From the NCBI GenBank assembly GCA_021413825.1, contig JAIOPQ010000012.1:1-64000 (forward strand): 64,000 nt of DNA. The letters run 5' to 3'. Origin of the DNA: Spirochaetia bacterium. Lineage in GTDB: Bacteria > Spirochaetota > Leptospiria > Leptospirales > Leptonemataceae. The notes below the pieces were generated by a model. That model saw nothing but the letters and a program-made list of their open reading frames with translations. It did no database searches and had not been told where the DNA came from. Below are positions 1 through 64,000 of this stretch, one piece after another. Within the stretch, counting starts at the first letter, position 1. The number at the start of each line of letters is the position of its first letter. A program made the translations under genes and the position numbers.

Positions 1-195
1 CGAAATTCAGTAGTTCGCGAACAGCAATTGAAGCGCATTGAACAAATCATGAGCAAATCAGCGGAAACGTTGGCATTAAAAAATGGTACAAAAGTGCGCG
101 GTGTCATCATTCAGGTTGGGCAGGATTATATGGTACTTACACCGGAAGGGACACAGACGTTTGCTGAATCGCAGGTAAGTGGAATGGAGTTTTAA
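1..195 (+). CDS. C-terminal fragment of an unidentified protein (cut by window edge)
   Basis: An open frame runs from base 1 to a TAA at 193-195 and encodes about 64 residues. The first half is charged and helical (RNSVVREQQLKRIEQIMSKS). The second half has the pattern of short beta repeats found at the ends of envelope proteins (LKNGTKVRGVIIQVGQDYMV, then an LTPEGTQTFAESQVSGMEF tail), in which a KNG-x-x-x-x-G unit is followed by a short turn and a final hydrophobic strand. Similar tails occur in FecR-like and other spirochaete envelope proteins. The function cannot be stated from this fragment. Confidence 0.6.
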   Translation, partial: RNSVVREQQLKRIEQIMSKSAETLALKNGTKVRGVIIQVGQDYMVLTPEGTQTFAESQVSGMEF

Positions 196-206
196 GCTCA
201 GCAGCC

Positions 207-1031
207 TTACGATTCCACGCCGTGTACAAGACGAGGACGTTCGACCTTACCATCTTTGCGCATTTCAAAATGCAAATGTGGACCGGTCGAGCGTCCAGTT
301 GAACCTACCTTACCTATTTCTTCCCCGGCCTTAACGCGGTCGTTCAGCTTAATGGAAAAACTTTTCAGGTGTCCATACAGTGTTTTGTATCCATGACCGT
401 GATCAATGACGACTAACGTTCCGTATCCACCCAGAGTCCCTGCGAATTTGATGATTCCGGATCTACTTGCATTGACGGATGTTCCTTCCGGAGCCGCCAG
501 GTCAAGTCCACCATGGAACGTTTGCTTGCTCGAAAGCGGATCGACGCGCGACCCAAAGCCAGATGTAAGAATGAAGTTTTTCAGCGGATAGACAAAATCG
601 TCTCCACGAAACAGTTTGCGCTCCTCTGGATGAAACTTTCTGCCTGGATAGAAGTACAAACCAAGCTCGGAAATGAAAATTGCACCGGGACCTTCAGATT
701 CGGTAAAGAGTCCACGCGCATTGGGAATCAGAATGGAATCTCCCGGACCAATCTCTGCTGCAGAAATCAATCGATTGAGTGAAGCCAGAGTATCCGGGTC
801 TTGATGGGCGCTGGTTACAACCCGAAAGAAGTTGTCGTTCTTTGTAAGGGAATACCTGACAAATCGGAGGGGCGTTGCAAGGCCACCTCCTCGCGCATGA
901 GCCTTTAGATTGGAGGCTATTTCTGTGCGCAGCTGCGATAGCGGCTCGCCCACGCGGAGACTGATCAGCCGCACTTCGTTTGCCTGGACGGAAAATCCGA
1001 GGAATAGAGCCACAATGAATCCGAACCGCAC
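207..1031 (-). CDS. M23-family zinc metallopeptidase with LysM-like domain
   Basis: A probable periplasmic peptidoglycan endopeptidase or amidase activator of 274 residues. Residues 1-17 look like a signal peptide. A LysM-like segment (about 58-105) contains LTKNDNFFRV and GDSILIPN. The LytM/M23 domain covers about 150-265. Zinc ligands are visible as H173 and D177 in HGGLDLA and H254 in HLHFE; H221 in YGHL and H252 match the catalytic histidines, so the enzyme should be active. The start codon overlaps the divergent CPBP gene start by 17 nt, so the two promoters must lie inside each other's coding sequence. LysM plus M23 is the usual architecture of cell-wall hydrolases of the NlpD/LytM type. 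Confidence 0.9.
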   Translation of the reverse strand: MRFGFIVALFLGFSVQANEVRLISLRVGEPLSQLRTEIASNLKAHARGGGLATPLRFVRYSLTKNDNFFRVVTSAHQDPDTLASLNRLISAAEIGPGDSILIPNARGLFTESEGPGAIFISELGLYFYPGRKFHPEERKLFRGDDFVYPLKNFILTSGFGSRVDPLSSKQTFHGGLDLAAPEGTSVNASRSGIIKFAGTLGGYGTLVVIDHGHGYKTLYGHLKSFSIKLNDRVKAGEEIGKVGSTGRSTGPHLHFEMRKDGKVERPRLVHGVES

Positions 1032-1686
1032 ATTTAAATATCGATCCCCAAGGCAGAAATGTGATCTTTTTTGGTCCGTGCTCTGGCCCTCTTTGCTCGG
1101 AATTGCGATTTTTCTAACCCATGCGCTGCTCTATGCATTCACAGCGCAGCAGTTGCAGACGTATCCAAATGCATTCCTGCTGGAAAAACTGGCCTATGGA
1201 GCCCTGGCGGTCCTCGCGTATGGCTTCTATCGACAATCTGCCAGGGCCCTTACCCTGCCTGAAGTTGCGCCCACAAACAACCGTCCAGGGGAATCCATTC
1301 TGGCTGCCCTCCTGGCAGCGCTCTGTCTTTACGGAGTCTTGCGCGCATTCTTGATGCTCGTCGGTGCAGCAAATACTATTGAACGACCTGGAAGTTCTGG
1401 CGCCGCTTTACCCTTTGCATTACTAATCTCAGGCCTGCTTACACCTGCCGCAGAAGAGCTACTGTATCGCGCCGGGTTGTTTCAATTCCTCAGCCGCTCT
1501 ATTTCTAGAAGCATGGCTTTGATACTTTCTACGTTCTGCTTTGCTATCGTGCATCCAATTGCATCCGCGCCTTTCATGGTTTTATGCGGTCTGGTCTTTG
1601 GAGTTTTGTACTGGCGCTACGGGCTTATCCCATCGATTCTGGCTCATGTAGTTTACAACCTGCTGATCTTATTATCAGCAGGATAG
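1015..1686 (+). CDS. CPBP-family intramembrane metalloprotease
   Basis: A polytopic membrane protein of about 223 residues of the CPBP (CAAX protease and bacteriocin-processing, Rce1-like) family. All three signature motifs are visible: EELLYR (EExxxR), FAIVHP (FxxxH) and HVVYN (HxxxN), each inside or next to hydrophobic helices. The ATG at 1015 is preferred because the longer frame from 910 would run 35 codons through the opposite gene and adds a charged, non-membrane tail. The substrate is unknown. It is followed after 3 nt by the next gene, so it probably leads a short operon running to 3541. Confidence 0.85.
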   Translation: MNPNRTFKYRSPRQKCDLFWSVLWPSLLGIAIFLTHALLYAFTAQQLQTYPNAFLLEKLAYGALAVLAYGFYRQSARALTLPEVAPTNNRPGESILAALLAALCLYGVLRAFLMLVGAANTIERPGSSGAALPFALLISGLLTPAAEELLYRAGLFQFLSRSISRSMALILSTFCFAIVHPIASAPFMVLCGLVFGVLYWRYGLIPSILAHVVYNLLILLSAG

Positions 1687-1689
1687 CTT

Positions 1690-2406
1690 ATGATCCAGCA
1701 TTTCAGATTCCTCATCGCATTTCTTGTTCTCATCATTGCCACTAATCTCCAGGCTGAGATGAATCGCGCGTTCGAGGCTGCAATTCCTCTAGACCAGCTT
1801 CGCGGTAAGCTCACAGGCGTACTCGACAAGATCGATCGCGAAGGATATGAGATGGAACCTGAGTCTCAAGGGTTCGCATATGCCTATTACAATCTTCGCA
1901 CTTCGCCCTTTACATATCGCATGTATGCAACAACTGTTAGCGAAAAACAGCCTGTGCCAATTCTGCGCGTGGAAGGAAGATCAGGTGACGTGCTCACATT
2001 TTCCAGAATCCTCCAGATAGAAGGGATCGTGCGCGCGGAATCTCCCGTGATGCCCAATGGAGAAACAATTGCCTTTGGCCCACTTGAACACAAATCGCAC
2101 ATACTCGGACAATCGCTAAACCTGGTTGCACCGTGGCTTGGAGTGTTGCATTCGTCGTACGGATCACCTCGACTTACTACAGGCCAAACGGTTTTCAGAT
2201 TTTCAATGTACTTTGGCGCCGATGCTTTGTTGGTCTGGGCTGGTGGCACAAACTGGTTTCGCAATCGCTGGAATCCCGGAAGATACGGGGGCAATATCGC
2301 TGCAGCCCTTGCAATTCCCCGGATCGTAGGCGCGGTGCAATCTGCTAATCTGGTGCGCGGGCATAACCGATTGGTTGAATTAAAATATACTTTCCCTGTT
2401 CATTGA
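1690..2406 (+). CDS. Exported protein of unknown function
   Basis: A 238-residue protein with an N-terminal signal peptide (about residues 1-22, ending LQA). I do not recognise the family. The mature part is mixed alpha/beta with many aromatic residues and few Cys. Its genetic setting, 3 nt after a CPBP protease and sharing its TGA with the TTG start of a TonB-like gene, suggests co-translation with envelope proteins and a periplasmic or outer-membrane location. Confidence 0.6.
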   Translation: MIQHFRFLIAFLVLIIATNLQAEMNRAFEAAIPLDQLRGKLTGVLDKIDREGYEMEPESQGFAYAYYNLRTSPFTYRMYATTVSEKQPVPILRVEGRSGDVLTFSRILQIEGIVRAESPVMPNGETIAFGPLEHKSHILGQSLNLVAPWLGVLHSSYGSPRLTTGQTVFRFSMYFGADALLVWAGGTNWFRNRWNPGRYGGNIAAALAIPRIVGAVQSANLVRGHNRLVELKYTFPVH

Positions 2407-2879
2407 CACTCACACGCGCTCTCTTACTCAGTTCTTTCATTCACTTCCTGGTTTTTGCTATTGCATGGTTTGATCGGCGATTTACTCAACTTGAGATTGA
2501 TTCCAGGCAAGGCTTTGCTGTTCAAATCCTCTCGAGCGGAGACGGAGATTCTCCGGGGCCCGCGACTGGAGAATCAGGAACTGAGGCAAAGACTGGCCGG
2601 GGAGTCGCTTCCCTACCTGGCGGGCTGTTTACAGGATCCCTTTCTGAATTGCAAAGGTCGATTCACTATCCTGAGGAAGCACAGGCCATGCAAATGGAAG
2701 GAACCGTACACATTGAAGTAACCATAGGCAATGGCGGAAGCGTGGTTGCTGCGCGCGTTACGCAGAGCAGTGGTCACAGAATTCTAGACGAAGCAGCCAT
2801 GACAGGTGTAAAACAATGGACCTTCAGTGATCGAGACTCCGGAATGCTTGTGATCCCATTTCGTTTCAGGTTACAATGA
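2403..2879 (+). CDS. TonB C-terminal domain protein
   Basis: A 158-residue inner-membrane protein with one N-terminal helix (ALLLSSFIHFLVFAIAW), a glycine- and serine-rich linker (about 45-75) and a TonB C-terminal domain (about 80-158). The domain shows IHYPEEAQAMQMEGTVHIEV and the VTQSSGHRILDEAAM pattern typical of TonB. The start is a TTG overlapping the TGA of the previous gene, which suggests translational coupling. It would transmit proton-motive force to outer-membrane receptors if ExbBD partners exist, but none are in this window. It may instead be a structural TonB-like paralogue. Confidence 0.82.
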   Translation: MTLTRALLLSSFIHFLVFAIAWFDRRFTQLEIDSRQGFAVQILSSGDGDSPGPATGESGTEAKTGRGVASLPGGLFTGSLSELQRSIHYPEEAQAMQMEGTVHIEVTIGNGGSVVAARVTQSSGHRILDEAAMTGVKQWTFSDRDSGMLVIPFRFRLQ

Positions 2880-3541
2880 ATATAGCAGATCGTATAATTT
2901 ATGAAGACAATCACCTTCTTGTAATTGATAAACCTGCAGGAATCTTATCGCAGGCTGACGGAACCAAGCGTGACGATGTACTAACTCTCTGCAAAGCATA
3001 CATAAGAGAAAAATACAAAAAGCCCGGCGACGTCTTCCTCGGATTGGTTCATAGACTTGATTTTGAAGTAAGCGGTGTTATGGTAATAGCGCGGACTAGC
3101 AAGGCAGCCGCAAGACTATCGGAGCAGTTCCGAAATCGAACTGTGCAGAAATTCTATGAAGCTGTCATTCAGGGAAAGATGGACCCTCCACGCGGAAGGC
3201 TTGAAATTCTCATGCGAAAAGACGAAGGACGACGATTAGCCCGAACCGCAGAAGAAGATGACTACGATGCTAAACCGGCGAGTCTGAGCTACCGCACCTT
3301 GCAGAAATACGGACAGCGCTCATTGATTGAAATTGAGCTCGAAAGCGGCAGATTTCATCAAATTCGTTTTCAATTCAGCGAAGACGGCCACCCAATCGTA
3401 GGAGATACCAGGTATGGAGGCTCTCCAGCGCGCAGCGGCCTTGCATTGCGCGCAGTACGACTGGTCCTGGACCATCCCACCCTGAAGGATTCCATGACAT
3501 TTGAAACAGGGGAAGCCTGGGAAGAAAGCGCACTACAGTAA
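2876..3541 (+). CDS. RluA-family pseudouridine synthase
   Basis: A 221-residue pseudouridine synthase. The catalytic Asp lies in HRLDFEVSG, the RluA-type HRLDxxTSG motif in which Thr is replaced by Val. Other family patches are LLVIDKPAGI near the N terminus and GRFHQIRFQF and GDTRYGG further on. There is no S4 RNA-binding domain, so it belongs to the short RluA/RluC-like group; the target could be rRNA or tRNA. The ATG overlaps the TonB-like stop (ATGA), placing it last in the operon. Confidence 0.88.
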   Translation: MNIADRIIYEDNHLLVIDKPAGILSQADGTKRDDVLTLCKAYIREKYKKPGDVFLGLVHRLDFEVSGVMVIARTSKAAARLSEQFRNRTVQKFYEAVIQGKMDPPRGRLEILMRKDEGRRLARTAEEDDYDAKPASLSYRTLQKYGQRSLIEIELESGRFHQIRFQFSEDGHPIVGDTRYGGSPARSGLALRAVRLVLDHPTLKDSMTFETGEAWEESALQ

Positions 3542-3562
3542 CTGCATAAACCAGCATTGCAT

Positions 3563-3588
3563 AAAAAAACCCGGCACGCGCCGGGTTT
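3563..3588 (-). terminator. Rho-independent terminator for the acyl-CoA dehydrogenase gene
   Basis: A 9-bp perfect stem (AAACCCGGC / GCCGGGTTT) with a 4-nt loop follows the leftward dehydrogenase gene. The A-run at 3563-3569 becomes a U-run on the minus strand. On the plus strand it may also slow transcription from the pseudouridine synthase gene. Confidence 0.85.
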
Positions 3589-3624
3589 AGTCCACGGCAG
3601 CTAAACCGCCGAATCACTACTCAA

Positions 3625-4806
3625 TTAGCCGCGAGATTTTGAGGCAGCTTCTTTGATGAGCCCTGCTGCAATCTCATTCTTTTGAATTTGGCTGGTCCCT
3701 TCGTAGATTTGAAGGATTTTAGCATCTCTGAAGTATTTCTCAACAGGATACTCTTTTGTATAACCATATCCACCGTAGATTTGAACAGCATCGGTTGCGA
3801 TCGCCATTGCAGAATCGGCAGCAAAACATTTTGCCATTGCCGAGAATTTCGCAGTGTCCTTATGACCAATTTCAGCCAGTGCAGCGGCCTTGTAAGTCAG
3901 CAGGCGCGACGCTTCAATACGAATCGCCATGTCGGCCAGCATGTGTTGAATTGCCTGGAAGGTTGCAATCTTTACGCCGAACTGTTCGCGCTCACGGGCA
4001 TACTGAACTGCGCAATCAAATGCTCCTTGACCGGTTCCGACTGCTTGCGCTGCAACCGCTGGTCTGGAAAGGTTCAGAGTTTTAAGTGCGTGAAGGAATC
4101 CGTTGTTTTCTTTTCCGCTGATGATATTCTCAGCGGGAACTTCGCAATCTTCAAAAATCAGCTGACGAGTTTCTGAACAACGAATCCCGAGTTTGTCTTC
4201 TTTCTTTCCAAATGAAAACCCTTTCCATCCCTTCTCAACGATGAAGCAGGACATCCCACGAGGACCGCGGTCTTTTGCAGTTAGAGCAAAGACCGTATAG
4301 ACATCAGCCTGGCCCGCTCCGGAGATCCACTGCTTGGTTCCATTCAGAATGTATTTGTCGCCTTTCTTTACTGCAGTTGTAGAGAGCGCAGGAACGTCTG
4401 ATCCAGCGCCTGGTTCGGTTAAGCCGAACGCTGCAACTTTCTCGCCGGAAGCAAGAAGGGGTAACCATTTCTTTTTTTGTTCTTCCGTGCCGCCAACTTC
4501 AATGGGCAGGGCACCTAATTTAGTAGCAAGGAATGCTGTCCCAACACCCAGACAGCCGTATGCAATTTCCTCAGATAGAATGATGTTACCCATCATTCCC
4601 ATGCCGAGCCCGCCATATTCTTCAGGAAAGAGTGCCTGGAAAATTCCAGCTTCTCGGAACTTCTCAAGTACGCGCCGCGGGTACTCGTTTTTTTCATCCA
4701 GCTCCATACGAGCCGGTACAACTTCATTTTTTACGACTTCACGAACAAGATCACGCAACTGTAACTGATCTTCGGTGAGTCCAAGGGAAAGGGTAGGTTC
4801 TGACAT
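3625..4806 (-). CDS. Acyl-CoA dehydrogenase
   Basis: A 393-residue FAD-dependent acyl-CoA dehydrogenase for beta-oxidation or branched-chain acyl-CoA breakdown. The family signatures are present: FGLTEPGAGSD in the middle domain, YGGYGYTKEYPVEKYFRDAK, and the catalytic glutamate in QIYEGTSQIQ, placed as in short-chain and butyryl-type enzymes. Length is normal. The gene stands alone, with its own terminator, so its electron-transfer flavoprotein partners must be encoded elsewhere. Exact chain-length specificity cannot be read from the sequence. Confidence 0.93.
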   Translation of the reverse strand: MSEPTLSLGLTEDQLQLRDLVREVVKNEVVPARMELDEKNEYPRRVLEKFREAGIFQALFPEEYGGLGMGMMGNIILSEEIAYGCLGVGTAFLATKLGALPIEVGGTEEQKKKWLPLLASGEKVAAFGLTEPGAGSDVPALSTTAVKKGDKYILNGTKQWISGAGQADVYTVFALTAKDRGPRGMSCFIVEKGWKGFSFGKKEDKLGIRCSETRQLIFEDCEVPAENIISGKENNGFLHALKTLNLSRPAVAAQAVGTGQGAFDCAVQYAREREQFGVKIATFQAIQHMLADMAIRIEASRLLTYKAAALAEIGHKDTAKFSAMAKCFAADSAMAIATDAVQIYGGYGYTKEYPVEKYFRDAKILQIYEGTSQIQKNEIAAGLIKEAASKSRG

Positions 4807-4882
4807 AGTTTTACCTTTTTTTTCTCTGCGATTTCTTGGGCCAGAAGATTTTAGCGATTATCCCCGCGACCGCCCACATAGG

Positions 4883-6187
4883 CTACTTTGCTTCTGTCGG
4901 AGTCAGGCGCACCACTCTAAACTGGACCAGCTTCTGCCTTACTCGCTTTACCAGCTCGAACTGCACAGATTCCGCAATCATCTTTTCTCCCACTTCGGGA
5001 AAGCGACCCGCCTGGTTGATTAGAAAACCGGCAACACTTGTATAGGCTTCAGATTCTTCCAGTCCGATCTGGAAGTATTCGTTGAAATCCGGGATAGAGC
5101 AGCTGCCCGGGACCAGGTAACTTCCATCTGGCAGCGACTCAATGCCCTGGGTGGACTGTTCGGTTACTTCTTCAATTTCGCCCACAATCTCTTCTAGAAT
5201 GTCTTCCATTGTCAAAAGCCCAGACGTGCCCCCGTACTCGTCGACAACTATGGCCATGTGAGTTTTTCTCTTCTGCATTTCTTTGAGAATGTTGCCTATC
5301 TTCATGCTTTCTGGTACAAAGAAGGCCGGTCTGGCCAGACTGGTAAGGGTAAACCGATCCCCGCGAGATCTGGCCTTCATCAAATCCTTCATATGCAAGA
5401 TTCCAACAATGTTGTCCAGGTTCTCCATAAACACTGGGATGCGGCTGTGGAATTGATCCAATATTTGCGTGTCCTCAGGAGAAGCCGTGACTTCAATAGC
5501 ACGAATCTCAACACGCGGAATCATAACTTCGCGGGCTACTGTGTCCTTGAACTCAAGTACGTTTTCAATAATTTCATGTTCACTGTGCAAGATACTGCCA
5601 GACTTCACTCCTTCTTCTAACAGCTGCAAAATCTCTTCTGGAAGGAGCTTGGTTTCGCTGAAACTTGTTCTATCCTTTAAAGGCCTGAGAACCAGGTTAC
5701 TGGCCCAAGTGGAAATAGCGATAAATACCACAAGAATCTTTGAAAACCAGTAGAGCGGATAGGCAGCGTTCAATGCAAAGCGTTCCGCATAACGGTGCCC
5801 AATCGACTTTGGAACCAGATCGCCAAAGACCAGCAGGAAAAACGAAAATAATAGAATTAGAAAACCAAGACTGATCTGCGGGCCAAGGCCAGCTAACCAG
5901 GGAATTGGTAGGATCAATCTTTCTACCAGGGGTGTAAGCTGTTCTGCGTATTGCTGGCCACCGTATACGGAGAGAATGGTTCCAGCAAAGGTGATACCTA
6001 CCTGAACGGTTGCAAAGAATCGTTCTGGATTGGCCTGAAGGGTCTGGACCAGTTTAGCCCGGTTATCCCCATCTTCCATAAGAACCTTGACCTGCGCCTT
6101 TCTTAGTGAGATAATGGCAATCTCACTTCCAGCGAAGAATCCCTGCAATAATAGCAAAAACAATATGATTAGTACGTCAAAGAACAT
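4883..6187 (-). CDS. CNNM / CBS-pair / CorC-domain membrane protein (TlyC-like)
   Basis: A 434-residue protein. An N-terminal DUF21 (CNNM) transmembrane domain (about 1-185) contains LLQGFFAGSEIAIIS. A pair of CBS motifs follows (about 205-340), seen as REVMIPRVEIRAIE, RIPVFMENLDNIVGILH and MAIVVDEYGGTSGLLTMEDI. A CorC_HlyC transporter-associated domain (about 350-430) closes the protein. The family is linked to Mg2+ or Co2+ efflux and is often annotated as hemolysin TlyC; a haemolytic role should not be assumed. It is divergent from map across 129 bp, which must contain both promoters. Confidence 0.9.
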   Translation of the reverse strand: MFFDVLIILFLLLLQGFFAGSEIAIISLRKAQVKVLMEDGDNRAKLVQTLQANPERFFATVQVGITFAGTILSVYGGQQYAEQLTPLVERLILPIPWLAGLGPQISLGFLILLFSFFLLVFGDLVPKSIGHRYAERFALNAAYPLYWFSKILVVFIAISTWASNLVLRPLKDRTSFSETKLLPEEILQLLEEGVKSGSILHSEHEIIENVLEFKDTVAREVMIPRVEIRAIEVTASPEDTQILDQFHSRIPVFMENLDNIVGILHMKDLMKARSRGDRFTLTSLARPAFFVPESMKIGNILKEMQKRKTHMAIVVDEYGGTSGLLTMEDILEEIVGEIEEVTEQSTQGIESLPDGSYLVPGSCSIPDFNEYFQIGLEESEAYTSVAGFLINQAGRFPEVGEKMIAESVQFELVKRVRQKLVQFRVVRLTPTEAK

Positions 6188-6316
6188 GGAATCAAAGGTG
6201 GGCAGCGCCAGTCAAATGGAGGCGGCCAAGATTTTGCGCTCGGGGAACGATAATGAGGACAATGCCGGACGGGGTCTGTCTCCGCCAGCTTTTTTTCGGT
6301 AAAATTTGAACAGCGT

Positions 6317-7069
6317 ATGATACACGTTAAGAGCAAGATTGAGATTCAAAAGATGCGTGATGCCGGGAAACTGGCTGCGGACGTGCTAAATGAAACGGGA
6401 AGACTCGTCAGGGCCGGCGTAACCACGCTGGAATTAAACGATTTCGCACATCGTTACACAATCAAGCACGGCGCGGAAAGCGCTCCTTTGAATTACAAGG
6501 GATTTCCAAAGAGCATATGCACGTCGGTTAATAACGTAGTATGCCATGGAATACCTAAAAAGAGCGATGTACTCAAAGACGGTGATATCATCAATATCGA
6601 CATAACGGTAAAACTTGCCGGTTTTCACGGCGACACATCGCGCACATTCTCTGTTGGTGAGATTTCTACAGAAGCAAGAAAACTCATGGAAGATACTGAG
6701 AAATCCATGTGGGTCGGAATTGAGACCGTTAAACCTGGAAATCGAATCTCTGACATTGGAGATAATATCGATGCTTTCTTAACTCCAAAGGGGTACGGCA
6801 TTGTGCGTGATTTGTGCGGTCACGGAATCGGTCGTATTTTTCATGAAGAACCTCAGGTTCCGCATTATAAGAACAACGGTTCACGCGCATTGATGCGACC
6901 TGGAATGACCTTTACTGTTGAACCAATGGTGAACCGCGGAAGCTGGGAAGTTTACACGGATCCTGCTGATGCCTGGACCGTTTTCACCAAAGACAAATCA
7001 CTCTCTGCGCAATACGAACATACGGTTCTCGTAACAGAAGATAGCTTTGAGGTTCTCACAAAAGCATGA
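6317..7069 (+). CDS. map: Methionine aminopeptidase, type I
   Basis: A 250-residue cytosolic enzyme that removes the N-terminal Met from nascent proteins. The five metal ligands are recognisable: Asp in NIDIT, Asp in GDTSRTF, His in CGHGIGR, Glu in TVEPM and Glu in QYEHTVL. There is no N-terminal SH3-binding extension, so it is a type Ia enzyme. The stop overlaps the start of a small lipoprotein gene (ATGA). Confidence 0.96.
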   Translation: MIHVKSKIEIQKMRDAGKLAADVLNETGRLVRAGVTTLELNDFAHRYTIKHGAESAPLNYKGFPKSICTSVNNVVCHGIPKKSDVLKDGDIINIDITVKLAGFHGDTSRTFSVGEISTEARKLMEDTEKSMWVGIETVKPGNRISDIGDNIDAFLTPKGYGIVRDLCGHGIGRIFHEEPQVPHYKNNGSRALMRPGMTFTVEPMVNRGSWEVYTDPADAWTVFTKDKSLSAQYEHTVLVTEDSFEVLTKA

Positions 7070-7602
7070 GATTCTTTGCAGGGCTGAATATCATTCTGCT
7101 CACGGTTTTCTTTGCTCTGGGTTGTTCGAGTAGCCAGGAAAGACAGCATCCAAATTTTACGAGTGCTGAGCTCAAAGAATTCGGGATTGCAGTTTTTTTT
7201 CCAACTCTGTGGGATCTGAATTTCGATAGCAGACGGCGCCTTCACTTAATCATTCGCGGAGCAACGCCCGAGGGTCTTCGAGCCAGCATGGAATATCGTG
7301 GCATTGCACAAACGCAAGAAGACGTAGATCTATACGCGCAGGGATGGCACAAGGCTATGCCTGCAAACTTCGACGGATTTGCAATCGTGGACCGCCAAAA
7401 GCTTTCAAGCGATAGCGGCGATGTTTATCATTTTGAAGCAACCTTCCGGGAAGGAGAAACTCTTAAACGAGTGATTGGCCGCCTTCGATTTCGCGAAGGG
7501 CGCGTTCATACGATGTACTACATAGCGTCTGACAAAGACTTTCCATCATTTCGCCCTATGGTTGAAGAAATGGACCAGCTGCATCGCTATTTCAAACCCT
7601 GA
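7066..7602 (+). CDS. Lipoprotein of unknown function
   Basis: A 178-residue protein beginning with a type II signal peptide whose lipobox is LGCS (Cys about residue 20). The mature part has the mixed pattern of a small alpha/beta fold (for example YHFEATFREGETLKRVIGRL) and resembles stress- or stability-type envelope lipoproteins. I do not recognise the family. It is translationally coupled to map by a 4-nt overlap, which is probably an operon convenience rather than a functional link. Confidence 0.65.
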   Translation: MRFFAGLNIILLTVFFALGCSSSQERQHPNFTSAELKEFGIAVFFPTLWDLNFDSRRRLHLIIRGATPEGLRASMEYRGIAQTQEDVDLYAQGWHKAMPANFDGFAIVDRQKLSSDSGDVYHFEATFREGETLKRVIGRLRFREGRVHTMYYIASDKDFPSFRPMVEEMDQLHRYFKP

Positions 7603-7630
7603 TTCGCTCCGGCGGTCATCACCTCCTGGA

Positions 7631-7723
7631 CGGAAAGGCGCATGCGACCTGCCCCTCGGCGCGGTGTTCCGAGCCTCGGGCCGTTCATATCCGATTCACT
7701 GCATGGTCGCATGCGCCTTTCCG
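7631..7723. repeat. 93-bp long inverted repeat with perfect 19-bp arms
   Basis: CGGAAAGGCGCATGCGACC at 7631-7649 is repeated exactly as its reverse complement at 7705-7723, leaving a 55-nt loop. The loop has its own pairing potential: GCCC 7651-7654 with GGGC 7678-7681, and CTCGG 7655-7659 with CCGAG 7669-7673. It lies in the 251-bp gap between a lipoprotein gene and tRNA-Arg. No T-run follows, so a simple terminator is unlikely. It could be a structured RNA, a palindromic intergenic element, or a protein-binding cruciform. Confidence 0.75.
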
Positions 7724-7853
7724 TGCGTCTACCGTTGACCTTTTCGCGAATTCTATTCGAAACCAACCCAGGCTGTTGACACCACAAAGTTTTCGGGATG
7801 GATGCCGGTTAATCAGTTGCAGAGGACGCCCTGAAATTCTGGATAGGTCTTCG

Positions 7854-7925
7854 GCGCCTATAGCTCAATGGATAGAGCGCAGGTCTCCGGAACCTGAAAT
7901 CGGGGTTCGAATCCCTGTAGGCGCA
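7854..7925 (+). tRNA. tRNA-Arg (anticodon CCG)
   Basis: A full cloverleaf can be drawn. The 7-bp acceptor stem is GCGCCTA / TAGGCGC with discriminator A at 7925. The D arm is GCTC / GAGC. The anticodon stem CAGGT / ACCTG encloses loop CTCCGGA with anticodon CCG, and the T loop is TTCGAAT. CCA is not encoded, so a CCA-adding enzyme is needed. Confidence 0.95.
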
Positions 7926-7930
7926 AAGCT

Positions 7931-8317
7931 TTGGAAATATTACTTAAATACACAGGTATCTTTCTTGGGGTAATTCTGGCAGGCTGGGGCGTGTTTCACC
8001 AGCTCATCGTTGGGGCTGCCGCCAGCCTAATGAAGCATCCGGATGATAATGAAGGAAAATTGTTTGTCATGAGCTGGGTTGCCCAGGGTGGATTTATGAC
8101 ATTCCTCGGGATCGTTCCCGCGACCATGCTATTCCTGTACGGAATCTCCCCACCTGCAGTCCATACAGTCTTGACTTTGTCAGCCCTGGCGCTCCTGCTT
8201 CTTAGCGGACATGTTTTCCTGACCGGAATCAGCACGCATCTGAAACCTATTCAAATCGGTGCAGTGCTTGAGTTGATCTATGGGGTTTTTCTCGTACTAA
8301 CCCTCAGTCTGACTTAA
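7931..8317 (+). CDS. Small integral membrane protein, unknown function
   Basis: A 128-residue protein with four predicted transmembrane helices (about 6-30, 47-72, 78-98, 104-126). No family recognised. The only usable start that keeps the first helix is a TTG at 7931, just 5 nt after the end of tRNA-Arg and without a clear ribosome-binding site; the next Met (MKHPDD) would remove that helix. The protein may be translated from the processed tail of the tRNA transcript. The start call is weak, the reading frame itself is convincing from its hydrophobic pattern. Confidence 0.6.
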   Translation: MEILLKYTGIFLGVILAGWGVFHQLIVGAAASLMKHPDDNEGKLFVMSWVAQGGFMTFLGIVPATMLFLYGISPPAVHTVLTLSALALLLLSGHVFLTGISTHLKPIQIGAVLELIYGVFLVLTLSLT

Positions 8318-8497
8318 TCTTGTTTACGGGCCGTTTCTGGTGAACCACTCTAAATAAGTCTAATGTCCGGAATAAAATAGAACCCTGAGGGCTCGTTGTC
8401 CGTCTCCTACACAAGAAAAAATCCTGGAGATTCCCGTAAGCGATTTGACACGCCCGGTGAATAGCTCAGGGATCATTTTTTTCTTGGAGGAAAATTA

Positions 8498-8860
8498 ATG
8501 AAAAAGCGAATCTTCGTAGTCGCAACTTTGCTCGCACTTATGTCTACTCCGGCATTCGCCGGTGACAAGTACGGTGCTCTTGCCTATTCTTCAGGCGACG
8601 GCGCATGGGGCTGGTGGGCTGATGCAAATGATCAAGCTTCTGCAAGCCAGAATGCACTTTCTAAGTGCCAGGAACACGGGTCTGGTTGCAAAGTAGTTCT
8701 GGAATTCTGGAACACATGTGCTGCATTCGCAGTAGGACAAGGTGGATACGGCTGGGCTCACAACCCGGATGAAAATGCCGCACAATCCTCGGCTGTGCAA
8801 TATTGCAGCCAGCATGGTACAGATTGCGAAGTAAAAGTCTGGGCTTGCACATCACGCTAA
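8498..8860 (+). CDS. DUF4189-type secreted Cys-rich protein
   Basis: A 120-residue exported protein with a clean signal peptide (1-21, cut after AFA). The mature part has the DUF4189 look: GALAYSSGDGAWGWW near the start, two KCQEHG/YCSQHG repeats and six cysteines, likely forming three disulfides. A strong ribosome-binding site (GGAGG, 8486-8490) lies 7 nt before the ATG. Function of the domain is unknown; it is thought to be extracytoplasmic. The gene is monocistronic, with a good terminator after it. Confidence 0.85.
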   Translation: MKKRIFVVATLLALMSTPAFAGDKYGALAYSSGDGAWGWWADANDQASASQNALSKCQEHGSGCKVVLEFWNTCAAFAVGQGGYGWAHNPDENAAQSSAVQYCSQHGTDCEVKVWACTSR

Positions 8861-8894
8861 TCCGTTGATGTAATTCGACCGGTTAGGTCAAACA

Positions 8895-8934
8895 AACCGC
8901 ACCTGAGTTAAATCAGGCGCGGTTGCATTTTCTT
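8895..8934 (+). terminator. Rho-independent terminator after the DUF4189 gene
   Basis: The stem AACCGC-A-CCTGA / TCAGG-C-GCGGTT with a 6-nt loop is followed by GCATTTTCTT. It lies between convergent genes and could serve both. Confidence 0.75.
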
Positions 8935-8946
8935 GATTCCACCAAA

Positions 8947-9831
8947 TCACATTCTGAACGTATCCCTGAAATCCAGCGAATTCAGCCAGGCCTTAACTGC
9001 TAGAACAGTGGTGTCGGCATCGTAGACAGGAAGATTCCGATACATTTTCCCATACTCCACCTCCACGTCACACATTGCATCAACCCGTTCTTCTGAGAAG
9101 ATTCGAACATTCTGGTAATAGTGAGTGGCAAAACGGATGTTCTGTGGATCGACGTATCCAGCTTTAATAAAACCTGCGGTTTTGCGATGGCACCGACATG
9201 GGTTTTCCTTGTTAATCAACCCACACTTATTCTGCATGAAGGAATAGAGGTCGCGCCTGGCACGGGAAAGTTGCTTTCTGAAATTCTCAGGCGTAAGCTC
9301 GCATATGCGCGCCGCAACTTCGGACTTGAGAGCGAACATTTCCCCAAGAATGAAAACCATGCGTTGATCACGACTCAGGCACAACAACATGCCTAGCATA
9401 CACCCAACATTTGCCTCCTTCACAAGTATCTGAGTTTCCGGATTGAGAAGCTCACGCTCCTCAATCACTTTGTCGCTAACTGCCTGAATTTCTTCCGCAT
9501 ACTGATCGAAGCTGCCCGTAAGCGCCTCGATTTTTCCAATCCGAAAACCCAGAATTTGATTTCTCGCTAGTGCGTAAGCCCACGTTGTAAACTCCGCTTT
9601 TTGCGAATCATAACTCTGCAGACCCAGAACAAGCTTAAGCAGAATCTCCTGAGTCGCGTCCTGCGCATCATCGGGATTGAGGAGCATCTTCTGCGCCAGG
9701 TTGAAAACAAGTGGCTGCACGGAACGCAGGAGGTCATCCAGAGCCTGCCGGTCACCTGCAAGGCTCTGGGCGACAAGCCCTTCCCAGGATTCGCTGGTTC
9801 TTTCGCGTTCTGGTTTATCGAGGATCTTCAT
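8947..9831 (-). CDS. ECF-type RNA polymerase sigma factor with Cys-rich C-terminal extension
   Basis: A 294-residue sigma-70 family protein. Region 2 (about 20-95) shows DAQDATQEILLKLVLGL and FTTWAYALARN. Region 4 (about 150-200) shows LSRDQRMVFILGEMFALKSEVAARI. Beyond region 4 is an extra ~95-residue tail beginning with NKCGLINKENPCRCHRKT, a Cys/His cluster that may bind zinc or act as a sensor, as in ECF groups that carry their own regulatory tail instead of a separate anti-sigma factor. No anti-sigma gene is adjacent. A monooxygenase-fold gene lies 30 nt upstream on the same strand, so both are probably co-transcribed. Confidence 0.88.
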   Translation of the reverse strand: MKILDKPERERTSESWEGLVAQSLAGDRQALDDLLRSVQPLVFNLAQKMLLNPDDAQDATQEILLKLVLGLQSYDSQKAEFTTWAYALARNQILGFRIGKIEALTGSFDQYAEEIQAVSDKVIEERELLNPETQILVKEANVGCMLGMLLCLSRDQRMVFILGEMFALKSEVAARICELTPENFRKQLSRARRDLYSFMQNKCGLINKENPCRCHRKTAGFIKAGYVDPQNIRFATHYYQNVRIFSEERVDAMCDVEVEYGKMYRNLPVYDADTTVLAVKAWLNSLDFRDTFRM

Positions 9832-9861
9832 AATCTGAAAAGGCCCGCAGGAATGTGAACA

Positions 9862-10185
9862 CTATCTTTCATGATCGTACGTCTTTATCTCCTCAAAGCT
9901 CAGCACTCCCATATCTGGCTTCGCTTCATCCATTTCCCAGAGCTGAAAGAAGGCCATGCATGCTGGATTTCCCTGCTGCTCAGCTGCAGCCACGCGGTCC
10001 GCAGCATCTTTACTCTCAAAAATAACCAGATCCGCAAAGGTGCCATCTTTCCCTTTTAAAAAAATGCGTCTGACGATTCCTTTCTGGTGTTTGACAAACT
10101 CTTTCTGAAATTCGTCCGAGGCTCTGAGCGCAGCTTCTTCGCTGACGCCAGCCTTAAGCTTTCCGGGTGCGAGTTGAATGTACAT
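9862..10185 (-). CDS. Small protein with antibiotic-biosynthesis-monooxygenase (ABM)-like fold
   Basis: A 107-residue protein with the ferredoxin-like ABM/dimeric alpha-beta-barrel pattern: a first strand ending in Glu-rich helix (SEEAALRASDEFQKEFVKHQ), a central strand (DLVIFESKDAADRVA) and a final FFQLWEMDE segment. Members act as small oxygenases or as unknown stress proteins. It is upstream of, and likely co-transcribed with, the ECF sigma gene; target or inducer relationships are unknown. Confidence 0.65.
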   Translation of the reverse strand: MYIQLAPGKLKAGVSEEAALRASDEFQKEFVKHQKGIVRRIFLKGKDGTFADLVIFESKDAADRVAAAEQQGNPACMAFFQLWEMDEAKPDMGVLSFEEIKTYDHER

Positions 10186-10297
10186 GTTTTACTCCTTACT
10201 ATTTATACAGATCCGGCGACTCATTGTGACAGTTCGGGAGATTTTTTTGAAGAAACGGCTGCGTCTCCCCCGGCTCAGCGACGTTTGGGGTAGGCAT

Positions 10298-10330
10298 AAA
10301 AAAACCCGCCGTGCAAGCAGGGCGGGTTTT
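10298..10330 (-). terminator. Rho-independent terminator for the LysM lipoprotein gene
   Basis: A perfect 10-bp stem (AAAACCCGCC / GGCGGGTTTT) with a 10-nt loop lies just past the leftward gene. The A-run at 10298-10304 gives the U-run on the minus strand. Confidence 0.88.
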
Positions 10331-10350
10331 GAAGACCTTAGCCGTTTGAA

Positions 10351-11718
10351 TTACTTCATGTTTTCCTGAGGTTGGCGATCCATTTCAGTTTTCTTTGTCT
10401 CGGTCTTGGTTTCAGTAGTTGGAGCTGGAGCATTTTTCAATACCTCAGCGCGATTCAACTTCTCAACCTTACCGGTTTTTGGTGGAACAAAGAGCTGCTG
10501 GCCTGGGTAGATCAGGTTTGGATTCTTGATTACGTCTGTATTAGCCTCAAAGATACGCTTCCACAGGTGGAGATTATCATACACAGTTTTCTTCTTAGAA
10601 ATGCATGAGAGGCATTCCTCTGGTTTCAGCTTCTTTACTGTGTAAAGTTGCCAGCCAGCTGGAAGATTGGTAAGACCAGTTGTATCCGGCACTACTGCTT
10701 CTCGGTTGTTGTACTTGTCGCGTGCTGCAAGGGACTGCTCACGGATGATTGCAGCCAGGCGAATTGCTTCTTCTGAATCCTTGATGCTGTCTTCGAATTT
10801 CTGATTTCCGTAGTTGGTTACGGATGAATTAAGTGCTTCACGTGCTGCTGCAGCGTAATCGCGCAACGTTTTAGTTTCATCTTTTCCAGCAGGAAGGCCT
10901 TCCACATTCTTTTCTGCGCCTGTAACGGCCGTTGTGGCTTCATCCTTCTTCTTGGCTGCATATTGTGAAACCGACTTGGAGAGCGCCAGACCGGCCTGCT
11001 CTTCTGCCTGCTTCATTTTCATTGCGCCCGCTTTGAGCTTACTTCCCTCAAAATCAGAGCGTGCCCCTGTCATCAAAGCCTGGGCTGATTCAAATTCTTG
11101 TGTTGCATATTGCTTGGCGCCATAACGCTCTGCCTTATCCAGAACCGACTGAACTCCGTTCAGTGATTGCAGTAAGTCGCCTTTCTGCGCGAGTGCGGTT
11201 GTGCGGGCTTTTTCAGACGCAGCAGCGGAAGCCTCATATTTTCTGTATGCAGTGCGATAGGAGTCCAGCACAGCATCACCGCTTGCAGCCTTTGCTCCAG
11301 TCAGTGCTTCATTTCCTTCTGAGTATAACTTTTTAGCTGCCGCATAGTCGTCTTTGGCAAGCTCTTCTGCATATGCATCCTCTGCTTTCGCAACGGATTG
11401 CTCTGCTGTAGACCTGGTCTTCTCAGCATACTTTGGTGCAGCTTCAAGGCGAGCACTGCGCGCATTTGTAAACGCCTCTACGGCCTTGACTTTAGACTGG
11501 TCGTACGCTTCACCGGATAGCTGAGCATGCGCGCCGAGCAGTGATTGTCTTGCATTCTCAAAGTTTGTAGCCGAGAAGTCCTTTGCCTGCTCTTCTTCCG
11601 CCAGAGCAATTTCATTTCTTGCCTGGCTCAATTCCTGAACCGGCACCGGCTTGCTACAGTATACCACGGTGGATACCGCAACCGCCAGGATTATTCTAAA
11701 CATGTTTGTAGGGTTCAT
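10351..11718 (-). CDS. LysM-domain lipoprotein, LipL71/LruA-like
   Basis: A 455-residue protein. The N terminus has a spirochaete-type lipobox (VVYCSK, Cys about residue 21). Residues 25-330 form a long Ala/Glu/Lys-rich helical region with several weakly repeated FENARQSL, DDYAAAKKLYSEG and KFEDSIKDSEEA units, probably coiled or TPR-like. A LysM domain (about 360-415) shows YTVKKLKPEECL and NLIYPGQQLFVPP. The layout matches the leptospiral lipoprotein LipL71/LruA; similarity to that family is from memory of its architecture. It likely tethers an envelope membrane to peptidoglycan. It is last in a run with tgt and STAS genes. Confidence 0.75.
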   Translation of the reverse strand: MNPTNMFRIILAVAVSTVVYCSKPVPVQELSQARNEIALAEEEQAKDFSATNFENARQSLLGAHAQLSGEAYDQSKVKAVEAFTNARSARLEAAPKYAEKTRSTAEQSVAKAEDAYAEELAKDDYAAAKKLYSEGNEALTGAKAASGDAVLDSYRTAYRKYEASAAASEKARTTALAQKGDLLQSLNGVQSVLDKAERYGAKQYATQEFESAQALMTGARSDFEGSKLKAGAMKMKQAEEQAGLALSKSVSQYAAKKKDEATTAVTGAEKNVEGLPAGKDETKTLRDYAAAAREALNSSVTNYGNQKFEDSIKDSEEAIRLAAIIREQSLAARDKYNNREAVVPDTTGLTNLPAGWQLYTVKKLKPEECLSCISKKKTVYDNLHLWKRIFEANTDVIKNPNLIYPGQQLFVPPKTGKVEKLNRAEVLKNAPAPTTETKTETKKTEMDRQPQENMK

Positions 11719-11765
11719 AGGAGTCCGTCCTTGGTAATATACGGCGCCGGGCGGCGCCCGCCAAC

Positions 11766-12101
11766 TTATTTGAAGGCGGCGACAGCATCACCCTCTGAGT
11801 CATAGATCTCAAAGAATGAAGTCAATTTTGTTAGTTCAAATACTTTTCTGACCGAACCAGATACATTGATGATCTTAAGACCACCCTGGTATTTCTTCAG
11901 ATTCGAAAGACTGGAGATCAATGCACCAATTCCAGACGAGTCAATGTATGACACTCGGTCCAGATTGATAATGACGTTATATTTTTGTTCTTCAATGAGC
12001 TTGTTGATAAGCTCTTTGATTTCCGGGGCGTTGTAAAGATCGATTTCCCCGTTCACATCCAGGATTACGATCTCCCCACTTGCTCTTCTTGCTATTTCCA
12101 T
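11766..12101 (-). CDS. STAS-domain anti-sigma factor antagonist (SpoIIAA/RsbV-like)
   Basis: A 111-residue single STAS domain. The phosphorylatable serine lies in YIDSSGIGAL, which is the standard SpoIIAA/RsbV motif, so partner switching with an RsbW-type kinase is expected. No such kinase is adjacent, although the 7TM/PAS protein at 40259-42442 in this window ends in an RsbW-like ATPase domain. It is followed after 47 nt by the LysM lipoprotein gene. Confidence 0.9.
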   Translation of the reverse strand: MEIARRASGEIVILDVNGEIDLYNAPEIKELINKLIEEQKYNVIINLDRVSYIDSSGIGALISSLSNLKKYQGGLKIINVSGSVRKVFELTKLTSFFEIYDSEGDAVAAFK

Positions 12102-12148
12102 ACGATTATGACAGGCTCCTCTTTTTGTCCGGAATCCTCGAAAGATAC

Positions 12149-12172
12149 GGAACGTTCCATACTTCCTGTCAA
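12149..12172 (-). promoter_or_regulatory. Possible STAS promoter with a palindromic operator
   Basis: Reading on the minus strand, TTGACA (12172-12167) is a consensus -35 element. The following spacer carries the perfect palindrome GGAACGTTCC (12149-12158), which extends imperfectly on both sides. A convincing -10 box is not obvious (CGTATC or TATCTT depending on spacing). The palindrome could be an operator. Confidence 0.35.
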
Positions 12173-12230
12173 CTTAAAAAATTCAAGCGCAAAGGGGATT
12201 TTTTTCGCAAACGTGCGAACGTCCCCTGGC

Positions 12231-13382
12231 TCAGTCATTCTCGTCCCGCGAATCCCAGTTCGCCCATTTTTCAACGAAAACCCTGAAAGCACCAGCACGA
12301 ATTGCCTGGCGCATCTCATCAAAAAATGCAAAATAGAATGCAAGATTGTGATACGACATAAGCATCGGACCCAGCATTTCATCAGAAATGAAAAGGTGCC
12401 TCAGATACCCTCTACTGTAGCGACGGCAAACAAGGCAGTTACAGGCAGGATCAAGCGGTCCATCGTCCAATTTATGCAATTGATTTCGAATCCGCACCTT
12501 GCCTACAGACGTAAGACCCTGTCCATTCCGTGCATTCCGCGTAGGAAGCACGCAATCGAACATGTCGATTCCATTTTTGACGGCCTCGATGAAATCAGGA
12601 ATTGTACCTACTCCCATTAAATATCTGGGACGGGCACGATCCATGCGGCCATTCAAGCATCCAAGTATTCTATAGAAATCCTCGCGTGACTCACCGACTG
12701 AAAGTCCGCCTATTGCAACTCCAGAGAATGGCAGGCTGGAAATGAATTCAACAGATTCGATTCGCGCTTCTTCAGAGATCGCCCCTTGGACGATTCCAAA
12801 CAATCTTTGTGTTGATGGGTCGAGTTTACCAGAGTCTGCCAGACGAGTATGATGATCGATTGAGTTTCTTGCCCAACGATGTGTTCGTGTAAGCGATTCG
12901 CGGATTCGATTCGAATCAGCATCACCAGGCGGACAATCATCGAGTACCATCATGATATTAGAACTTAGATCACATTGAATGTCGATGGCAGACTCAGGAG
13001 TAAACCGATGCATGCTTCCGTCGAGATGGCTTTTGAAGCCCACACCGGCATCGTCCAACTTCATATGTTCAGATAGACTGAACATCTGATAGCCCCCGCT
13101 GTCTGTCAGGATTACACCGTTCCATGCCATGAATCGTTTGAGTCCGCCAAGTGCTGCGATTTCCTTTGAACCAGGACGCAGGTACAAATGGTATGTATTT
13201 CCAAGGATGAGTTTGTACCCGATTGATTCAAGATTCTCTTGCCAGAGGCCTTTTACTGTGGCACGCGTTCCAACAGGCATAAATACAGGCGTTTCGACCA
13301 CGATAGGACCCGTGGGCGTTGCGAATTCAATTGTGCCAGTGCGCGCTTCGCCATCGCGCGTTTCTTCCTGAAAGAAACTCAT
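12231..13382 (-). CDS. tgt: Queuine/preQ1 tRNA-guanine transglycosylase
   Basis: A 383-residue enzyme that exchanges guanine-34 for preQ1 in GUN-decoding tRNAs, an early step of queuosine formation. Visible signatures are TDSGGYQMFSL with the active-site Asp, GGLSVGESREDFYR, the nucleophile region FDCVLPTRNARNG, and the zinc site CNCLVCRRYSRGYLRHL. Length is normal. The start overlaps the stop of the upstream TPR gene by 4 nt, suggesting co-translation. Confidence 0.96.
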   Translation of the reverse strand: MSFFQEETRDGEARTGTIEFATPTGPIVVETPVFMPVGTRATVKGLWQENLESIGYKLILGNTYHLYLRPGSKEIAALGGLKRFMAWNGVILTDSGGYQMFSLSEHMKLDDAGVGFKSHLDGSMHRFTPESAIDIQCDLSSNIMMVLDDCPPGDADSNRIRESLTRTHRWARNSIDHHTRLADSGKLDPSTQRLFGIVQGAISEEARIESVEFISSLPFSGVAIGGLSVGESREDFYRILGCLNGRMDRARPRYLMGVGTIPDFIEAVKNGIDMFDCVLPTRNARNGQGLTSVGKVRIRNQLHKLDDGPLDPACNCLVCRRYSRGYLRHLFISDEMLGPMLMSYHNLAFYFAFFDEMRQAIRAGAFRVFVEKWANWDSRDEND

Positions 13383-14620
13383 TCCGTTTCGCGGACAAAC
13401 CGATCAATTTCAGGATCCGTTGCAGACTTATGTGCTGTAAATTGTTTCGCATGCGAGCGAATTCGCGATGCACATTTTTCCCTGAGCTGGGCATCCTCTG
13501 GCCTTGTCGAATTCCTCAGGTCCCGAAACATTGCACCGTAGTACACAACGGCCAGGCGATGCACTTCTGCCTGGCCTGCAGTGAACCTGAGCGTACCGGC
13601 GTTTCCTTCAACCTGACGCTGCATCCTCTTTAGATAGGATTTGGGATCGTTTATAATTGGTTCGAGCTTATCTACAAGTAGACCGGAGGCCTTCAGTGAA
13701 TCGTCATACAGTTTTCGCTCACCGGGATTCTTTCCTCCACGATTCAGCTCTAGAATTGTAAGTTGAAAGCGCAGCAGGCCCACAAGGACGTCAGGATCCT
13801 CTGGAACATGCATGGCCGCTGCATCAGCCACCTCCTTGAGACGATTGATGTAACTAAGGGCTTTCTCTCCGCGGCCTCCTTCCAGGCGACGAACGCGATA
13901 CGCAGTATAGAGGGCTTCCATATAGTTTCGATAGAAGTTGATTTCATCGTACGGGTAGTGGAAATTCTCGCGAACCTTCCAGGCCTGCTCAAACTCAGAC
14001 AGCGCTCGCGATGGGAATTCCCGGCTTTGCATGTCTTTGAGGAAGGAAATTCCAAGGGCTGAATGAGCTTCGGGCAGATCGCGATCTGCAACAAGCGCTG
14101 ATTGATATGTGGCGACGGCCTTCTCCTGCTCGCCTCGATCTCTAAATAGATCGCCCTTCTTCTTCAGATCGAACGCATGCGCCAATGTCTCAGAATCCTG
14201 TGTGCGCGCCACAAACAGGCCTTCGCGTACGCGCAGCAGAATTCCAGTGCCGGTTACAACCCAGCCATAGAATGCGGTCTTTAGAACGGATTGAACCGTT
14301 ATCTCGCCCACAATCAGGCCGTTTCTGAATCGCTCATGATAGGGGTTTTTGTCGATTATATAGAGCTTCTGACCAACCTTCAGGCCACGGGGGTTGCGAA
14401 CCTTGACGGTTACCTGGTCGAGTCTTGTGTCGTACCCTACAAACGGTGAGGCTTTTTCGTTTCTTTGAGGGGCCTTGATCTTACTTTGAATCTCACCAAC
14501 GAGCAGCATACGAATGGGTTCTGGTCTGGTATAATTGCGGAACGCGTAGATGAGCTCGCCGCTCTCGGCTTGCAGAGAGCTGATTAACAAAAGAAAGAGA
14601 ATTAGAACCCTGGAACCCAT
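13379..14620 (-). CDS. Exported TPR-containing protein
   Basis: A 413-residue protein with a signal peptide (about 1-18, ending LQA). Residues 60-150 are strand-rich (KVGQKLYIIDKN, NGLIVGEITVQSVLKTAF), a possible small beta-barrel. Residues 150-240 contain TPR-like helices (DRGEQEKAVATYQSAL, LPEAHSALGISFLKD). The rest is helical. Its stop overlaps the tgt start, so it is the first gene of the run. A periplasmic scaffold role is the most that can be said. Confidence 0.65.
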   Translation of the reverse strand: MGSRVLILFLLLISSLQAESGELIYAFRNYTRPEPIRMLLVGEIQSKIKAPQRNEKASPFVGYDTRLDQVTVKVRNPRGLKVGQKLYIIDKNPYHERFRNGLIVGEITVQSVLKTAFYGWVVTGTGILLRVREGLFVARTQDSETLAHAFDLKKKGDLFRDRGEQEKAVATYQSALVADRDLPEAHSALGISFLKDMQSREFPSRALSEFEQAWKVRENFHYPYDEINFYRNYMEALYTAYRVRRLEGGRGEKALSYINRLKEVADAAAMHVPEDPDVLVGLLRFQLTILELNRGGKNPGERKLYDDSLKASGLLVDKLEPIINDPKSYLKRMQRQVEGNAGTLRFTAGQAEVHRLAVVYYGAMFRDLRNSTRPEDAQLREKCASRIRSHAKQFTAHKSATDPEIDRFVRETE

Positions 14621-14796
14621 TCGTCTTAATTTTCGGCCAAAGGAAGCGTCTTACGCACTAATTATGTCCGCTAAAAGCAGCAGGATGCAGGCTTTCTTCT
14701 ATATGAACTAACGTCTGCCCGACTTCCTGCCCGGTTTTCTATTGACCCTCTGGCACCCGGCAAATTTTTAAACTTCAGTACTGAACAGAGGTAAAA

Positions 14797-15087
14797 ATGC
14801 TCCGCACAATCCAAACGCTCCTGCTAATTTCCGGAATTGCACTGCTCGCTGGGGCTAACTGCAAGAAACTCGATTGTACGGAACCCTGCCGCAAAATGGT
14901 TGAATGTCCCGCTAAAATATCAGGCCAGACACCCTCAGCCAAAGAGATGGATCTTTTGACTGCCGGATGCAGCAACTCTTGCAATAAGCATGGTGAGACT
15001 ATGTGGAAATGCTACGAGCAGTACAAGAATAGCGCAGACTTCTGCATGGATATGTTCCGCTGCGCGCAAACCAAACTCGACAAATAA
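14797..15087 (+). CDS. Small Cys-rich lipoprotein
   Basis: A 96-residue protein with a lipobox-like segment (LAGANCKK, Cys about residue 23) followed by eight further cysteines in a CTEPCRKMVEC ... CSNSCNKHG ... CYEQ ... CMDMFRC pattern, which suggests a helical hairpin clamped by disulfides. Similar small Cys-rich lipoproteins are common in Leptospira-type genomes, but I cannot name the family. The gene is alone and divergent from the TPR gene. Confidence 0.7.
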   Translation: MLRTIQTLLLISGIALLAGANCKKLDCTEPCRKMVECPAKISGQTPSAKEMDLLTAGCSNSCNKHGETMWKCYEQYKNSADFCMDMFRCAQTKLDK

Positions 15088-15101
15088 CTTTGATGGCCAA
15101 C

Positions 15102-15129
15102 TATCTGGAACTCAACGCAGTTCCAGATA
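15102..15129. terminator. Perfect 11-bp inverted repeat between convergent genes
   Basis: TATCTGGAACT (15102-15112) and AGTTCCAGATA (15119-15129) enclose a 6-nt loop between the Cys-rich lipoprotein stop and the end of the sulfatase pseudogene. There is no clear T-run, so it is at best a weak bidirectional terminator. Confidence 0.4.
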
Positions 15130-16927
15130 ATCCTGATAAATCGACTGCATCATAGCCTGCCCGGGCTTCACAGCGTCGTTCTTTTCTCCACTCCGCGAAG
15201 ATGTGGAGACTACCCCTTGCTTTGAAACCATCCAACGTTCGGTTCGGTCGTCGTAGACCACAGACTGCGAATCTTCAATTAGCCCAAATCCATCCTCAAA
15301 AGAATAGTATGCAAACGATGCTCCGGGTTCTGCGCGCAAATCCTTGCTCCATTGAAACGCCTGGGCAGAAAGTCCAAGTTCTGTAAGCAACGTTGCCACA
15401 ATATCAACCTGCGAACCAATTTTCGAAATCTTTTGACCACGCAACTCTGGACGGAGTGGCTCGCCCAGAATCAGGAGCGGAATGTGGTACCGCTCTGGAG
15501 TTGCGTCGAGTTTCTCGCGTGGTAATCTATGACCATGATCTGCAACAAGGATGAAAACTGTATTTTTATACCAGGGTTCGTTGCGAACTTTTTCAAAATA
15601 CTGCCCCAGGCTATGATCACTGTAGTACACTGCACCGCGAAACTGATCCGCTAACGAAGTTCCTTTGAAGGGTGTTTCCATTGGAACACGAAACGGCTCA
15701 TGCGAGCTCAGTGTGAACAATGTTGAAAAGAATGGCTCTTTAGCTTTGCTGACATTTGTCAGACGTTAGTTCCTTTGGGAAATCCTCAATTCCGGTCAAA
15801 CTGTCAAATCCGCAAAAAGTCATGTAGGCACGAAAGTTAGCGAAATTCAAATCTCCACCGTAGAGAAACGACGTCGAATAGCCCAGTCGCTCCATTTCTT
15901 GCGCCAGACAGGGAAGGCTCTGCATGCGTCGTGGATCGTGGATTGCCGAGCTCATCGCGGGGAATGCACTCAAAACAGCAACGAGACCTTGTTGAGATCG
16001 TGCGCCGCTTGAATAAAACTTAGTGTAGAGCAAGCCCTGCGAAACAAGCTTCTCAAAATTTGGAGCTATCCCAACCTCACCGCCGAGCGACGGAACAACA
16101 TCTGCCGTCCAGCTCTCAAGAATCAACAGTACTACGTTAGGCTTCTTCTGTGTGAAAAGTGAATTGTGCTGTCCAGTGCCAAATAACTTGCGTGATTCTG
16201 TTCTTGCCTGGTCCAGCGGAAAAAACAAATACGGATTCTTCCCCGTTGATCGCGCCGCATACATGCTCTCTACAAGGGACCACAGCGCGTTTACAGCAAT
16301 CATATTGTTCATACGATTCGATGAGAAGTAGGCACTGCTTGTGTTGATTCCAATCTGCTGCCAACCACCCCGCACGCTTACAAAGAACATTGGGGGAACA
16401 AGCAGAACGATAGCAACGCGAAGGGGCCATTTTTGAACAGATACCAGCTCAACGTTTCTCAGGAGTTTCCGGTACAATAGAATCCCACCAGAAGCAAAAA
16501 CGATTAGAATCAAGAATAACAGAAACAGCGGAGTGGCAGAAGCAGACGCATACGCCTCTCGCGGATATGCCAGATAGGTCAGGGCACGGAAGTTGACCTT
16601 TGTTCCCCATTCCCGAACCAGCTCGAGCTCCCCCGTAAAAAGGGCAGTCACCAGAATGATTATGATATAGTTAAGAAAATGAACCACTTTGATGATTGTT
16701 TTCCATCCAGTGAACTCATGAAGAAGCCAGGCTAAAAAGGGGACTATCAGGAGTGCCGCAATAGTGGCCATATCCAGTCGCAGTGCAGAGAGAAAGATTA
16801 GAGGAATTTCAAGTAAGCTGGAAGTGGAAACCGAGTGAAACTGATAGACTATGCTAAGCACCCGCCCTAGAGAAAACAAGACCAGCCAGTAGAGAGCAAT
16901 ACGGACAAAAAAGTTTAAGACTCGCAC
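15112..16927 (-). pseudogene. LtaS-type sulfatase/phosphoglycerol transferase, broken in frame
   Basis: The reading frame for a membrane-anchored alkaline-phosphatase-superfamily enzyme is split. The first part (GTG at 16927 is the likely start, down to a stop at 15740) has about five transmembrane helices, then NVVLLILESWTADVVPSLGG and SSGARSQQGLVAVLSAFPAM. The second part (from about 15740 to 15112, another frame) has LFTLSSHEPFRVP and LVADHGHRLP with metal-binding Asp-His. At the junction IEDFPKELTSDK is followed at once by SKAKEPFFS in the other frame, so roughly 15-17 residues present in relatives (the WGVxD segment) are missing. The break sits on the palindrome CTGACATTTGTCAG (15749-15762). 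Catalytic parts remain but the protein cannot be made intact. Confidence 0.8.
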
Positions 16928-17059
16928 AGTCCAAAGCCGAGTGCCGGGGCCGTATGGGCAACTAATTTCCGCCCCCTGTTCACTGCGCGGCCTGTTGTCC
17001 AAGTGACCGTGGCTTGCAAAAAAACTCGCTCCGCACGTGGTTTTCATTTTCGTGGATGT

Positions 17060-19642
17060 ATGTCATACCCGTTTGCAGACATCGAAACCAAATGGCAGGA
17101 ATACTGGGAAAAAGAGCAAACTTTTGCTACTCCCAGCGATCGCACCAGGCCCAAGTTCTATGTGCTCGATATGTTCCCGTATCCTTCCGGAGCTGGCCTG
17201 CACGTTGGGCATCCTGAGGGATACACTGCAACAGATATTGTTGCCCGTTACAAACGCATGCGCGGGTTCAATGTGCTCCATCCTATGGGCTGGGATGCAT
17301 TTGGTCTTCCGGCTGAACGTTATGCGATGAAAACAAAAATTCATCCATCCATCACTACTGAACAAAATGTAAATAACTTCCGCAGACAACTTCAAGCCCT
17401 TGGCTTTTCATACGACTGGAAACGTGAATTAAATACCACGGATCCGGGCTACTACAAGTGGACTCAATGGATCTTCCTGAAGCTGTTCAATTCCTACTAT
17501 GATCAAGAAGCCAAAAAAGCAAGACCCATCAAGGAGCTTGAGATTCCACCGCAGCTCAAAGGAAAAGGCAATGCTGCGGCAAGGGAAGCATTCATAAACG
17601 ATCGAAGGCTCGCGTATGTCGCTGAAATGCCGGTAAACTGGTGCGCTGAACTCGGGACCGTACTTGCAAATGAAGAAGTGGAAGAATGGGTTTCCAAGGG
17701 CTATTCGGTGGAACGCAGGCCGATGCGTCAATGGATGCTACGTATCACGGCCTATGCCGAACGTCTGGTAGACGATCTCAAATTCGTAGAATGGCCTTCC
17801 GGCACCCTTGAACTTCAGAAAAACTGGATTGGAAAATCCACGGGCGCTCTGGTTAGCTTTCCAGTTAAAGGCCAGGCCCAGAAAATCGAAGTCTTCACAA
17901 CCAGGCCAGACACGTTATTCGGCGTCTCTTACATGGTCCTTTCGCCCGAGCATCCACTTGTCAGCCTTGTGACAACAGATACTCAAAAAGCGGAGACAGA
18001 AACGTATAGAGATGCAGCGCGCAAAAAATCAGATCTGGAACGCCAACTCAAAGGAGAGAAAGAAGAAAAGACCGGCGTATTCACTGGCGGGTTTGCAATT
18101 CATCCATTTACAAAAGCCGAGATCCCGGTCTGGATTGCAGACTATGTTCTGATGGGCTACGGTACTGGTGCTATCATGGCCGTGCCCGCACATGACGAGC
18201 GCGATTTTGCGTTTGCTTCAAAGTTTCAACTTCCAATTAAGCCGGTCGTGAAACCCAGAAGCGGGGAATCTCCGGATCCCAAAGAGGCCTACACAAAACC
18301 TGGAATCAATATCAACTCAGACTTCCTGGACGGCCTGGAAACATTAAAAGCAATTGAAACCATGATCCAAAAACTGGAAGAACTGGGGATTGGTCAGGGC
18401 AAAGTAAACTACAGATTGCGCGATTGGTTGTTCTCAAGACAGCGCTATTGGGGTGAACCAATACCTATTTCGTTTACAGAAGACGGCAATTATGTTGCAG
18501 CAACCGAAAAGGAACTGCCCTTGCTCTTGCCGGAAAGCGATGATTTTCAACCGGCCGCAACCGGCGAATCACCTCTGGCCAATCTAAAAGATTGGGTCAA
18601 TCACAATGACGAAAAGAACGGCAAGCTGCGCCGCGAAACCAACACAATGCCACAGTGGGCTGGAAGTTCTTGGTACTACCTGCGGTACCTCGATCCAACC
18701 AATAAAAAGCGTCTAACGTCAGAAGAAGAGGAACAGTACTGGATGGGCTCCAATGGAGTCGATCTCTACATTGGCGGTGCAGAGCATGCAGTCCTCCACT
18801 TACTCTACGCGCGCTTCTGGCATAAAGTTCTGTTTGACCTTGGCTATGTGCATTCAGTTGAACCATTCCATAAGCTTGTCCATCAAGGTTTGATCCTTGG
18901 AGAAGACGGACAAAAAATGTCGAAGTCCCTGGGCAATGTGGTCAATCCGGATGATGTCCTAAAAGAATTCGGCGCTGATTCTTTCCGCCTGTACGAGATG
19001 TTTCTGGGGCCCCTTGAAATGAGTAAGCCCTGGTCAACCAAAGCCATTGGTGGCGTATTCCGCTTTCTCTCGCGCGTCTGGAGGCTCTACACAGCGCCGG
19101 ACAGCAATGACGAAGAAACATCACGCATGGACGCTAAGATAGACCCACAACTGATCCTTGAGCCGGACGCCGACAGAAAAACTGGTATTGAACGTTTGCT
19201 TCACCAAACAATACGTAAGGTTACCGAAGATCTTGAAAGAATGTCATTTAATACTGCGATCTCTACCCTGATGGTGTTCGTAAATGAGACTACGGCCGAG
19301 AAGAAGATAGGAAAGGAAGCAGCAGAATTATTTCTGATTTTGCTTTCCCCGTTTGCTCCGCACATTGCAGAGGAACTGTGGGCAAAAATTGGCAAGGAAA
19401 CCTCAATCGCGCTTGCAGACTGGCCTGCTTTTGATCCGGCCAAAGCCGCTGCCAGCGAAATCGAAATTGTATTCCAGGTCAATGGGAAGGTTCGGGGAAA
19501 GGCAATGCTTGCACCGGATACAGCAGAGGATCAACTAAAGGCAGCGGCCCTCGCAGACGAAGCCGTAAAACGAGCAATCGAAGGAAAAGAAGTTCGCAAG
19601 GCAATTGTAGTAAAGAACAAACTGGTAAATCTAGTCGTCTAA
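17060..19642 (+). CDS. leuS: Leucyl-tRNA synthetase
   Basis: An 860-residue class Ia synthetase charging tRNA-Leu. The HIGH motif reads HVGH in [14 protein letters not shown] and the KMSKS motif is intact in [10 protein letters not shown]. The editing (CP1) domain is present ([29 protein letters not shown]). The ATG at 17060 ([16 protein letters not shown]) is preferred over 17003, whose 19 extra residues are unlike any synthetase N terminus and overlap the divergent sulfatase promoter area. The tail (VNGKVRGK) is typical. Confidence 0.97.
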
Positions 19643-19701
19643 CGTCGCCATTGAAATCGAGCTGCTGATACTTGAGGGACTGGTCTGTTTCAGACCCTGG
19701 C

Positions 19702-21729
19702 TCAGGTATTTTTGATTAATTCTAAGAATTCAAATTCATCCAGAATCTGAGTCTTGAATTTCTTAGCCTGATCAAGTTTGCTACCAGCCCCTTCGCCTGC
19801 CAGCAAATGCGTGGTTTTTGCAGAAACTGAACTCACAGTTTTACCCCCGCGCTTCTTTACTTCTTCCATTGCAAGATCGCGAGGCTTGAAATTCACAAAA
19901 CTTCCGGTAACACACCATGTCTGACCCGCAAATGTCTGCGGCAAATTGCTTTTCTCAACTTTCTGCACAAACTGCAATCCTTGCGTCTGCAACGATTTAA
20001 TCATGCCTAGAATCTTCTTGTCCGTTAGCTGTTCTACAATTGCAGCCGCCGTATTTGGACCAATTCCGTGAATTTCCTGTAACTTTTCTACGCCATCTGT
20101 TTCTGAGGCAATTTCGATAATGTCATCAATAGAAACCAGACCATGGTCAATCAAGATTTCAGTTACACTATGACCAAGCTCCCGTAAACCAAGGGAAGGC
20201 AGAACTCGCTTGAATTCTTTCTTCTTGGATTCTTCCACTCCATCGAGAATAATCTGAACGGATTTTGGTCCGAATCCCTCTTTTTTCTCAAGCGCTGTCT
20301 TATGATCGCCTAACGTGTATAGGTCCGGAATGTGTTTGATCAGGCCTTCACGATACAGAATTTCTATATTCCGTTCTCCCAGGCCCGCTATATCCATTTG
20401 CTTGCGCTGGCAGTAGAATGCCAATGTGTTCATCAGCTTATCATCACATTCCGGGTTGGGGCAGAGCCAATCGACTGCATCCTCATCGCGCTCAAGCTTT
20501 GATTTACAAGAAGGACATTTTTTTGGAAAAACAAACTCAGGCCCACTGCCCTGATCTATTACTTCTTCTACGGCTGGAATGATCTCGCCACGCTTGGAAA
20601 CTTTTACACGCGAACCGACGCGAACACCCAGCGTTTCAATATAGTCTGCATTGTGCAGCGTTGCGTACGTGACTGTTGTGCCGGCCAGCTTAACTGGTGC
20701 CAATCGAGCTCGCGGAGTTACGCGGCCTGTCCTTCCCGTGAATACTTCAATCTCTTCTACTGTGGTCTCCCCCAGTTCTGGCTCAAATTTGAGGGCCGTA
20801 GCCCAACGAGGTGACGCTGAAGTGTGCCCTAAATCAAGTCTGCGCGAAAGCGAATCGATCTTAAGGACAAGCCCGTCCACGGGAAAAGAAAGCTTACCCA
20901 GTTTCTTTTTATATGACTCAATTGTTTTTGCAAGTTTACTCGCAGGTACTGAGATCGAATCTTCAAATACAGGTAGTCCTAGATCCATTAGATCTGTCAG
21001 CTGCTGACTGTCAGATTTTGATTTAGATTTCTCGAAGAAAGCCTCGAACGCTACCCAGCGAATTGGTCTTAGGGCGGTCTCCCGCGATTTTTTATGCTTA
21101 AGCGAACCAGAAACAAGATTTCTGGGATTGGCGTAGATGTTGCCCTGCTGCTCGTTGAATGAGTCAAACTCATCAAACCGCATATACGCTTCACCGCGAA
21201 CCACAACGTTAAGCGGCTTTGTGAGAACCGACGGAATGCTGCGAATAGTTAAAGCGTTTGTTGTTACAATATCACCCACCTGCCCGCTTCCGCGCGTGAC
21301 TGCACGCACAAGCTTACCTGATTCGTAATAGAGTACCAGAGTTGCGCCATCAACCTTCCATTCTACCAGGACAGAATCCGTTTCTACGCAGGTTTTTTCT
21401 GCCCAGGCCAGCGCCTCTTCCGTAGAATAAGTATTTGCTAGCGAAAGAACCGGTATTGTGTGTGTGAACTTGTCAAATTTGTTGTCCAGATCGCTTCCCA
21501 CAAGTCGCGTGGGCGAATCCTTCTGAGCTAACTCCGGGTTTTGTTTCTCCAGTTCAGCTAGCTCTTCGAGCAGGCGATCGAACTGCCGGTCAGACAGAAT
21601 CTGACGATGTTTGACATAATAAAGTTCCTGATGATGGCGGATTTCCTTCTCGAGCTCGCGCATCCGTTGTGCAGGAGCCGGGGACTTTCCAGGGCTTGCG
21701 CCAATCGAAGGTTTCTTAGCCTTTGCCAT
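19702..21729 (-). CDS. ligA: NAD-dependent DNA ligase
   Basis: A 675-residue replicative ligase. The adenylation lysine is in VEWKVDGATL. The OB-fold, a four-Cys zinc finger (CPSCKS ... CPNPECDD), helix-hairpin-helix repeats (EIHGIGPNTAAAIV) and a C-terminal BRCT domain (TWCVTGSFVNFKPRDLAMEE) follow in the usual order. The start overlaps the end of the upstream Fur-family gene by 14 nt, so the two are likely co-transcribed. A small hairpin (GGTCTG/CAGACC, 19682-19696) lies between the convergent leuS and ligA ends. Confidence 0.97.
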   Translation of the reverse strand: MAKAKKPSIGASPGKSPAPAQRMRELEKEIRHHQELYYVKHRQILSDRQFDRLLEELAELEKQNPELAQKDSPTRLVGSDLDNKFDKFTHTIPVLSLANTYSTEEALAWAEKTCVETDSVLVEWKVDGATLVLYYESGKLVRAVTRGSGQVGDIVTTNALTIRSIPSVLTKPLNVVVRGEAYMRFDEFDSFNEQQGNIYANPRNLVSGSLKHKKSRETALRPIRWVAFEAFFEKSKSKSDSQQLTDLMDLGLPVFEDSISVPASKLAKTIESYKKKLGKLSFPVDGLVLKIDSLSRRLDLGHTSASPRWATALKFEPELGETTVEEIEVFTGRTGRVTPRARLAPVKLAGTTVTYATLHNADYIETLGVRVGSRVKVSKRGEIIPAVEEVIDQGSGPEFVFPKKCPSCKSKLERDEDAVDWLCPNPECDDKLMNTLAFYCQRKQMDIAGLGERNIEILYREGLIKHIPDLYTLGDHKTALEKKEGFGPKSVQIILDGVEESKKKEFKRVLPSLGLRELGHSVTEILIDHGLVSIDDIIEIASETDGVEKLQEIHGIGPNTAAAIVEQLTDKKILGMIKSLQTQGLQFVQKVEKSNLPQTFAGQTWCVTGSFVNFKPRDLAMEEVKKRGGKTVSSVSAKTTHLLAGEGAGSKLDQAKKFKTQILDEFEFLELIKNT

Positions 21730-22213
21730 TCTTTCGTGCTGATTCTAACTCTGTCCTGCGCGAACAACTGCCCTTATCTTTCCACTGAATGCATCGCCCG
21801 TATAGATTGAGCGAATGCTCCGCCAGCAGAAATCCGTGCTGTTGTGCAATTTGCGTTTGAACTTTTTCGATTTCAGCAACCATGAATTCATCAATGATAC
21901 CACAATCCAGGCAAACCAGATGATCATGGTGTTCTGAAACTGGAATATGCTCATAGTAGCGAACGCCGTGCGCAAAATTGTGCTCGGTTAGTTGGCCGGA
22001 CTCAACCAGGATAGATACAATCCTGTAAATTGTGGCGCGCGAAATTTCTCCCTTGCGCTCTTTTAAAGAATCTGCAAGTGAATCTACAGTAAAATGCGAA
22101 GGATGCCGAAAGATCGTCTCAGCAACAAGCAATCGCTGATTGGTGATCTTCAATCCTGCTTTTTTCAGGTACTCGGAAAAAAGCGAAAGCTCTTTGTGAA
22201 TGTCCCTGGTCAA
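21716..22213 (-). CDS. Fur-family metalloregulator
   Basis: A 165-residue protein with the Fur winged helix (GLKITNQRLLVAETIF, ISRATIYRIVSILVESG) and the metal-binding dimerisation domain (HHDHLVCLDCG). One CxxC is present; the second CxxC of many Fur/PerR proteins is replaced by a late CSRR-type region (GRCIQWKDKGSCSRR), so the structural zinc site is unusual or absent. Whether it senses iron, zinc, manganese or peroxide cannot be decided. It overlaps ligA by 14 nt, an unexpected pairing. Confidence 0.88.
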   Translation of the reverse strand: MTRDIHKELSLFSEYLKKAGLKITNQRLLVAETIFRHPSHFTVDSLADSLKERKGEISRATIYRIVSILVESGQLTEHNFAHGVRYYEHIPVSEHHDHLVCLDCGIIDEFMVAEIEKVQTQIAQQHGFLLAEHSLNLYGRCIQWKDKGSCSRRTELESARKNGKG

Positions 22214-22254
22214 CGTTTCCCGCCTGGATACAACATCAGTTCAAAATACATGGC

Positions 22255-23166
22255 CTAAAGAACCGACTTTGAATTAAAGTGTTCAAAGCCTTGATCTACT
22301 GAAATCTTTTTTCCGTCCATATAAAACGCAACTCCTTCTCCTGCTCTGGCCAGACCAATTTCTGTGCCTGGAAACCCCCGAAATCCGGCTGGAGCAAGAA
22401 ATAGCAACTCAAGCTCTTCACCACTCGTCGCTATTTGCTCCGGAGTCAAAAAGGAGGAAAGGCCAGCCAGTGAAGGTAGACGGTCGAGGTGAATATCGAG
22501 AGCAATCCCGGAGGCGCGCGCCAGGCGACCAGAATCCTGGACAATCCCATCCGATACGTCCATTGCCGCATGAACGTCATCCGACATCGGAAATGGTCCT
22601 GCTGCATGCGGGCGCAAATGTCGTTCAAGGGCCAGAATCAAAATCTCATCAGCAAGCAAAATTCGCCCCGAAAGATGCGCGAACCCAGCAGCAGACAGTC
22701 CAAGGCTACCGGTAACGTACAAAACATCACCCGCCTTTCCTCCGCTGCGTGTGATATGGCGCGATGCCTTACCCAGCATTGTAAGTCCAAGCTGCACAGA
22801 GTTGGAACGAAACGTATCACCACCCAGCAAGTCGATCTTGAGCAGACGTAGCTCCGCAACAAAAGCCTGGGCAAACCGGCGAATAAACGAATCTTCCAGG
22901 TTTGATGGCAAACCAAGGTTTAAGGTGCACCATGCTGGTTTTCCGCCGCTGGCATAGATATCAGAAACATTCACATGAATCAGTTTAATCGCTATGTCTT
23001 CCGGGCTGGACCAATCTCGCCTGAAATGCGTCCCTTCGCTCAAGCTGTCTGTGGATATAAGGGTCAGTCCGGTGAACGGCACGGCCGCACAATCGTCGAG
23101 TCCGTCTGCGTCATTCTTGAAGAGTGAAATGATATCTGATTCGCGCATATCAAGTTTTGATTGCAA
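22255..23166 (-). CDS. thiL: Thiamine-monophosphate kinase
   Basis: A 303-residue ATP-dependent kinase making thiamine diphosphate from thiamine monophosphate. Signatures seen are DGLDDCAAV, STDSLSEGTHF, the dimer region HVNVSDIYASGG, GGDTFRS and MDVSDGIVQDSGRLA. The N terminus may start at the internal MRESDI (about 6 residues later). It overlaps the upstream gene end by 17 nt. Confidence 0.92.
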   Translation of the reverse strand: MQSKLDMRESDIISLFKNDADGLDDCAAVPFTGLTLISTDSLSEGTHFRRDWSSPEDIAIKLIHVNVSDIYASGGKPAWCTLNLGLPSNLEDSFIRRFAQAFVAELRLLKIDLLGGDTFRSNSVQLGLTMLGKASRHITRSGGKAGDVLYVTGSLGLSAAGFAHLSGRILLADEILILALERHLRPHAAGPFPMSDDVHAAMDVSDGIVQDSGRLARASGIALDIHLDRLPSLAGLSSFLTPEQIATSGEELELLFLAPAGFRGFPGTEIGLARAGEGVAFYMDGKKISVDQGFEHFNSKSVL

Positions 23167-24079
23167 GACCTGCAGCCCGTTCGCTGCCTAATCGCGTCAC
23201 AATCTCCTGAAATGCTATAGCACGTCGCATAGCCTTTGCAGATTCTTTTAGATACCCAAACGGGAACGCACGCCCCGGATTTCCTCGATCGTCTCCGTAC
23301 AGAATCTCCTGCATATTGCGAGGTCCAGCAAACGATTCAAGCGGCTGGGGTCCTGGATAAAACAATGCAGATTCTATAACGGCCAGCAATCCTTCTGCTG
23401 GATGAAAGATTCGCTTGGCATGCGGGGCAAGGATCGGGCGTAGTTTCACCAGATCCAGGCCTGGAAGACTGAAATCTTTACAAATCAGCATCTGATTTCT
23501 CGCACGCATAAGGGGCCGGTCGCGCAGTATTTTTTCAAGGCGATAAAACAAATTCACGATGTCCACTCGTTCGCTATCAACGTCGATTAGAATCCATTCC
23601 GGCCAGTCATCCACCACTGCGAGGACCTGAGCTATATCATCTACGGAGGTAAAATCCATCCGCGCCTGCTTTCCTGCAAATCGCAGAATCTGCCGCAATT
23701 GCGTTCTAAAGACTGTGGAATCCGAAACTACAAAGCATGCACCTAGAATTGCCGGCAGACTCGCCGGAGGCAGAATGATTGGCTCGTCCGGCTCGGGAAG
23801 TTTATAGATTGCGCAAACACCAATCTGGAGATATTCTTCCGGAATGTCAGCCTGGCTTCCGCACACCAGTAGAATGGGAATAAACCACTCAAGGAGTTCC
23901 TTAACCTCCCGCAATTTTGCCTGTGGAAAAAACGCAAGCCTGGAAATGTCAGGCGGCCTATCCGGCAGGGTTTCGAATTTCTGAATGCGCTGACCGGCAG
24001 CAGCCTCCATCCAGTATTCCAGGAGATGAATCTCATGTCCCTTCAGGCCGTGACCGACTATAACCGGAAAATCGGGCAT
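23150..24079 (-). CDS. Protein of unknown function, possible degenerate receiver domain
   Basis: A 309-residue soluble protein. The middle (about 120-230) has a receiver-like rhythm: ACFVVSDSTVFRTQLRQIL (beta1-alpha1) and WILIDVDSERVDIVNLF, where the Asp would sit at the phosphorylation position. Other receiver landmarks are weak, and the first 110 residues are unfamiliar. It is co-directional with thiL, which it overlaps at its end. A signalling role is only a guess. Confidence 0.5.
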   Translation of the reverse strand: MPDFPVIVGHGLKGHEIHLLEYWMEAAAGQRIQKFETLPDRPPDISRLAFFPQAKLREVKELLEWFIPILLVCGSQADIPEEYLQIGVCAIYKLPEPDEPIILPPASLPAILGACFVVSDSTVFRTQLRQILRFAGKQARMDFTSVDDIAQVLAVVDDWPEWILIDVDSERVDIVNLFYRLEKILRDRPLMRARNQMLICKDFSLPGLDLVKLRPILAPHAKRIFHPAEGLLAVIESALFYPGPQPLESFAGPRNMQEILYGDDRGNPGRAFPFGYLKESAKAMRRAIAFQEIVTRLGSERAAGLAIKT

Positions 24080-24126
24080 AAATCAGAATTGCCCGGGCTT
24101 GCAGGCAGTCAACACAAGGGCAGAGC

Positions 24127-25443
24127 ATGAAGTTTCTTCCTATTATACTTCTTCTATTGGCCCCGGGTTGCTTCTGGGGCACTAGAAACGGAACAAGCGA
24201 TCTTATGGATCTGGAAATTCGCCAGGACGGGCGCATTCAAATCTATTCGCTCAAGAAGGTTTCTGCAAAACCAGAAGGACCAACCCTGCTCGGAGGAAGA
24301 TCGCAAAGGCCGCTTGCAACAGGGCTTGATGCGCTTGCTGAAACCGATTTTGAATTGCTCCGCGGAAAAAACTTCGCACTACTTACGAATGCAACGGGAC
24401 TCAATCGTGAGCTTGAGCCAGGAATTGAGTTGATGATGCGCGCAGGTATTAGGCCACAGTTGCTATTTGAACCAGAGCATGGAATTTTTGGTGCAGCAGA
24501 TGCAGCGGGGCCGGATGGAATTCGAGTCGATCCACAGACAGGATTGCGCATCATGAGCCTCTACAGTTCGCAGCGCAGGCCACCAGCGTACGTGTTTGCG
24601 GGGCTGGACTACCTGGTTGTAGATATTCAAAACCTTCCAGTGCGCTGTTACACCTACGCAAGCACTTTGACCTATTTGCTTGAGACAGCGGCGCAAACTG
24701 GAACTCCGGTTCTAATTCTGGATCGGCCAAATCCATTTGGATTCATGCGTGCAAAGGGACCGTATCCGCGCGAGGAGTTGCGCAGCTTTGTAGGATACGC
24801 GCCTGTTCCGTTTCTATATTCGCTCACAGTTGGTGAATATGCACTCTTCATCTCAGAAGAAATCTTACCCACCCTCAAACTTACAGTCCTGCGTGTAGGT
24901 GGTTATTCCAGACAAGACACGGACGCTTCCTTGAGGAATTCCTGGATCAATCCGTCACCAAACATTCCATCGCCTGAAAGTGCTCTGGTTTACACCGGGA
25001 TGGTTTTCTTTGAAGGAACGAACGTTAGCCTCGGTCGAGGTACTACAAGGCCGTTTATCTATTCTGGCGCGCCCTGGATGAGGTCAGCAGAGGTAGTCGC
25101 AGAGTTCCGGAAACTACAACTGCCCGGCGTTCAAATTGCTTCTGTGGTTTTCACGCCGACCTTCTCGCTTTATACTGGAATTTCCTGTTACGGAGTTCAA
25201 CTGCATCCGGTTTCCGTTGATTTTGATCCAATCCGGACCGGATACGAACTTATGCGAATCATCCACCGGCTTCATCCAGGGCAGTTTAGCTTTACAGGCG
25301 GAAATTTCACAGATCGTCTCTGGGGCAGCGAAGGGTATCGCACGGCAGTTATGGACGACCTATCTTACAAGATATTCGAACGCACCTGGATCAGTGACAG
25401 TGAAAACTTTGAAGATTGGATGAAGAATTACCGTTTGTACTAA
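24127..25443 (+). CDS. DUF1343 lipoprotein, exo-beta-N-acetylmuramidase NamZ-like
   Basis: A 438-residue protein with a lipoprotein signal (lipobox APGC, Cys about residue 15). It carries the DUF1343 signatures FALLTNATGLNREL, LLFEPEHGIFGAADAA, VVDIQNLPVRCYTYASTL, LDRPNPFG and EGTNVSLGRGTTRPF. Characterised members (NamZ of Bacillus) release terminal N-acetylmuramate from peptidoglycan fragments, so a cell-wall recycling role on the periplasmic side is likely. Its TAA stop is the first codon of the left copy of the 59-bp direct repeat, so it marks the left chromosomal flank of the island. Confidence 0.88.
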   Translation: MKFLPIILLLLAPGCFWGTRNGTSDLMDLEIRQDGRIQIYSLKKVSAKPEGPTLLGGRSQRPLATGLDALAETDFELLRGKNFALLTNATGLNRELEPGIELMMRAGIRPQLLFEPEHGIFGAADAAGPDGIRVDPQTGLRIMSLYSSQRRPPAYVFAGLDYLVVDIQNLPVRCYTYASTLTYLLETAAQTGTPVLILDRPNPFGFMRAKGPYPREELRSFVGYAPVPFLYSLTVGEYALFISEEILPTLKLTVLRVGGYSRQDTDASLRNSWINPSPNIPSPESALVYTGMVFFEGTNVSLGRGTTRPFIYSGAPWMRSAEVVAEFRKLQLPGVQIASVVFTPTFSLYTGISCYGVQLHPVSVDFDPIRTGYELMRIIHRLHPGQFSFTGGNFTDRLWGSEGYRTAVMDDLSYKIFERTWISDSENFEDWMKNYRLY

Positions 25444-25499
25444 ACGATACCAGGGAAACTGCAGAATCCTTCCAGGTAACGTCGCTTAGCCAGACTGCT
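25441..25499. repeat. Left copy of the 59-bp direct repeat bounding the 14.8-kb island
   Basis: The sequence starting TAAACGATACCAGGGAAACT and ending TTAGCCAGACTGCT matches the copy at 40214-40272 in the same orientation, with differences only at offsets 33, 36 and 55 (56 of 59 identical). It begins at the DUF1343 stop codon and ends inside the last codons (Q-S-G-stop) of the cyclase gene. It resembles an attachment-site pair. Confidence 0.92.
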
Positions 25500-26709
25500 T
25501 TCCATCAAGGATGTACACTGGCATCGAACCTTTACCCTTCACTTCGATAGATCCGCGAGCAGTAAACGCATACTCGTGCTTCAAAATATCGAAGACTGCT
25601 TGAGTTACCTGAATCTGTCCGGCAATTCCATGCGATTCCATTCTACTGGCTGTATTAACAGCGTCACCCCAGAGATCGTACGCAAACTTCTTTTTTCCAA
25701 TTACGCCGGCAACAACCGGACCTGTCTGCATTCCGACTCGTAATCTCAGATCATGCCCAAAACCGCGGGCCTCGTGGAATATTTGCATCATGCCAAGCGC
25801 CAGATCTGCCATTGCCTGGCAATGATCTGCACGTGGGCGCGGTACTCCGGCTGCTACCATGTATGCATCACCAATCGTTTTTATTTTTTCAAGACCTGAG
25901 CGATCCGTTAGTACATCGAACCTGGAAAAGATATCATCTAGCAATCGAACAAGATCATCCGGCGAAAGTTTCTCGGACAGGCCGGTAAAATTCTCAATGT
26001 CAGAAAATAGTATGGTCGCCGATTCAAATCTATCAGCGATAGAGCGTGGATTCTCTTTTAGCAAAGTTACAATTTCATCCGGCAGAGTATTCCGCAATAG
26101 GTTTTCTGCCTTCTCCCTTTCTCGAGCCAGATTCATTTCGGAATCACGGTATGTGACAAAGCCATAGTACAGAAATCCGAACGTGATAACAGAGAACCAG
26201 AATATGACCGAGGAACGCACGGTCGGCAAGATAGCAGGCGGAATCGCAATGACTGGTGCACCTTCCCGGAATTCAAGATAGACCAGCGCCACCACACTTA
26301 GCCCGACCATGACAAACATGAGCCTGCGCTCTTCATGTGGAAAATAGTAGAACGCCCCAATTGCTACCGCAGGCATGAGGAACTGTGCGTATGTTTCTGT
26401 TCCGGCAAGAATCGTGCTGATCAGAATATTATTGAGACCGGAAAATGCAAAGATTACCCGTGCCAATGTATGTTTGCGCAAAGCTGAACAAAGGAGAACC
26501 AATCCCTGCAAGGCAAGCATGAGCGCGGAAGACCATACGAATGGGGTAGTGCCGAATTCGCGAAAATACCAGACCAGGGGCAAAAGGCTCAACTGCACCG
26601 GGATTACGACTGCAACAAGCGCATTGAGGACTATAACATTCTTACGGTGTCCGGGATCGAGTCCCTCATGAGTTCCGATTCGGAGATATTTCCGCCATAG
26701 TTGCATCAC
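25486..26709 (-). CDS. Membrane-bound class III adenylate cyclase
   Basis: A 407-residue protein. About six transmembrane helices (residues 28-190) form a membrane input domain, followed by a short coiled coil and the cyclase domain (about 225-400). Metal ligands are in ATILFSDIENFT and KTIGDAYMVAAG. Substrate-selecting Lys (KTIGD) and Asp (YDLWGDAVNTASRM) indicate ATP, and the transition-state Asn and Arg are present. It should make cAMP. It ends inside the left direct repeat and follows the PilZ-reductase fusion by 37 nt, so it is likely the third gene of that operon. Confidence 0.92.
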   Translation of the reverse strand: MMQLWRKYLRIGTHEGLDPGHRKNVIVLNALVAVVIPVQLSLLPLVWYFREFGTTPFVWSSALMLALQGLVLLCSALRKHTLARVIFAFSGLNNILISTILAGTETYAQFLMPAVAIGAFYYFPHEERRLMFVMVGLSVVALVYLEFREGAPVIAIPPAILPTVRSSVIFWFSVITFGFLYYGFVTYRDSEMNLAREREKAENLLRNTLPDEIVTLLKENPRSIADRFESATILFSDIENFTGLSEKLSPDDLVRLLDDIFSRFDVLTDRSGLEKIKTIGDAYMVAAGVPRPRADHCQAMADLALGMMQIFHEARGFGHDLRLRVGMQTGPVVAGVIGKKKFAYDLWGDAVNTASRMESHGIAGQIQVTQAVFDILKHEYAFTARGSIEVKGKGSMPVYILDGKQSG

Positions 26710-26746
26710 CTTTGAATATTCTGATGCTCAGAATCCGCAATCGAAT

Positions 26747-29461
26747 TCAAGATACCGGATCAAACAATTGGACCAAGCGTGAGGCGTTATCGTAGACATC
26801 GGGAAGAAAAGCAAAGTCCAGCAGCCCCGAGGCCAGGAGATACAAATTCAAACGCAAGGTAACAAACAATAGTACATTCAACGCAAGGATAGAATTGAAT
26901 TCAACAGAATCCAGCTCCTGGCCTGTTGCGACCTCAAGAGATTTTCTGTAATCATCGACCATGGTTCGAATCTCGGAATCCGATGCTTGCTTGAGGGTAT
27001 AGAGTAGAAACTCAGCACAGTCATACTGAGGATTCTGAATCTTGCATAATTCCCAATCGTATACGACAAGCTTGCCCTGGCGCAGACATAGGTTTCTTGG
27101 ATTAAAATCGTTGTGTGAAAGTGTCTGATGGTAATTTTTCATGCGGACGAGATTTGCTTCGAATTGATCAAAGAAGCGACGCAACCTACCAAATAGATCT
27201 GGACTAATCAGGTCAGCTCGTCGGTCGTGATTGAACTCAGTTAGCTGCCAGAGCGCCGCCCGGGCCTCAACCAACTCCGGAACCTGAAATCCTGAAACCG
27301 TCTTCAGGTTAAGATTTGCTCCGGCCCAATATCTGCTCTGCAAATGAGTCAATTGTTCGAGTGTCGATGCAATATCCTTAGTATCCCATGAGTGCCCTTC
27401 TGAAACACTGCTATAGTAATCGAGATCAGATAGATCTTCCATTAAGATTGCGTACAATTGCCGCTCTTCATCTGCAATTAGCCCAAGGATTTGCGGAGAA
27501 TACTGGCGCATGATCGGGTCGGTGCTGGCATACACTTCAATTTCACGCAAATGACTTTCTGAGAATCCAAGGACTCCCGCGGACGCTGCCAGTCGATCGG
27601 CCAGCTGCTCCTCCCCCAACAAGCGAATCAATGCTACACCAAACTCGATTATATCCGTATCTACATTCTTGATCTTGAGAACGACGGGCAACTCTCTGGC
27701 CCCATTTTCAGGATCGTTTATGCTCAGGGTATACCTGTAGATACCGGAAACCCCCGAGCGAGTTTTGTCGAATAGTTTTGTTATAATACTTTGATTGGAC
27801 GTTAGCTGGCGAGGTTCGCAGCCAGTGATCTTGCCAGCTTTGCTTCCGATCATCGATTGAAAAAACTTTGCATCGATCTGCGAACGAGAGAATGATTCCG
27901 GCCTATTGCGACCAAGCTTTTCATGTGCTTTAACAAATTCGTTCGTAGTGGTCGCGCTCACTGTGGACAAATCGAGCGCAAGGCAGGTTGCAGCAATAAT
28001 CTCGGCAAACCGAAACGCCTTACCCGATCCAAGGCAACCCAACATATCCAGGCAATCGTGCTGCGCCGGTAGCATTGTGCCGCCACCAACCGTACCAATC
28101 ACCAGGGAGGGAAGGTATGCAGTTGCGACAATCTGACCTTTATAGCCACGGATCTTAATAAATCCGGCGGATGATTCATGCACGCACGCAAGATCCTGTC
28201 CAGTGGCCGCGAAAATCCCCGCAATTACGTTTGAAAAGTTAACGTTAGGGCCGTTGGTCATCCCAATCATCAAACATCCTGATTCCGCAGACGCGATCAC
28301 TCGCAGTAATTTTTCAGAATCGACCCGAAGAATTCGACGGAGAATTTTTTCCGGTAGGGTAACCTCGGCCATTACGCCAATTCCGCGTCCCATGATAAAA
28401 TTCTGGATGTTCGACTTCTTATCGCCGGACATATTCCCTTCAATACTGTAGAATTCATATTGAATGGATCTATCATCTTGAACGGAGCTCTGTATCAATT
28501 CACAACACGCCCATGTGCAAACAGTCGTCATGTTCTGTCCTGCTGCGTCCCCCGTGGAATAATAGAACTGCACATGAACTGAACTACTAAAAATGAAAGT
28601 TTTAACCAGTTGCAATTTTGCTACTGATGACATGGATTGAACTTTTTGTGAGAGTAAATGGAAATGATTGTTAATCCATCGTTCCAGATTAAGTGCGCCA
28701 TCGATTGTCTCGCAGAAAAAAAGCGGTGAGCGCACCATTGTCTGTCGAAACACGCGTGTAATCGCACCGCCAGCCAGACTGATTGCATATGCACCCCGAG
28801 AAATTGAACTTACCAGGGCACCTTCCGAAGTTGCAATTGGAACCGAGATATGGCCTTTTGCATAAGTTCCGTTGATCAAGACAGGGCTCGTCACCCCAAC
28901 AGGTATCTCTACAGAACCTACGTAATTTTCAATGTTTCCCATCAGGGAATACGGATTGAGATTGGAGCGGGGCAGATTCTTTAATGGTGCATGTGTAGCA
29001 TTGCGAATCCAGTTGAGGCGATCCTCTATAGCCGGGCCGGAATAGTGCTCCTTACCGCGGACAAAAGGTAACTTGCGCTCCGTGAACGCACCTGCTTCGA
29101 GTACGCGCGGGCCTTCCGCTACTATAGTAACGATCTGCTGCAAGCGCTCGATTTGACTCTCCGATTCTACTTGAATCCCAATGTGGGTTCGATCCGTCGA
29201 ATAGTCACGTCTGATAGTCGCAAGGCGCATGCTTTCCATCTTGAAAGCATCTTCCGCCTTACCAATATAAATAACGTCAACCGGCATTGAAATGTCTGGT
29301 ATGACGGATCCTTCCAGGACAATTCCAAGGCCTTCCAGGGAAACGTCACTCAGGGCGCCAATGAATGAACGTTGATTTTGAAAGAACAAAATCGAAGGCT
29401 GACGACCCGCATGGAAGTAGGACCGCGGGGTCGCACGCCTCTTACTGGCTTTAGTTGCCAC
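26747..29461 (-). CDS. PilZ - HMG-CoA reductase - aminoglycoside/choline-kinase-like fusion
   Basis: A 904-residue three-part protein. Residues 1-110 form a PilZ domain with both c-di-GMP contacts: RATPR (R9-xxx-R13) and DVSLEG (D39-x-S41-xx-G44). Residues about 140-515 match class I HMG-CoA reductase: ENYVGSVEIPVGV, TSEGALVSS (E213), STGDAAGQNM, GDKKSNIQNF (K348), AATGQDLACV (D423), GTVGGGTMLP and FVKAHEKLGRNRP (H513), so all four catalytic residues are kept. Residues about 545-880 form an APH/choline-kinase fold with SHNDFNPRN (H783, D785, N790) and YDWEL (D802). No frameshift is visible. It may reduce an acyl thioester and phosphorylate a product or sugar, under c-di-GMP control; the true substrate is unknown. 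It lies 14 nt after an MMPL exporter gene. Confidence 0.88.
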   Translation of the reverse strand: MATKASKRRATPRSYFHAGRQPSILFFQNQRSFIGALSDVSLEGLGIVLEGSVIPDISMPVDVIYIGKAEDAFKMESMRLATIRRDYSTDRTHIGIQVESESQIERLQQIVTIVAEGPRVLEAGAFTERKLPFVRGKEHYSGPAIEDRLNWIRNATHAPLKNLPRSNLNPYSLMGNIENYVGSVEIPVGVTSPVLINGTYAKGHISVPIATSEGALVSSISRGAYAISLAGGAITRVFRQTMVRSPLFFCETIDGALNLERWINNHFHLLSQKVQSMSSVAKLQLVKTFIFSSSVHVQFYYSTGDAAGQNMTTVCTWACCELIQSSVQDDRSIQYEFYSIEGNMSGDKKSNIQNFIMGRGIGVMAEVTLPEKILRRILRVDSEKLLRVIASAESGCLMIGMTNGPNVNFSNVIAGIFAATGQDLACVHESSAGFIKIRGYKGQIVATAYLPSLVIGTVGGGTMLPAQHDCLDMLGCLGSGKAFRFAEIIAATCLALDLSTVSATTTNEFVKAHEKLGRNRPESFSRSQIDAKFFQSMIGSKAGKITGCEPRQLTSNQSIITKLFDKTRSGVSGIYRYTLSINDPENGARELPVVLKIKNVDTDIIEFGVALIRLLGEEQLADRLAASAGVLGFSESHLREIEVYASTDPIMRQYSPQILGLIADEERQLYAILMEDLSDLDYYSSVSEGHSWDTKDIASTLEQLTHLQSRYWAGANLNLKTVSGFQVPELVEARAALWQLTEFNHDRRADLISPDLFGRLRRFFDQFEANLVRMKNYHQTLSHNDFNPRNLCLRQGKLVVYDWELCKIQNPQYDCAEFLLYTLKQASDSEIRTMVDDYRKSLEVATGQELDSVEFNSILALNVLLFVTLRLNLYLLASGLLDFAFLPDVYDNASRLVQLFDPVS

Positions 29462-29475
29462 AGGTATATCTCAAA

Positions 29476-32256
29476 CTATGACCGGTCCCAGGGGAACTTG
29501 AACTGCGGATTCATATCAAAATTAGCCCAGCGTAGAACCGCTGGGAGTATTGTTAATGCCGCACAGGTCGACACAGTCATTACTACGGCAATCAGAAGAC
29601 CAAAGTGGAAAATCGGTGTGAAGCTGGAGAACATCAAAACAGAGAATCCGAAGATTAGCGCGATTGAAGTGTAAATAATTGCAATACCAGCAAGGGAATG
29701 CGTGGCTTTGACAGCCTCCGTTGCCGAACCAGTAGACTCGCGCTCACGCTTATATGTGAGAAGATAATGGCACGTATCATCAATGCCGATACCGAGAGCA
29801 ATGGATGTGAGAATAGCTTTTGCAATATCCAGGGGAATTCCGGTAAAACCCATAACTCCAAAAACCACCGTAACTGTAACTGTAATTGGTATGAGACTTA
29901 CGAGTGCGACTTTGATGTTCCGAAACTCATAGAGCACAATGAGACCCAGGAGAAGTGTAGTCAAAACAAGCGTTGCAATCTGCCCCTTGACTACGTAATC
30001 ACCCAGTAGAACAAAGTTAATTGGCTCTCCTACCACAAGAACCTTATATCCATTTGGATTTGGAGCTTCTTTGAAGTAACCTTCAATCTTGTGCCAGGCA
30101 TTCCGACTCATGGCGTTACTCATGGAACGGAATTCGTTTTCTCCGATGCGGACCAGAACATTCACGCGCCGATACTCACGATCCACCATACCCTCAAGAA
30201 CATCGGGTCTGCCGTCGGAGTTTTCATCTTCACCGGAAAATAACTCTACGTAGTCTGCAACTGTTGTGGGATCCTCTGGAACACGATAGAAAGCTGGCTT
30301 CTCGTCGTTGAAGGCTTGATGCATTCGCTTAACGTGTTCAGAGAAACTCATTGTGTGTAAAATATTATCATTGTCCCGGCGATCCTTGTCTTTGGCCCAG
30401 GATCTGAAGTCTTCAATGTACTTTAGAAATGCGGGATCAGTAACCCCGTATGGTTTCCCAGAATCTACTACAACATTGATGACCAGGAATCCATTGAAAA
30501 GCAAGCCTATCTTCTTAACGGCGCGACGAATGTAGTGCCCTTCATCAAAGTAGGATGTGGCCGACGTTTCTGTTGTCATCCTGGAGATACCTACGCCGCT
30601 CATCACCATGACCAGAATCCAGACGAGGACAACCGGCTTAGCGAATGCAGTGGATAGATGAGCCAGGTAATCGATGAAACGACGCAACCAGATATTGGCA
30701 CCCTTGAATCCTTCCACTCGTCTCGTACTACGCTTGCCTTCAGGGAGAAGGGCCAGGACGGCAGGAATTAAAGTACATGCCAGTACTCCCGCTGCAATCA
30801 CTCCAAACGCAGCGCCAAAGCCAAAGTCCCTAAGGCCGTCGACATAGTTAATCAGGAGAGTTGCAAAACCAAGAAAGGTTGTTGAAGCTGCAAGGAAGAC
30901 AGTGCTAGTGATTTCAGATAGAGACTCAATAATCCCGGCCTTCCCCTGGGCCGCTCCACCGCTGGAAAGGTAGTGGTTTAACACATGGATTGCATAAGAG
31001 CTGCCTACCGCTATCATGATTGGCGGCATAATTGAAGTAAAAATATTAAAGCGAACGCCAGCGAAACCCATGAACCCCAGGGTCCAGAGCGTCCCAAGAA
31101 TAATTGTCAAGAACGGCAGTGCCACACCCAGAACGGTGCGAAAGTTGAAATATAGTACAATGATGATGAACAACAAAGCGATTGGCATGTATTTCCGCAG
31201 ATCAGCTCGATTGCTTTCATTCATGATCTTAGTAAAGATAAGGGGACCCATGAGTAGAATCTTCACAGGCTTCACGTCGTGACGGTTAAAAAATTCCCAG
31301 AGGTAATCTGTAATCGGTTCATAATTCTTCTGTGGTTCAAGGAGCAGCACAATTCCAAGTGCTTGTATGTTCTTGTCCTTTCCAAGCGAGTAGACAAGCG
31401 ATTCCATGACGGGGTTTCTTTTTAGTGAGGCAATATAGGCTTTTCTAGCCCGGTCGTCTTTAGGAAGAATGGCTTTGCCATTTCCATCTTCAGGTAAAAT
31501 TCCTTTAAGACCTAACTTCCCATCATTTCCAGAAATCTCTTCTGCCGTAACTGGATCGTACATCAGGCGAATCGCTTCCACGGACTTCATGAGATAAACT
31601 TCTTCCCACGCATCCAGGAAACGCCCAAACTCTTTCTTTTCCAGTTTGCGATTCATGTCGACCGCATCGATTTTCTTCCAGCGGAGAATGGTCTGCAATT
31701 GGGACTGGGCAATAGGATCGAGACTGGCGGACAATTCTGCAAGAGAAAGAGGCTTGTATTCAGAAAGATCGTATTTACGTTTCTGGCGAATAGGCTGGCG
31801 AAAAGAATGTTCCTCCAGACGAACGTTAGGATCCCAGAGCTCATCCGGTCCGATTGGTTTGATGGGTAGAGGTGCAATCTCTTCTTTAGATTCCGTTACT
31901 TTGGCACCACTTAGGTTCAGTATCGTCGTAAGGCGAGAATCCTCGAGTTTGCTGTTAAAATTTCTCAACTCATCAAGTTCATTTGATATTGTTTGAATTT
32001 TTTCAAGAACTGGTAAACTAATGATTTCTCCCGAATCTGCTTCGATAGCTGCAAGCATGAACGATTGATTATCACCAAATTCATACTTTGCTCGCTCTCC
32101 CATTTGATACAATGGATCGCCTTTAGGCATGATGACTCCCGTGCTACTGTCGAAATGCAAGCGCGTTAATCCGAATACTTGAATTGCACTAATGACTGCG
32201 ATGATCACAATCATCCGGATTGGATTATCTACCGAAAATCGAATCAACCGTATCAC
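29476..32256 (-). CDS. MMPL/RND-family lipid exporter
   Basis: A 926-residue inner-membrane protein with two halves of six helices, each preceded by a large periplasmic loop. Sterol-sensing/MMPL patches are seen in MIAVGSSYAIHVLNHYL and ALGIGIDDTCHYLLTYKRE. The GTG at 32256 is chosen because a strong GGAGG (plus-strand CCTCC, 32264-32268) lies just upstream; a frame from 32385 would overlap the divergent promoter region. Such proteins export lipids or hopanoid-like compounds together with LolA-like and outer-membrane partners, both of which are found in the divergent operon here. First gene of the leftward operon. Confidence 0.92.
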   Translation of the reverse strand: MIRLIRFSVDNPIRMIVIIAVISAIQVFGLTRLHFDSSTGVIMPKGDPLYQMGERAKYEFGDNQSFMLAAIEADSGEIISLPVLEKIQTISNELDELRNFNSKLEDSRLTTILNLSGAKVTESKEEIAPLPIKPIGPDELWDPNVRLEEHSFRQPIRQKRKYDLSEYKPLSLAELSASLDPIAQSQLQTILRWKKIDAVDMNRKLEKKEFGRFLDAWEEVYLMKSVEAIRLMYDPVTAEEISGNDGKLGLKGILPEDGNGKAILPKDDRARKAYIASLKRNPVMESLVYSLGKDKNIQALGIVLLLEPQKNYEPITDYLWEFFNRHDVKPVKILLMGPLIFTKIMNESNRADLRKYMPIALLFIIIVLYFNFRTVLGVALPFLTIILGTLWTLGFMGFAGVRFNIFTSIMPPIMIAVGSSYAIHVLNHYLSSGGAAQGKAGIIESLSEITSTVFLAASTTFLGFATLLINYVDGLRDFGFGAAFGVIAAGVLACTLIPAVLALLPEGKRSTRRVEGFKGANIWLRRFIDYLAHLSTAFAKPVVLVWILVMVMSGVGISRMTTETSATSYFDEGHYIRRAVKKIGLLFNGFLVINVVVDSGKPYGVTDPAFLKYIEDFRSWAKDKDRRDNDNILHTMSFSEHVKRMHQAFNDEKPAFYRVPEDPTTVADYVELFSGEDENSDGRPDVLEGMVDREYRRVNVLVRIGENEFRSMSNAMSRNAWHKIEGYFKEAPNPNGYKVLVVGEPINFVLLGDYVVKGQIATLVLTTLLLGLIVLYEFRNIKVALVSLIPITVTVTVVFGVMGFTGIPLDIAKAILTSIALGIGIDDTCHYLLTYKRERESTGSATEAVKATHSLAGIAIIYTSIALIFGFSVLMFSSFTPIFHFGLLIAVVMTVSTCAALTILPAVLRWANFDMNPQFKFPWDRS

Positions 32257-32379
32257 GTTATATCCTCCAGGGAACCCAATCGCTTGCTTCATCTTTCGAT
32301 CGTCAAGTATCAAAGGCATGAGCGGACAAAAAAAACTTCTTTTAGTTGACAAAGACGAAAAAGCAATCGATTCGCAGAA

Positions 32380-33942
32380 ATGCATGGCGAGATCGTCGAG
32401 AAGCTCTCGGGAAATATACTTGATAAACTGATATCAATAGCCTCTACATCCTCAGACCACCCCGCATTGATTGATCCGTACGCCGCCAATGGCTCGAAGT
32501 ATCGTTCGTTTGATGAGCTTTATACTGACGTAGCCATCGTCGCATATCGGATGCGCGAGAAAGGCATCCGTGTGGGCGATAGAGTGCTGATCTTCATTCC
32601 ATATACATATGAATTGTTCGTTGTATTGCTTGCCGTTACATATTCAGGCGCTGTTGCTGTGTTTGCAGATATCGCCGCTCACGGGGATATGATCAACCAG
32701 GTCTGCTTATCTGCGAAGCCGCGCGCATTCATTGGCATCCTTGCGTCGTTCGCGTTGATGAAAAATTCTCAGTTGCGTCGTGTTCCCATAAAGCTCTGGC
32801 ATAAATCACTGCTTTCGGGTAGAAAACCGACTTCGCCCAAGATGGACACGGTGCCTGTGGATTCTGAAAGTTCTGCTCTCTTCACTTTCACGAGCGGAAC
32901 TACAGGAAACCCAAAAGCTGCAGATCGATCGCATGCATTTCTGTGGCGGCAACATAAGGTGCTCGCAGCTCATCAGCATTTTGACAGAGACGAAGTCGAC
33001 TTAACTCTCTGGCCAGTATTCGCTTTGAGCAATCTGGTTCAGGGAGTAACGAGTGTAATCCCACATTTCAATTCTCGCAAACCCGGCTCAGCAAAGCCTG
33101 AGGTAATTCATCGACAGATAGTGGATTCAAAAGTAACTGCAATGACAGGTCCGCCGATTTTCTTTGAGCACCTGGCAGAATACTGGCAAACAAGGACCCC
33201 GCCGGAAACACTCAAGCGCGCCTCCGTAGGTGGAGCACCTGTATTTCCTGCACTTGCGCAGAAGTTGGTTCAAGTCCTCGGTGATCGAAGCCTTGAGGCT
33301 ATTTACGGGTCCACGGAGGCTGAACCCATGACCAGCCTTACTCTCGCTAAGCTCGCTGAGGATGCCACGTTTGGCGGAGTCCCTGTAGGTGAGCCCCTAC
33401 CCGAAACGACTCTGCGGATTATGGCCGAAATCGAGACCGCGAGCAACTCATTGGGTCGCGTGGCGGAGGAAGGGGATTCAGGTGAAATCGTCGTCGCGGG
33501 ACCACATGTTCTGGATAGATATTTTCAATCGGATGAAGACTACAAGCTGACGAAGGTCCATGCGGAAGGGCGGCTCTGGCATCGAACGGGCGACATCGGC
33601 TATCTTAAAGGGGGCAAGGTCACATTACTCGGTCGCCTTGCGTTTGGGATCAAAGCAGGCGAGAAGACGGTCTATTCATTCCCTTTCGAGAAACGAATGA
33701 AGCAGGAGCCAGACGTTATTCGCAGTGCACTGGTCGGATCTAAAGGCAATGCTGCGGGCTTTGTTCAGCTGCGGAAAAAAACCAGGAACCTGCGCGTGGC
33801 AGAGATTGAAGCCATTGCCCGGGACACGCTCGAGAAACTGGACCTTCCCGCAGCGCGAATTATAGCAAATACGGTGGAAATTCCAACCGATAAGCGGCAT
33901 AACTCGCGCATCGAATATGCAACCCTTTTGAGGCAGGTTTGA
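32380..33942 (+). CDS. AMP-forming acyl ligase, OleC/fatty-acyl-AMP-ligase-like
   Basis: A 520-residue ANL-superfamily enzyme. Motifs: P-loop FTFTSGTTGNPKAADRSH, YGSTEAEP and HRTGDIGYLKGGKVTLLGR. The C-terminal part (TDKRHNSRIEY) aligns with the PxDxRHNAKI tail of OleC-like beta-lactone synthetases, but the usual catalytic lysine position is Arg. This may mean adenylation is slower or that another half-reaction is carried out. No carrier protein or OleA/B/D is adjacent. First gene of the rightward operon; the start is an ATG without a strong ribosome-binding site. Confidence 0.85.
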   Translation: MHGEIVEKLSGNILDKLISIASTSSDHPALIDPYAANGSKYRSFDELYTDVAIVAYRMREKGIRVGDRVLIFIPYTYELFVVLLAVTYSGAVAVFADIAAHGDMINQVCLSAKPRAFIGILASFALMKNSQLRRVPIKLWHKSLLSGRKPTSPKMDTVPVDSESSALFTFTSGTTGNPKAADRSHAFLWRQHKVLAAHQHFDRDEVDLTLWPVFALSNLVQGVTSVIPHFNSRKPGSAKPEVIHRQIVDSKVTAMTGPPIFFEHLAEYWQTRTPPETLKRASVGGAPVFPALAQKLVQVLGDRSLEAIYGSTEAEPMTSLTLAKLAEDATFGGVPVGEPLPETTLRIMAEIETASNSLGRVAEEGDSGEIVVAGPHVLDRYFQSDEDYKLTKVHAEGRLWHRTGDIGYLKGGKVTLLGRLAFGIKAGEKTVYSFPFEKRMKQEPDVIRSALVGSKGNAAGFVQLRKKTRNLRVAEIEAIARDTLEKLDLPAARIIANTVEIPTDKRHNSRIEYATLLRQV

Positions 33943-33943
33943 A

Positions 33944-35425
33944 GTGTCCAGGTGGCTGGTATCATTCGCCCTTTTAGCAGTTTTGGCGTTACAGGCTGAG
34001 CCAGAAACCGAAGCCCCCGATTCAGCCCCAGAAGCGGTCCTTGAAATGCAACCGACTTCAGAAGATCCTGGAAGGACTTCTCAAGAAGAACCTAAACCTG
34101 AGGAAACGCCCACGGAAGGAGCGCTTCAGCATGATATATTTGGATTCGTTGAGATGGAATACTTCCGCGAAGCATCGGGCAAACGAAAACGCGCTAAGTA
34201 CGAAACAGTCAAATTTGAAACCAGATTGAATCTCAAGACGGATTTGAAATGGAACGGTGCCGAGTTTCACGGGGAAGGTGATCTATATGTGTATCCTGGC
34301 CCTGAAGATGATATAAAAAATCCACAATCAGATGGAAGACCGGAATTGCGTCAGGCCTATTTTAAAATTGGAGACAAGACGCAACTGCGTGCCGGAATCC
34401 AAGCCTTCCAATGGGGTGTTGCAGATAACTTTAGAGTTACCAACTATCTGGATCAAAACGATCTGCGTGAACTATTCGCAAAAGATCGTGCGGATCGAAC
34501 CCGGGGCGTCCCAGCTTTCAGCTTCAAACAACTAATAGGGGATTTTGCTCTAGATGTTGGTGTTACGCCTCTGCACAGTCCAACGCTATTTCCGCCGAAG
34601 GATTCCTACTGGGAGTTTATTCCCAATAAGGCAAATCTTGTTGTGCTTCAAACTGGCCTCCCCCCTGCTTTCGCTCCTGTATTCTATTTTCGTTCTCCCT
34701 TTAAACTCGCGAAGGATTTCGTTTCAGACGATGGCACCGTTCAACAACAGAACATAGTTGCGGATCCTAAACTTGAGAAATTGCGACTGCCCAGGAAAGG
34801 AAAGAATGCAAGTGGAGCCTTGCGGTTTGGCGGAACCGTCGGAAGGTTCGATGCGCATCTTTATTACTTCAACGGCATAGATAGAAATATTCTACTAAGG
34901 CCTCGGTTTGTATTCACCAAACCGGTTAATGGATTGTATAAGATCGAAAGCATTCAACTGGATCCGGTTCAAGCTAAGGTCGAGAGTGGAGGCGAAGATG
35001 TTGCCTTTACTATGGATTAGTTGAGTTTTCGGGCTGAGGTTTCCTGGACTCCAAAAAAAAATGCCGTAAGCCGCAACTCGCAATTAGATCAGACAAAACT
35101 GATAAAGATACCTCATATAGCCTACTCGCTGGGCTTTGATTATAATGTGAGGGCAGACACTGGCTTCCTTCTGGCCGAATGGTTCATTCTATTTCTGGGA
35201 TATCGCGATTCCTTTCTGGATTCGCGAATCCTTTTTACGATCGGCGCATTCATAAGGACGGTTGGACATGGTGGGACTTTGCAGAACACCGAATTCGGAT
35301 ACGATTTTCAAAACGGCTTGACCGCAATTTGCGGGGCGCAGTTTTTTCTTGGGAAGCGAGATCCGTTGCTTTCTCCATACAGAGACCACGATTACGGTTA
35401 TTTTAGAGTGCGGATGAATTTTTAA
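33944..35425 (+). pseudogene. Outer-membrane beta-barrel (DUF1302-like) gene with an in-frame TAG
   Basis: A signal peptide (MSRWLVSFALLAVLALQA, GTG start) is followed by an acidic Pro/Glu linker and a beta-barrel with LRAGIQAFQWGVADNF, typical of DUF1302-like channel proteins. A single TAG (35018-35020, codon 359) interrupts it: the frame continues directly after it with LSFRAEVSW and ends with the barrel-type C terminus YFRVRMNF. The two parts are in the same frame, with no insertion or deletion, so one base change would restore a 493-residue protein. Either a nonsense mutation, suppression, or a sequencing error. The gene would be the outer-membrane exit of the MMPL pathway. Confidence 0.82.
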
Positions 35426-35435
35426 GGGGCATTTA

Positions 35436-36656
35436 ATGAGTAACGAACCACAATCACAAAACCGGGGCAGCTTGATTCTGTACTACTTGAATGCCTATCT
35501 AACGCTGCTCGCAGCAAACATGTTTCTCTATGGAATAGTTATCTTCACAACGCAGATGACTGGCTCAAGCGGATTCACCGGCATCGTTTTTCTTACAACG
35601 TTTCTGCTGCCGCTGCTATTTAGCATACCCGCCGGAGCTCTCATAGATTCTCGTTCAAGAAAAGTCATTCTATTCATTTCCCAGGTGATTTTCGCGATAT
35701 CAGCCCTTGCACTTTTCCTCTTAGTCCACGGGGAGATTCTAACATCATCCACGCGCTGGCTATTGATTGGAATTGCGCTGGCGAACGGCGCAGGATATAC
35801 TTTAATGATACCGGCGCGACTTGCTATACTTGGAGATCTTACTCCACAAGAAAATGTTGGAAAAGCCACAATCCTCCTGAACGTGCTGGTTATTCTGGGA
35901 TTCAGCAGCGCACCGGTTGTTGCCGGACAAATTCGGCAGAACTTTCCTTTTGACTTTCTCTTTCTAGCGATTGCCGGGATCTTTCTGCTTGCTTTTCTAA
36001 TTCTCTTGCTGGTGCGCACTCATTCGACAATCATACGCACAGGAGCGTCAACACCGACTCTAGTTGCATTGCGTGAATCTTTTGGATACATTGGAAAGAA
36101 CCCCCTCGTAAAGCAATTGCTCATCTTCACTTCAGTCGCACTTTTTATGCTGGGACCAATTCAGGTGATCTTCCCGCGGTTTGCTCAGTCAATTCTAGAA
36201 ATGTCTGAGAGTGGTCGCGGAATTTTTCTAAGCGCACTGGGGATTGGCCTGTTTACTGGCTCAGTCGTTGCAAACATACTGAACAAAGGTAAGAAGCGCG
36301 GCTGGATTATTCTGGCAACCGCTCTAGTTGCTGGTCTTGCAACGGTGGCCTTTGCAAATAGTAGACTTGTGGCACCTGCAATGATTCTGCTTGGAACGGT
36401 GGGGCTATGCGGTGGAGTCGTGAACAGCCTGGTGCCGGCTGCATTGCAGCATCATGTGCCAAACGAACTTCGAGGTCGTGTAATGAGCGTATACAGTCTC
36501 GTTTTCCAGATCACTCCGGCGGTTTCAGGCGCGTTATCCGGCATCCTGGCTGATAAGCTGGGAATCGCGGCTGCGGTCGCCTACAGTGGATTCGCCGTTG
36601 CGGCCCTGGTTCTGCTCGGTGGACTCACTATGCGCTCAATCCGAACATACGATTAA
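35436..36656 (+). CDS. Major facilitator superfamily transporter
   Basis: A 406-residue polytopic protein with 12 predicted helices and a motif A relative in IPAGALIDSRSRKVILF. The overall shape is of the MFS drug/lysolipid type (similar to LplT or enterobactin exporters). It has a good AAGGGG ribosome-binding site 7 nt before the ATG and follows the barrel gene by 10 nt. In this cluster it could flip a precursor or move a small building block across the inner membrane. Confidence 0.88.
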   Translation: MSNEPQSQNRGSLILYYLNAYLTLLAANMFLYGIVIFTTQMTGSSGFTGIVFLTTFLLPLLFSIPAGALIDSRSRKVILFISQVIFAISALALFLLVHGEILTSSTRWLLIGIALANGAGYTLMIPARLAILGDLTPQENVGKATILLNVLVILGFSSAPVVAGQIRQNFPFDFLFLAIAGIFLLAFLILLLVRTHSTIIRTGASTPTLVALRESFGYIGKNPLVKQLLIFTSVALFMLGPIQVIFPRFAQSILEMSESGRGIFLSALGIGLFTGSVVANILNKGKKRGWIILATALVAGLATVAFANSRLVAPAMILLGTVGLCGGVVNSLVPAALQHHVPNELRGRVMSVYSLVFQITPAVSGALSGILADKLGIAAAVAYSGFAVAALVLLGGLTMRSIRTYD

Positions 36657-36678
36657 CAATAGAACAAGGGGGAAGTAA

Positions 36679-37413
36679 ATGAAAGTAGCTCTCAGAACAA
36701 TTGCCCTGGCTCTGACTCTGACCGCCACCGCGATCACGGCGGAAGATGGAGCCTCCATCATGAAAAAGAACGATGCCCTTCCTGATGCGCGAACCACAAA
36801 AATCGACGCTACCCTCATTATTCTTAAAGGGGGGCAAAAACAGGAGAAAACGTTCCAGGTTTTCGCAAGGCGATACCCGACAGAGATGCGGACACGTTTT
36901 AAATTTCTAAAACCAACACGTATTGAAATGCTCAGTTGGAATCTTTACGGGAAAGACGATCTGCAATGGGTCCGCTTATCAAGCGGCAGTGTCCGTATGA
37001 TTGCATCATCGGACCGTGGAAGCGCCTTTGCCAACTCCCATTTCTACTACGAGGACATTAACTCAAGGGATGTAGATCAATTTCACTATAAGCTGCTAGG
37101 CGACGTAAACTGGGGCGGACACGATTGCTACAAAGTTGAATCTGTAAAAGCAATCGGGGCAAAGGTCTATGACAAGTCAATTGTCTATGTCAGGAAATCG
37201 GATTTCTTTGTGGTTGGAGAAGAGTTCTTTGAGGATGGAAGACACACCAAAACTCTGAAGTTTGAGGAAATCGGAATTCTGAAAGGATACATAACGCCAA
37301 GAAGAATCGTAATGGAACGCGCTGATGGGTCAGGAAAGAGCATCTATCAGATAGATAAGATCGAATACGACACAGCTTTGCCTGATACCATGTTTAACAA
37401 AGAGAATCTTTGA
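36679..37413 (+). CDS. LolA-like outer-membrane lipoprotein-sorting protein
   Basis: A 244-residue exported protein with a signal peptide (1-21, ITA-ED). The mature part has the LolA_like half-barrel pattern: DATLIILKGGQKQEKTFQVF, MRTRFKFLKPTRIEML, YKLLGDVNWGGHDCYKVE and a C-terminal GYITPRRIVMERADGSGKS. Proteins of this family occur next to MMPL exporters and DUF1302-like barrels and are thought to carry lipids across the periplasm. All three are encoded in this cluster. Confidence 0.85.
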   Translation: MKVALRTIALALTLTATAITAEDGASIMKKNDALPDARTTKIDATLIILKGGQKQEKTFQVFARRYPTEMRTRFKFLKPTRIEMLSWNLYGKDDLQWVRLSSGSVRMIASSDRGSAFANSHFYYEDINSRDVDQFHYKLLGDVNWGGHDCYKVESVKAIGAKVYDKSIVYVRKSDFFVVGEEFFEDGRHTKTLKFEEIGILKGYITPRRIVMERADGSGKSIYQIDKIEYDTALPDTMFNKENL

Positions 37414-37414
37414 A

Positions 37415-38164
37415 ATGCTCAGAGTAATCCTCGTCTCATCAGAGGTTACGTACGTTCCAGACAATTACGCTGCAGCGTTTAATACAATACTGCGCCAGTG
37501 TCCGGGTCGAGTTGTAGCTCTGGTTGCTTTGAAAGTAGTCAACCTGGCCTTGCTGGCTACAATCGCAAAGCTGTGGTTCGCCGGTTGCCACGGAGTAGCA
37601 GGCGCCCTCGCAAACAACATAGTCTCAAATCCCGCGAAAAAGCGTAGGCTCCAGTTTGCGGAGCATGGCGCGGCCTTCATCGAAGCTACAACCATGAACG
37701 ATGCCGGAATGATCGAATGGGTGCGCGCAAACAGAATTGATCTGATAGTAAACATGAGGACCAGATGCATCTACAGAGAAGAGATACTGAGAACACCGCG
37801 CCTGGGCTGCGTCAATATTCATCACGGGCTACTCCCAAAGTACAGAGGACTGCTTTGCGATGCGTACGCCCTGTTTGAGGGAAGAGAGGCAGGATTCACC
37901 GTTCACTCGATGAATGCCAAAATCGACGATGGTGGCATTCTTAAACAAGCGGTCGTAGAAAAGATAGACCCCACCGTTTACACATCGCATGTGCAGAAAA
38001 GCTCCGAGATTGAGGGAGGAACAATCGCTGATCTAATTTTGCAAATAGAAGAGCTAGGCCAATTGCCGCCGACTATTCCAAATAAATCAGACGGAATCAT
38101 TCATACGCGAACACCTTCGCTCGAAACGATTCGTAAGATGCGTAAGACCGGATTGAAATTATGA
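37415..38164 (+). CDS. Formyltransferase-fold enzyme
   Basis: A 249-residue protein with the N10-formyl-THF-dependent formyltransferase catalytic pattern: Asn and His in CVNIHHGLLPKYRG (N134, H136) and Asp in NAKIDDGGIL (D171), as in Fmt and GART-type enzymes. The Fmt C-terminal tRNA-binding domain is missing. It is followed by a 4-nt overlap with the DUF3419 gene. In pathways such as sugar or lipid formylation, related enzymes modify an amino group, so an amino-lipid or amino-sugar target is plausible here. Confidence 0.8.
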   Translation: MLRVILVSSEVTYVPDNYAAAFNTILRQCPGRVVALVALKVVNLALLATIAKLWFAGCHGVAGALANNIVSNPAKKRRLQFAEHGAAFIEATTMNDAGMIEWVRANRIDLIVNMRTRCIYREEILRTPRLGCVNIHHGLLPKYRGLLCDAYALFEGREAGFTVHSMNAKIDDGGILKQAVVEKIDPTVYTSHVQKSSEIEGGTIADLILQIEELGQLPPTIPNKSDGIIHTRTPSLETIRKMRKTGLKL

Positions 38165-39255
38165 CAGAACATCAATATTTCTCCAAACTCAACTACAGCA
38201 TGGCAAATGAAGATACTGCGCTGGAACTTGCTCTGGTTAAGGAACACGCATGTGAGAAACTGGTGATTGTAGCAGGAAGCGGGAGCCGTTCATTACCTCT
38301 GGCAGCAGGAGACAGCGTAAAAGAACTTTTTCTCGTCGACCTTGCCCGCGAACAGGTCGATCTCTCAAAGTTCCGATTGGAAGCATTTAAGTCCCTGACG
38401 CGCGAGAAGTTTTGTCTGACCATGGGATACCCTCCGTTTGACCCGTTGAACGACATTGAAGAAAGGGAAACAATTATCTTGAACATTGCAGAGAAACTCC
38501 AATTGAGAAGTTGGCTGGAGTTTCTGGGACATAGCGAAGCCTGGAAGGGAATGGCCTACTGGGGAAAGTGGGAGAAATCCTTTGGCACGCTAAACAAAAT
38601 AGCCCGTTTCTTCCTTGGGAACTTGTGCGACCAGATCATGGAATTTACGGATATTGAGGCACAGCGTGCATTCTATCGAACTAAGTTCAGGAAGCGCTGG
38701 AAGTTTGTAGTGTTCATCCTGGGAAATTCCTCTGTATTCAATGCCCTACTCTATCGTGGACACTTCGTTAAAAAAAATATAAAGGCGTCCTACATTAACC
38801 ACTACATGCGCTCATTTGATCATCTCTTTGAGAGCGGGCTTGCGCGAGATAATTTTTTTCTGCAGTTGTGTGTGCTTGGTCGTCTTTACTTCCCGAGTGG
38901 CTTGCCGCTTGAAGCACAAAGCAACGCATACGATGCGATACAATCAGGTCTTACCAAAGCCCGATGCGAAATCCATCAGCGTAGTGTTTTCGATTTCCTA
39001 TCGGAAGCAAGCGATGTTGACTTTGTTTCTCTGAGCGATGTTCCTTCTTATTTGGGCCCTCCTGAAGAGGATCAATTCTTGCAAAAGATTTTGCCCGGCC
39101 TGCGGTCGAAGGCAATAGTCGCAGTCAGATTCTACCTTCGTATTCCGCGAGGGCTGGATGCAACCGGATATGCGGAAATAACCGAAAGATATACTGATTT
39201 GATTTCATCAGAAAAGATGCAAGTCTATGACGTTAGGATCTATCAAAAGTCATAA
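38161..39255 (+). CDS. BtaA-like (DUF3419) aminocarboxypropyl transferase
   Basis: A 364-residue protein of the DUF3419 family, whose known member BtaA moves the 3-amino-3-carboxypropyl group of SAM to diacylglycerol in betaine-lipid synthesis. Seen are FSKLNYSMANEDTALELALV, the SAM-binding loop VIVAGSGSRSLPLAA, LFLVDLAREQVDL and LSDVPSYLGPPEE. It has no BtaB-type methyltransferase neighbour, so the product may stay as a primary amine that the coupled formyltransferase could use. This pairing is inference. Confidence 0.8.
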   Translation: MTEHQYFSKLNYSMANEDTALELALVKEHACEKLVIVAGSGSRSLPLAAGDSVKELFLVDLAREQVDLSKFRLEAFKSLTREKFCLTMGYPPFDPLNDIEERETIILNIAEKLQLRSWLEFLGHSEAWKGMAYWGKWEKSFGTLNKIARFFLGNLCDQIMEFTDIEAQRAFYRTKFRKRWKFVVFILGNSSVFNALLYRGHFVKKNIKASYINHYMRSFDHLFESGLARDNFFLQLCVLGRLYFPSGLPLEAQSNAYDAIQSGLTKARCEIHQRSVFDFLSEASDVDFVSLSDVPSYLGPPEEDQFLQKILPGLRSKAIVAVRFYLRIPRGLDATGYAEITERYTDLISSEKMQVYDVRIYQKS

Positions 39256-39297
39256 GTTTCGAATTAACGACCCTTGAGAATAAGGTCAGGAGTTGAT

Positions 39298-40248
39298 ATG
39301 GAAAGCTGGGTAAAAGATTGTATCAGGACCGGTCGACAGTTTCATTTCACAAAAGTCAATCGTTGGCTGCACAATCTGTTGAACACTTCTTGCTTATTGC
39401 TTAGCTTGAGTTCCATTGTTTTTTTATTGCTCGTAGCTCTGTATAATCCTGCCAATCCATTGATACTACTGCTTAGTCCTATTCTAGGCGTGCTCCTATT
39501 CTCAATCTATATTCTAGTCTTGCATGAAGCCGCTCACAGTATGTTCTGGATTGCGGGAAATAGCCGGTTGCGGGATACATTGAACATTCGCGCAGGCCAG
39601 GTCATGTCATTACTCCTCTTCCAGGATTTTCAAAGCGATTGGCGAGTGGGGCATATACGCCATCACCAATTCCCTCTGGAAGAAGGAAAAGATCCACAGG
39701 TTGCTGCAGATGGCATTTGTGGAACTGCCCTCCTGAAGCAACTACTGCTCCTTGCACTGATTCCTGGAGTTGCCCTTGCCCTGAATCGCAAGAAACGCGC
39801 CAATGGGCGAAATAAGCTCCCGATTCTCCTTTCAGTTGCATTCTGGATTATGATCGCGGCATTGCTCGGTTATTTTGGTGGAATACTTCCCGTCCTTACC
39901 TTATTCTATGGATTCAATTTTCTGATGGCGATCAACTTCAATCGAATCGCGCAGGAGCACGGTTCTGGTTTAAAATACGAGAGGGAAGCCATCCTCAGGT
40001 CAAGGACCTATCGATTCCCGCTGATCAATCTGATTTTCCCTTACTTTGTCAACTACCACTTTGAACATCATCTGATCATGACGATTCCGTGGTACCTGCT
40101 TCCAAAATATTCGCGTGCAATAGCCGGCACAGTGCCCGAGCATATCCGGGAGCACATTGCCACAACCGGATTCCGTCAAGTCGGCAAGCAACTGATGGCC
40201 AGGCGGCACAACTTAAACGATACCAGGGAAACTGCAGAATCCTTCTAG
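39298..40248 (+). CDS. Membrane fatty-acid desaturase
   Basis: A 316-residue membrane-bound di-iron desaturase or hydroxylase. The three histidine boxes are clear: HEAAH, HIRHH and HFEHH, with helices between. The ATG at 39298 is chosen because AGGAG lies 6 nt upstream (39287-39291); the TTG at 39274 has no such site. The last ten codons lie in the right copy of the 59-bp repeat (NDTRETAESF). Last gene of the rightward operon. Confidence 0.88.
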   Translation: MESWVKDCIRTGRQFHFTKVNRWLHNLLNTSCLLLSLSSIVFLLLVALYNPANPLILLLSPILGVLLFSIYILVLHEAAHSMFWIAGNSRLRDTLNIRAGQVMSLLLFQDFQSDWRVGHIRHHQFPLEEGKDPQVAADGICGTALLKQLLLLALIPGVALALNRKKRANGRNKLPILLSVAFWIMIAALLGYFGGILPVLTLFYGFNFLMAINFNRIAQEHGSGLKYEREAILRSRTYRFPLINLIFPYFVNYHFEHHLIMTIPWYLLPKYSRAIAGTVPEHIREHIATTGFRQVGKQLMARRHNLNDTRETAESF

Positions 40249-40272
40249 CTAACGTCGCTTAGCCAGATTGCT
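40214..40272. repeat. Right copy of the 59-bp direct repeat
   Basis: It matches 25441-25499 at 56 of 59 positions in the same orientation. Here it codes for the C terminus of the desaturase, contains its TAG stop (40246-40248; the left copy has CAG) and runs into the C-terminal Q-S-G of the 7TM sensor gene on the other strand. Confidence 0.92.
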
Positions 40273-42442
40273 CTGTTGTTCGAAACGCCTTGATCAGTAC
40301 TACGCTGTTGCCCTTTTTGTTAAACTTAACCGTGTCAAATTCTGTGCGGGCCATTGCGATTCCGCGCCCATGCATTAGATTGAAGAATTCCGGCCGCCTG
40401 ATGTCGCGCTCCATAATTTCAGCATGATTGAATCCGTCTCCCTGGTCGGTGATCCTGAAGACAGCCCGCTTTGAAGTAAGCGAATAAACCAGAGTAACCT
40501 GCCGCGCTGAATAAACAGCATCCGTTTGCCGGGAGATCAAGAGGCTAAAATAGGTTCCTTCGTTCTGCGCCTCTGTCTTTTCATCAAAACTAATCCCCAG
40601 ATTTCCGTGCTCGATTGCGTTAATGATCATTTCTCGCAGACAAACTTTAAGTGAATAAGCCTCATCATGATCCAGATACTTTGAAAGCCCGGCAAACAGG
40701 CGCTGACTAATTGAGTCTGCAAGGTAAACATAATTTCCAAATACGTATACCTGACGCTCGGCGGTGCACAACGCTAGCAATTCATCTTCCTGTTCGACTG
40801 CAGCAGTTCCGGCAATCGTGTATCCCTGCTTGTTAGCTATGAACTGTAATTTGACGAGTAACTCCCTGGGTTCGCGGGTCCGAGTGAAGAAATCTGTTCT
40901 AAATACTACTTCCGATCTGGATTCAATCAGCTCGCGGAGTTTTTGGCGCACCGTGTGTCTTGCCAGGGAATTGCGGCTTTCTCCGCTGTGGTAAATCATT
41001 GCGAGAAATTCCTGCCCAATCAAATCCTGAGGGGGAATACCAAGATGCTGACCGACTGCTTGATTCATCATCAGAATCAGTCCGGATGAATCCAGGGAGA
41101 ATATGATGTCATTTGAGCTCTCGACTAGATCACGATATCTGGCTTCCGATTCGCTGACACTATTTCTAGCAGACTGAAGTGCCCTGAGATTGGAATGAAG
41201 CCTTGCGTTGAGCGCACTCAGATCGCTCTGCAATCGCGAAAATTTGAGCGAGAGCGAAACAGACATGCTGATTACAAAACAAAGAAATCCTTCATCGAGC
41301 ACATTGGGCGTATGAATAATCTGAAGATACGAGAGAATATCATTCACGCTGGCAATTCCAAAGATCAAAAATCCAAGACCTACTATGCGGGCCGTAAAGA
41401 TGCGCGATCGAATACTCAGAATCGTCAGGGTAAGGCAATAGCCGATGGCGCAAAAACAGAATGCTAGAAGTCCCGGCAAGATATAACGAATGTATATCCC
41501 ATAGCCGGATGCACTTAAACATGAAACAAAAACCGTGACGGCGAAGGCAGATCCGAGCGAGCCAAATAGAATGCGCACAACCTTGCCACGAGTCCCAAAG
41601 AAACTATGCGCAAACTCCACGAGCAAAATGGGCGCGAGGAATAAGGGAATGTGGACACTCAAATGTTGAAAATAGAAGGAATCCCAGAGGAATTGGGTTA
41701 AATTATCCAGCGAGGCCACGATAAAGCCGATCGCCATAGAAAAAATTGCAAAATAGAGATAATGAATTTCTCCGCGACGGGTCAAGAAGGTTACAAAGTG
41801 CGTTAGCCCATTTAGAACAAATAGTGTCACGAGGACCATATTCCACATTAGCTTGAGCGAATAACGTCTTTCTATCTTAAAGAGATCTCCCATAAACATT
41901 GTTCGAGTAATAAATCCGCCAACACCGCCATAGCTTTTCATGCGAATTGCAATCGTATTTTCCTGTTTGTAGCGGATGTACTGGGAGGGCAGAGCAATCA
42001 TCACACCGCGAGTAGCATGCGAATTCCCGGGAGTTAAATCAAGCGAAGAGCCTTGATCAATGCGAATTCCGTTTACGTACACCTCATGCCAGCCTTCGCG
42101 TAGCGGCAAAACAATCCCAAGGACCGTATCGCGGAATTCCGGAGATACGTAAAAGCGTGTTCTATACCAGGCGATACCATCGTAATTTAGGCCGGTGCGA
42201 TGCCAGTTTTGCGGAAGGAACATGTAGTCCCATGAGCTGTCATCAAACGCGGGCTCACGGTAGGCGGTATTGTCGCCGGCCTTAAAGCGCCAATCGCCAA
42301 TCAGTGAATACACATCGCGGCTGGACGTTATTCGAATAGAAAGCTCTTCAGAATGCAGAGCACCAAACCCGGTCAGAAGAAAAAGACCCAGCGCCAGCGC
42401 AGTTGAAACGAAGGAGCGCATCGGTGCGACTAGTTGTCGCAC
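40259..42442 (-). CDS. 7TM-DISM sensor with PAS and RsbW-type ATPase domain
   Basis: A 727-residue protein. A signal peptide and an extracellular beta-sandwich (IGDWRFKAGDNTAYREPAF, NGIRIDQGSS) resemble the 7TMR-DISM input domain. Seven helices (about 205-410) follow, then a PAS domain (about 430-550, SNDIIFSLDSSGLILMMNQ), then a serine-kinase/anti-sigma-type ATPase (MIINAIEHGN, ITDQGDGF, HGRGIAMART). It lacks a His phosphoacceptor, so it should act through partner switching on STAS proteins rather than through a classic phosphorelay. It ends inside the right direct repeat, just outside the island. Confidence 0.85.
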   Translation of the reverse strand: MRQLVAPMRSFVSTALALGLFLLTGFGALHSEELSIRITSSRDVYSLIGDWRFKAGDNTAYREPAFDDSSWDYMFLPQNWHRTGLNYDGIAWYRTRFYVSPEFRDTVLGIVLPLREGWHEVYVNGIRIDQGSSLDLTPGNSHATRGVMIALPSQYIRYKQENTIAIRMKSYGGVGGFITRTMFMGDLFKIERRYSLKLMWNMVLVTLFVLNGLTHFVTFLTRRGEIHYLYFAIFSMAIGFIVASLDNLTQFLWDSFYFQHLSVHIPLFLAPILLVEFAHSFFGTRGKVVRILFGSLGSAFAVTVFVSCLSASGYGIYIRYILPGLLAFCFCAIGYCLTLTILSIRSRIFTARIVGLGFLIFGIASVNDILSYLQIIHTPNVLDEGFLCFVISMSVSLSLKFSRLQSDLSALNARLHSNLRALQSARNSVSESEARYRDLVESSNDIIFSLDSSGLILMMNQAVGQHLGIPPQDLIGQEFLAMIYHSGESRNSLARHTVRQKLRELIESRSEVVFRTDFFTRTREPRELLVKLQFIANKQGYTIAGTAAVEQEDELLALCTAERQVYVFGNYVYLADSISQRLFAGLSKYLDHDEAYSLKVCLREMIINAIEHGNLGISFDEKTEAQNEGTYFSLLISRQTDAVYSARQVTLVYSLTSKRAVFRITDQGDGFNHAEIMERDIRRPEFFNLMHGRGIAMARTEFDTVKFNKKGNSVVLIKAFRTTEQSG

Positions 42443-42464
42443 TCGATTCAGGACCTGTCAAGTC

Positions 42465-43319
42465 TTACTCGGAAGCGCTTCCTTGTGAATTTGTAGCCAT
42501 GGGCGGCGATACACCGGCCAGTCCGCCTGCAGAACGCTCCGCACGGCCAGCTACTTCATCAAAATAGTCATCGTATTCTGGTCTGTTTGTGCCGCAGATT
42601 CTGTCCCAGAAATTAAAGTAGAGACTGTAGTTACCATGCGTACGCGAATGATGAAGGTTATGATGCGTCGAGGTATTGATCCATTTTGTAATCACACCGC
42701 GCGTGAATCCCTTTGGAAAAAATTCATATCCTGAATGCCACCAGATATTCAGAATCATTGCATAAAATGTGTGAAAGATTACAACGCTGCGCTCAACAGG
42801 CAAGACCATCGCGAAGAGCAGTAAATAGATTCCCTCAAGAACTGCTTCCAGCGGGTGAAAGGCATACGCGGCAAAAGGGGAAGGATTGATTGAGCGATGA
42901 TGTGTAACGTGAACCAATTTGAAAAGTGCCGGCGTGTGCATCGCGCGATGCGCCCAGTAGAACCAGGTTTCATGCCAGATCGTTAATAGAATGAATGATA
43001 CAGGCAAATACCATATACCGTATTTTTCAGCGCCTATGTAGATTTTTGTAAGTCCCAGATTTGCAAATAGAATTGAGAGCGTGCCCAGGCCGGCGAAGAT
43101 GACAAGCGTTCCAAACGAGTAACGGATCTCATACCATATGCGTTCTGCTTTAGGGAAAGATTCTAGAATTCTGTTGGATTGGAAGGTTTTCTTTCCCAGA
43201 ACCCACAGAATAAGGAAGGCCAGCCCGGCCAATGGATAGTAGCGCACAAAGTTCATGCCGAGCATATACGCGCTAACTTTTTCAAAACAGGCAACATTGA
43301 CACCGCACATAAAGTTCAT
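42465..43319 (-). CDS. Sterol-desaturase/fatty-acid-hydroxylase family membrane protein
   Basis: A 284-residue membrane di-iron enzyme. The clustered histidines are visible: HETWFYWAHRAMH, HVTHHRS and HHNLHHSRTHGN. The family includes fatty-acid hydroxylases, sterol desaturases and the plasmalogen-type desaturases. It is downstream of an AraC regulator gene (73 nt apart), which may control it. Start could be one of several nearby Met codons (MNFM or MLGMNF). Confidence 0.85.
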   Translation of the reverse strand: MNFMCGVNVACFEKVSAYMLGMNFVRYYPLAGLAFLILWVLGKKTFQSNRILESFPKAERIWYEIRYSFGTLVIFAGLGTLSILFANLGLTKIYIGAEKYGIWYLPVSFILLTIWHETWFYWAHRAMHTPALFKLVHVTHHRSINPSPFAAYAFHPLEAVLEGIYLLLFAMVLPVERSVVIFHTFYAMILNIWWHSGYEFFPKGFTRGVITKWINTSTHHNLHHSRTHGNYSLYFNFWDRICGTNRPEYDDYFDEVAGRAERSAGGLAGVSPPMATNSQGSASE

Positions 43320-43392
43320 GTTAGCATTCTACCATTAATCAGGATTTGGATCGACCTATCGTATAATACTGGTAGAAAAAAAGCGTCCACAT

Positions 43393-44484
43393 TTATACAG
43401 AGGGACGTTTCTGCTTGCGAAAAGCTGATGGCGAAACCCCGGTATGACGCAAAAAAGCGGCATTGAAGGTCGATTTAGCCGAGAATCCAACCTCGTAAGC
43501 AACCGAAAGTACAGTTCGATCTGGCTGAGACTCCATAATCTTGCAAGCGGCAATGATTCGCATCGAATTGATATACCCGGAGAAATTGGTTTTCAGGTGG
43601 TTGTTGAAAAATTCGGAAAGAGCGTGCACGCTCAAGCCCAGACGATCCGCTACGTCTTCGATTGCAATTCCCTCTTCTACAAATAACCTTTCTGTCTGCA
43701 TTAGATTGGCCAATCTCGACTTCAAATCATCCAGATCATGCCCGGACAATCTTGAGTATTCATAGTGCCCCTTTCGCACAACCTGTTGCAGCTCATAAAA
43801 TAAATCTGGATAGCGCGCGGCAATCAGATACACTGCGGGCGGGAAAAGCGCAAGCCCGGTAAGCATGACGAGTAAAACACCCAGGGCATTCCAGAACAAT
43901 GCTACAGCTGCGATAACACTGATTGTGCCCGCATACAATAGAACGAATCCGCCTATGCGCACACTCCTTTGGTGAACGAACGAAGCGTTCCGGAAAAACG
44001 GCAAGAAAAGCAACGCGGCTCGAATCAAATAAATCAGAAAAGAAACCAGCCCGAGCCCAAAGACTATTCGAACCGCAAACGGTCCGTGTCCTTCAATGAG
44101 ACTTGTGGCCATGGCACGCTTAGCGTTTACGTCACTGAAATAGACGGGTGCAAGAAACAGGGCGGCCAGCACGGCAGGGACGAAATCGTACCAACGAAAC
44201 TTTACATTGTCTTTGAGAAGTTCGCTCAGCCATCTAAACGAAACAGGACCAAGCAGGTAAATAGCAGGTACATGAACCTGTAAGAACCATGGGAAATTGA
44301 GGATGCCCCGACTCATGATCAGATATCCGTGAAGCAGAACTACGCCGATCAGACTAAATAGTAATGCGATTACACGGCTGCGACCCGCATCGGAAAGCGC
44401 GTAGGCCAGGGCAAACAGTAGACTTAGCCACGCGGACAGCCAGATACATTCGATCGCGAAATGCGCCGCCGCCTCTAAATGCAT
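43393..44484 (-). CDS. AraC-family transcription regulator with 7TM N-terminal domain
   Basis: A 363-residue protein. The N-terminal 235 residues form about seven helices, and the C-terminal 100 residues form two helix-turn-helix motifs of the AraC type (IEDVADRLGLSVHALSEFFN, SVAYEVGFSAKSTFNAAFLRHTGVSP). Membrane-embedded AraC proteins of this kind are common in Leptospira-type genomes and respond to an unknown lipid or envelope signal. It is divergent from the gene at 44590 and upstream of the hydroxylase. Confidence 0.88.
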   Translation of the reverse strand: MHLEAAAHFAIECIWLSAWLSLLFALAYALSDAGRSRVIALLFSLIGVVLLHGYLIMSRGILNFPWFLQVHVPAIYLLGPVSFRWLSELLKDNVKFRWYDFVPAVLAALFLAPVYFSDVNAKRAMATSLIEGHGPFAVRIVFGLGLVSFLIYLIRAALLFLPFFRNASFVHQRSVRIGGFVLLYAGTISVIAAVALFWNALGVLLVMLTGLALFPPAVYLIAARYPDLFYELQQVVRKGHYEYSRLSGHDLDDLKSRLANLMQTERLFVEEGIAIEDVADRLGLSVHALSEFFNNHLKTNFSGYINSMRIIAACKIMESQPDRTVLSVAYEVGFSAKSTFNAAFLRHTGVSPSAFRKQKRPSV

Positions 44485-44589
44485 GTGGCATAGTCTTTGT
44501 TCTCAGTCCGCTGGAAAGATTTTTATGCGAAGGTCAGTGCCCGCGCAAGAATAGATTGCCTCTATCACGCGACCGCCGCTCTTAGCGCA

Positions 44590-45399
44590 ATGCTTGAAAA
44601 TGTTTACCAACCACCCAATGGAGGTGGATCGTTACCGCCAATTCATGAGGGCGGTTCCAGTTACAATCTAGACCGAACGTTTGCGCTTGGATGGCACGGA
44701 TTCCGGAACAATCTAGGCGTCGGATTCGGTTTTGCCGTTATCATGCCAATCCTCCTGATCCTGGCCCTGGTCACGTGCATTGGTGCTCTGGCGGCAGTAC
44801 CTCATCTCGCAGCAGCGTATTCAATCTTTGGCCTGCTCATGGTTCGCGGCAAAACAGAACTTGGCGAAATGTTTCGCCCGTTCAAGTCGTACGGATCCAT
44901 CCTCGGTGCGTTCCTCCTGGTCTTCACAGTCACACAGCTTGCTGTCCTAATCTTTTCGGGACCGTACTACTACCTGACATTCGCAAGTGTTGATTGGAGC
45001 ACAGTAATGAGCCTTCCGGATGCAGAACGTGCGGAAGCGATTGGTAAAGCAATGCAGGGTGGACCAAAGGGTGGTGCCGCAGTCTTCGCAAACCTCTTTT
45101 CGTTCCTCTCATATCCGCTTTCGTTATATGTCGCTGGCCGAGTGTTACTGATCTATCCTCTGATTGTTGAACGCGGTCTCGGCACAATGGATGCAATCCA
45201 GAAAAGCCTGGAGCTTACAAAACCCTACCAATGGCATCTGATGTTGTTAGGCCTGCTTGCCGGTTTGGTCGCAGGGGCCGGTATACTTGCATGCTGCATT
45301 GGAATATTTTTTAGCGTGCCATTCTCAATGGCTCTCCATGGCGCTGCAATCTACCAGTTACTCGGTGAAGACAAGGGTGAACCGATTCCAGCTAGTTAA
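44590..45399 (+). CDS. Polytopic membrane protein, unknown function
   Basis: A 269-residue protein with a Gly/Pro-rich N terminus and about five long helices, with a tail like that of the DUF975 or GlpQ-membrane group (GTMDAIQKSLELTKPYQWH). The ATG at 44590 is preferred because the upstream 31 codons overlap the AraC gene promoter and lack a membrane pattern. Its stop overlaps the convergent ccmA stop by 8 nt. Confidence 0.65.
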   Translation: MLENVYQPPNGGGSLPPIHEGGSSYNLDRTFALGWHGFRNNLGVGFGFAVIMPILLILALVTCIGALAAVPHLAAAYSIFGLLMVRGKTELGEMFRPFKSYGSILGAFLLVFTVTQLAVLIFSGPYYYLTFASVDWSTVMSLPDAERAEAIGKAMQGGPKGGAAVFANLFSFLSYPLSLYVAGRVLLIYPLIVERGLGTMDAIQKSLELTKPYQWHLMLLGLLAGLVAGAGILACCIGIFFSVPFSMALHGAAIYQLLGEDKGEPIPAS

Positions 45400-46051
45400 T
45401 TCGACCATCCGTGAGGCGGACAAAACGATTCGCGATTTTGCGAAACGGGCCCGCATCATGAGTTACGACCAGGGCGCAAAGGCCCTGGCGAAACTCAGCG
45501 ATTAGTTCAAAAAACAATTTAACACCGGAAGTATCGAGCGCGTTTAACGGTTCATCCAGAAACAGGATATCCGGTTCATGAAGCATCATCCTGCAGATTC
45601 CAAGTTTTTGCCGCATTCCACGCGAAAACGTTCGAGTAAGTTCGTGTTGTCTGTGCTTCAAACCAGCGCGATCAAGCAACGACTCAATTCGCTCTTGACC
45701 TGCTACGGTTAAAGAGCCAAAGTAAGCGCGATAGAACAACGCCAGATTCTCAAACGCAGTAAGGTCTACAAATATCCCAGCATCGTGGCCAATCACGCCG
45801 GTTCGAGACAAAAGGAGCGATCGATCTTCCGGTGACTCAACCAGTTTACCGTTATACGCAATTGTTCCAACGTGTGGTCTCAAACGAGACAATACAGTGT
45901 CTATTAACGTTGTTTTACCCGCGCCATTCTCGCCCATCAAACATACGACTTCGCTCCTGAGAAGGGTTAGATCTACACCCTTTAGTACCGGCTTATAGCC
46001 GTAGCTGCGGTGTAGATTCTCAATTTGGAGGATTGGATTTTTGGCGGACAA
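45392..46051 (-). CDS. ccmA: ABC transporter ATPase, CcmA-like
   Basis: A 219-residue ATP-binding cassette protein. Walker A is MGENGAGKTT, the signature is FSRGMRQKL and Walker B is DILFLDEP; the H-loop His is in VVTHD. Position as last gene of a cytochrome c maturation operon supports CcmA, the ATPase that releases haem-loaded CcmE from CcmC. Its start overlaps the upstream gene by 32 nt. The partners CcmB and CcmC are not in this window. Confidence 0.8.
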   Translation of the reverse strand: MSAKNPILQIENLHRSYGYKPVLKGVDLTLLRSEVVCLMGENGAGKTTLIDTVLSRLRPHVGTIAYNGKLVESPEDRSLLLSRTGVIGHDAGIFVDLTAFENLALFYRAYFGSLTVAGQERIESLLDRAGLKHRQHELTRTFSRGMRQKLGICRMMLHEPDILFLDEPLNALDTSGVKLFFELIAEFRQGLCALVVTHDAGPFRKIANRFVRLTDGRIN

Positions 46052-47069
46052 AGCTCACTCCAGAAGATGCAAGCACTGACGCTGCCAGAAATAAGATGAT
46101 AATGGCAAAGAGCAGTGCCAGCAGTACTTTCCAGGTTTCATCAAATACGGCATTCACATCAGATGAAAGCGGATTTTCAATGATGTATCCTCCATTCGAA
46201 AAATCCAGTTTCGCGGGATCATTTCCAAAGTTAATGCGCAGTGCAGGCCCCAAATTTGGAATCTGAATTTCTTCTGTCTGCGCACCCTCAACTTTGGGTT
46301 TAGCATCAGCTGGCTGGAACACCACTACAAGAAATGCATGCTTGGACGGTGATCCGGCAAACTCCTGTGCGCGTTCTTCTAGCTGGAAGCCTGGCATGTC
46401 ATATTCGAGAGTAAGTTCAGAATTTCCTGGCCTGATTCCGCGAACCAGATGACCGTCCGGACTGAGAGCGTTTGGCACGGGCATAGAACCTTGATGTTGA
46501 AGTTGTGCCTTTACATTTTTTGCATCGGGTGAAACAAAGAATTTGAGTCCGGCGCCAGCGAAGGCCTTAGGCGGGTTCGATCGATTCTCAATTGCAAATA
46601 CTCGAGAAATCTTCATTGCCTCTTTGTGTTTCACAACTTGAAGGCCAGAAGTGATCAAAATATCGTCAGGCTTTGCGCCGACTTCATAGATCATCACCCG
46701 CTGCGGCGCAGTGTAGAACTTTTCAGTGGGCGGAACGACGTGAATATAGGTTTCACCCGCGTATAAGCAGCGGACTAGAACTGGACCCTGAACCGGAACT
46801 GGATCAAAACGAAAATTAACAGTGCCCGGACGAATCGTCTGCAAGACCTGCATGCCAGTTTGCCCCGGCCTGAGCAGTTGAATCTCTTCGGGTTGGCCGG
46901 CCAATCCAGTCGTTCCGTTTACTACAGAACCAAAGATCGTTGCTTTCTTACCCGCCGAATTCCCGGCCTGGGGCTCACCCGTCATCATGGGCTGTGCAAC
47001 AACAGAAACCGCACCTAACAGGAAGAAGGTGAATAATGCAGAGCTTGCGCGACGACTCAGGCAAGTCAT
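46020..47069 (-). CDS. Exported protein of the ccm operon, single C-terminal membrane anchor
   Basis: A 349-residue protein with a signal peptide (ending VVAQ), a carboxypeptidase-regulatory/beta-sandwich-like middle (FRFDPVPVQGPVLVRCLYAGE) and a C-terminal helix (WKVLLALLFAIIILFLAAS). The start at 47069 shares an ATGA with the preceding zinc-ribbon gene. It has no homologue known to me in standard Ccm systems. It probably acts in the periplasm with CcmF/CcmH, but this is inferred only from the tight operon. Confidence 0.6.
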   Translation of the reverse strand: MTCLSRRASSALFTFFLLGAVSVVAQPMMTGEPQAGNSAGKKATIFGSVVNGTTGLAGQPEEIQLLRPGQTGMQVLQTIRPGTVNFRFDPVPVQGPVLVRCLYAGETYIHVVPPTEKFYTAPQRVMIYEVGAKPDDILITSGLQVVKHKEAMKISRVFAIENRSNPPKAFAGAGLKFFVSPDAKNVKAQLQHQGSMPVPNALSPDGHLVRGIRPGNSELTLEYDMPGFQLEERAQEFAGSPSKHAFLVVVFQPADAKPKVEGAQTEEIQIPNLGPALRINFGNDPAKLDFSNGGYIIENPLSSDVNAVFDETWKVLLALLFAIIILFLAASVLASSGVSFVRQKSNPPN

Positions 47070-47440
47070 AGAGCACCTGCCAATTCCGAGCCACATTGAG
47101 CACACAGTTTGCTTTGTTCTGGCTGAAGAGCGCCGCAAGCAGGGCAAAACACGCGCTTCCCGGGTTTATGCACGGCTGCTTTCAAAACAACCTTTTCAAG
47201 GCGATCGAGCTCCGCGAGTAAATCACCGGCCATAGAAGAAAACTCTTCCTCTGCGATTTTTCCGGAATCAAATTCCTGGCGCAAATCAGCGAGCATTGAT
47301 TTTATCTTTTGCTTGGCCCGCGCATGCTCTTCATCGGGCGTTCCGGAAATATAGAACTCTGGAACGGCTTTTCTACTCAGAAGAGGTACGAACAACGCCA
47401 GGACACAAATCACAAGCAAGAGAGAGAGCACAATGGTCAT
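47066..47440 (-). CDS. Membrane zinc-ribbon protein, CcmI-like position
   Basis: A 124-residue protein with an N-terminal helix, a coiled-coil-like middle (KQKIKSMLADLRQEFDSGKI) and a C-terminal zinc ribbon (CPACG ... CAQCG). It overlaps both neighbours by 4 nt in the ccm operon. N-terminal helix plus a helical DUF-like segment recalls CcmI, but the ribbon is not a standard part of it. Confidence 0.65.
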   Translation of the reverse strand: MTIVLSLLLVICVLALFVPLLSRKAVPEFYISGTPDEEHARAKQKIKSMLADLRQEFDSGKIAEEEFSSMAGDLLAELDRLEKVVLKAAVHKPGKRVFCPACGALQPEQSKLCAQCGSELAGAL

Positions 47441-47985
47441 TTGTCCAGATCCCTCGTTCTCTCCAGAAGAGAGTCCAACGCTACTGTTTTGGCCGGAACA
47501 CTGGCTGCAGTCATTCTGGATCTTTTTCTAAGCCAATAAGCAAGCAATGCAACGGCCATAATGCCAAATAACGTTACGACTAGAATTGTACTGAATCCTG
47601 TATTCCTGGCCAGAACTTCCGGGCCAAATCCAGTTACAAACTTGTTGGCTAGATCATCGCGGCCGTTCTCAATGAGGCTCTGGACGATTGCATCATTTCG
47701 CGCGCCTTCACCAAAACCGCTGACCATGCCCTTAAGAATCTGATCACGATTCATTCCTTCGCGAATTCTATTCTCGATGAAGCGACGCGCTGGAATTCCC
47801 CACGGACAATCCACATGCGGACAGGTAGAAAGGACAAGATGGCAACCACATCCGCAAATTAAACCTTCCGAAACGGCCGTGAATGTTTTTATTTGATCCG
47901 GATCTTTTAGCTTTGTAAATACTGCTTGAGCTTGAAGCCCCGACAATAGCGTCACCAGACAAGCGGCGAATATAAATCGTTTCAC
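47437..47985 (-). CDS. ccmH: CcmH-like thioredox protein of cytochrome c maturation
   Basis: A 182-residue protein with a signal peptide (ending LQAQA), the CcmH domain and a C-terminal membrane helix. The usual LRCxxC site is replaced by LICGCGCHLVLSTC followed by PHVDCPW, so the site has a CxCxC core plus two extra cysteines, as in CcmH-like proteins of some non-proteobacteria. It would keep the apocytochrome CxxCH cysteines reduced, next to CcmF. Confidence 0.82.
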   Translation of the reverse strand: MKRFIFAACLVTLLSGLQAQAVFTKLKDPDQIKTFTAVSEGLICGCGCHLVLSTCPHVDCPWGIPARRFIENRIREGMNRDQILKGMVSGFGEGARNDAIVQSLIENGRDDLANKFVTGFGPEVLARNTGFSTILVVTLFGIMAVALLAYWLRKRSRMTAASVPAKTVALDSLLERTRDLDK

Positions 47986-50486
47986 TCACGCTCTCCAAAC
48001 GGAAGGACCAGGATCAGCCCGCTCAAGAAAAACAGAACGGATCCCAGCCATACAAATTTCACCAGCGGATTTACCCAGACTTCCAGCGTTGCTACTATCG
48101 ATGTCGGGAATAACTGATCGTGAGCGGCCGGGTTTTTCTGGAATTCAAAGAAGTAGAACTCGTACAGATGAGCAAAGTCAGGATTCGTCTTTCGCTGCGC
48201 GTCCATGATCGAACCCAATTGAATATAGATATCCTCATCGAATGATGAGCGAATATCGGGCTCGCTGGTTGGGATTCTTTGCGCACGCATATCTTCTGCG
48301 CGCATCACTTCACCGGTGACTGGATAAATCTGTGGATGAAACAGGCGCTCAGTCTTCATGCGCCCGCCTGGAATAAAGCCAGTAAAGAATTTTATTGCTT
48401 TCTCGTTTATTGCAGCGGGACGATTGGCAAAATCAAATGCAGACATTGATTCCGGTCTAATGATTGGAGCGGCGGGTTCACCTTTCTCTCTAACATGAAA
48501 ATGCCCCTGGTAAGAAACTACAAGGTGCAGTGGATTTGTGCGATCCGCGTTTGGCTTGAAAGCTGGAACAAAGAAGAGATCCGTAGCTTCAACTTCGTAG
48601 CCATCAATGTAACCTTTGTCACCGCTGTAGTAGTGAACCGCGTCTCCCTTTTCGTAGGGCATACGATAGAAATGAAAATCCAGCTTTGCTGTTTTCTTGA
48701 AGCTTCCACCGGCATATCCAATGAACAAAAAGACAATTGCCAGGTGAACCAGGTAGCCACCGTAGCGGCGCTTGTTTCGGCCCACCAGACGAATAAACGC
48801 AATTACAACATTCTCACCAAATCGCTCTGTGCGAGAACGAATGCCGCGGAAATATTCCTGTATGATTCCAGAAACCGTAAAGACGGCGATCCCTGCGGTC
48901 AGAATGGAAAATACCTCAGCGACCAGAATTGGACCCCAGGAACTTTCTTCTCCAGCTGGCCTGAAGAACTTACCATAAACTGCTGCCGTAACTACGAGCG
49001 CTATTCCGCCCAGAATCAATGGAATCCTCAAATTTTTGGCGTATACTTGATCTGCACTCTTCTTCCAGGCAAGCAAAGGTGATGCGCCCATTAAAAACAA
49101 AGTAATCACGCCGACTGGAACCATGATACGGTTGTATGCTGTTACTTTCCATTCTGCCTTGTGACAGCTAATTACTCCATCAAATGTGCAATCGATTGCA
49201 AGAAGCGGAGAGAAAACTCCAACAAGAATCACAAATACAGACAGTAACATCAGGAAGTTGTTCAGCAACATGCTTCCTTCTTTAGAAGTTACTGTGTCCA
49301 GTTGATGATCAGGCCGCAGGCGACGACGCTGCAAAATAATATAACGCAAATAGAAATAGAAACTACTTCCAATATAAATGATGAGCGGCATTCCGATGCT
49401 GGACTCTGAAAAACTGTGTGGACCCTGGAGAACCCCGCTTCGCGTAATCCAGGTACCAAGCATGCTGAAATGATACGCAAGTAGAATGAGGAGCATGGTC
49501 CAGAACTTGAGCATTCCGCGTCGCTCTGTTACTATTACCGTATGCAGAAATGCAGTCATGAGCAAGAACGGCATGAGGCTTGCATTCTCCACTGGATCCC
49601 AGGCCCAGTAACCACCCCAACCTAACTCTTCGTACGCCCACTTACTACCGAGTAAAATTCCAGTACCCAGAAAAAACCAGGAAAATATAGTCCAGCGCCT
49701 GAGCATTGGATAGAAAGTATTCTTATAGTTCCCGGAAATTAAGACGGCCATTGCAATCGCAAAAGGAATTGCAGAACTAACATAGCCGATGTATAAAATT
49801 GGAGGGTGAATGATCATCCCCCAATGCTGCAATAAAGGATTGAGGCCCTGGCCTGCCCGCATGGGCTCTGGAAATACGCGAAACGGTTGCCCGTCTCTAA
49901 AGAACAATCCAAGGAGTACAAATACAAACTGCAGCAATGCAAGCGCCAGGAAAAGAAATGGCATTCGATTCTGTAGTGTCCGGCTCTGGTAAACTGCCGC
50001 TGCGCTAAACACAGTTAAAAGGAAATACCAGAACAACAGACTTCCGCTGGAGCCGGCCCAGGCGCCTGTGATTCTAAAAAAGATACTGAGATCAGAAGAA
50101 GAATGAGTTACAACATACCGATTGCTCAAGTCACCTTGAATCATCAGCACAATCAGTGAGAGCATTGCAAGACCAACGATCGAAGCGTTGACATATAGCG
50201 CCTGACGTGAAAGTGCAAGCGCCGAACCAGAACTTCTAAAGCTTAATAGCGCCAGGAGCTTTGTGCGAAACGGATACCAGCCAGAAATTACAAAGCGCGT
50301 TAGCCGCGCAGATAGACGGTTGCGACCTCGCTTCCCGGTGAAGGACTCAAATAACTCAATGGGCAGAAATCGAACCAGGGCGCGAAATTGTCTGAGGTTC
50401 ATCCCCAGAAGGGCCGTCAGAATCGAAAATGCTACAGTTGATGCGGAAATCAGAAGCGCCAGCGCGCCAAGCTGATTTAGATTCAC
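47982..50486 (-). CDS. ccmF: Cytochrome c haem lyase subunit CcmF
   Basis: An 834-residue polytopic protein with about 15 helices. The haem-handling tryptophan-rich (WWD) segment is clear (GWGGYWAWDPVENASLMPF), with His residues (HWGMIIHPPILYIGY) flanking. It joins haem from CcmE to apocytochrome c in the periplasm. Its GTG start shares a G with the TAG stop of ccmE. Confidence 0.95.
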   Translation of the reverse strand: MNLNQLGALALLISASTVAFSILTALLGMNLRQFRALVRFLPIELFESFTGKRGRNRLSARLTRFVISGWYPFRTKLLALLSFRSSGSALALSRQALYVNASIVGLAMLSLIVLMIQGDLSNRYVVTHSSSDLSIFFRITGAWAGSSGSLLFWYFLLTVFSAAAVYQSRTLQNRMPFLFLALALLQFVFVLLGLFFRDGQPFRVFPEPMRAGQGLNPLLQHWGMIIHPPILYIGYVSSAIPFAIAMAVLISGNYKNTFYPMLRRWTIFSWFFLGTGILLGSKWAYEELGWGGYWAWDPVENASLMPFLLMTAFLHTVIVTERRGMLKFWTMLLILLAYHFSMLGTWITRSGVLQGPHSFSESSIGMPLIIYIGSSFYFYLRYIILQRRRLRPDHQLDTVTSKEGSMLLNNFLMLLSVFVILVGVFSPLLAIDCTFDGVISCHKAEWKVTAYNRIMVPVGVITLFLMGASPLLAWKKSADQVYAKNLRIPLILGGIALVVTAAVYGKFFRPAGEESSWGPILVAEVFSILTAGIAVFTVSGIIQEYFRGIRSRTERFGENVVIAFIRLVGRNKRRYGGYLVHLAIVFLFIGYAGGSFKKTAKLDFHFYRMPYEKGDAVHYYSGDKGYIDGYEVEATDLFFVPAFKPNADRTNPLHLVVSYQGHFHVREKGEPAAPIIRPESMSAFDFANRPAAINEKAIKFFTGFIPGGRMKTERLFHPQIYPVTGEVMRAEDMRAQRIPTSEPDIRSSFDEDIYIQLGSIMDAQRKTNPDFAHLYEFYFFEFQKNPAAHDQLFPTSIVATLEVWVNPLVKFVWLGSVLFFLSGLILVLPFGERE

Positions 50487-50932
50487 TATTGGTTACCTTC
50501 GAATTCTGTCTTAAAACGAGCGCTGCTTAGTTCACGCCGTTTTGCATAATCCGCCTCATATTTCGAAGCGCATTTGGCCTCAATCTTGTTAGAAACCAAT
50601 AGCATGTCCGGGGAAAGATGTCCGTCTGCACGCACAGGTGCATTGTCTGCAAATGTATCCGGCAGCTGGGTTTCCCCATTAAAATGGACTTTCAAATCCC
50701 GTCCGTCCAGGGTCATTATGAAATCAGCCTTATCGCCGTATCGAAGCACAGAGCCTGGCTTTACAAAACCGCGAACACGAAGTTCATGCTCATGATATTT
50801 GGCAGGGTCCGTTACGACTGCAGTTGCATCAACCAGGATTACGGAGGTCTTTCTTGAGGGCCCGGTCAGGTACACCATGGCTCCGAGGGAAACAACTATC
50901 AATCCCATGAGAATCCAGAAACGGGTTTTCAT
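50486..50932 (-). CDS. ccmE: Haem chaperone CcmE, Cys variant
   Basis: A 148-residue protein with an N-terminal anchor and an OB-fold domain (HELRVRGFVKPGSVLRYG, KVHFNGETQLPDTF). In standard CcmE the haem-binding residue is His in HxxxY; here the motif is CASKY, i.e. CxxxY. This Cys-type CcmE is known from some archaea and sulfate reducers and binds haem through Cys. The ATG at 50932 is preferred over the TTG at 50953. It is the first gene of the ccm operon and divergent from the oxidoreductase gene. Confidence 0.88.
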   Translation of the reverse strand: MKTRFWILMGLIVVSLGAMVYLTGPSRKTSVILVDATAVVTDPAKYHEHELRVRGFVKPGSVLRYGDKADFIMTLDGRDLKVHFNGETQLPDTFADNAPVRADGHLSPDMLLVSNKIEAKCASKYEADYAKRRELSSARFKTEFEGNQ

Positions 50933-50971
50933 AATTGCAAGAAAAAACGGCAAGCGGCTGATGGCAAGTCA

Positions 50972-52798
50972 ATGATGGACGATTCAATCTCACGTAAAGA
51001 CCTCTTAAAGAAAGGATTCGTATTCGCGGGCAAAGCTCTGGGCGCAGGCGTAGCTGGCGGTGCTGCCTATTCTTTCCTGGGCAATCGGAAATATAAGAAA
51101 GCATTTCCGGAAATTCCAGGGAACCATGCAGACTTAAAGAAGAATGGGCAGAGCGTGCTTATCCTCGGTGGCGGCCTTGCTGGAGTTCAAGCAGCATGCG
51201 AACTCGCAGATCGTGGATTTGAAGTCACGATTCTCGAAAAAACGGCCCATGCCGGGGGAAAACTCAAAACCTGGAAAGATAGACGATTTGCTAAGAAGTA
51301 TTTTCCAAACGGATATTCACGCGAACACGGATTGCACGGCGTCTGGGGATTCTACAAGAACCTGCGCGAGTTTATTGGCCGCCACAAGATCCCTCTGAAC
51401 ATTCTTCCGGATAACGAGTCGTTTTACTATTTGATGGATGCACAGGGAGTCCGCAATAAAATCAAAGCTGTAACATGGCCCGTTCCGTTTGATAGAATTC
51501 AAATGATCCCAAACGGAATCTATGTCCCGAGCGTAGAAGATGTAAACAAACCAGCTCCTGGACTTGGCGCTGCATTTCGGGCAACCATGAAGTTATCCGG
51601 ATTCGATTTCACGAACGAAGATCAGCGCATGTACCTTGATAGCCTTTCATTCTACGATTGGGCCAAGAAGGTTGGTGTTCACGATCAAATGATTCGCTAC
51701 TACTATGAGGGAATGTCAGATATGGCATTGTTCCTGAGCACACGCGAATGCTCAGCACTCGGCCTTGGGAATTTGATCCGACTGGGTGCAACACCTGCAG
51801 ATACGCGTGTGGATTTCTACCAATGGCCTCCGGACGAAACGGTGATCAATCCACTCATCAAACACCTTGAAGGCAAAGGTGGCAAGATCCTCTATAATAC
51901 AGAAGTAACCGAACTGGTAATGCAGAACGGCAAACTCAATGCCGTCAAAACAAATCAGAATCTACCGGCCGGCAGCGTCAGGCGATGCAGGGTATGTGGC
52001 AATTTAATCTACGGTGGAATCGAAGATCATTGCCCCTATTGCGGAGCAGATCCTTCGATGATTGAGCTACTCCCGGAACAGGAAAAAATTCCAAAAACCT
52101 TCCAGGCGGATCATTACATCCTGGCGATGGATATTCCTGGAGCCAAGAAACTACTCATCAATACTGACCTCGCCCGTCAGCATGATTACTTCCGAAAAAT
52201 TCAAAGCCTTAGCCAGGCCACCATTCTGTGCGTAAATCTATTGTATGAAAACTCCGAAGGATGGGAGAAACGATTCCCATCCGGTACACCGTGGAGCGCC
52301 GTGGATTTCTTCCCCACCGGATACAAGCTCCTTGGATTCACTTCGAACTGGTCGTCTGTTCAAATTCCGGGACTCAAGCAGAAGAAAGTGGACCTAATCG
52401 AAGTTCAAGTAAGCAGATGGCAGGAATTCATTGGAAAAGATTTTTCCTACATCGCGCGTGAAGTTCATAAGGAACTAAAGAAGGTAATTCCAGATCTTCC
52501 AGATCCGACAGATTATTATATCAATCGCTGGGACACGTATACAGGCTACAGACCAGGCGACGAGGCAAATCGTCCAACCGTTCAGAGCCCGGTGGAAAAT
52601 CTCCTGCTGATTGGAGACTGGATATTTGTTCCGCAGCACTCCATCTTCATGGAGCGCACGAATGTATGTGCTAAGTGGGTTACCAATCTCATTCTTGAAA
52701 AAGCGGGAATCACAGAAGGCAAGATTGAAATCCTGGAGTCCGGAACGCCGGACTGGCAGCTCAGTTTACTGGGTCTTCTAACTAGCGTGAAGGCCTAA
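50972..52798 (+). CDS. FAD-dependent oxidoreductase with inserted rubredoxin-like domain
   Basis: A 608-residue protein. Residues about 7-35 look like a Tat-type or hydrophobic leader (SRKDLLKKGFVFAGK). The FAD-binding fold starts at about 60 with VLILGGGLAGVQAACELAD and continues into a phytoene-desaturase-like body. Between residues about 335 and 360 sits a rubredoxin-like ribbon (CRVCG ... CPYCG; Cys 339, 342, 354, 357), well within the flavoenzyme. The C-terminal flavin patch is LLLIGDWIFVP. The insertion suggests internal electron transfer from iron to flavin. Its TAA overlaps the ATG of a CapA-like gene. Confidence 0.8.
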   Translation: MMDDSISRKDLLKKGFVFAGKALGAGVAGGAAYSFLGNRKYKKAFPEIPGNHADLKKNGQSVLILGGGLAGVQAACELADRGFEVTILEKTAHAGGKLKTWKDRRFAKKYFPNGYSREHGLHGVWGFYKNLREFIGRHKIPLNILPDNESFYYLMDAQGVRNKIKAVTWPVPFDRIQMIPNGIYVPSVEDVNKPAPGLGAAFRATMKLSGFDFTNEDQRMYLDSLSFYDWAKKVGVHDQMIRYYYEGMSDMALFLSTRECSALGLGNLIRLGATPADTRVDFYQWPPDETVINPLIKHLEGKGGKILYNTEVTELVMQNGKLNAVKTNQNLPAGSVRRCRVCGNLIYGGIEDHCPYCGADPSMIELLPEQEKIPKTFQADHYILAMDIPGAKKLLINTDLARQHDYFRKIQSLSQATILCVNLLYENSEGWEKRFPSGTPWSAVDFFPTGYKLLGFTSNWSSVQIPGLKQKKVDLIEVQVSRWQEFIGKDFSYIAREVHKELKKVIPDLPDPTDYYINRWDTYTGYRPGDEANRPTVQSPVENLLLIGDWIFVPQHSIFMERTNVCAKWVTNLILEKAGITEGKIEILESGTPDWQLSLLGLLTSVKA

Positions 52799-54132
52799 TG
52801 TCAAAGAAACTTCCAATCATCAGTGTATCAGTAATCGTTGTCGGATTCGTACTGATTCTAACGTCGCTTCCGGGGCGCGACCCAGAAAGCGCTCCAGAGA
52901 ACCAGATCCTTCTAGTCCAGACAGGATGGACAAGTGATTTCGATTCAAAATCGCTGACTGAACTACAAAGAGATTACTGCGCTGGCCGACTGGCTGCAAC
53001 GGAAACAGCAATTGCAGAAGCGAATCGTCGATTTTCGTGTAAGCCAGAGCTTGATGCAGTCAAAGCTGCGGAGTTTCATCCTGGTGCTAAAAACAAAATG
53101 ATCCTCCTGAGTCTCCCGGAGGCCATTCCGCAGATGAAAACGCTGTCGGTAGATTCGGTTTCCTTTTTCAAAGATTCTAAACGTTATTCGCTCATTGGGC
53201 CATCCGGCAACCAGGTCCGAGGCCAGATATCGCATTTCATACTTACCGGAGTAAGTGCGCTCACGCGTTATACAGGAAGAAGCGCGGATGCAAACGGTCC
53301 AGGAATTCTAAGCGAAAAGATCAAACCATACTTTGCAAATGCAGATTACGTGCATGTTAGCAATGAAGTTAGCTTTACCAATCCATGCGTGTTTGCTCCA
53401 GGGACACGCTTCTGCTCCAAAGAGGCCCATTTTCAAGCATTCCGCGATATCCGGGCGAACGTTGTAGAATTGACCGGGAATCACAATCGCGACTTTGGCA
53501 ACGAATCGTTTACGCAGACCTACAAATGGTTTGAGAAGAACGGTATGAAAATGTTTGGTGGAGGCAGGACAGAAGCAGAAGCCAATCAACCGCTCATTCT
53601 TCCATTAAAATCCGGAACCCTTGCAATCATTGGATTCAATGAGCTCTGTCCGCTTGGCGAATGTGCTCAGGGCAACGTTCCCGGAGCAAATCGCTACAAT
53701 CCTGAAAAGGCCCGCGCAGTTATTCAAGGGATTCGTAAAGCGCATCCCGGCGCTTTTATTATAGCGACTGTGCAATTCGGTGAGGTGAACTCGTATCAGC
53801 CTACGGCGTCACAGCGAAGCATCAGCAGTAGTCTGCTGGAAGATGGTGCCGATCTAGTCTACGGTTCGCAGGCGCACCAGGTTCAACAAATGGAGTTTGC
53901 AAAGGGAAAGATATTGCTCCATGGCCTCGGGAATTTCTTCTTTGACCAGACGCATACCTTTGGCCTCAGGCAAGGCTATTTCATGAATTTTTATTTTTAC
54001 AGAGGCAGGCTTGTTACCATGGAGCCCGTTTTCACCTGGATAGATGAGAAATTCAGGCCAGTGCCTGCTGATGCAAAGCAGATCAACCAGATCAAAGACT
54101 CGATCTATTCTGACGCTCTACTCTATAAATAG
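52798..54132 (+). CDS. CapA-family metallophosphoesterase-like protein
   Basis: A 444-residue protein with an N-terminal membrane anchor and a CapA/PgsA-type domain (about 130-420): YVHVSNEVSFTNPC, VVELTGNHNRDFG, LAIIGFNE, DLVYGSQAHQVQQM and LLHGLGNFFFDQ. CapA family proteins act in poly-gamma-glutamate or similar polymer export or on the cell surface. Tight coupling (1-nt overlap) to the rubredoxin-flavin enzyme has no obvious precedent known to me. Confidence 0.8.
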   Translation: MSKKLPIISVSVIVVGFVLILTSLPGRDPESAPENQILLVQTGWTSDFDSKSLTELQRDYCAGRLAATETAIAEANRRFSCKPELDAVKAAEFHPGAKNKMILLSLPEAIPQMKTLSVDSVSFFKDSKRYSLIGPSGNQVRGQISHFILTGVSALTRYTGRSADANGPGILSEKIKPYFANADYVHVSNEVSFTNPCVFAPGTRFCSKEAHFQAFRDIRANVVELTGNHNRDFGNESFTQTYKWFEKNGMKMFGGGRTEAEANQPLILPLKSGTLAIIGFNELCPLGECAQGNVPGANRYNPEKARAVIQGIRKAHPGAFIIATVQFGEVNSYQPTASQRSISSSLLEDGADLVYGSQAHQVQQMEFAKGKILLHGLGNFFFDQTHTFGLRQGYFMNFYFYRGRLVTMEPVFTWIDEKFRPVPADAKQINQIKDSIYSDALLYK

Positions 54133-54146
54133 AAACAAAGCAGACG

Positions 54147-55319
54147 TCAGTACGTGGCGTTAGTGGCGAAATCAGTAAAGCAATGCTGCCGCGCCTCGTT
54201 TAGCTCACCGCGGAGCACATGCCTTGTGAGCTTGCGAATTCTTCCCATGTAATGCGGCGCATGCTCACCGAATGCAACTGGCAGATACATACGTTCCAGT
54301 TTTGACAACCTTCCATCAAATGCCGCCGAGACAGACAATAGATCGAGCATGAACTCTTTTTCGCGCTTGCTGACCTGGCCTAGCGTTAGGATAAACTTGT
54401 CCCAGTCGTCGTAATCGGCCGGGTTTTCGATTCCCAAAACCTCGCAGAGTCGAACCAGGAGAATTAGCATATTTGGATGATAGTTCTGGGTTAGAACAAC
54501 GGCCGTGGCCACTGCACGCACACATCCAATTCTGCCTTCTGGCGAAAGACTGTTAATCTGTTGGCTTGTTAGGATTTCCGTCGCCAGGGTTTGAGCCAGT
54601 AAGCTCCCCACAAGTCTGAGCCTGGCTTCGCGAATCACCCGCCAGAGTACAATAACGTTCCATACTCCTGTGAGAATTACAGCTACGTAGGCGACGCTCA
54701 CCCTCATGACGCTGTTTCCGACAAATCGCATCAAGATCAATTTTGCAAGGGCATTGGTGGCCATAATCTTGAGTTTGTAAAAAATTCCAATGATGAGCAG
54801 CTTTCTTCTGGGTACAAGACGCGTGGGATCAATCCCTATGAATTCATACACAGGGTCTGATATCTCAAGCGCGGCCCTGGCCAGAAGATTTGGAATGGAA
54901 TCGCGATTTAACAGAATCGGCTGGTCGACCTCTATTTGTCCGGTAAAATGCGCAATCTTGTGAACAGCACGAACGGTGATATCAAAGAGGACTACAAACT
55001 CAACGGCAGTCGTAATTATCGTGCTTCCAGCAATCCAGGCCAGCCGTTGGCCCAGGGGTACGGTTGCATAGATTTCCTGAATGTAGACAGCAACCATTGT
55101 GGTAAGGGCTCCAGCTGCAAATGCGCCGATTGACGTCCAAATCGTGATTTTGCGGATATAGGCGCTCAGTTCAGCATCGGAGGAGTGTACGTAGGCCTGA
55201 GCGCCCTGGCCGCCGCTTGCAGCGCGAATTGCCTGCAACCGACGAAAATACCAGGTCCCGGCGCGTTCAAGGAAGCCCGGTTCAGGTCGATCCAGTGCAA
55301 GGTCGTACTTTCGCGCCAT
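54147..55319 (-). CDS. Membrane protein with TerB-like C-terminal helical domain
   Basis: A 390-residue protein. Four helices in two pairs lie at about 55-115 and 165-235, and a long soluble helical region (about 260-390) contains SKREKEFMLDLLSVSAAFDG with the pattern of TerB-like domains. Function unknown. It looks like a conserved Leptospira-group protein. It converges on the CapA gene with a 14-nt gap. Confidence 0.6.
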   Translation of the reverse strand: MARKYDLALDRPEPGFLERAGTWYFRRLQAIRAASGGQGAQAYVHSSDAELSAYIRKITIWTSIGAFAAGALTTMVAVYIQEIYATVPLGQRLAWIAGSTIITTAVEFVVLFDITVRAVHKIAHFTGQIEVDQPILLNRDSIPNLLARAALEISDPVYEFIGIDPTRLVPRRKLLIIGIFYKLKIMATNALAKLILMRFVGNSVMRVSVAYVAVILTGVWNVIVLWRVIREARLRLVGSLLAQTLATEILTSQQINSLSPEGRIGCVRAVATAVVLTQNYHPNMLILLVRLCEVLGIENPADYDDWDKFILTLGQVSKREKEFMLDLLSVSAAFDGRLSKLERMYLPVAFGEHAPHYMGRIRKLTRHVLRGELNEARQHCFTDFATNATY

Positions 55320-55340
55320 ATCTTATAGAAGAAACTTAAC

Positions 55341-55799
55341 CTATTTACTCTTCTGCGAAGCTATCTTGAACTCCGTTTCCGTGACAGGATGCACAGAAAG
55401 CCGCATTCCACGCTGCAAAACGAGCATTTTCTCGAGACCCTTTGTTTCGCGCAGTTCCGCCAGCGTAACCACGTTCTTGAACTTGCGAACCAGAGTAACC
55501 TGAACAGAAACCCATGGATTCTTTTCTCTGGTGGCTTTTGGATCGTAATAATCTGACTTTTTATCAAGGGCAAATAGATCTGGTTCAGCAAGACCCGTAA
55601 CGCGAACGATTCCTGCGATTCCAATTACATCAGCACTTGAATGATAGAAGAAAGCTTGATCACCTAACTGCATTTGTTTCATAAAATTGCGGGCTTGATA
55701 GTTGCGCACACCTTCCCACGAGCTCTTTTTACCCGGTAGAGCAGCCAGATGATCGATTGAGAAGACATCAGGTTCAGATTTCATTAACCAGTAGTTCAT
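55341..55799 (-). CDS. EVE-domain protein
   Basis: A 152-residue PUA-like EVE-domain protein (YWLMKSEPDVFSIDHL, WEGVRNYQARNFM, AFFYHSS, GIAGIVRVTG). Relatives bind modified bases (such as 5-methylcytosine derivatives) or RNA modifications. Length is normal. A monocistronic gene, likely cytoplasmic. Confidence 0.88.
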   Translation of the reverse strand: MNYWLMKSEPDVFSIDHLAALPGKKSSWEGVRNYQARNFMKQMQLGDQAFFYHSSADVIGIAGIVRVTGLAEPDLFALDKKSDYYDPKATREKNPWVSVQVTLVRKFKNVVTLAELRETKGLEKMLVLQRGMRLSVHPVTETEFKIASQKSK

Positions 55800-55854
55800 A
55801 CTTCATGCTCCAAAAGCAATTGACTGTGAATTAAACCGCAGATGCGGTGTAAGG

Positions 55855-56607
55855 GTGTTCTTTCAAACTCAAGATGTCATACCCCTTCTGTTCCAGGTCG
55901 CCTTCGGGCTCATTCTTTTTTTCCTGGAGAAAACTGGAAAATTCCAGCTTGCTTACAGCAAATTCAGGAAAGGCGGCAATCTGAATGCAAAGTTTGCCAT
56001 GTTCTTAATCTATTTCCCTGCACCAATCGCATATGTCGCAGGTTCCATGAGCGGGGGGCTCCATAATTCCTTCTACCATGACGCGCTGTTCTATGCATTT
56101 CTGATCCATTTCTGGAAACGGTGCGGGGAGATACTGTTTCTCCACAAATATTCCAAACCAATGGGATTCGGCACAGTGCTTTTGATAGGCACGCTGTACA
56201 GTGCCGTGGCATGGACTGCTGCAATTCTGCACGCTTCCATTCCAACTGAAATTGGAAACGCCCCAGGTGTGCGCACCTTTGTCGTGATCGGAGGAATTGT
56301 TTTTCTGATAGGACAAGCAGGAAATTTCTATCATCACTGGCTCCTGGCGTCCCTTCGATCTGACGGAAGCAGTGGCTACAAGACACCAGAGGGTGGCCTG
56401 TTTACCTACGTTGTTTGTCCACATTACCTCTTTGAGATCATTGCCTGGATAGGCATTGCACTAATGTCTGGCTTCCTTCCAGTTCTGGGGATAGCAAGTA
56501 TCATGGCGTTGTATTTGCTTGGTCGCTCGATTAAAACTCTGGCATGGTATAAGGAAAACGTCCCGGGATTCCCGGACAGAAAGGCATTGATTCCAGGCCT
56601 CATATAG
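55855..56607 (+). CDS. Steroid 5-alpha-reductase-like (DUF1295/isoprenylcysteine methyltransferase-like) membrane enzyme
   Basis: A 250-residue membrane protein. The C-terminal third (GYKTPEGGLFTYVVCPHYLFEIIAWIG) matches the 5-alpha-reductase C-terminal domain, where the pattern CPHYxxE interacts with NADPH. Other helices occupy the N-terminal two thirds. The best-fitting start is a GTG at 55855 with AAGG just before it. Substrate unknown; a lipid double bond or polyisoprenoid is likely. Confidence 0.75.
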   Translation: MFFQTQDVIPLLFQVAFGLILFFLEKTGKFQLAYSKFRKGGNLNAKFAMFLIYFPAPIAYVAGSMSGGLHNSFYHDALFYAFLIHFWKRCGEILFLHKYSKPMGFGTVLLIGTLYSAVAWTAAILHASIPTEIGNAPGVRTFVVIGGIVFLIGQAGNFYHHWLLASLRSDGSSGYKTPEGGLFTYVVCPHYLFEIIAWIGIALMSGFLPVLGIASIMALYLLGRSIKTLAWYKENVPGFPDRKALIPGLI

Positions 56608-56660
56608 CATTGGCCTGCTCCTGCAGCAGGCCAAATTCGGCTTAAAATCAGCCAAAATCA

Positions 56661-56689
56661 TTGACAAAACACGTTTTTAGATTTCAAAT
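56661..56689 (+). promoter_or_regulatory. Promoter of the XRE gene (leaderless)
   Basis: TTGACA (56661-56666), a 17-nt spacer and TCAAAT (56684-56689) form a -35/-10 pair. The start codon of the regulator is at 56695, just 5 nt after the -10 box, so transcription would start at or next to the ATG. No ribosome-binding site is present. Confidence 0.6.
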
Positions 56690-56694
56690 TAGTC

Positions 56695-56916
56695 ATGAAG
56701 TTCCTCGGGAACAAAGTGCGCGAACTACGCGAGGCTGAGCACTGGACACAAATGGAAATGGCGCAGAAACTCTGGGATACCGGAAAGTTTAAAGGTAAAA
56801 CCAGGCAGCGCATCCATCAAATCGAATCAGGTCAGCACGCGTCTGCGCGAACCATATCAGCATTGTGTGAAGTCTTCGAGGTTCAGCCCGAAGCATTCTT
56901 TGACAACCGCTTCTAG
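56695..56916 (+). CDS. Small XRE/Cro-type DNA-binding regulator
   Basis: A 73-residue protein consisting of one helix-turn-helix domain (VRELREAEHWTQMEMAQKL, TRQRIHQIESGQHASARTISALCEVF). Unlike typical XRE domains it has a few extra residues between the first and second HTH helix (LWDTGKFKGKTRQ). It has no effector domain. Autoregulation by a nearby operator is plausible. The repeated motif pair at 56975-57006 lies about 60 nt downstream. Confidence 0.82.
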   Translation: MKFLGNKVRELREAEHWTQMEMAQKLWDTGKFKGKTRQRIHQIESGQHASARTISALCEVFEVQPEAFFDNRF

Positions 56917-56974
56917 ATTCCGGGCAGATGCATCCTATAGGATTCGTTTCACTCTGATTTCTGGAACCACTTCA

Positions 56975-57006
56975 GGATTATGTCCCATTAGGATTATGTC
57001 CCTTAC
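56975..57006 (+). repeat. Tandem pair of the GGATTATGTC motif
   Basis: GGATTATGTCCCATTA and GGATTATGTCCCTTAC stand directly next to each other, as two 16-bp units. The same motif recurs at 57701-57716, 59271-59286, 59397-59412 and in reverse at 59343-59358. Confidence 0.75.
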
Positions 57007-57327
57007 CGAATCCACGCAGCCATTCCAAACCAACGACCATGATCAAACCCCAAAGGTAAACTGTCGCAAAAATTGTACCCGATATTCAATTCAAGGTCAC
57101 TCTATAGACGCATTGGGTGAGCGTCCGGGATGGAAAGATCAGCGGTTACAGATCGATTTCGTTACACAATGAGTGAAGACATACTCCTTTCGCATGATGT
57201 GGCCGGCGTCAACGCAATGCGATTTGCATTGTAAGGAACCCTCTTTGCTAACTTGATTCAGCTAGTTCATGAATCCAGGAACCGATTCTGTTGATCAAAG
57301 CAATGACCTGGTGGTGCGATCAATGGA

Positions 57328-57341
57328 ATTTTGATCAAAAT
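57328..57341. promoter_or_regulatory. 14-bp perfect palindrome, candidate operator
   Basis: ATTTTGATCAAAAT reads the same on both strands. Related TTGATCAA occurs at 57291-57298 and TGATCAAC at about 57416. It may be an operator for a dimeric regulator controlling the LysM or XRE gene. Confidence 0.4.
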
Positions 57342-57700
57342 CGGCCTTTGAAGGTGCGATTTCCTGAAACATATTTGCAAAAACGAATCAAATCAATAGC
57401 AAACATTCCATTTTGATGATCAACGTATGCTATTGAATTCAAATCGCGCACTTCATGTGAACAAATTCATCATCTTACATGTGTAACACACATCATCAGC
57501 GCGCTTGAATTCCTAAAACTGCGTTTCAAATCACCAATCACGTATTGATTTTCAAAAAACAGAACGCAAAATGTAGTTTAGAGAGTACAACAAATGAAAA
57601 ATCGAATGAAGTTGCGTCATTCACGCGTTCAAAAACGCAAAAATGAAATTTTTTTTATCATTTAGTATAAAACTTATAAAAATTGATTGATTTCAATTTA

Positions 57701-57716
57701 GGATTATGTCGTATTG
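57701..57716 (+). repeat. Single copy of the GGATTATGTC motif before the LysM gene
   Basis: GGATTATGTCGTATTG lies 5 nt before the ATG at 57722, covering the place where a ribosome-binding site or transcription start would be, so binding of a regulator there would block expression. Confidence 0.6.
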
Positions 57717-57721
57717 GATGC

Positions 57722-58312
57722 ATGGCAGCTAAAAAATCTGGAAAGAAATCCGGCAAAAAGTCGGGAAAAAAAGCCGGCAAGAAAGCCGGTAAGAAGAAGA
57801 AGCGAGGCCGAACAGGCCCCGGCTCGCCCCTTTCGGTTGAATCCGAAGGGGGAGTTTTCTCTGGCGTAGAAGATTCGGTTCCCACCTTTTCATCTACTGT
57901 CAGTACTGATCCTACAAGGGGGGAAGGGAAGTCTTCTTCCCCCCTTCTCTTAGTGGGACTTGGTGGCATAGTGGCCATCGCTCTGATCTTCCTTATTCCT
58001 AAGGTAATGAATCGGAGTGCTTCAAATACGGTACCTTCAAACCAGACTACAACAGAAAGGCCTACACAGCCAACTGTAGCAGCTGACGAAGAGTATACGA
58101 CTAAGCAAGGTGAAACGCTTACTAAAATAGCGGAAGCTAAGCTTGGGGATAAGGCTAAGGCCAAAGAGCTTCTTGAATACAATATCAAGAATATCGCAAA
58201 GCTAAAAACCTTCCCGAAGAATGCGGGCCTTGAGGCTCAAAATCTTCAGAATCTGGGTATTGATAAACCTTTCGGGGCAAATCCAAGAACCCTCTTGATT
58301 CCTTCAAAATAA
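57722..58312 (+). CDS. Membrane-anchored LysM protein with histone-H1-like lysine tail
   Basis: A 196-residue protein. Residues 4-29 are KSG/KAG repeats (KKSGKKSGKKSGKKAGKK), as in H1-type or AlgP-like DNA-binding tails. A Ser/Gly-rich linker follows to about 72, a transmembrane helix to about 95 (LLLVGLGGIVAIALIFLIP), and a LysM-type domain at 121-196 (TTKQGETLTKIAEAKLGD, ARNPRTLL-like end). With the Lys tail in the cytoplasm the LysM would face peptidoglycan. The ATG at 57722 is preferred over the TTG at 57683. The gene ends in a strong terminator. Confidence 0.75.
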   Translation: MAAKKSGKKSGKKSGKKAGKKAGKKKKRGRTGPGSPLSVESEGGVFSGVEDSVPTFSSTVSTDPTRGEGKSSSPLLLVGLGGIVAIALIFLIPKVMNRSASNTVPSNQTTTERPTQPTVAADEEYTTKQGETLTKIAEAKLGDKAKAKELLEYNIKNIAKLKTFPKNAGLEAQNLQNLGIDKPFGANPRTLLIPSK

Positions 58313-58350
58313 CGTGGACCCGGCCTTCCGTGCTGGTCCACGGTTTTTTT
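58313..58350 (+). terminator. Rho-independent terminator after the LysM gene
   Basis: An 8-bp stem (CGTGGACC / GGTCCACG) encloses a 14-nt loop and is followed by GTTTTTTTC. Confidence 0.85.
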
Positions 58351-58379
58351 CTTCTATCTTCTAAGCAAATTAAACCAAG

Positions 58380-59177
58380 TTAGTCGGCATTGTCGCTCTT
58401 GCCATGAATTGCAGTTTGTAATGCGGCGAGACCTTCAAGAAAGAGCGCAGGCCCTGGTTGTAGGATAATGCTCGAGTCGATTTCAAAAACGCGGCGATGA
58501 CGTAGTGCGGGCACATCCTTCCATTCTTCCTGGCCATAAATCCAGCCCAAATCTACCGGTTTTCCGCACCAGGATCCTATGATTACTTCCGGCCGACGCT
58601 TCGCGATCTCCGTCAGGGTAGTGATGCGATCGCGTGCCATTGCACCCATCTTGAGTTCGGCAAAGATGTCTGTGCCGCCTGCAATTTCAATCAGCTCGGA
58701 AACCCAGCGAATGCCCGTGATGATTGGATCATCCCATTCCTGGAAGAGTACGCGGGGACGATCTGTTCTTTTATTCTTATTGGTTGCACTCTCAAGCGTG
58801 GCGCGAAATTGATCGAGCAATGCTCTAGTCTCCGCCTGTCTTCCGACCAGTGATCCCACCCAGCTCATCACGTCGAATATCTCGTCTATGCTGCGTTGAT
58901 TGAATACTAAGACGTTCAACCCTTCTGCGATCAGGCTCTGTGCAAGGTCCGCCTGGATGTCTGAGAAACCAATTACCAGATCCGGTTTGAGACTCTTGAT
59001 CTTTGGAATGCTGCCGTTGAGAAAAGCACTGACTATGGGCTTCTCTGTCCTGGCGCGCACAGGTCTGACTGTGTAGGCGGAAATTCCAACGATTCTGTCC
59101 TGCTCTCCCAGAAGATACAATAGCTCTGTAGTTTCTTCTGTTAGACAAATGATACGACGTGGTCCGGTCACAGTCAA
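58380..59177 (-). CDS. BtuF-like periplasmic-binding-protein-fold protein
   Basis: A 265-residue protein of the cobalamin/iron-siderophore binding family (PRRIICLTEETTELLYLLG, DLVIGFSDIQADLAQSL, VLFQEWDDPIITGIRWVSELIEIAGG, WKDVPALRHRRVFEI). It has no signal peptide, so it may be cytoplasmic or the start may be misread. No transporter genes lie next to it. No cobalamin riboswitch is apparent upstream; instead several copies of the 16-bp motif are there. Confidence 0.78.
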   Translation of the reverse strand: MTVTGPRRIICLTEETTELLYLLGEQDRIVGISAYTVRPVRARTEKPIVSAFLNGSIPKIKSLKPDLVIGFSDIQADLAQSLIAEGLNVLVFNQRSIDEIFDVMSWVGSLVGRQAETRALLDQFRATLESATNKNKRTDRPRVLFQEWDDPIITGIRWVSELIEIAGGTDIFAELKMGAMARDRITTLTEIAKRRPEVIIGSWCGKPVDLGWIYGQEEWKDVPALRHRRVFEIDSSIILQPGPALFLEGLAALQTAIHGKSDNAD

Positions 59178-59250
59178 GGGGCCTCTCCTGCCGGCCCATG
59201 CGCCAGCGAAATTACCAACTCCAGGCGAGATTCTGCGGTCACTTTCGCAA

Positions 59251-59412
59251 AGTTAAGTCCCATTTCCGGCGGATTATGTCTCATTGCAAGGGGCGGGATG
59301 GTATCCGATCCATCGGGGGTTGCAACCGCGAATCCATTTGCGTAATGTGACATAATCCCTGGAATCCGTCGCATTTGATCACTTCGTGCGGCTGCCGAAT
59401 TATGTCGCATTA
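59251..59412. repeat. Cluster of the 16-bp motif upstream of the btuF-like gene
   Basis: Strong copies are GGATTATGTCTCATTG (59271-59286), the reverse copy at 59343-59358 and GAATTATGTCGCATTA (59397-59412). Weaker copies are AGTTAAGTCCCATTTC (59251-59266) and GGAATCCGTCGCATTT (59361-59376). The region is 75-235 bp upstream of the btuF-like start and downstream of the M20 peptidase. Irregular spacing and mixed orientation argue against CRISPR. Confidence 0.7.
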
Positions 59413-59443
59413 CAGAGCCTATCCCTGAAAATCCATGAAAGAA

Positions 59444-60889
59444 TCAGGCCCGCCTGTAACGTGCAAGCTCGCCGAGCATATGCACCTGACTCATTAGTAT
59501 CTTTTTGAAATCACCGAGATGAAGGCTTTCATTGTCAGAATGTGGATTGCTGTACGGATCTTCAACACCCAGTAGAACGGCTGGTATTCCGCCGAGTTCC
59601 CGCGAAAGCGGTTGCACAAAGGGAATACTGGCCCCGCAACCTACGAATCGTGTCTTCTGCCCGTAGCCCTTCTCAAGCGATCGCGCAGCAATTGAGTAAA
59701 CTGGATCTGCAAGATTCTGCACAGTCCACCAATCAGCTGCGGCGTCCGGGGTGATCTTGATTTCAAATCCGCGAGGGCATTGTTTCTGTAAGAAATCAGC
59801 CAGTTGTGCTTGCGACTTTGCCGCCGTCATGTCAGGGACTATGCGAATTGATACGCGTGCCCAGGCCCCGGCCTGAATGATATTTGCAACCATCTTACGC
59901 GAGCCGCTTTCAAATGCCAGAACACTGAGGCTCGGCTCACGCCAGAGTTTCCGACCGAGGTCAGCAGCACTTCCGCGTAACGGTAAGTGCTCAGGTAACC
60001 CGGTGCCGACTCGCACGATTTTCTCCAGATCAAGCGTTGAGAATTCAGCGATTTCTTCCGCCGATAGCGGGCGAACATCTTCCAGAATTCCTGGAACTAG
60101 GATTTTTCCGCTCTCGTCGGTAAGTCGACCCAGGACCTGAGCCAGAGCAATGGCGGGATCTGGCACAACGCCGCCCCAGAACCCAGAGTGAACCGGCGCC
60201 GGCAATGCGCTCAATTCTACATCCACAGAAACGATCCCGCGTAGCGACGTTGTGATACTTGGAATCCCGGTATCGATGTTGCTGCAATCTGTAAGAATCA
60301 TGCAATCTGCCTTGAGCTTGTCGCGGTAGAGTTTTACAAATTCTCCCAGATGAGCACTTCCAGTTTCCTCTTCGCCTTCGATCAAAATCTTCACGTTAAC
60401 TGGAAGTTTTCCGCTGGTTTTCAAGTATGCGGCGATAGCAGCTGTATGGGCTAGAATTCCAACCTTGTCGTCTGCAGTTCCGCGGCCAAACAGCCGACCA
60501 TTTCTTTCCACTGGATCAAACGGCTTAGAGCTCCAGCGATCTTCCGCTCCGGCCGGCTGCACATCATGATGCGCATAGAGTAGAACTGTAGGAAGATCCG
60601 GATCTTCGATTCGCTCGGCATACACATAGGGATGAACATCGCCAAATTCAATTGTCTGCACATTTGAAAGGCCACAGCGTTCGAAATGCTCCGCCGTTGC
60701 AGACGCGCTATCTTTTAGATTTGAGGGATCGAATCCCTCAAAACTCACACCAGGAATTCGCACAAGGCGTTTAAGTTCCTCAAGTGACCAGCTGAGGGAT
60801 GATTCACATTCAGCCAGTGCCTTTTCAGTTTGCGGCGATGGCTTGCTTACAAGGAGATCCGGGGTACTATGAGAATGATCGTGTGCCAT
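59444..60889 (-). CDS. M20-family peptidase/dipeptidase
   Basis: A 481-residue di-zinc hydrolase. Zinc-binding and catalytic motifs: LLYAHHDVQPAG, GRGTADDK, LIEGEEETGS, and a late His in NPHSDNESLHLGDF. It resembles the ArgE/DapE/carnosinase group of dipeptidases. The ATG at 60889 is chosen; the frame extending to 61126 has an unlikely Arg-rich tail. The ATG directly follows the T-run of the VWA gene terminator, so its transcription either starts very close or depends on readthrough. Confidence 0.87.
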   Translation of the reverse strand: MAHDHSHSTPDLLVSKPSPQTEKALAECESSLSWSLEELKRLVRIPGVSFEGFDPSNLKDSASATAEHFERCGLSNVQTIEFGDVHPYVYAERIEDPDLPTVLLYAHHDVQPAGAEDRWSSKPFDPVERNGRLFGRGTADDKVGILAHTAAIAAYLKTSGKLPVNVKILIEGEEETGSAHLGEFVKLYRDKLKADCMILTDCSNIDTGIPSITTSLRGIVSVDVELSALPAPVHSGFWGGVVPDPAIALAQVLGRLTDESGKILVPGILEDVRPLSAEEIAEFSTLDLEKIVRVGTGLPEHLPLRGSAADLGRKLWREPSLSVLAFESGSRKMVANIIQAGAWARVSIRIVPDMTAAKSQAQLADFLQKQCPRGFEIKITPDAAADWWTVQNLADPVYSIAARSLEKGYGQKTRFVGCGASIPFVQPLSRELGGIPAVLLGVEDPYSNPHSDNESLHLGDFKKILMSQVHMLGELARYRRA

Positions 60890-60894
60890 AAGGC

Positions 60895-60931
60895 AAAAAA
60901 AATCTCGCAAGACAGAAAGTCCTGCGAGATT
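60895..60931 (-). terminator. Rho-independent terminator after the VWA lipoprotein gene
   Basis: On the minus strand AATCTCGCA pairs with TGCGAGATT (60901-60909 with 60923-60931), extended by GAC/GTC. The A-run 60895-60902 gives a U-run. The M20 ATG begins six bases beyond. Confidence 0.85.
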
Positions 60932-60951
60932 GCAACCTTGAAGGACATTTA

Positions 60952-62607
60952 TTAACGTTTCAGACCCTCTCCCTGGCGCACCAGGCGTAGCATTTCGGAT
61001 CGGTATCCGTTTGGATCTGAACCGAGTGCCTGTCTGGCCTGTTCGTAGGCGGCGTTGAAGGTGGCAGTTCCCTTGTGCGGGGATTCCCGAAGAAGCATTC
61101 CAAACATTGCAACCCCAGAAGCCCAACGCAGGTTGTCCGTGGCTTGCTTTGCATCTGTGCTTAGTGTCTTGTTCAGCAGAATACTGGTCTCGGAATCGGG
61201 CTTCTTATAACGGAGCTTAACATTCATCAGCTCGCCATTGAAGGCAGTTTCCGTTGGACCTGGCTTCTGGTAACGCAAAGGATCAACCGTTGATGTCCCA
61301 ACAGGTTTTCCAACACGAACAATCTCATAGAGAGCTGTAACGGAATGACCTGCGCCGATTTCGCCTGCATCCTTCTTGTCATCGTTGAAGTCTTCATTGC
61401 GAAGCAATCGATTCTCATACCCGATCAGACGATAGGCGCTCACCTGCGCTGGATTAAATTCCACCTGAATTTTCACATCCTTGGCGACTGTAACTAGAGT
61501 TCCACCTGCCTGTTCTACCAGAACCTTTCTGGCTTCAGCAAAATTGTCGATGTAGGCATAGTTTCCGTTGCCCTTGTCGGCCAGCTTTTCCATAGTAGAG
61601 TCTTTCAGATTTCCCATTCCAAAACCAAGCACGGTCAGGAATACGCCGTCTTTGCGTTTCTCTTCTATCAAGCGCGTCAGCGAACCTTCATCCGTGGTCC
61701 CCACATTGAAGTCGCCATCCGTTGCCAGAATCACGCGATTGATTCCGTCCTTACGAAAATTCTTCTTTGCAGTTGCGTACGCCAGTTCGATCCCCTGGCC
61801 ACCGTTGGTGCTTCCACCTGCAGTCAATTCTTCGAGTGCTGCCTTTATCCGAGTCTGGTTGGATCCTTGTGTTGGCTCAAGCACGAGCCCCGCAGCCCCA
61901 GCATACACTACAATTGCAACATGATCTTTCTCGTTTAACTGATCCGTCAGCAAAGTGAGCGATCGCTTAAGCAATGGGAGCTTGTTTGGCTCGTTCATAG
62001 AACCAGAAACGTCGAGGAGAAATACTAGATTACGAGGCGGCATATCCTTTGCTTCAATCTTCTTGGCCTGAAGTCCAATCAGAACCAGTTCATGATCTGG
62101 ATTCCATGGTGCCGATCCCTTCTCAAGAGAAACAGAAAAGGGATGTTCACCAGTTGGATTTGCGTAGTTGTAAGAAAAATAGTTAATCATCTCTTCAATA
62201 CGCACCGCGTCCTTTGGCGGAAGCTGACCATTATTCAGGAATCGCCTAACGTTACTGTAAGACGCTGTATCCACATCAATCGAAAACGTTGAAAGTGCAT
62301 TCTGCTTAACATCCAGAAACGGATTGTCCTCAATTCTGCTATACCCTTCTGTATTAAATTCATCATTGTAACGTCCTGGAAGTTCAGCGGGTCTATCAGC
62401 CTCATGCCGCAAATACGGCATTCGTTTGCCATCCGTGGCCACGTTACCGGCAAGGACACGTTCTGTTTCGCTCCGCTGCTCTGGAATTGCCGTTGTGGTC
62501 TTGTCAGGCCTGGTTATCTGATCCTGTTCACGGACTGCCTCTTTGGTTACATTGCACATTCCCAGCACAAGAGCCGCTGGAATTAGCAATAATCGTATGT
62601 AGTTCAT
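60952..62607 (-). CDS. VWA-domain lipoprotein (YfbK-like)
   Basis: A 551-residue protein with a lipobox (LGMC, Cys about residue 18). A von Willebrand-type region with N-terminal extension (NPFLDVKQNALSTFSIDVDTASYSNVRRF), the MIDAS motif DVSGSMNEPNK and a YfbK-like C-terminal domain follow. The ATG at 62607 is supported by GGAGG 6-7 nt upstream. Function unknown; the domain binds divalent metal and usually a protein partner. Confidence 0.88.
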   Translation of the reverse strand: MNYIRLLLIPAALVLGMCNVTKEAVREQDQITRPDKTTTAIPEQRSETERVLAGNVATDGKRMPYLRHEADRPAELPGRYNDEFNTEGYSRIEDNPFLDVKQNALSTFSIDVDTASYSNVRRFLNNGQLPPKDAVRIEEMINYFSYNYANPTGEHPFSVSLEKGSAPWNPDHELVLIGLQAKKIEAKDMPPRNLVFLLDVSGSMNEPNKLPLLKRSLTLLTDQLNEKDHVAIVVYAGAAGLVLEPTQGSNQTRIKAALEELTAGGSTNGGQGIELAYATAKKNFRKDGINRVILATDGDFNVGTTDEGSLTRLIEEKRKDGVFLTVLGFGMGNLKDSTMEKLADKGNGNYAYIDNFAEARKVLVEQAGGTLVTVAKDVKIQVEFNPAQVSAYRLIGYENRLLRNEDFNDDKKDAGEIGAGHSVTALYEIVRVGKPVGTSTVDPLRYQKPGPTETAFNGELMNVKLRYKKPDSETSILLNKTLSTDAKQATDNLRWASGVAMFGMLLRESPHKGTATFNAAYEQARQALGSDPNGYRSEMLRLVRQGEGLKR

Positions 62608-62760
62608 AGTAATCCTCCGCATTGATAGACGGAGACGCACGGACCTCGGGCCGGAATTATCGCGCGCTACGCGAAAAAAATTACATTCGATGCAAAAGTT
62701 TACAGCGAATAAAATAAATTTTGGAATGCTAAAACGTGAACAAAGCCAAGCGGCCGTACG

Positions 62761-64000
62761 TCAGATTGTCGCCAAAACTTCTTCAGTTCGTTTCTTTCTA
62801 CGGGCGTTTCTTTCCGCGTCTGTTTCAAGATGAATTTCTTCATCCGGTTTTACTCGGAAGAGTGGTTGGCCTTTCCTGACAACCGTACCTGAGCCTTTCA
62901 CTAGGATATCTTCAACGGTTCCGGCAAACTCCGCATAAATTTTATTGAACATCTTCATAACTTCGATGATGTAGATCGGATCACCTTTCTGGAAATGCTG
63001 ACCTGCGCTGAGGAACTGCGGGCTTGTGGGTGCTTCCTGCGCATAGAACATGCCGCCAGTCACAGCTACAATTTGATCCGCTGCGGCTTTTGGTGGTGGA
63101 GCAAGAGCGCGCATCAGTTGTTTCTGGCTTTCCGCAGTATGGAAGATATCCGGCGCAGTCGGTTGCAAATGGTCGTCCACTCCGAATTCCAGCACACGTG
63201 AGCGGACGCCAAGCTGAACTACCAGACTCAGTAATTCAAGCCCGGCGCTCCAGCCTACGTAGGCGGAGGCTGTCTTCTCATATAGATCCGCGCTGCGACG
63301 CCCAAGGGCCTGCGCAGTTGTGGACGATGCATTCATTGAACGCAAATCAGAATCGACAGTCAGGAATTTACGGTACTCATTATGCTCCGATCTGAGAAGG
63401 CTGTCTTTGAAAGAGGCTTCAGCTTCAAGTCCGACTGCTTTCTCTAACTCAGTAGCAAATGCACAACCGCGGAGCAGCAATTCATGATCGTGATCCCAGA
63501 TCACATGCGACGGAGGTGCGTTGTCTCGTTTATCCAAACGCAAGTACTGGTAAAGGTCGCGTAACACAAAGATTGGATTGCGTAACCAGAGAACCTTGCC
63601 CCCTTCAACCACAAACGACCTGTGATGATTGAGCATAAGCCATCCCATGCAAAGGTGCGGATGAAGCATCAATTGTTCGATTGCGCGTGGAACCAGTGTC
63701 AGCTTCTGGGCAACCACGACATCTCCCGGTTTGCCAAAGGATGCCGCATAACGTTTCCGGATTATTGAAAACGCTGAATCAACATCGACGTTTTCAATTT
63801 CCTTTACTAGAGCTCCTACGCCTGCAAGATAAGGAAGGACGAACTTTGTGTCTGGCTTGAGCATTGGATGCAGCCCCAGGCAGAAATTCAGAATACCATA
63901 GTGAAAATCGCGGTTAGTGTTCAGGTCAGAACCACGCAACTCCATGCGACGCAGAATGTCAGCCAGGCGATCCAGGTTCTCACGTCTGCTCTCGCCGTAG
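62761..64000 (-). CDS. C-terminal part of a biotin-dependent acyl-CoA carboxylase (cut by window edge)
   Basis: The frame is open to the window end at 64000; the Met at 63945 is internal. The last ~100 residues are a biotinyl domain with attachment lysine in EVMKMF (GDPIYIIEVMKMFNKIYAEF). Before that lies a helical region without a clear carboxyltransferase signature, so it may be a linker domain of a single-chain carboxylase. The rest is missing, so the substrate cannot be stated. Confidence 0.8.
   Translation of the reverse strand, partial: YGESRRENLDRLADILRRMELRGSDLNTNRDFHYGILNFCLGLHPMLKPDTKFVLPYLAGVGALVKEIENVDVDSAFSIIRKRYAASFGKPGDVVVAQKLTLVPRAIEQLMLHPHLCMGWLMLNHHRSFVVEGGKVLWLRNPIFVLRDLYQYLRLDKRDNAPPSHVIWDHDHELLLRGCAFATELEKAVGLEAEASFKDSLLRSEHNEYRKFLTVDSDLRSMNASSTTAQALGRRSADLYEKTASAYVGWSAGLELLSLVVQLGVRSRVLEFGVDDHLQPTAPDIFHTAESQKQLMRALAPPPKAAADQIVAVTGGMFYAQEAPTSPQFLSAGQHFQKGDPIYIIEVMKMFNKIYAEFAGTVEDILVKGSGTVVRKGQPLFRVKPDEEIHLETDAERNARRKKRTEEVLATI

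Follow-up and report, generated by a model that had tools for sequence, protein, structure and literature searches.

It was found that a gene of a Spirochaetia bacterium encodes a PilZ-fold domain, an HMG-CoA reductase-like domain, and an APH-like kinase domain in one frame, and that the reductase-kinase fusion recurs in roughly ten phyla. Judging from the aligned residues, the fusion reductase has preserved its catalytic machinery while the recognition of the HMG carboxylate appears to have been removed. It is therefore highly probable that HMG-CoA is not its main substrate. I consider it moderately likely that the protein is a bifunctional reductase-kinase, which would convert a non-HMG acyl thioester into a phosphorylated alcohol for lipid biosynthesis. 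The family is apparently undescribed and widespread. The gene lies in the window, that is, the whole stretch of 64,000 nucleotides that was analyzed, and its parts are as follows.

26747..29461, minus strand: the PilZ-like / HMGR-like / APH-like kinase fusion gene, a single 904-aa frame
29117..29440, minus strand: N-terminal PilZ-fold domain (residues 8-115), with R9xxxR13 and D39xSxxG44
27908..29032, minus strand: class I-like HMG-CoA reductase domain (residues 144-518)
26762..27841, minus strand: APH/EcKL-type kinase domain (about residues 541-900)
27092..27115, minus strand: kinase catalytic loop HNDFNPRN (residues 783-790)

The frame starts with a GTG codon and has no internal stop codons. 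As the original prediction had proposed, PilZ, HMG-CoA reductase, and kinase are joined in it, the last two being recognized by Pfam and the PilZ part by its fold. In the Pfam scan, HMG-CoA_red (PF00368) matched residues 144-518 over the full length of the model with an E-value of 3.7e-102, and APH (PF01636) matched residues 655-832 with an E-value of 1.2e-9 (38.8 bits against the curated cut-off of 23.2). The PilZ match at residues 8-110 stayed below the Pfam gathering score of 22.5 bits, both in the whole protein (E 0.02, 15.7 bits) and when the domain was scanned alone (E 6.5e-4, 20.4 bits), and the N-terminus was tested by fold instead. When residues 1-133 were modelled with AlphaFold2 on the basis of 17 homologous N-termini, the mean pLDDT was 85.8, and the Foldseek matches of this model in the PDB were, with few exceptions, PilZ domains (the best with an E-value of 1.6e-5 and a probability of 1.00). 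The full-chain model has a mean pLDDT of 86.0 with confident domains and a pTM of 0.55, for which reason the domain arrangement is left uninterpreted. HMGR matches dominate the Foldseek result of the full chain, which gives no information on the kinase.

The N-terminus has the beta-barrel fold of the PilZ c-di-GMP receptors YcgR, Alg44, VCA0042, and BcsA. Like these receptors, the window protein literally has both the RxxxR motif (R9-R13) and the DxSxxG motif (D39-G44), with 26 residues from the second Arg to the Asp. Unlike them, the fusion N-terminus scores under the Pfam cut-off, and the motif pair is intact in only 2/17 homologous N-termini, those of the window protein and of L003, both from Spirochaetota; the remaining 15 have lost at least DxSxxG. 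The window genome has 22 GGDEF matches, and the range across the genomes of the window and L003 is 19-22. Thus, the direct second-messenger control that had been suggested is plausible for the window protein in view of its fold, its motifs, and the GGDEF matches, but c-di-GMP is not a general mode of control, since the motifs are eroded in 15/17 N-termini and most fusions have no N-terminal domain. The PilZ-fold domain probably serves in regulation or docking. A class III cyclase gene beside the fusion gene (see below) points to a possible second nucleotide signal at this locus.

Is this fusion common? In a search of 393 Spirochaetota genomes, G219 proved to encode all three parts in a single frame, with 44% identity across residues 8-895, and G120 to have a copy at a contig edge. 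No full-length match was found in 30 relatives of the window genome. When GTDB contigs were scanned with a four-member alignment, 80 loci were obtained, and about 53 of them have HMGR and kinase in a single frame. Their hosts include Nitrospirota, Desulfobacterales, Myxococcota, Paenibacillus, Gammaproteobacteria (among them Kosakonia and Marinobacter), Alphaproteobacteria, Bacteroidota, Bdellovibrionota, Actinobacteria, and others. Overall, about 55 HMGR-kinase fusions were found in roughly ten phyla. An extra N-terminal domain is present in about 17-20 fusions, that of the window among them. A plasmid search found one related fusion, which is on a Streptomyces plasmid and has no N-terminal domain, and several HMGR-only records. 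In an Acidimicrobiia MAG (L080:402-3000), the reductase and the kinase are in two overlapping frames, due to either a split gene or a frameshift. The domain order had been taken as not described. No description of the architecture or its gene context was indeed found in the open literature, with few subscription journals covered, but the implied uniqueness was wrong, as the architecture recurs in several phyla. In the lipocone paper, one operon type combines an HMGR with a GHMP kinase, an arrangement that differs from the fusion, and the myxobacterial elb ether-lipid operon does not contain the fusion.

The gene neighborhoods point to lipid chemistry. Neighbor families, named with Pfam and NCBIfam, were compared between 54 fusion loci and 33 standalone HMGR-like loci on six-frame profiles, since greedy ORF calling missed some high-GC loci. 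The counts and co-occurrence p-values are only indicative, because the loci share ancestry, are unequal in length, and were themselves the source of the profiles, but the fusion loci differ from the standalone loci in PEP-synthase-like genes (29/54 versus 0/33), CarS-like genes of the CDP-archaeol synthase family (25/54 versus 0/33), UbiA (19/54 versus 0/33), CDP-alcohol transferases (16/54 versus 1/33), dTMP-kinase-like (TMPK-like) genes (14/54 versus 0/33), GH3 acyl-adenylating genes (10/54 versus 0/33), MMPL (8/54 versus 0/33), and LolA-like genes (7/54 versus 0/33). Two Moraxellaceae and Marinobacter share a ten-gene block, of which Kosakonia has a part; it comprises LolA, an uncharacterized gene, MMPL, UbiA, the fusion, a PEP-synthase-like gene, the unassigned neighbor family c7, an acyl ligase, a CDP-alcohol transferase, and CarS. 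In the Spirochaete G120, a second contig starts with the apparent C-terminal end of the truncated kinase. The genes that follow on it encode a PEP-synthase-like enzyme, c7, an acyl ligase, and a 398-aa protein (L134:3511-4704) that unites the CDP-alcohol transferase with a CarS-like domain. A 926-aa protein of a Beijerinckiaceae MAG (L045:11725-14505) is matched by three profiles, those of the AMP-ligase cluster, CarS-like proteins, and CDP-alcohol transferases, and by these matches it appears to unite the same steps in another fusion. The actinobacterial fusions mostly lie between a GH3 gene and a dTMP-kinase-like gene. In many genomes, the fusion is clustered with enzyme families known from CDP-alcohol lipid pathways of the archaeal type and of bacteria (UbiA/DGGGPS-like, CarS, and PssA). 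The known pathways contain no reductase-kinase. No glycerol-1-phosphate enzyme was seen among the fusion neighbors examined.

The neighborhood in the window is as follows.

29476..32385, minus strand: MMPL/RND transporter gene, immediately upstream of the fusion gene (14-nt gap), with Patched/sterol-sensing Pfam matches
25486..26709, minus strand: class III adenylate/guanylate cyclase with an N-terminal membrane part, downstream of the fusion gene (37-nt gap)
32380..33942, plus strand: divergent AMP-binding acyl ligase (PRK09274/OleC-like), of the same family as ligases beside other fusions
36679..37413, plus strand: LolA-like lipoprotein-sorting protein, with the profile common to LolA-like genes beside other fusions
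38161..39255, plus strand: DUF3419 (BtaA-type) protein of the divergent operon
39274..40248, plus strand: fatty acid desaturase of the divergent operon

The divergent operon consists of the acyl ligase, two uncharacterized genes, an MFS transporter, and the LolA-like, formyltransferase-like, DUF3419, and desaturase genes. The formyltransferase-like and DUF3419 genes overlap (37415-39255), and this pair may hint at a lipid head group. A NamZ exo-beta-N-acetylmuramidase with NamZ_N and NamZ_C domains is encoded at 24127-25443 on the strand opposite to the fusion gene. Genes of the same acyl ligase, MMPL, and LolA families also adjoin other fusions. In 20 relatives of the window genome, the acyl ligase had no match at an E-value of 1e-20, and the MMPL transporter was absent, or distant in two (best 25% identity). 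The fusion, the ligase, and the transporter are thus essentially confined to the window genome among these relatives, suggesting that they have travelled or been retained together. CarS-like and PEP-synthase-like genes were not found at the window locus or in the window genome, and the downstream steps should therefore differ from those of the relatives.

The kinase domain has the HxDxxxxN motif that had been predicted, together with the metal-binding Asp and the N-lobe Lys and Glu; H783-N-D785...N790 and D802-W-E are nearly invariant among relatives. It shares the fold, the HxDxxxxN and DWE motifs, and the N-lobe Lys and Glu with APH/EcKL phosphotransferases, including the kinase domains of ACAD10/11, but differs from them in being C-terminal to a reductase and in having no close solved relative. 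The best solved matches of its profile were ACAD11 (E 7e-4, a marginal match that spans the catalytic loop only) and aminoglycoside phosphotransferases (E 0.0045). Since the ACAD10/11 kinase domains phosphorylate 4-hydroxyacyl-CoA (PMC11342911), the likeness to ACAD11 may be a hint of hydroxylated acyl-type substrates.

The sequence itself shows the fusion, the folds, the intact catalytic residues, the loss of the site for the HMG carboxylate, and the gene context; from these features I infer a substrate class, an order of two reactions, a lipid product, and binding of c-di-GMP. The HMGR-like domain would convert some acyl-CoA or acyl-ACP, distinct from HMG-CoA, into a primary alcohol by the chemistry of HMGR, with two hydride transfers from NAD(P)H via a bound hemithioacetal. 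The fused APH-fold kinase would then phosphorylate the alcohol product, or its hydroxyl, with ATP, and the phospho-alcohol would feed lipid synthesis. The lipid chemistry is suggested by the neighboring acyl ligases, CDP-archaeol-synthase-like enzymes, CDP-alcohol transferases, UbiA, PEP-synthase-like enzymes, MMPL, and LolA. In many relatives, the next steps may be activation with CTP by the CarS-like enzyme and transfer by the CDP-alcohol transferase, often with UbiA and the PEP-synthase-like enzyme, while in Actinobacteria the phospho-alcohol may be handled by the dTMP-kinase-like enzyme. In the window, the fusion would be tied to the acyl ligase and an MMPL/LolA export route, and its PilZ-fold N-terminus would regulate or dock, and may bind c-di-GMP in this Spirochaete.

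The kinase might instead phosphorylate an unrelated partner, such as a lipid head group, with the reductase still acting on another acyl thioester and the fusion serving co-localization or channelling. This is unlikely. APH-fold kinases are diverse in their substrates, the sequence fixes no substrate for this one, and L080 carries the parts on separate frames, but the fusion, with its two conserved catalytic sites, is stable across some ten phyla, and many loci continue with CTP- or ATP-dependent enzymes fit for a phosphate monoester.

The residues of the reductase active site are listed below.

28823..28825, minus strand: catalytic Glu213 (human E559)
28439..28441, minus strand: Glu341, replacing human Ser684
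28418..28420, minus strand: catalytic Lys348 (human K691)
28286..28288, minus strand: Ala392, replacing human Lys735, which forms a salt bridge to the HMG carboxylate (PMC9500038)
28193..28195, minus strand: catalytic Asp423 (human D767)
27923..27925, minus strand: catalytic His513 (human H866)

The four catalytic residues had been named in the original prediction, and all of them are present and invariant in an alignment of 46 relatives; among 55 fusions, the Lys, Asp, and His are kept in all and the Glu in 54, with one gap. The domain resembles class I HMGRs (human HMGCR, the target of statins, 1DQ8; Methanothermococcus, 6HR7) in its fold, its catalytic Glu/Lys/Asp/His, and about 30% identity. 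In contrast to these enzymes, the window protein has Lys735 and Ser684 replaced, Asn for His752, Gln for Met657, Thr for Leu853, and one residue deleted at human position 737; it also has no membrane domain, an attached kinase, and no mevalonate context. These positions were compared with seven mevalonate-type controls, namely the human, a plant, an archaeal, and three Spirochaetota enzymes and one from a complete Streptomyces mevalonate operon. The K735 position has Lys in 0/55 fusions and 7/7 controls (the HMMER alignment and the MAFFT alignment run with the controls agree), the S684 position has Glu or Asp in 55/55 fusions and Ser in 7/7 controls, and the H752 position has Asn or Asp in 55/55 fusions and His in 7/7 controls. 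The NCBIfam equivalog TIGR00533 (HMG-CoA reductase, NADPH) gave 274.7 bits, below its cut-off of 441.8. Some turnover of HMG-CoA may still occur, since the HMG-contacting residues Arg590, Asp690, Lys692, and Asn755 of class I enzymes are retained.

The acid at the S684 position allows another reading, in which the reductase stops at the aldehyde or takes HMG-CoA-like dicarboxylyl or amino-acyl thioesters. Glu341 could hold a cationic group, and the product could be an amino-alcohol phosphate, for example a new phospholipid head group. An acid beside the lost carboxylate site in 55/55 fusions agrees with this, as do the PssA-like CDP-alcohol transferases and the GH3 or AMP ligases nearby. On the other hand, CarS-like enzymes are membrane enzymes acting on lipid substrates, and desaturase, PlsC-like acyltransferase, and LolA/MMPL neighbors suggest a lipid chain. 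I regard this reading as a little less likely again than an unrelated kinase partner.

In the phylogenetic tree, the fusions form one clade of 63 rows, including a few unfused members, with an SH-aLRT of 99. Standalone HMGR-like proteins adjoin this clade, and the mevalonate controls lie outside. The standalone proteins (from Alteromonas, other Spirochaetota, and others) have Lys at the K735 position in 0/36 cases. Those with GDAAGQNM, from Alteromonas and other Spirochaetota, form the sister clade and share the lack of K735, but they have no kinase, keep Ser684 in many cases and His752 in most, and lie in other gene contexts. The annotation of standalone proteins called HMGR or resembling it without this Lys (L023, L137, and L086-L110, from Alteromonas, Vibrio, and others) is doubtful. 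In a Sinorhizobium plasmid "HMG-CoA reductase" (L138:4878-6122), which is encoded among acyl-CoA carboxylase genes, the K735 position is occupied by Cys and the K692 position by Arg; it is another likely non-HMG-CoA variant. HMGR-like proteins of 513-535 aa (in L088, L097, L107, and L109, with two copies in L097) have a different conserved N-terminal domain of ~130 aa.

Do the host genomes have a mevalonate pathway? In the window genome (G000, 93.7% complete), HMG-CoA synthase (PF01154) had no match, the MEP marker DXR is present, and the fusion is the only HMGR. DXR is also present, with HMG-CoA synthase unmatched, in the fusion genomes of G219, G120, Paenibacillus, Moraxellaceae, and Kosakonia that were tested. 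The K735-bearing Spirochaete G317 has an HMG-CoA synthase about 1 kb from its HMGR on the same contig and gave no DXR match. Three fusion-bearing Bacteroidota genomes have a second, separate HMGR; two of these (L124 and L126) align weakly to a class I archaeal sequence and the third had no match at the threshold, which suggests that they are class II. Taken together, the changes at K735, S684, and H752, the missing HMG-CoA synthase, the presence of DXR, and the second HMGR in Bacteroidota indicate that the fusion reductase is probably not an HMG-CoA enzyme. The earlier suggestion that a reductase had been reused on another acyl thioester, with the kinase phosphorylating its product, gains support from the same evidence and from the lipid and CDP-alcohol gene neighborhoods.

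The evidence speaks against a true HMG-CoA reductase joined to a non-orthologous mevalonate kinase, which would make mevalonate 5-phosphate for isoprenoids under a c-di-GMP switch. The intact catalytic tetrad, the strong PF00368 match, the PilZ fold, and the UbiA prenyltransferases beside some relatives would fit such an enzyme. However, with K735 and S684 replaced in all fusions, DXR but no HMG-CoA synthase match in the window genome, and a second HMGR in Bacteroidota, it is very unlikely and was disfavored. That an error of assembly or sequencing has joined separate genes can practically be dismissed, for although the source genome is a 134-contig draft, GC is uniform across the gene and its neighbors, and full-length homologs of the same order exist in independent genomes, including that of the named strain Paenibacillus assamensis DSM 18201.

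A bolder form of the bifunctional reductase-kinase reading is that the fusions make a new class of bacterial membrane or secreted lipids across phyla, in which a phospho-alcohol from an HMGR-derived reductase and kinase is CDP-activated, with c-di-GMP as a switch in the window Spirochaete. For example, a long-chain 1,3-diol phosphate made from a 3-hydroxyacyl thioester might replace glycerol phosphate. This is speculative and, in its full form, rather unlikely. Since the residues for HMG-CoA recognition have apparently been lost, the HMG-CoA reductase calls on this family are probably wrong, and the chemistry is probably undescribed. The changes at K735 and S684 offer a clear test of how the specificity of HMGR evolves. 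If the bifunctional reading is true, the fusion would provide a one-polypeptide route from activated acids to phosphorylated alcohols, and it would reveal lipid pathways common to Spirochaetota, Desulfobacterota, Paenibacillus, Gammaproteobacteria, Bacteroidota, and Actinobacteria.

Follow-up and report, generated by a model that had tools for sequence, protein, structure and literature searches.

Two divergent operons in a Spirochaetia bacterium (GenBank GCA_021413825.1, contig JAIOPQ010000012.1) raise the question of whether an MMPL exporter, a reductase-kinase fusion and a run of acyl-chain, amine and carrier genes act as one unit, and of what such a unit would make. The original prediction, made from the 64,000 nucleotides analysed here (positions 1 to 64,000 of the contig, hereafter 'the window'), had read them as a route for making and exporting a lipid. 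Our main reading, to which we give a probability of roughly 0.5, is that the locus produces an amine-bearing lipid derived from a fatty alcohol and exports it, by the route proposed below. The parts are known, and the interest lies mainly in the reductase-kinase family (called FcrA-kinase here) and its fusion to a predicted PilZ domain.

Gene organization of the locus

ORF calling and Pfam/NCBIfam searches recovered the nine families named in the original prediction, each in its place (the barrel without a Pfam match), in two tightly packed divergent operons. The extent of the unit had been put at 26747-40248; this block was present, but the unit begins further left, at 25441, and takes in a nucleotide cyclase gene that had been omitted and that falls inside the insertion described in the next section. 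The features were as follows:

25441..25499, plus strand: left 59-nt direct repeat, sharing 95% identity with 40214-40272; not present at the unoccupied site of G172, a genome of the same genus
25486..26709, minus strand: membrane-anchored class III nucleotide cyclase (Guanylate_cyc 7.2e-63); closes the minus operon, 37 nt beyond the FcrA-kinase gene
26747..29461, minus strand: 904-aa protein with a predicted PilZ fold, a predicted FcrA-type fatty acyl-CoA reductase domain (HMGR fold; HMG-CoA_red 3.7e-102) and an APH-fold kinase (APH 1.2e-9)
29476..32385, minus strand: MMPL/RND-type transporter (MMPL 9.7e-35; HAE3-like 213 bits, below the cut-off of 351.9)
32380..33942, plus strand: acyl-AMP ligase, PRK09274/OleC-related (AMP-binding 3.6e-43; NF006754 307 bits, cut-off 478)
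33944..35425, plus strand: predicted outer-membrane barrel (signal-like hydrophobic N-terminus, terminal Phe; in-frame TAG)
35436..36656, plus strand: MFS transporter (MFS_1 1.7e-41)
36679..37413, plus strand: LolA-like periplasmic lipid carrier (LolA_like 2.8e-33)
37415..38164, plus strand: formyltransferase (Formyl_trans_N 1.1e-16; catalytic motifs N-x-H and D-x-G present)
38161..39255, plus strand: DUF3419 (BtaA-like) SAM-dependent transferase (DUF3419 2.5e-27, 96.5 bits, cut-off 28.2)
39274..40248, plus strand: membrane fatty-acid desaturase-like oxygenase (FA_desaturase 8.9e-23)
40214..40272, plus strand: right 59-nt direct repeat, the other boundary of the island

The minus operon consists of the MMPL, FcrA-kinase and cyclase genes, with 14 nt between the first two; the true start of the MMPL gene probably lies inside its ORF. 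In the plus operon (ligase, barrel, MFS, LolA-like, formyltransferase, DUF3419, desaturase) no gap exceeded 22 nt, the ligase-barrel and LolA-like-formyltransferase gaps being 1 nt each, and the formyltransferase and DUF3419 genes overlap by 4 nt. The barrel gene is split by an in-frame TAG (35018-35020), which may be an assembly error or true decay, and the frame is open on either side. When the two halves were scanned separately, neither matched any Pfam family at E 0.01, DUF1302 included. Related barrels gave no more than a weak profile match over a short stretch, and the description of the barrel as DUF1302-like was not borne out; its predicted structure (pLDDT 32.7) was too poor for the fold to be read.

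The block is a mobile island

The genes constitute a single horizontally acquired, mobile island of approximately 14.8 kb (25441-40272) with 59-nt direct repeats at both ends, in agreement with the earlier claim that they form a unit. Histidine-kinase and NamZ genes flank the island, and the distance between them is 14.8 kb in the window versus approximately 45 bp and 0.7 kb in the two same-genus genomes compared (G172 and G208, respectively), from both of which the island is absent. The two flanking proteins were 85% and 90% identical between the window and G172, and the DNA alignment to G172 ends at 25426 and picks up again at 40290. Insertion on the lineage of the window is likelier than a recombination between the repeats that removed the island from G172, since no 59-nt repeat is present at the G172 junction. 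The final codons of the desaturase gene fall in the right repeat. No integrase or transposase was seen among island ORFs of at least 120 aa, and the island is unremarkable in base composition. With so clean a presence/absence pattern, the idea of one unit for lipid synthesis and export can be tested directly.

A 14-nt motif within the flanking repeat, AACGTCGCWTAGCC, is located at 25478-25491 and 40251-40264; genome-wide, 16 copies were counted in the source genome, 13 in G172, and none in G208 or in the reversed control. Just beyond the island, a fatty acid hydroxylase-family gene adjoins an AraC regulator (42465-43319), in a region that aligns to G172 and is therefore taken as native.

The reductase domain resembles FcrA, not HMG-CoA reductase

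HMG-CoA reductase (HMGR) is the target of statins, and family models give this label to the reductase-kinase; its residues and gene company point instead to fatty-alcohol lipid chemistry. The HMGR catalytic residues Glu559, Lys691, Asp767 and His866 are kept in the window protein (E213, K348, D423 and H513), whereas the substrate pocket in the window protein and nearly all fusions has E for Ser684, S or A for Lys735 and F for Leu862. Exchange of these three residues for Glu, a small residue and a bulky residue is the pattern of FcrA (Natronomonas and Ca. Promineifilum), an HMGR homologue that reduces long-chain acyl-CoA to fatty alcohol and does not act on HMG-CoA (PMC11948995). The position of Lys735 was assigned here from spacing, Lys795 being printed in PMC11948995. 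The score against the NCBIfam HMG-CoA reductase model (274.7) was well under its cut-off (441.8), and no HMG-CoA synthase was found in the source genome (4.49 Mb, 93.7% complete) by a search that detected the enzyme in 4 genomes as a control. On the pocket residues and the absence of the synthase, the reading as a mevalonate HMG-CoA reductase was rejected. The domain is built as an FcrA-type fatty acyl-CoA reductase, and its residues point to long-chain acyl-CoA reduction as the predicted activity.

The 'reductase/kinase fusion' of the original prediction was present, with C-terminal kinase motifs HNDFNPRN (HxDxxxxN) and YDWEL (DWE) near-invariant across the fusions, although that description was incomplete, leaving out a third, N-terminal domain. 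In a structural model of this domain (pLDDT 80.6), PilZ domains filled all top matches (best E 7.9e-6). The c-di-GMP motif RxxxR...[D/N]xSxxG (DxSxxG) was intact in the window protein and in that of G219, and in no other alignment row tested; no Pfam PilZ match was obtained for the protein. The domain is thus predicted by its modelled fold and motif to be a PilZ domain, which could switch the reductase by c-di-GMP and suggests second-messenger control over lipid making. In sequence pattern it does not resemble the N-terminal extensions that long FcrA-like proteins carry, and the alternative of a Lad domain was rejected in favour of PilZ by fold; Lad occurs in only some FcrA members and is hence not decisive (PMC11948995). 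In its HMGR fold, catalytic residues and pocket, the window fusion is like FcrA; it differs in having the kinase and the PilZ fold rather than Lad or ACP, and F rather than W (both bulky) at the Leu862 position, and the fusions form a separate clade (SH-aLRT 99). Neither a kinase nor a phosphotransferase is mentioned in the main text of the FcrA paper (PMC11948995).

Distribution and gene neighbours of the FcrA-kinase family

A scan of named genomes returned fused relatives from Nitrospirota, Myxococcota, Desulfobacterales, Paenibacillus, Gammaproteobacteria, Streptomyces, Bdellovibrionota and Bacteroidota, among others, so that the family spans many phyla and includes culturable Paenibacillus, Kordia and Photorhabdus. 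It is rare near the source genome: the fusion was found in none of the other genomes among the 48 of its class and in two others of the 296 of its phylum, and there were no relatives in viral contigs. Targeted literature searches returned no account of the cluster.

Neighbours were counted at 50 fusion loci and 28 single-domain control loci. PEP-synthase-like genes adjoined 31 fusion loci and no control, with CarS (25 versus 0), UbiA (18 versus 0) and CDP-alcohol transferase (18 versus 1) following; ligase (8 versus 1), GNAT (9 versus 0) and desaturase (6 versus 0) showed a similar tendency, though the statistics were weaker. MMPL, LolA-like and barrel genes were near the fusion in 3-4 of the 50 loci, without enrichment over the controls (p 0.26-0.41), and a formyltransferase or MFS gene was found at none of the other fusion loci examined. 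In three gammaproteobacterial loci (L051, L053 and L057), LolA-like, barrel, MMPL, UbiA, FcrA-kinase, PEP-synthase-like, GNAT and ligase genes run on the same strand, probably as the result of one event, since their reductase-kinases group together in the tree. Co-occurrence elsewhere, proposed as a check on the original prediction, was partial. Agitococcus, Marinobacter and a Moraxellaceae MAG each pair the reductase-kinase with the ligase and the MMPL/LolA-like/barrel module; in Roseinatronobacter and in one MAG of the Bacteroidia, clusters of this kind include DUF3419. None of the other genomes searched carried all nine genes.

The spirochaete G102 was rejected as a further case of linked export genes: the LolA/barrel pair there lies at least 10 kb away beside ABC-type permease genes, and no MMPL gene was seen. 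Its fusion contig (L039, 1-15000) also carries genes that we read as decarboxylase-like and deoxyhypusine-synthase-like. In another locus (L055, 11725-14505) matches to acyl-AMP ligase, CDP-alcohol transferase and CarS all fall in a single open frame, which strongly hints at one shared pathway for these steps.

The island has no CarS, CDP-alcohol transferase or UbiA gene, and the UbiA genes elsewhere in the source genome look ordinary. No PEP-synthase-like partner was found in the genome, by a query without a positive control of its own, although the family turned up at 31 loci elsewhere. With PEP-synthase-like, CarS and CDP-alcohol transferase genes lacking, the route here may differ, and with the barrel gene also interrupted and the nine-gene set seen nowhere else, the word 'complete' in the original prediction was not supported.

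The BtaA-like protein and the export genes in relation to known systems

BtaA is the first enzyme in betaine lipid (DGTS) synthesis. Its reaction is established for the family (PMC10685587). The window protein belongs to DUF3419, with a SAM motif, and by analogy would carry out aminocarboxypropyl transfer; it scores 96.5 bits against 188.8 for the Roseinatronobacter member, is coupled to a formyltransferase, and has no BtaB methyltransferase among the island genes. No counterpart was found in the other genomes among the 296 of the phylum. A Roseinatronobacter plasmid operon places DUF3419 with an unfused FcrA-type reductase, UbiA, PEP-synthase-like, GNAT and ligase genes, and the same partners occur in the Bacteroidia MAG (G332; L128, 8925-10970), where DUF3419 is fused to a GNAT-like domain. 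The window protein is approximately 21% identical to the FcrA-linked Roseinatronobacter protein and 36% and 34% identical to DUF3419 proteins outside FcrA clusters; being nearer to the latter, it ties DUF3419 to FcrA at the level of the family and not of the orthologue. On Rhizobium plasmid pMK-2 (L131, 4820-10068), KASIII, NAD-dependent oxidoreductase/epimerase, MBL-fold and CoF-synthetase-like genes adjoin DUF3419; in Paenibacillus oenotherae (L043, 17907-22352) these apparently adjoin the reductase-kinase cluster.

The ligase shares the adenylating superfamily with the beta-lactone synthetase OleC, its nearest named group, but scored only 177 and 152 bits against OleC NCBIfam models with cut-offs of 900 and 850, and the island has no OleA, OleB or OleD; an olefin role was rejected on both grounds. 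Similarly, the MMPL protein belongs to the MMPL/RND family of lipid exporters (HpnN, BstA, mycobacterial MmpL), but falls well under the HpnN (88.7, cut-off 751.85) and BstA (24.4, cut-off 1400) cut-offs, and is paired with a PF17131 LolA-like protein.

Proposed pathway and alternatives

We infer the substrates, the product, the order of the steps and the c-di-GMP switch of the following route. The ligase would activate a fatty acid to an acyl thioester, which the FcrA-type domain, perhaps switched with c-di-GMP by the PilZ domain, would reduce to a long-chain alcohol; the fused kinase would phosphorylate this alcohol or a product of it, and the desaturase would modify the chain. The BtaA-like protein would add a 3-amino-3-carboxypropyl (homoserine) group from SAM, and the coupled formyltransferase would cap its amine, although a phosphorylated alcohol is not an obvious BtaA substrate. 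MMPL and MFS would take the product over the inner membrane, the LolA-like carrier would ferry it across the periplasm, and the barrel would deliver it to the outer membrane. Lipid making and export are well supported as the general role, because FcrA-kinase runs with LolA-like, barrel, MMPL and ligase genes in three gammaproteobacteria and DUF3419 joins such clusters twice elsewhere. A bolder version, which we consider unlikely, puts a c-di-GMP-gated PilZ-FcrA-kinase at the head of a mobile pathway whose products, N-formylated alkyl lipids with a homoserine head group, would be a new class with its own inner-to-outer-membrane export; the pathway would then be a single branch of an FcrA-kinase lipid family, large and so far unrecognised, over some ten phyla.

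Other readings were weighed against this route. It is possible, though on balance rather unlikely, that the island encodes a variant of a phospholipid-type pathway, in which the alcohol, once phosphorylated, becomes part of a glycerol ether lipid, with DUF3419 standing in for the CarS/CDP-alcohol head-group module. The FcrA-kinase core is kept with PEP-synthase-like, UbiA, CarS and CDP-alcohol transferase genes over many phyla, the cluster UbiA matches the DGGGP synthase structure alone (weakly, E 0.01), and the joined L055 frame fits such a pathway, whereas the source genome has no PEP-synthase-like partner, the island has neither UbiA nor CarS, and the other UbiA genes are ordinary-looking. 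The archaeal-type ether lipid route (UbiA/DGGGPS, CarS, CDP-alcohol transferase, PSD) is similar in that UbiA, CarS or CDP-alcohol transferase is found in most FcrA-kinase clusters, and PSD in some; it differs in its isoprenoid source, as opposed to the fatty-alcohol source proposed here, and its genes are missing from the island. An exported small signal or surfactant (acyl-homoserine-like) in place of a membrane lipid is improbable: the SAM-dependent transferase, formyl cap, acyl ligase, two inner-membrane exporters, nucleotide cyclase and PilZ domain would all suit it, but the LolA-like carrier and barrel suggest outer-membrane delivery, and the island has no regulator or receptor gene.

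The interrupted barrel and the uniqueness of the full set could also mean that genes were gathered by chance in a decaying mosaic, partly dead; this is still less probable, as all remaining frames are intact with catalytic motifs and tight spacing, and other lineages also have the ligase and export module together with the reductase. A mevalonate HMG-CoA reductase with mevalonate kinase among unrelated neighbours, as the Pfam and NCBIfam calls for the domain would have it, is largely refuted by the FcrA-type pocket, the missing HMG-CoA synthase and the sub-threshold NCBIfam score, and we regard it as very improbable.
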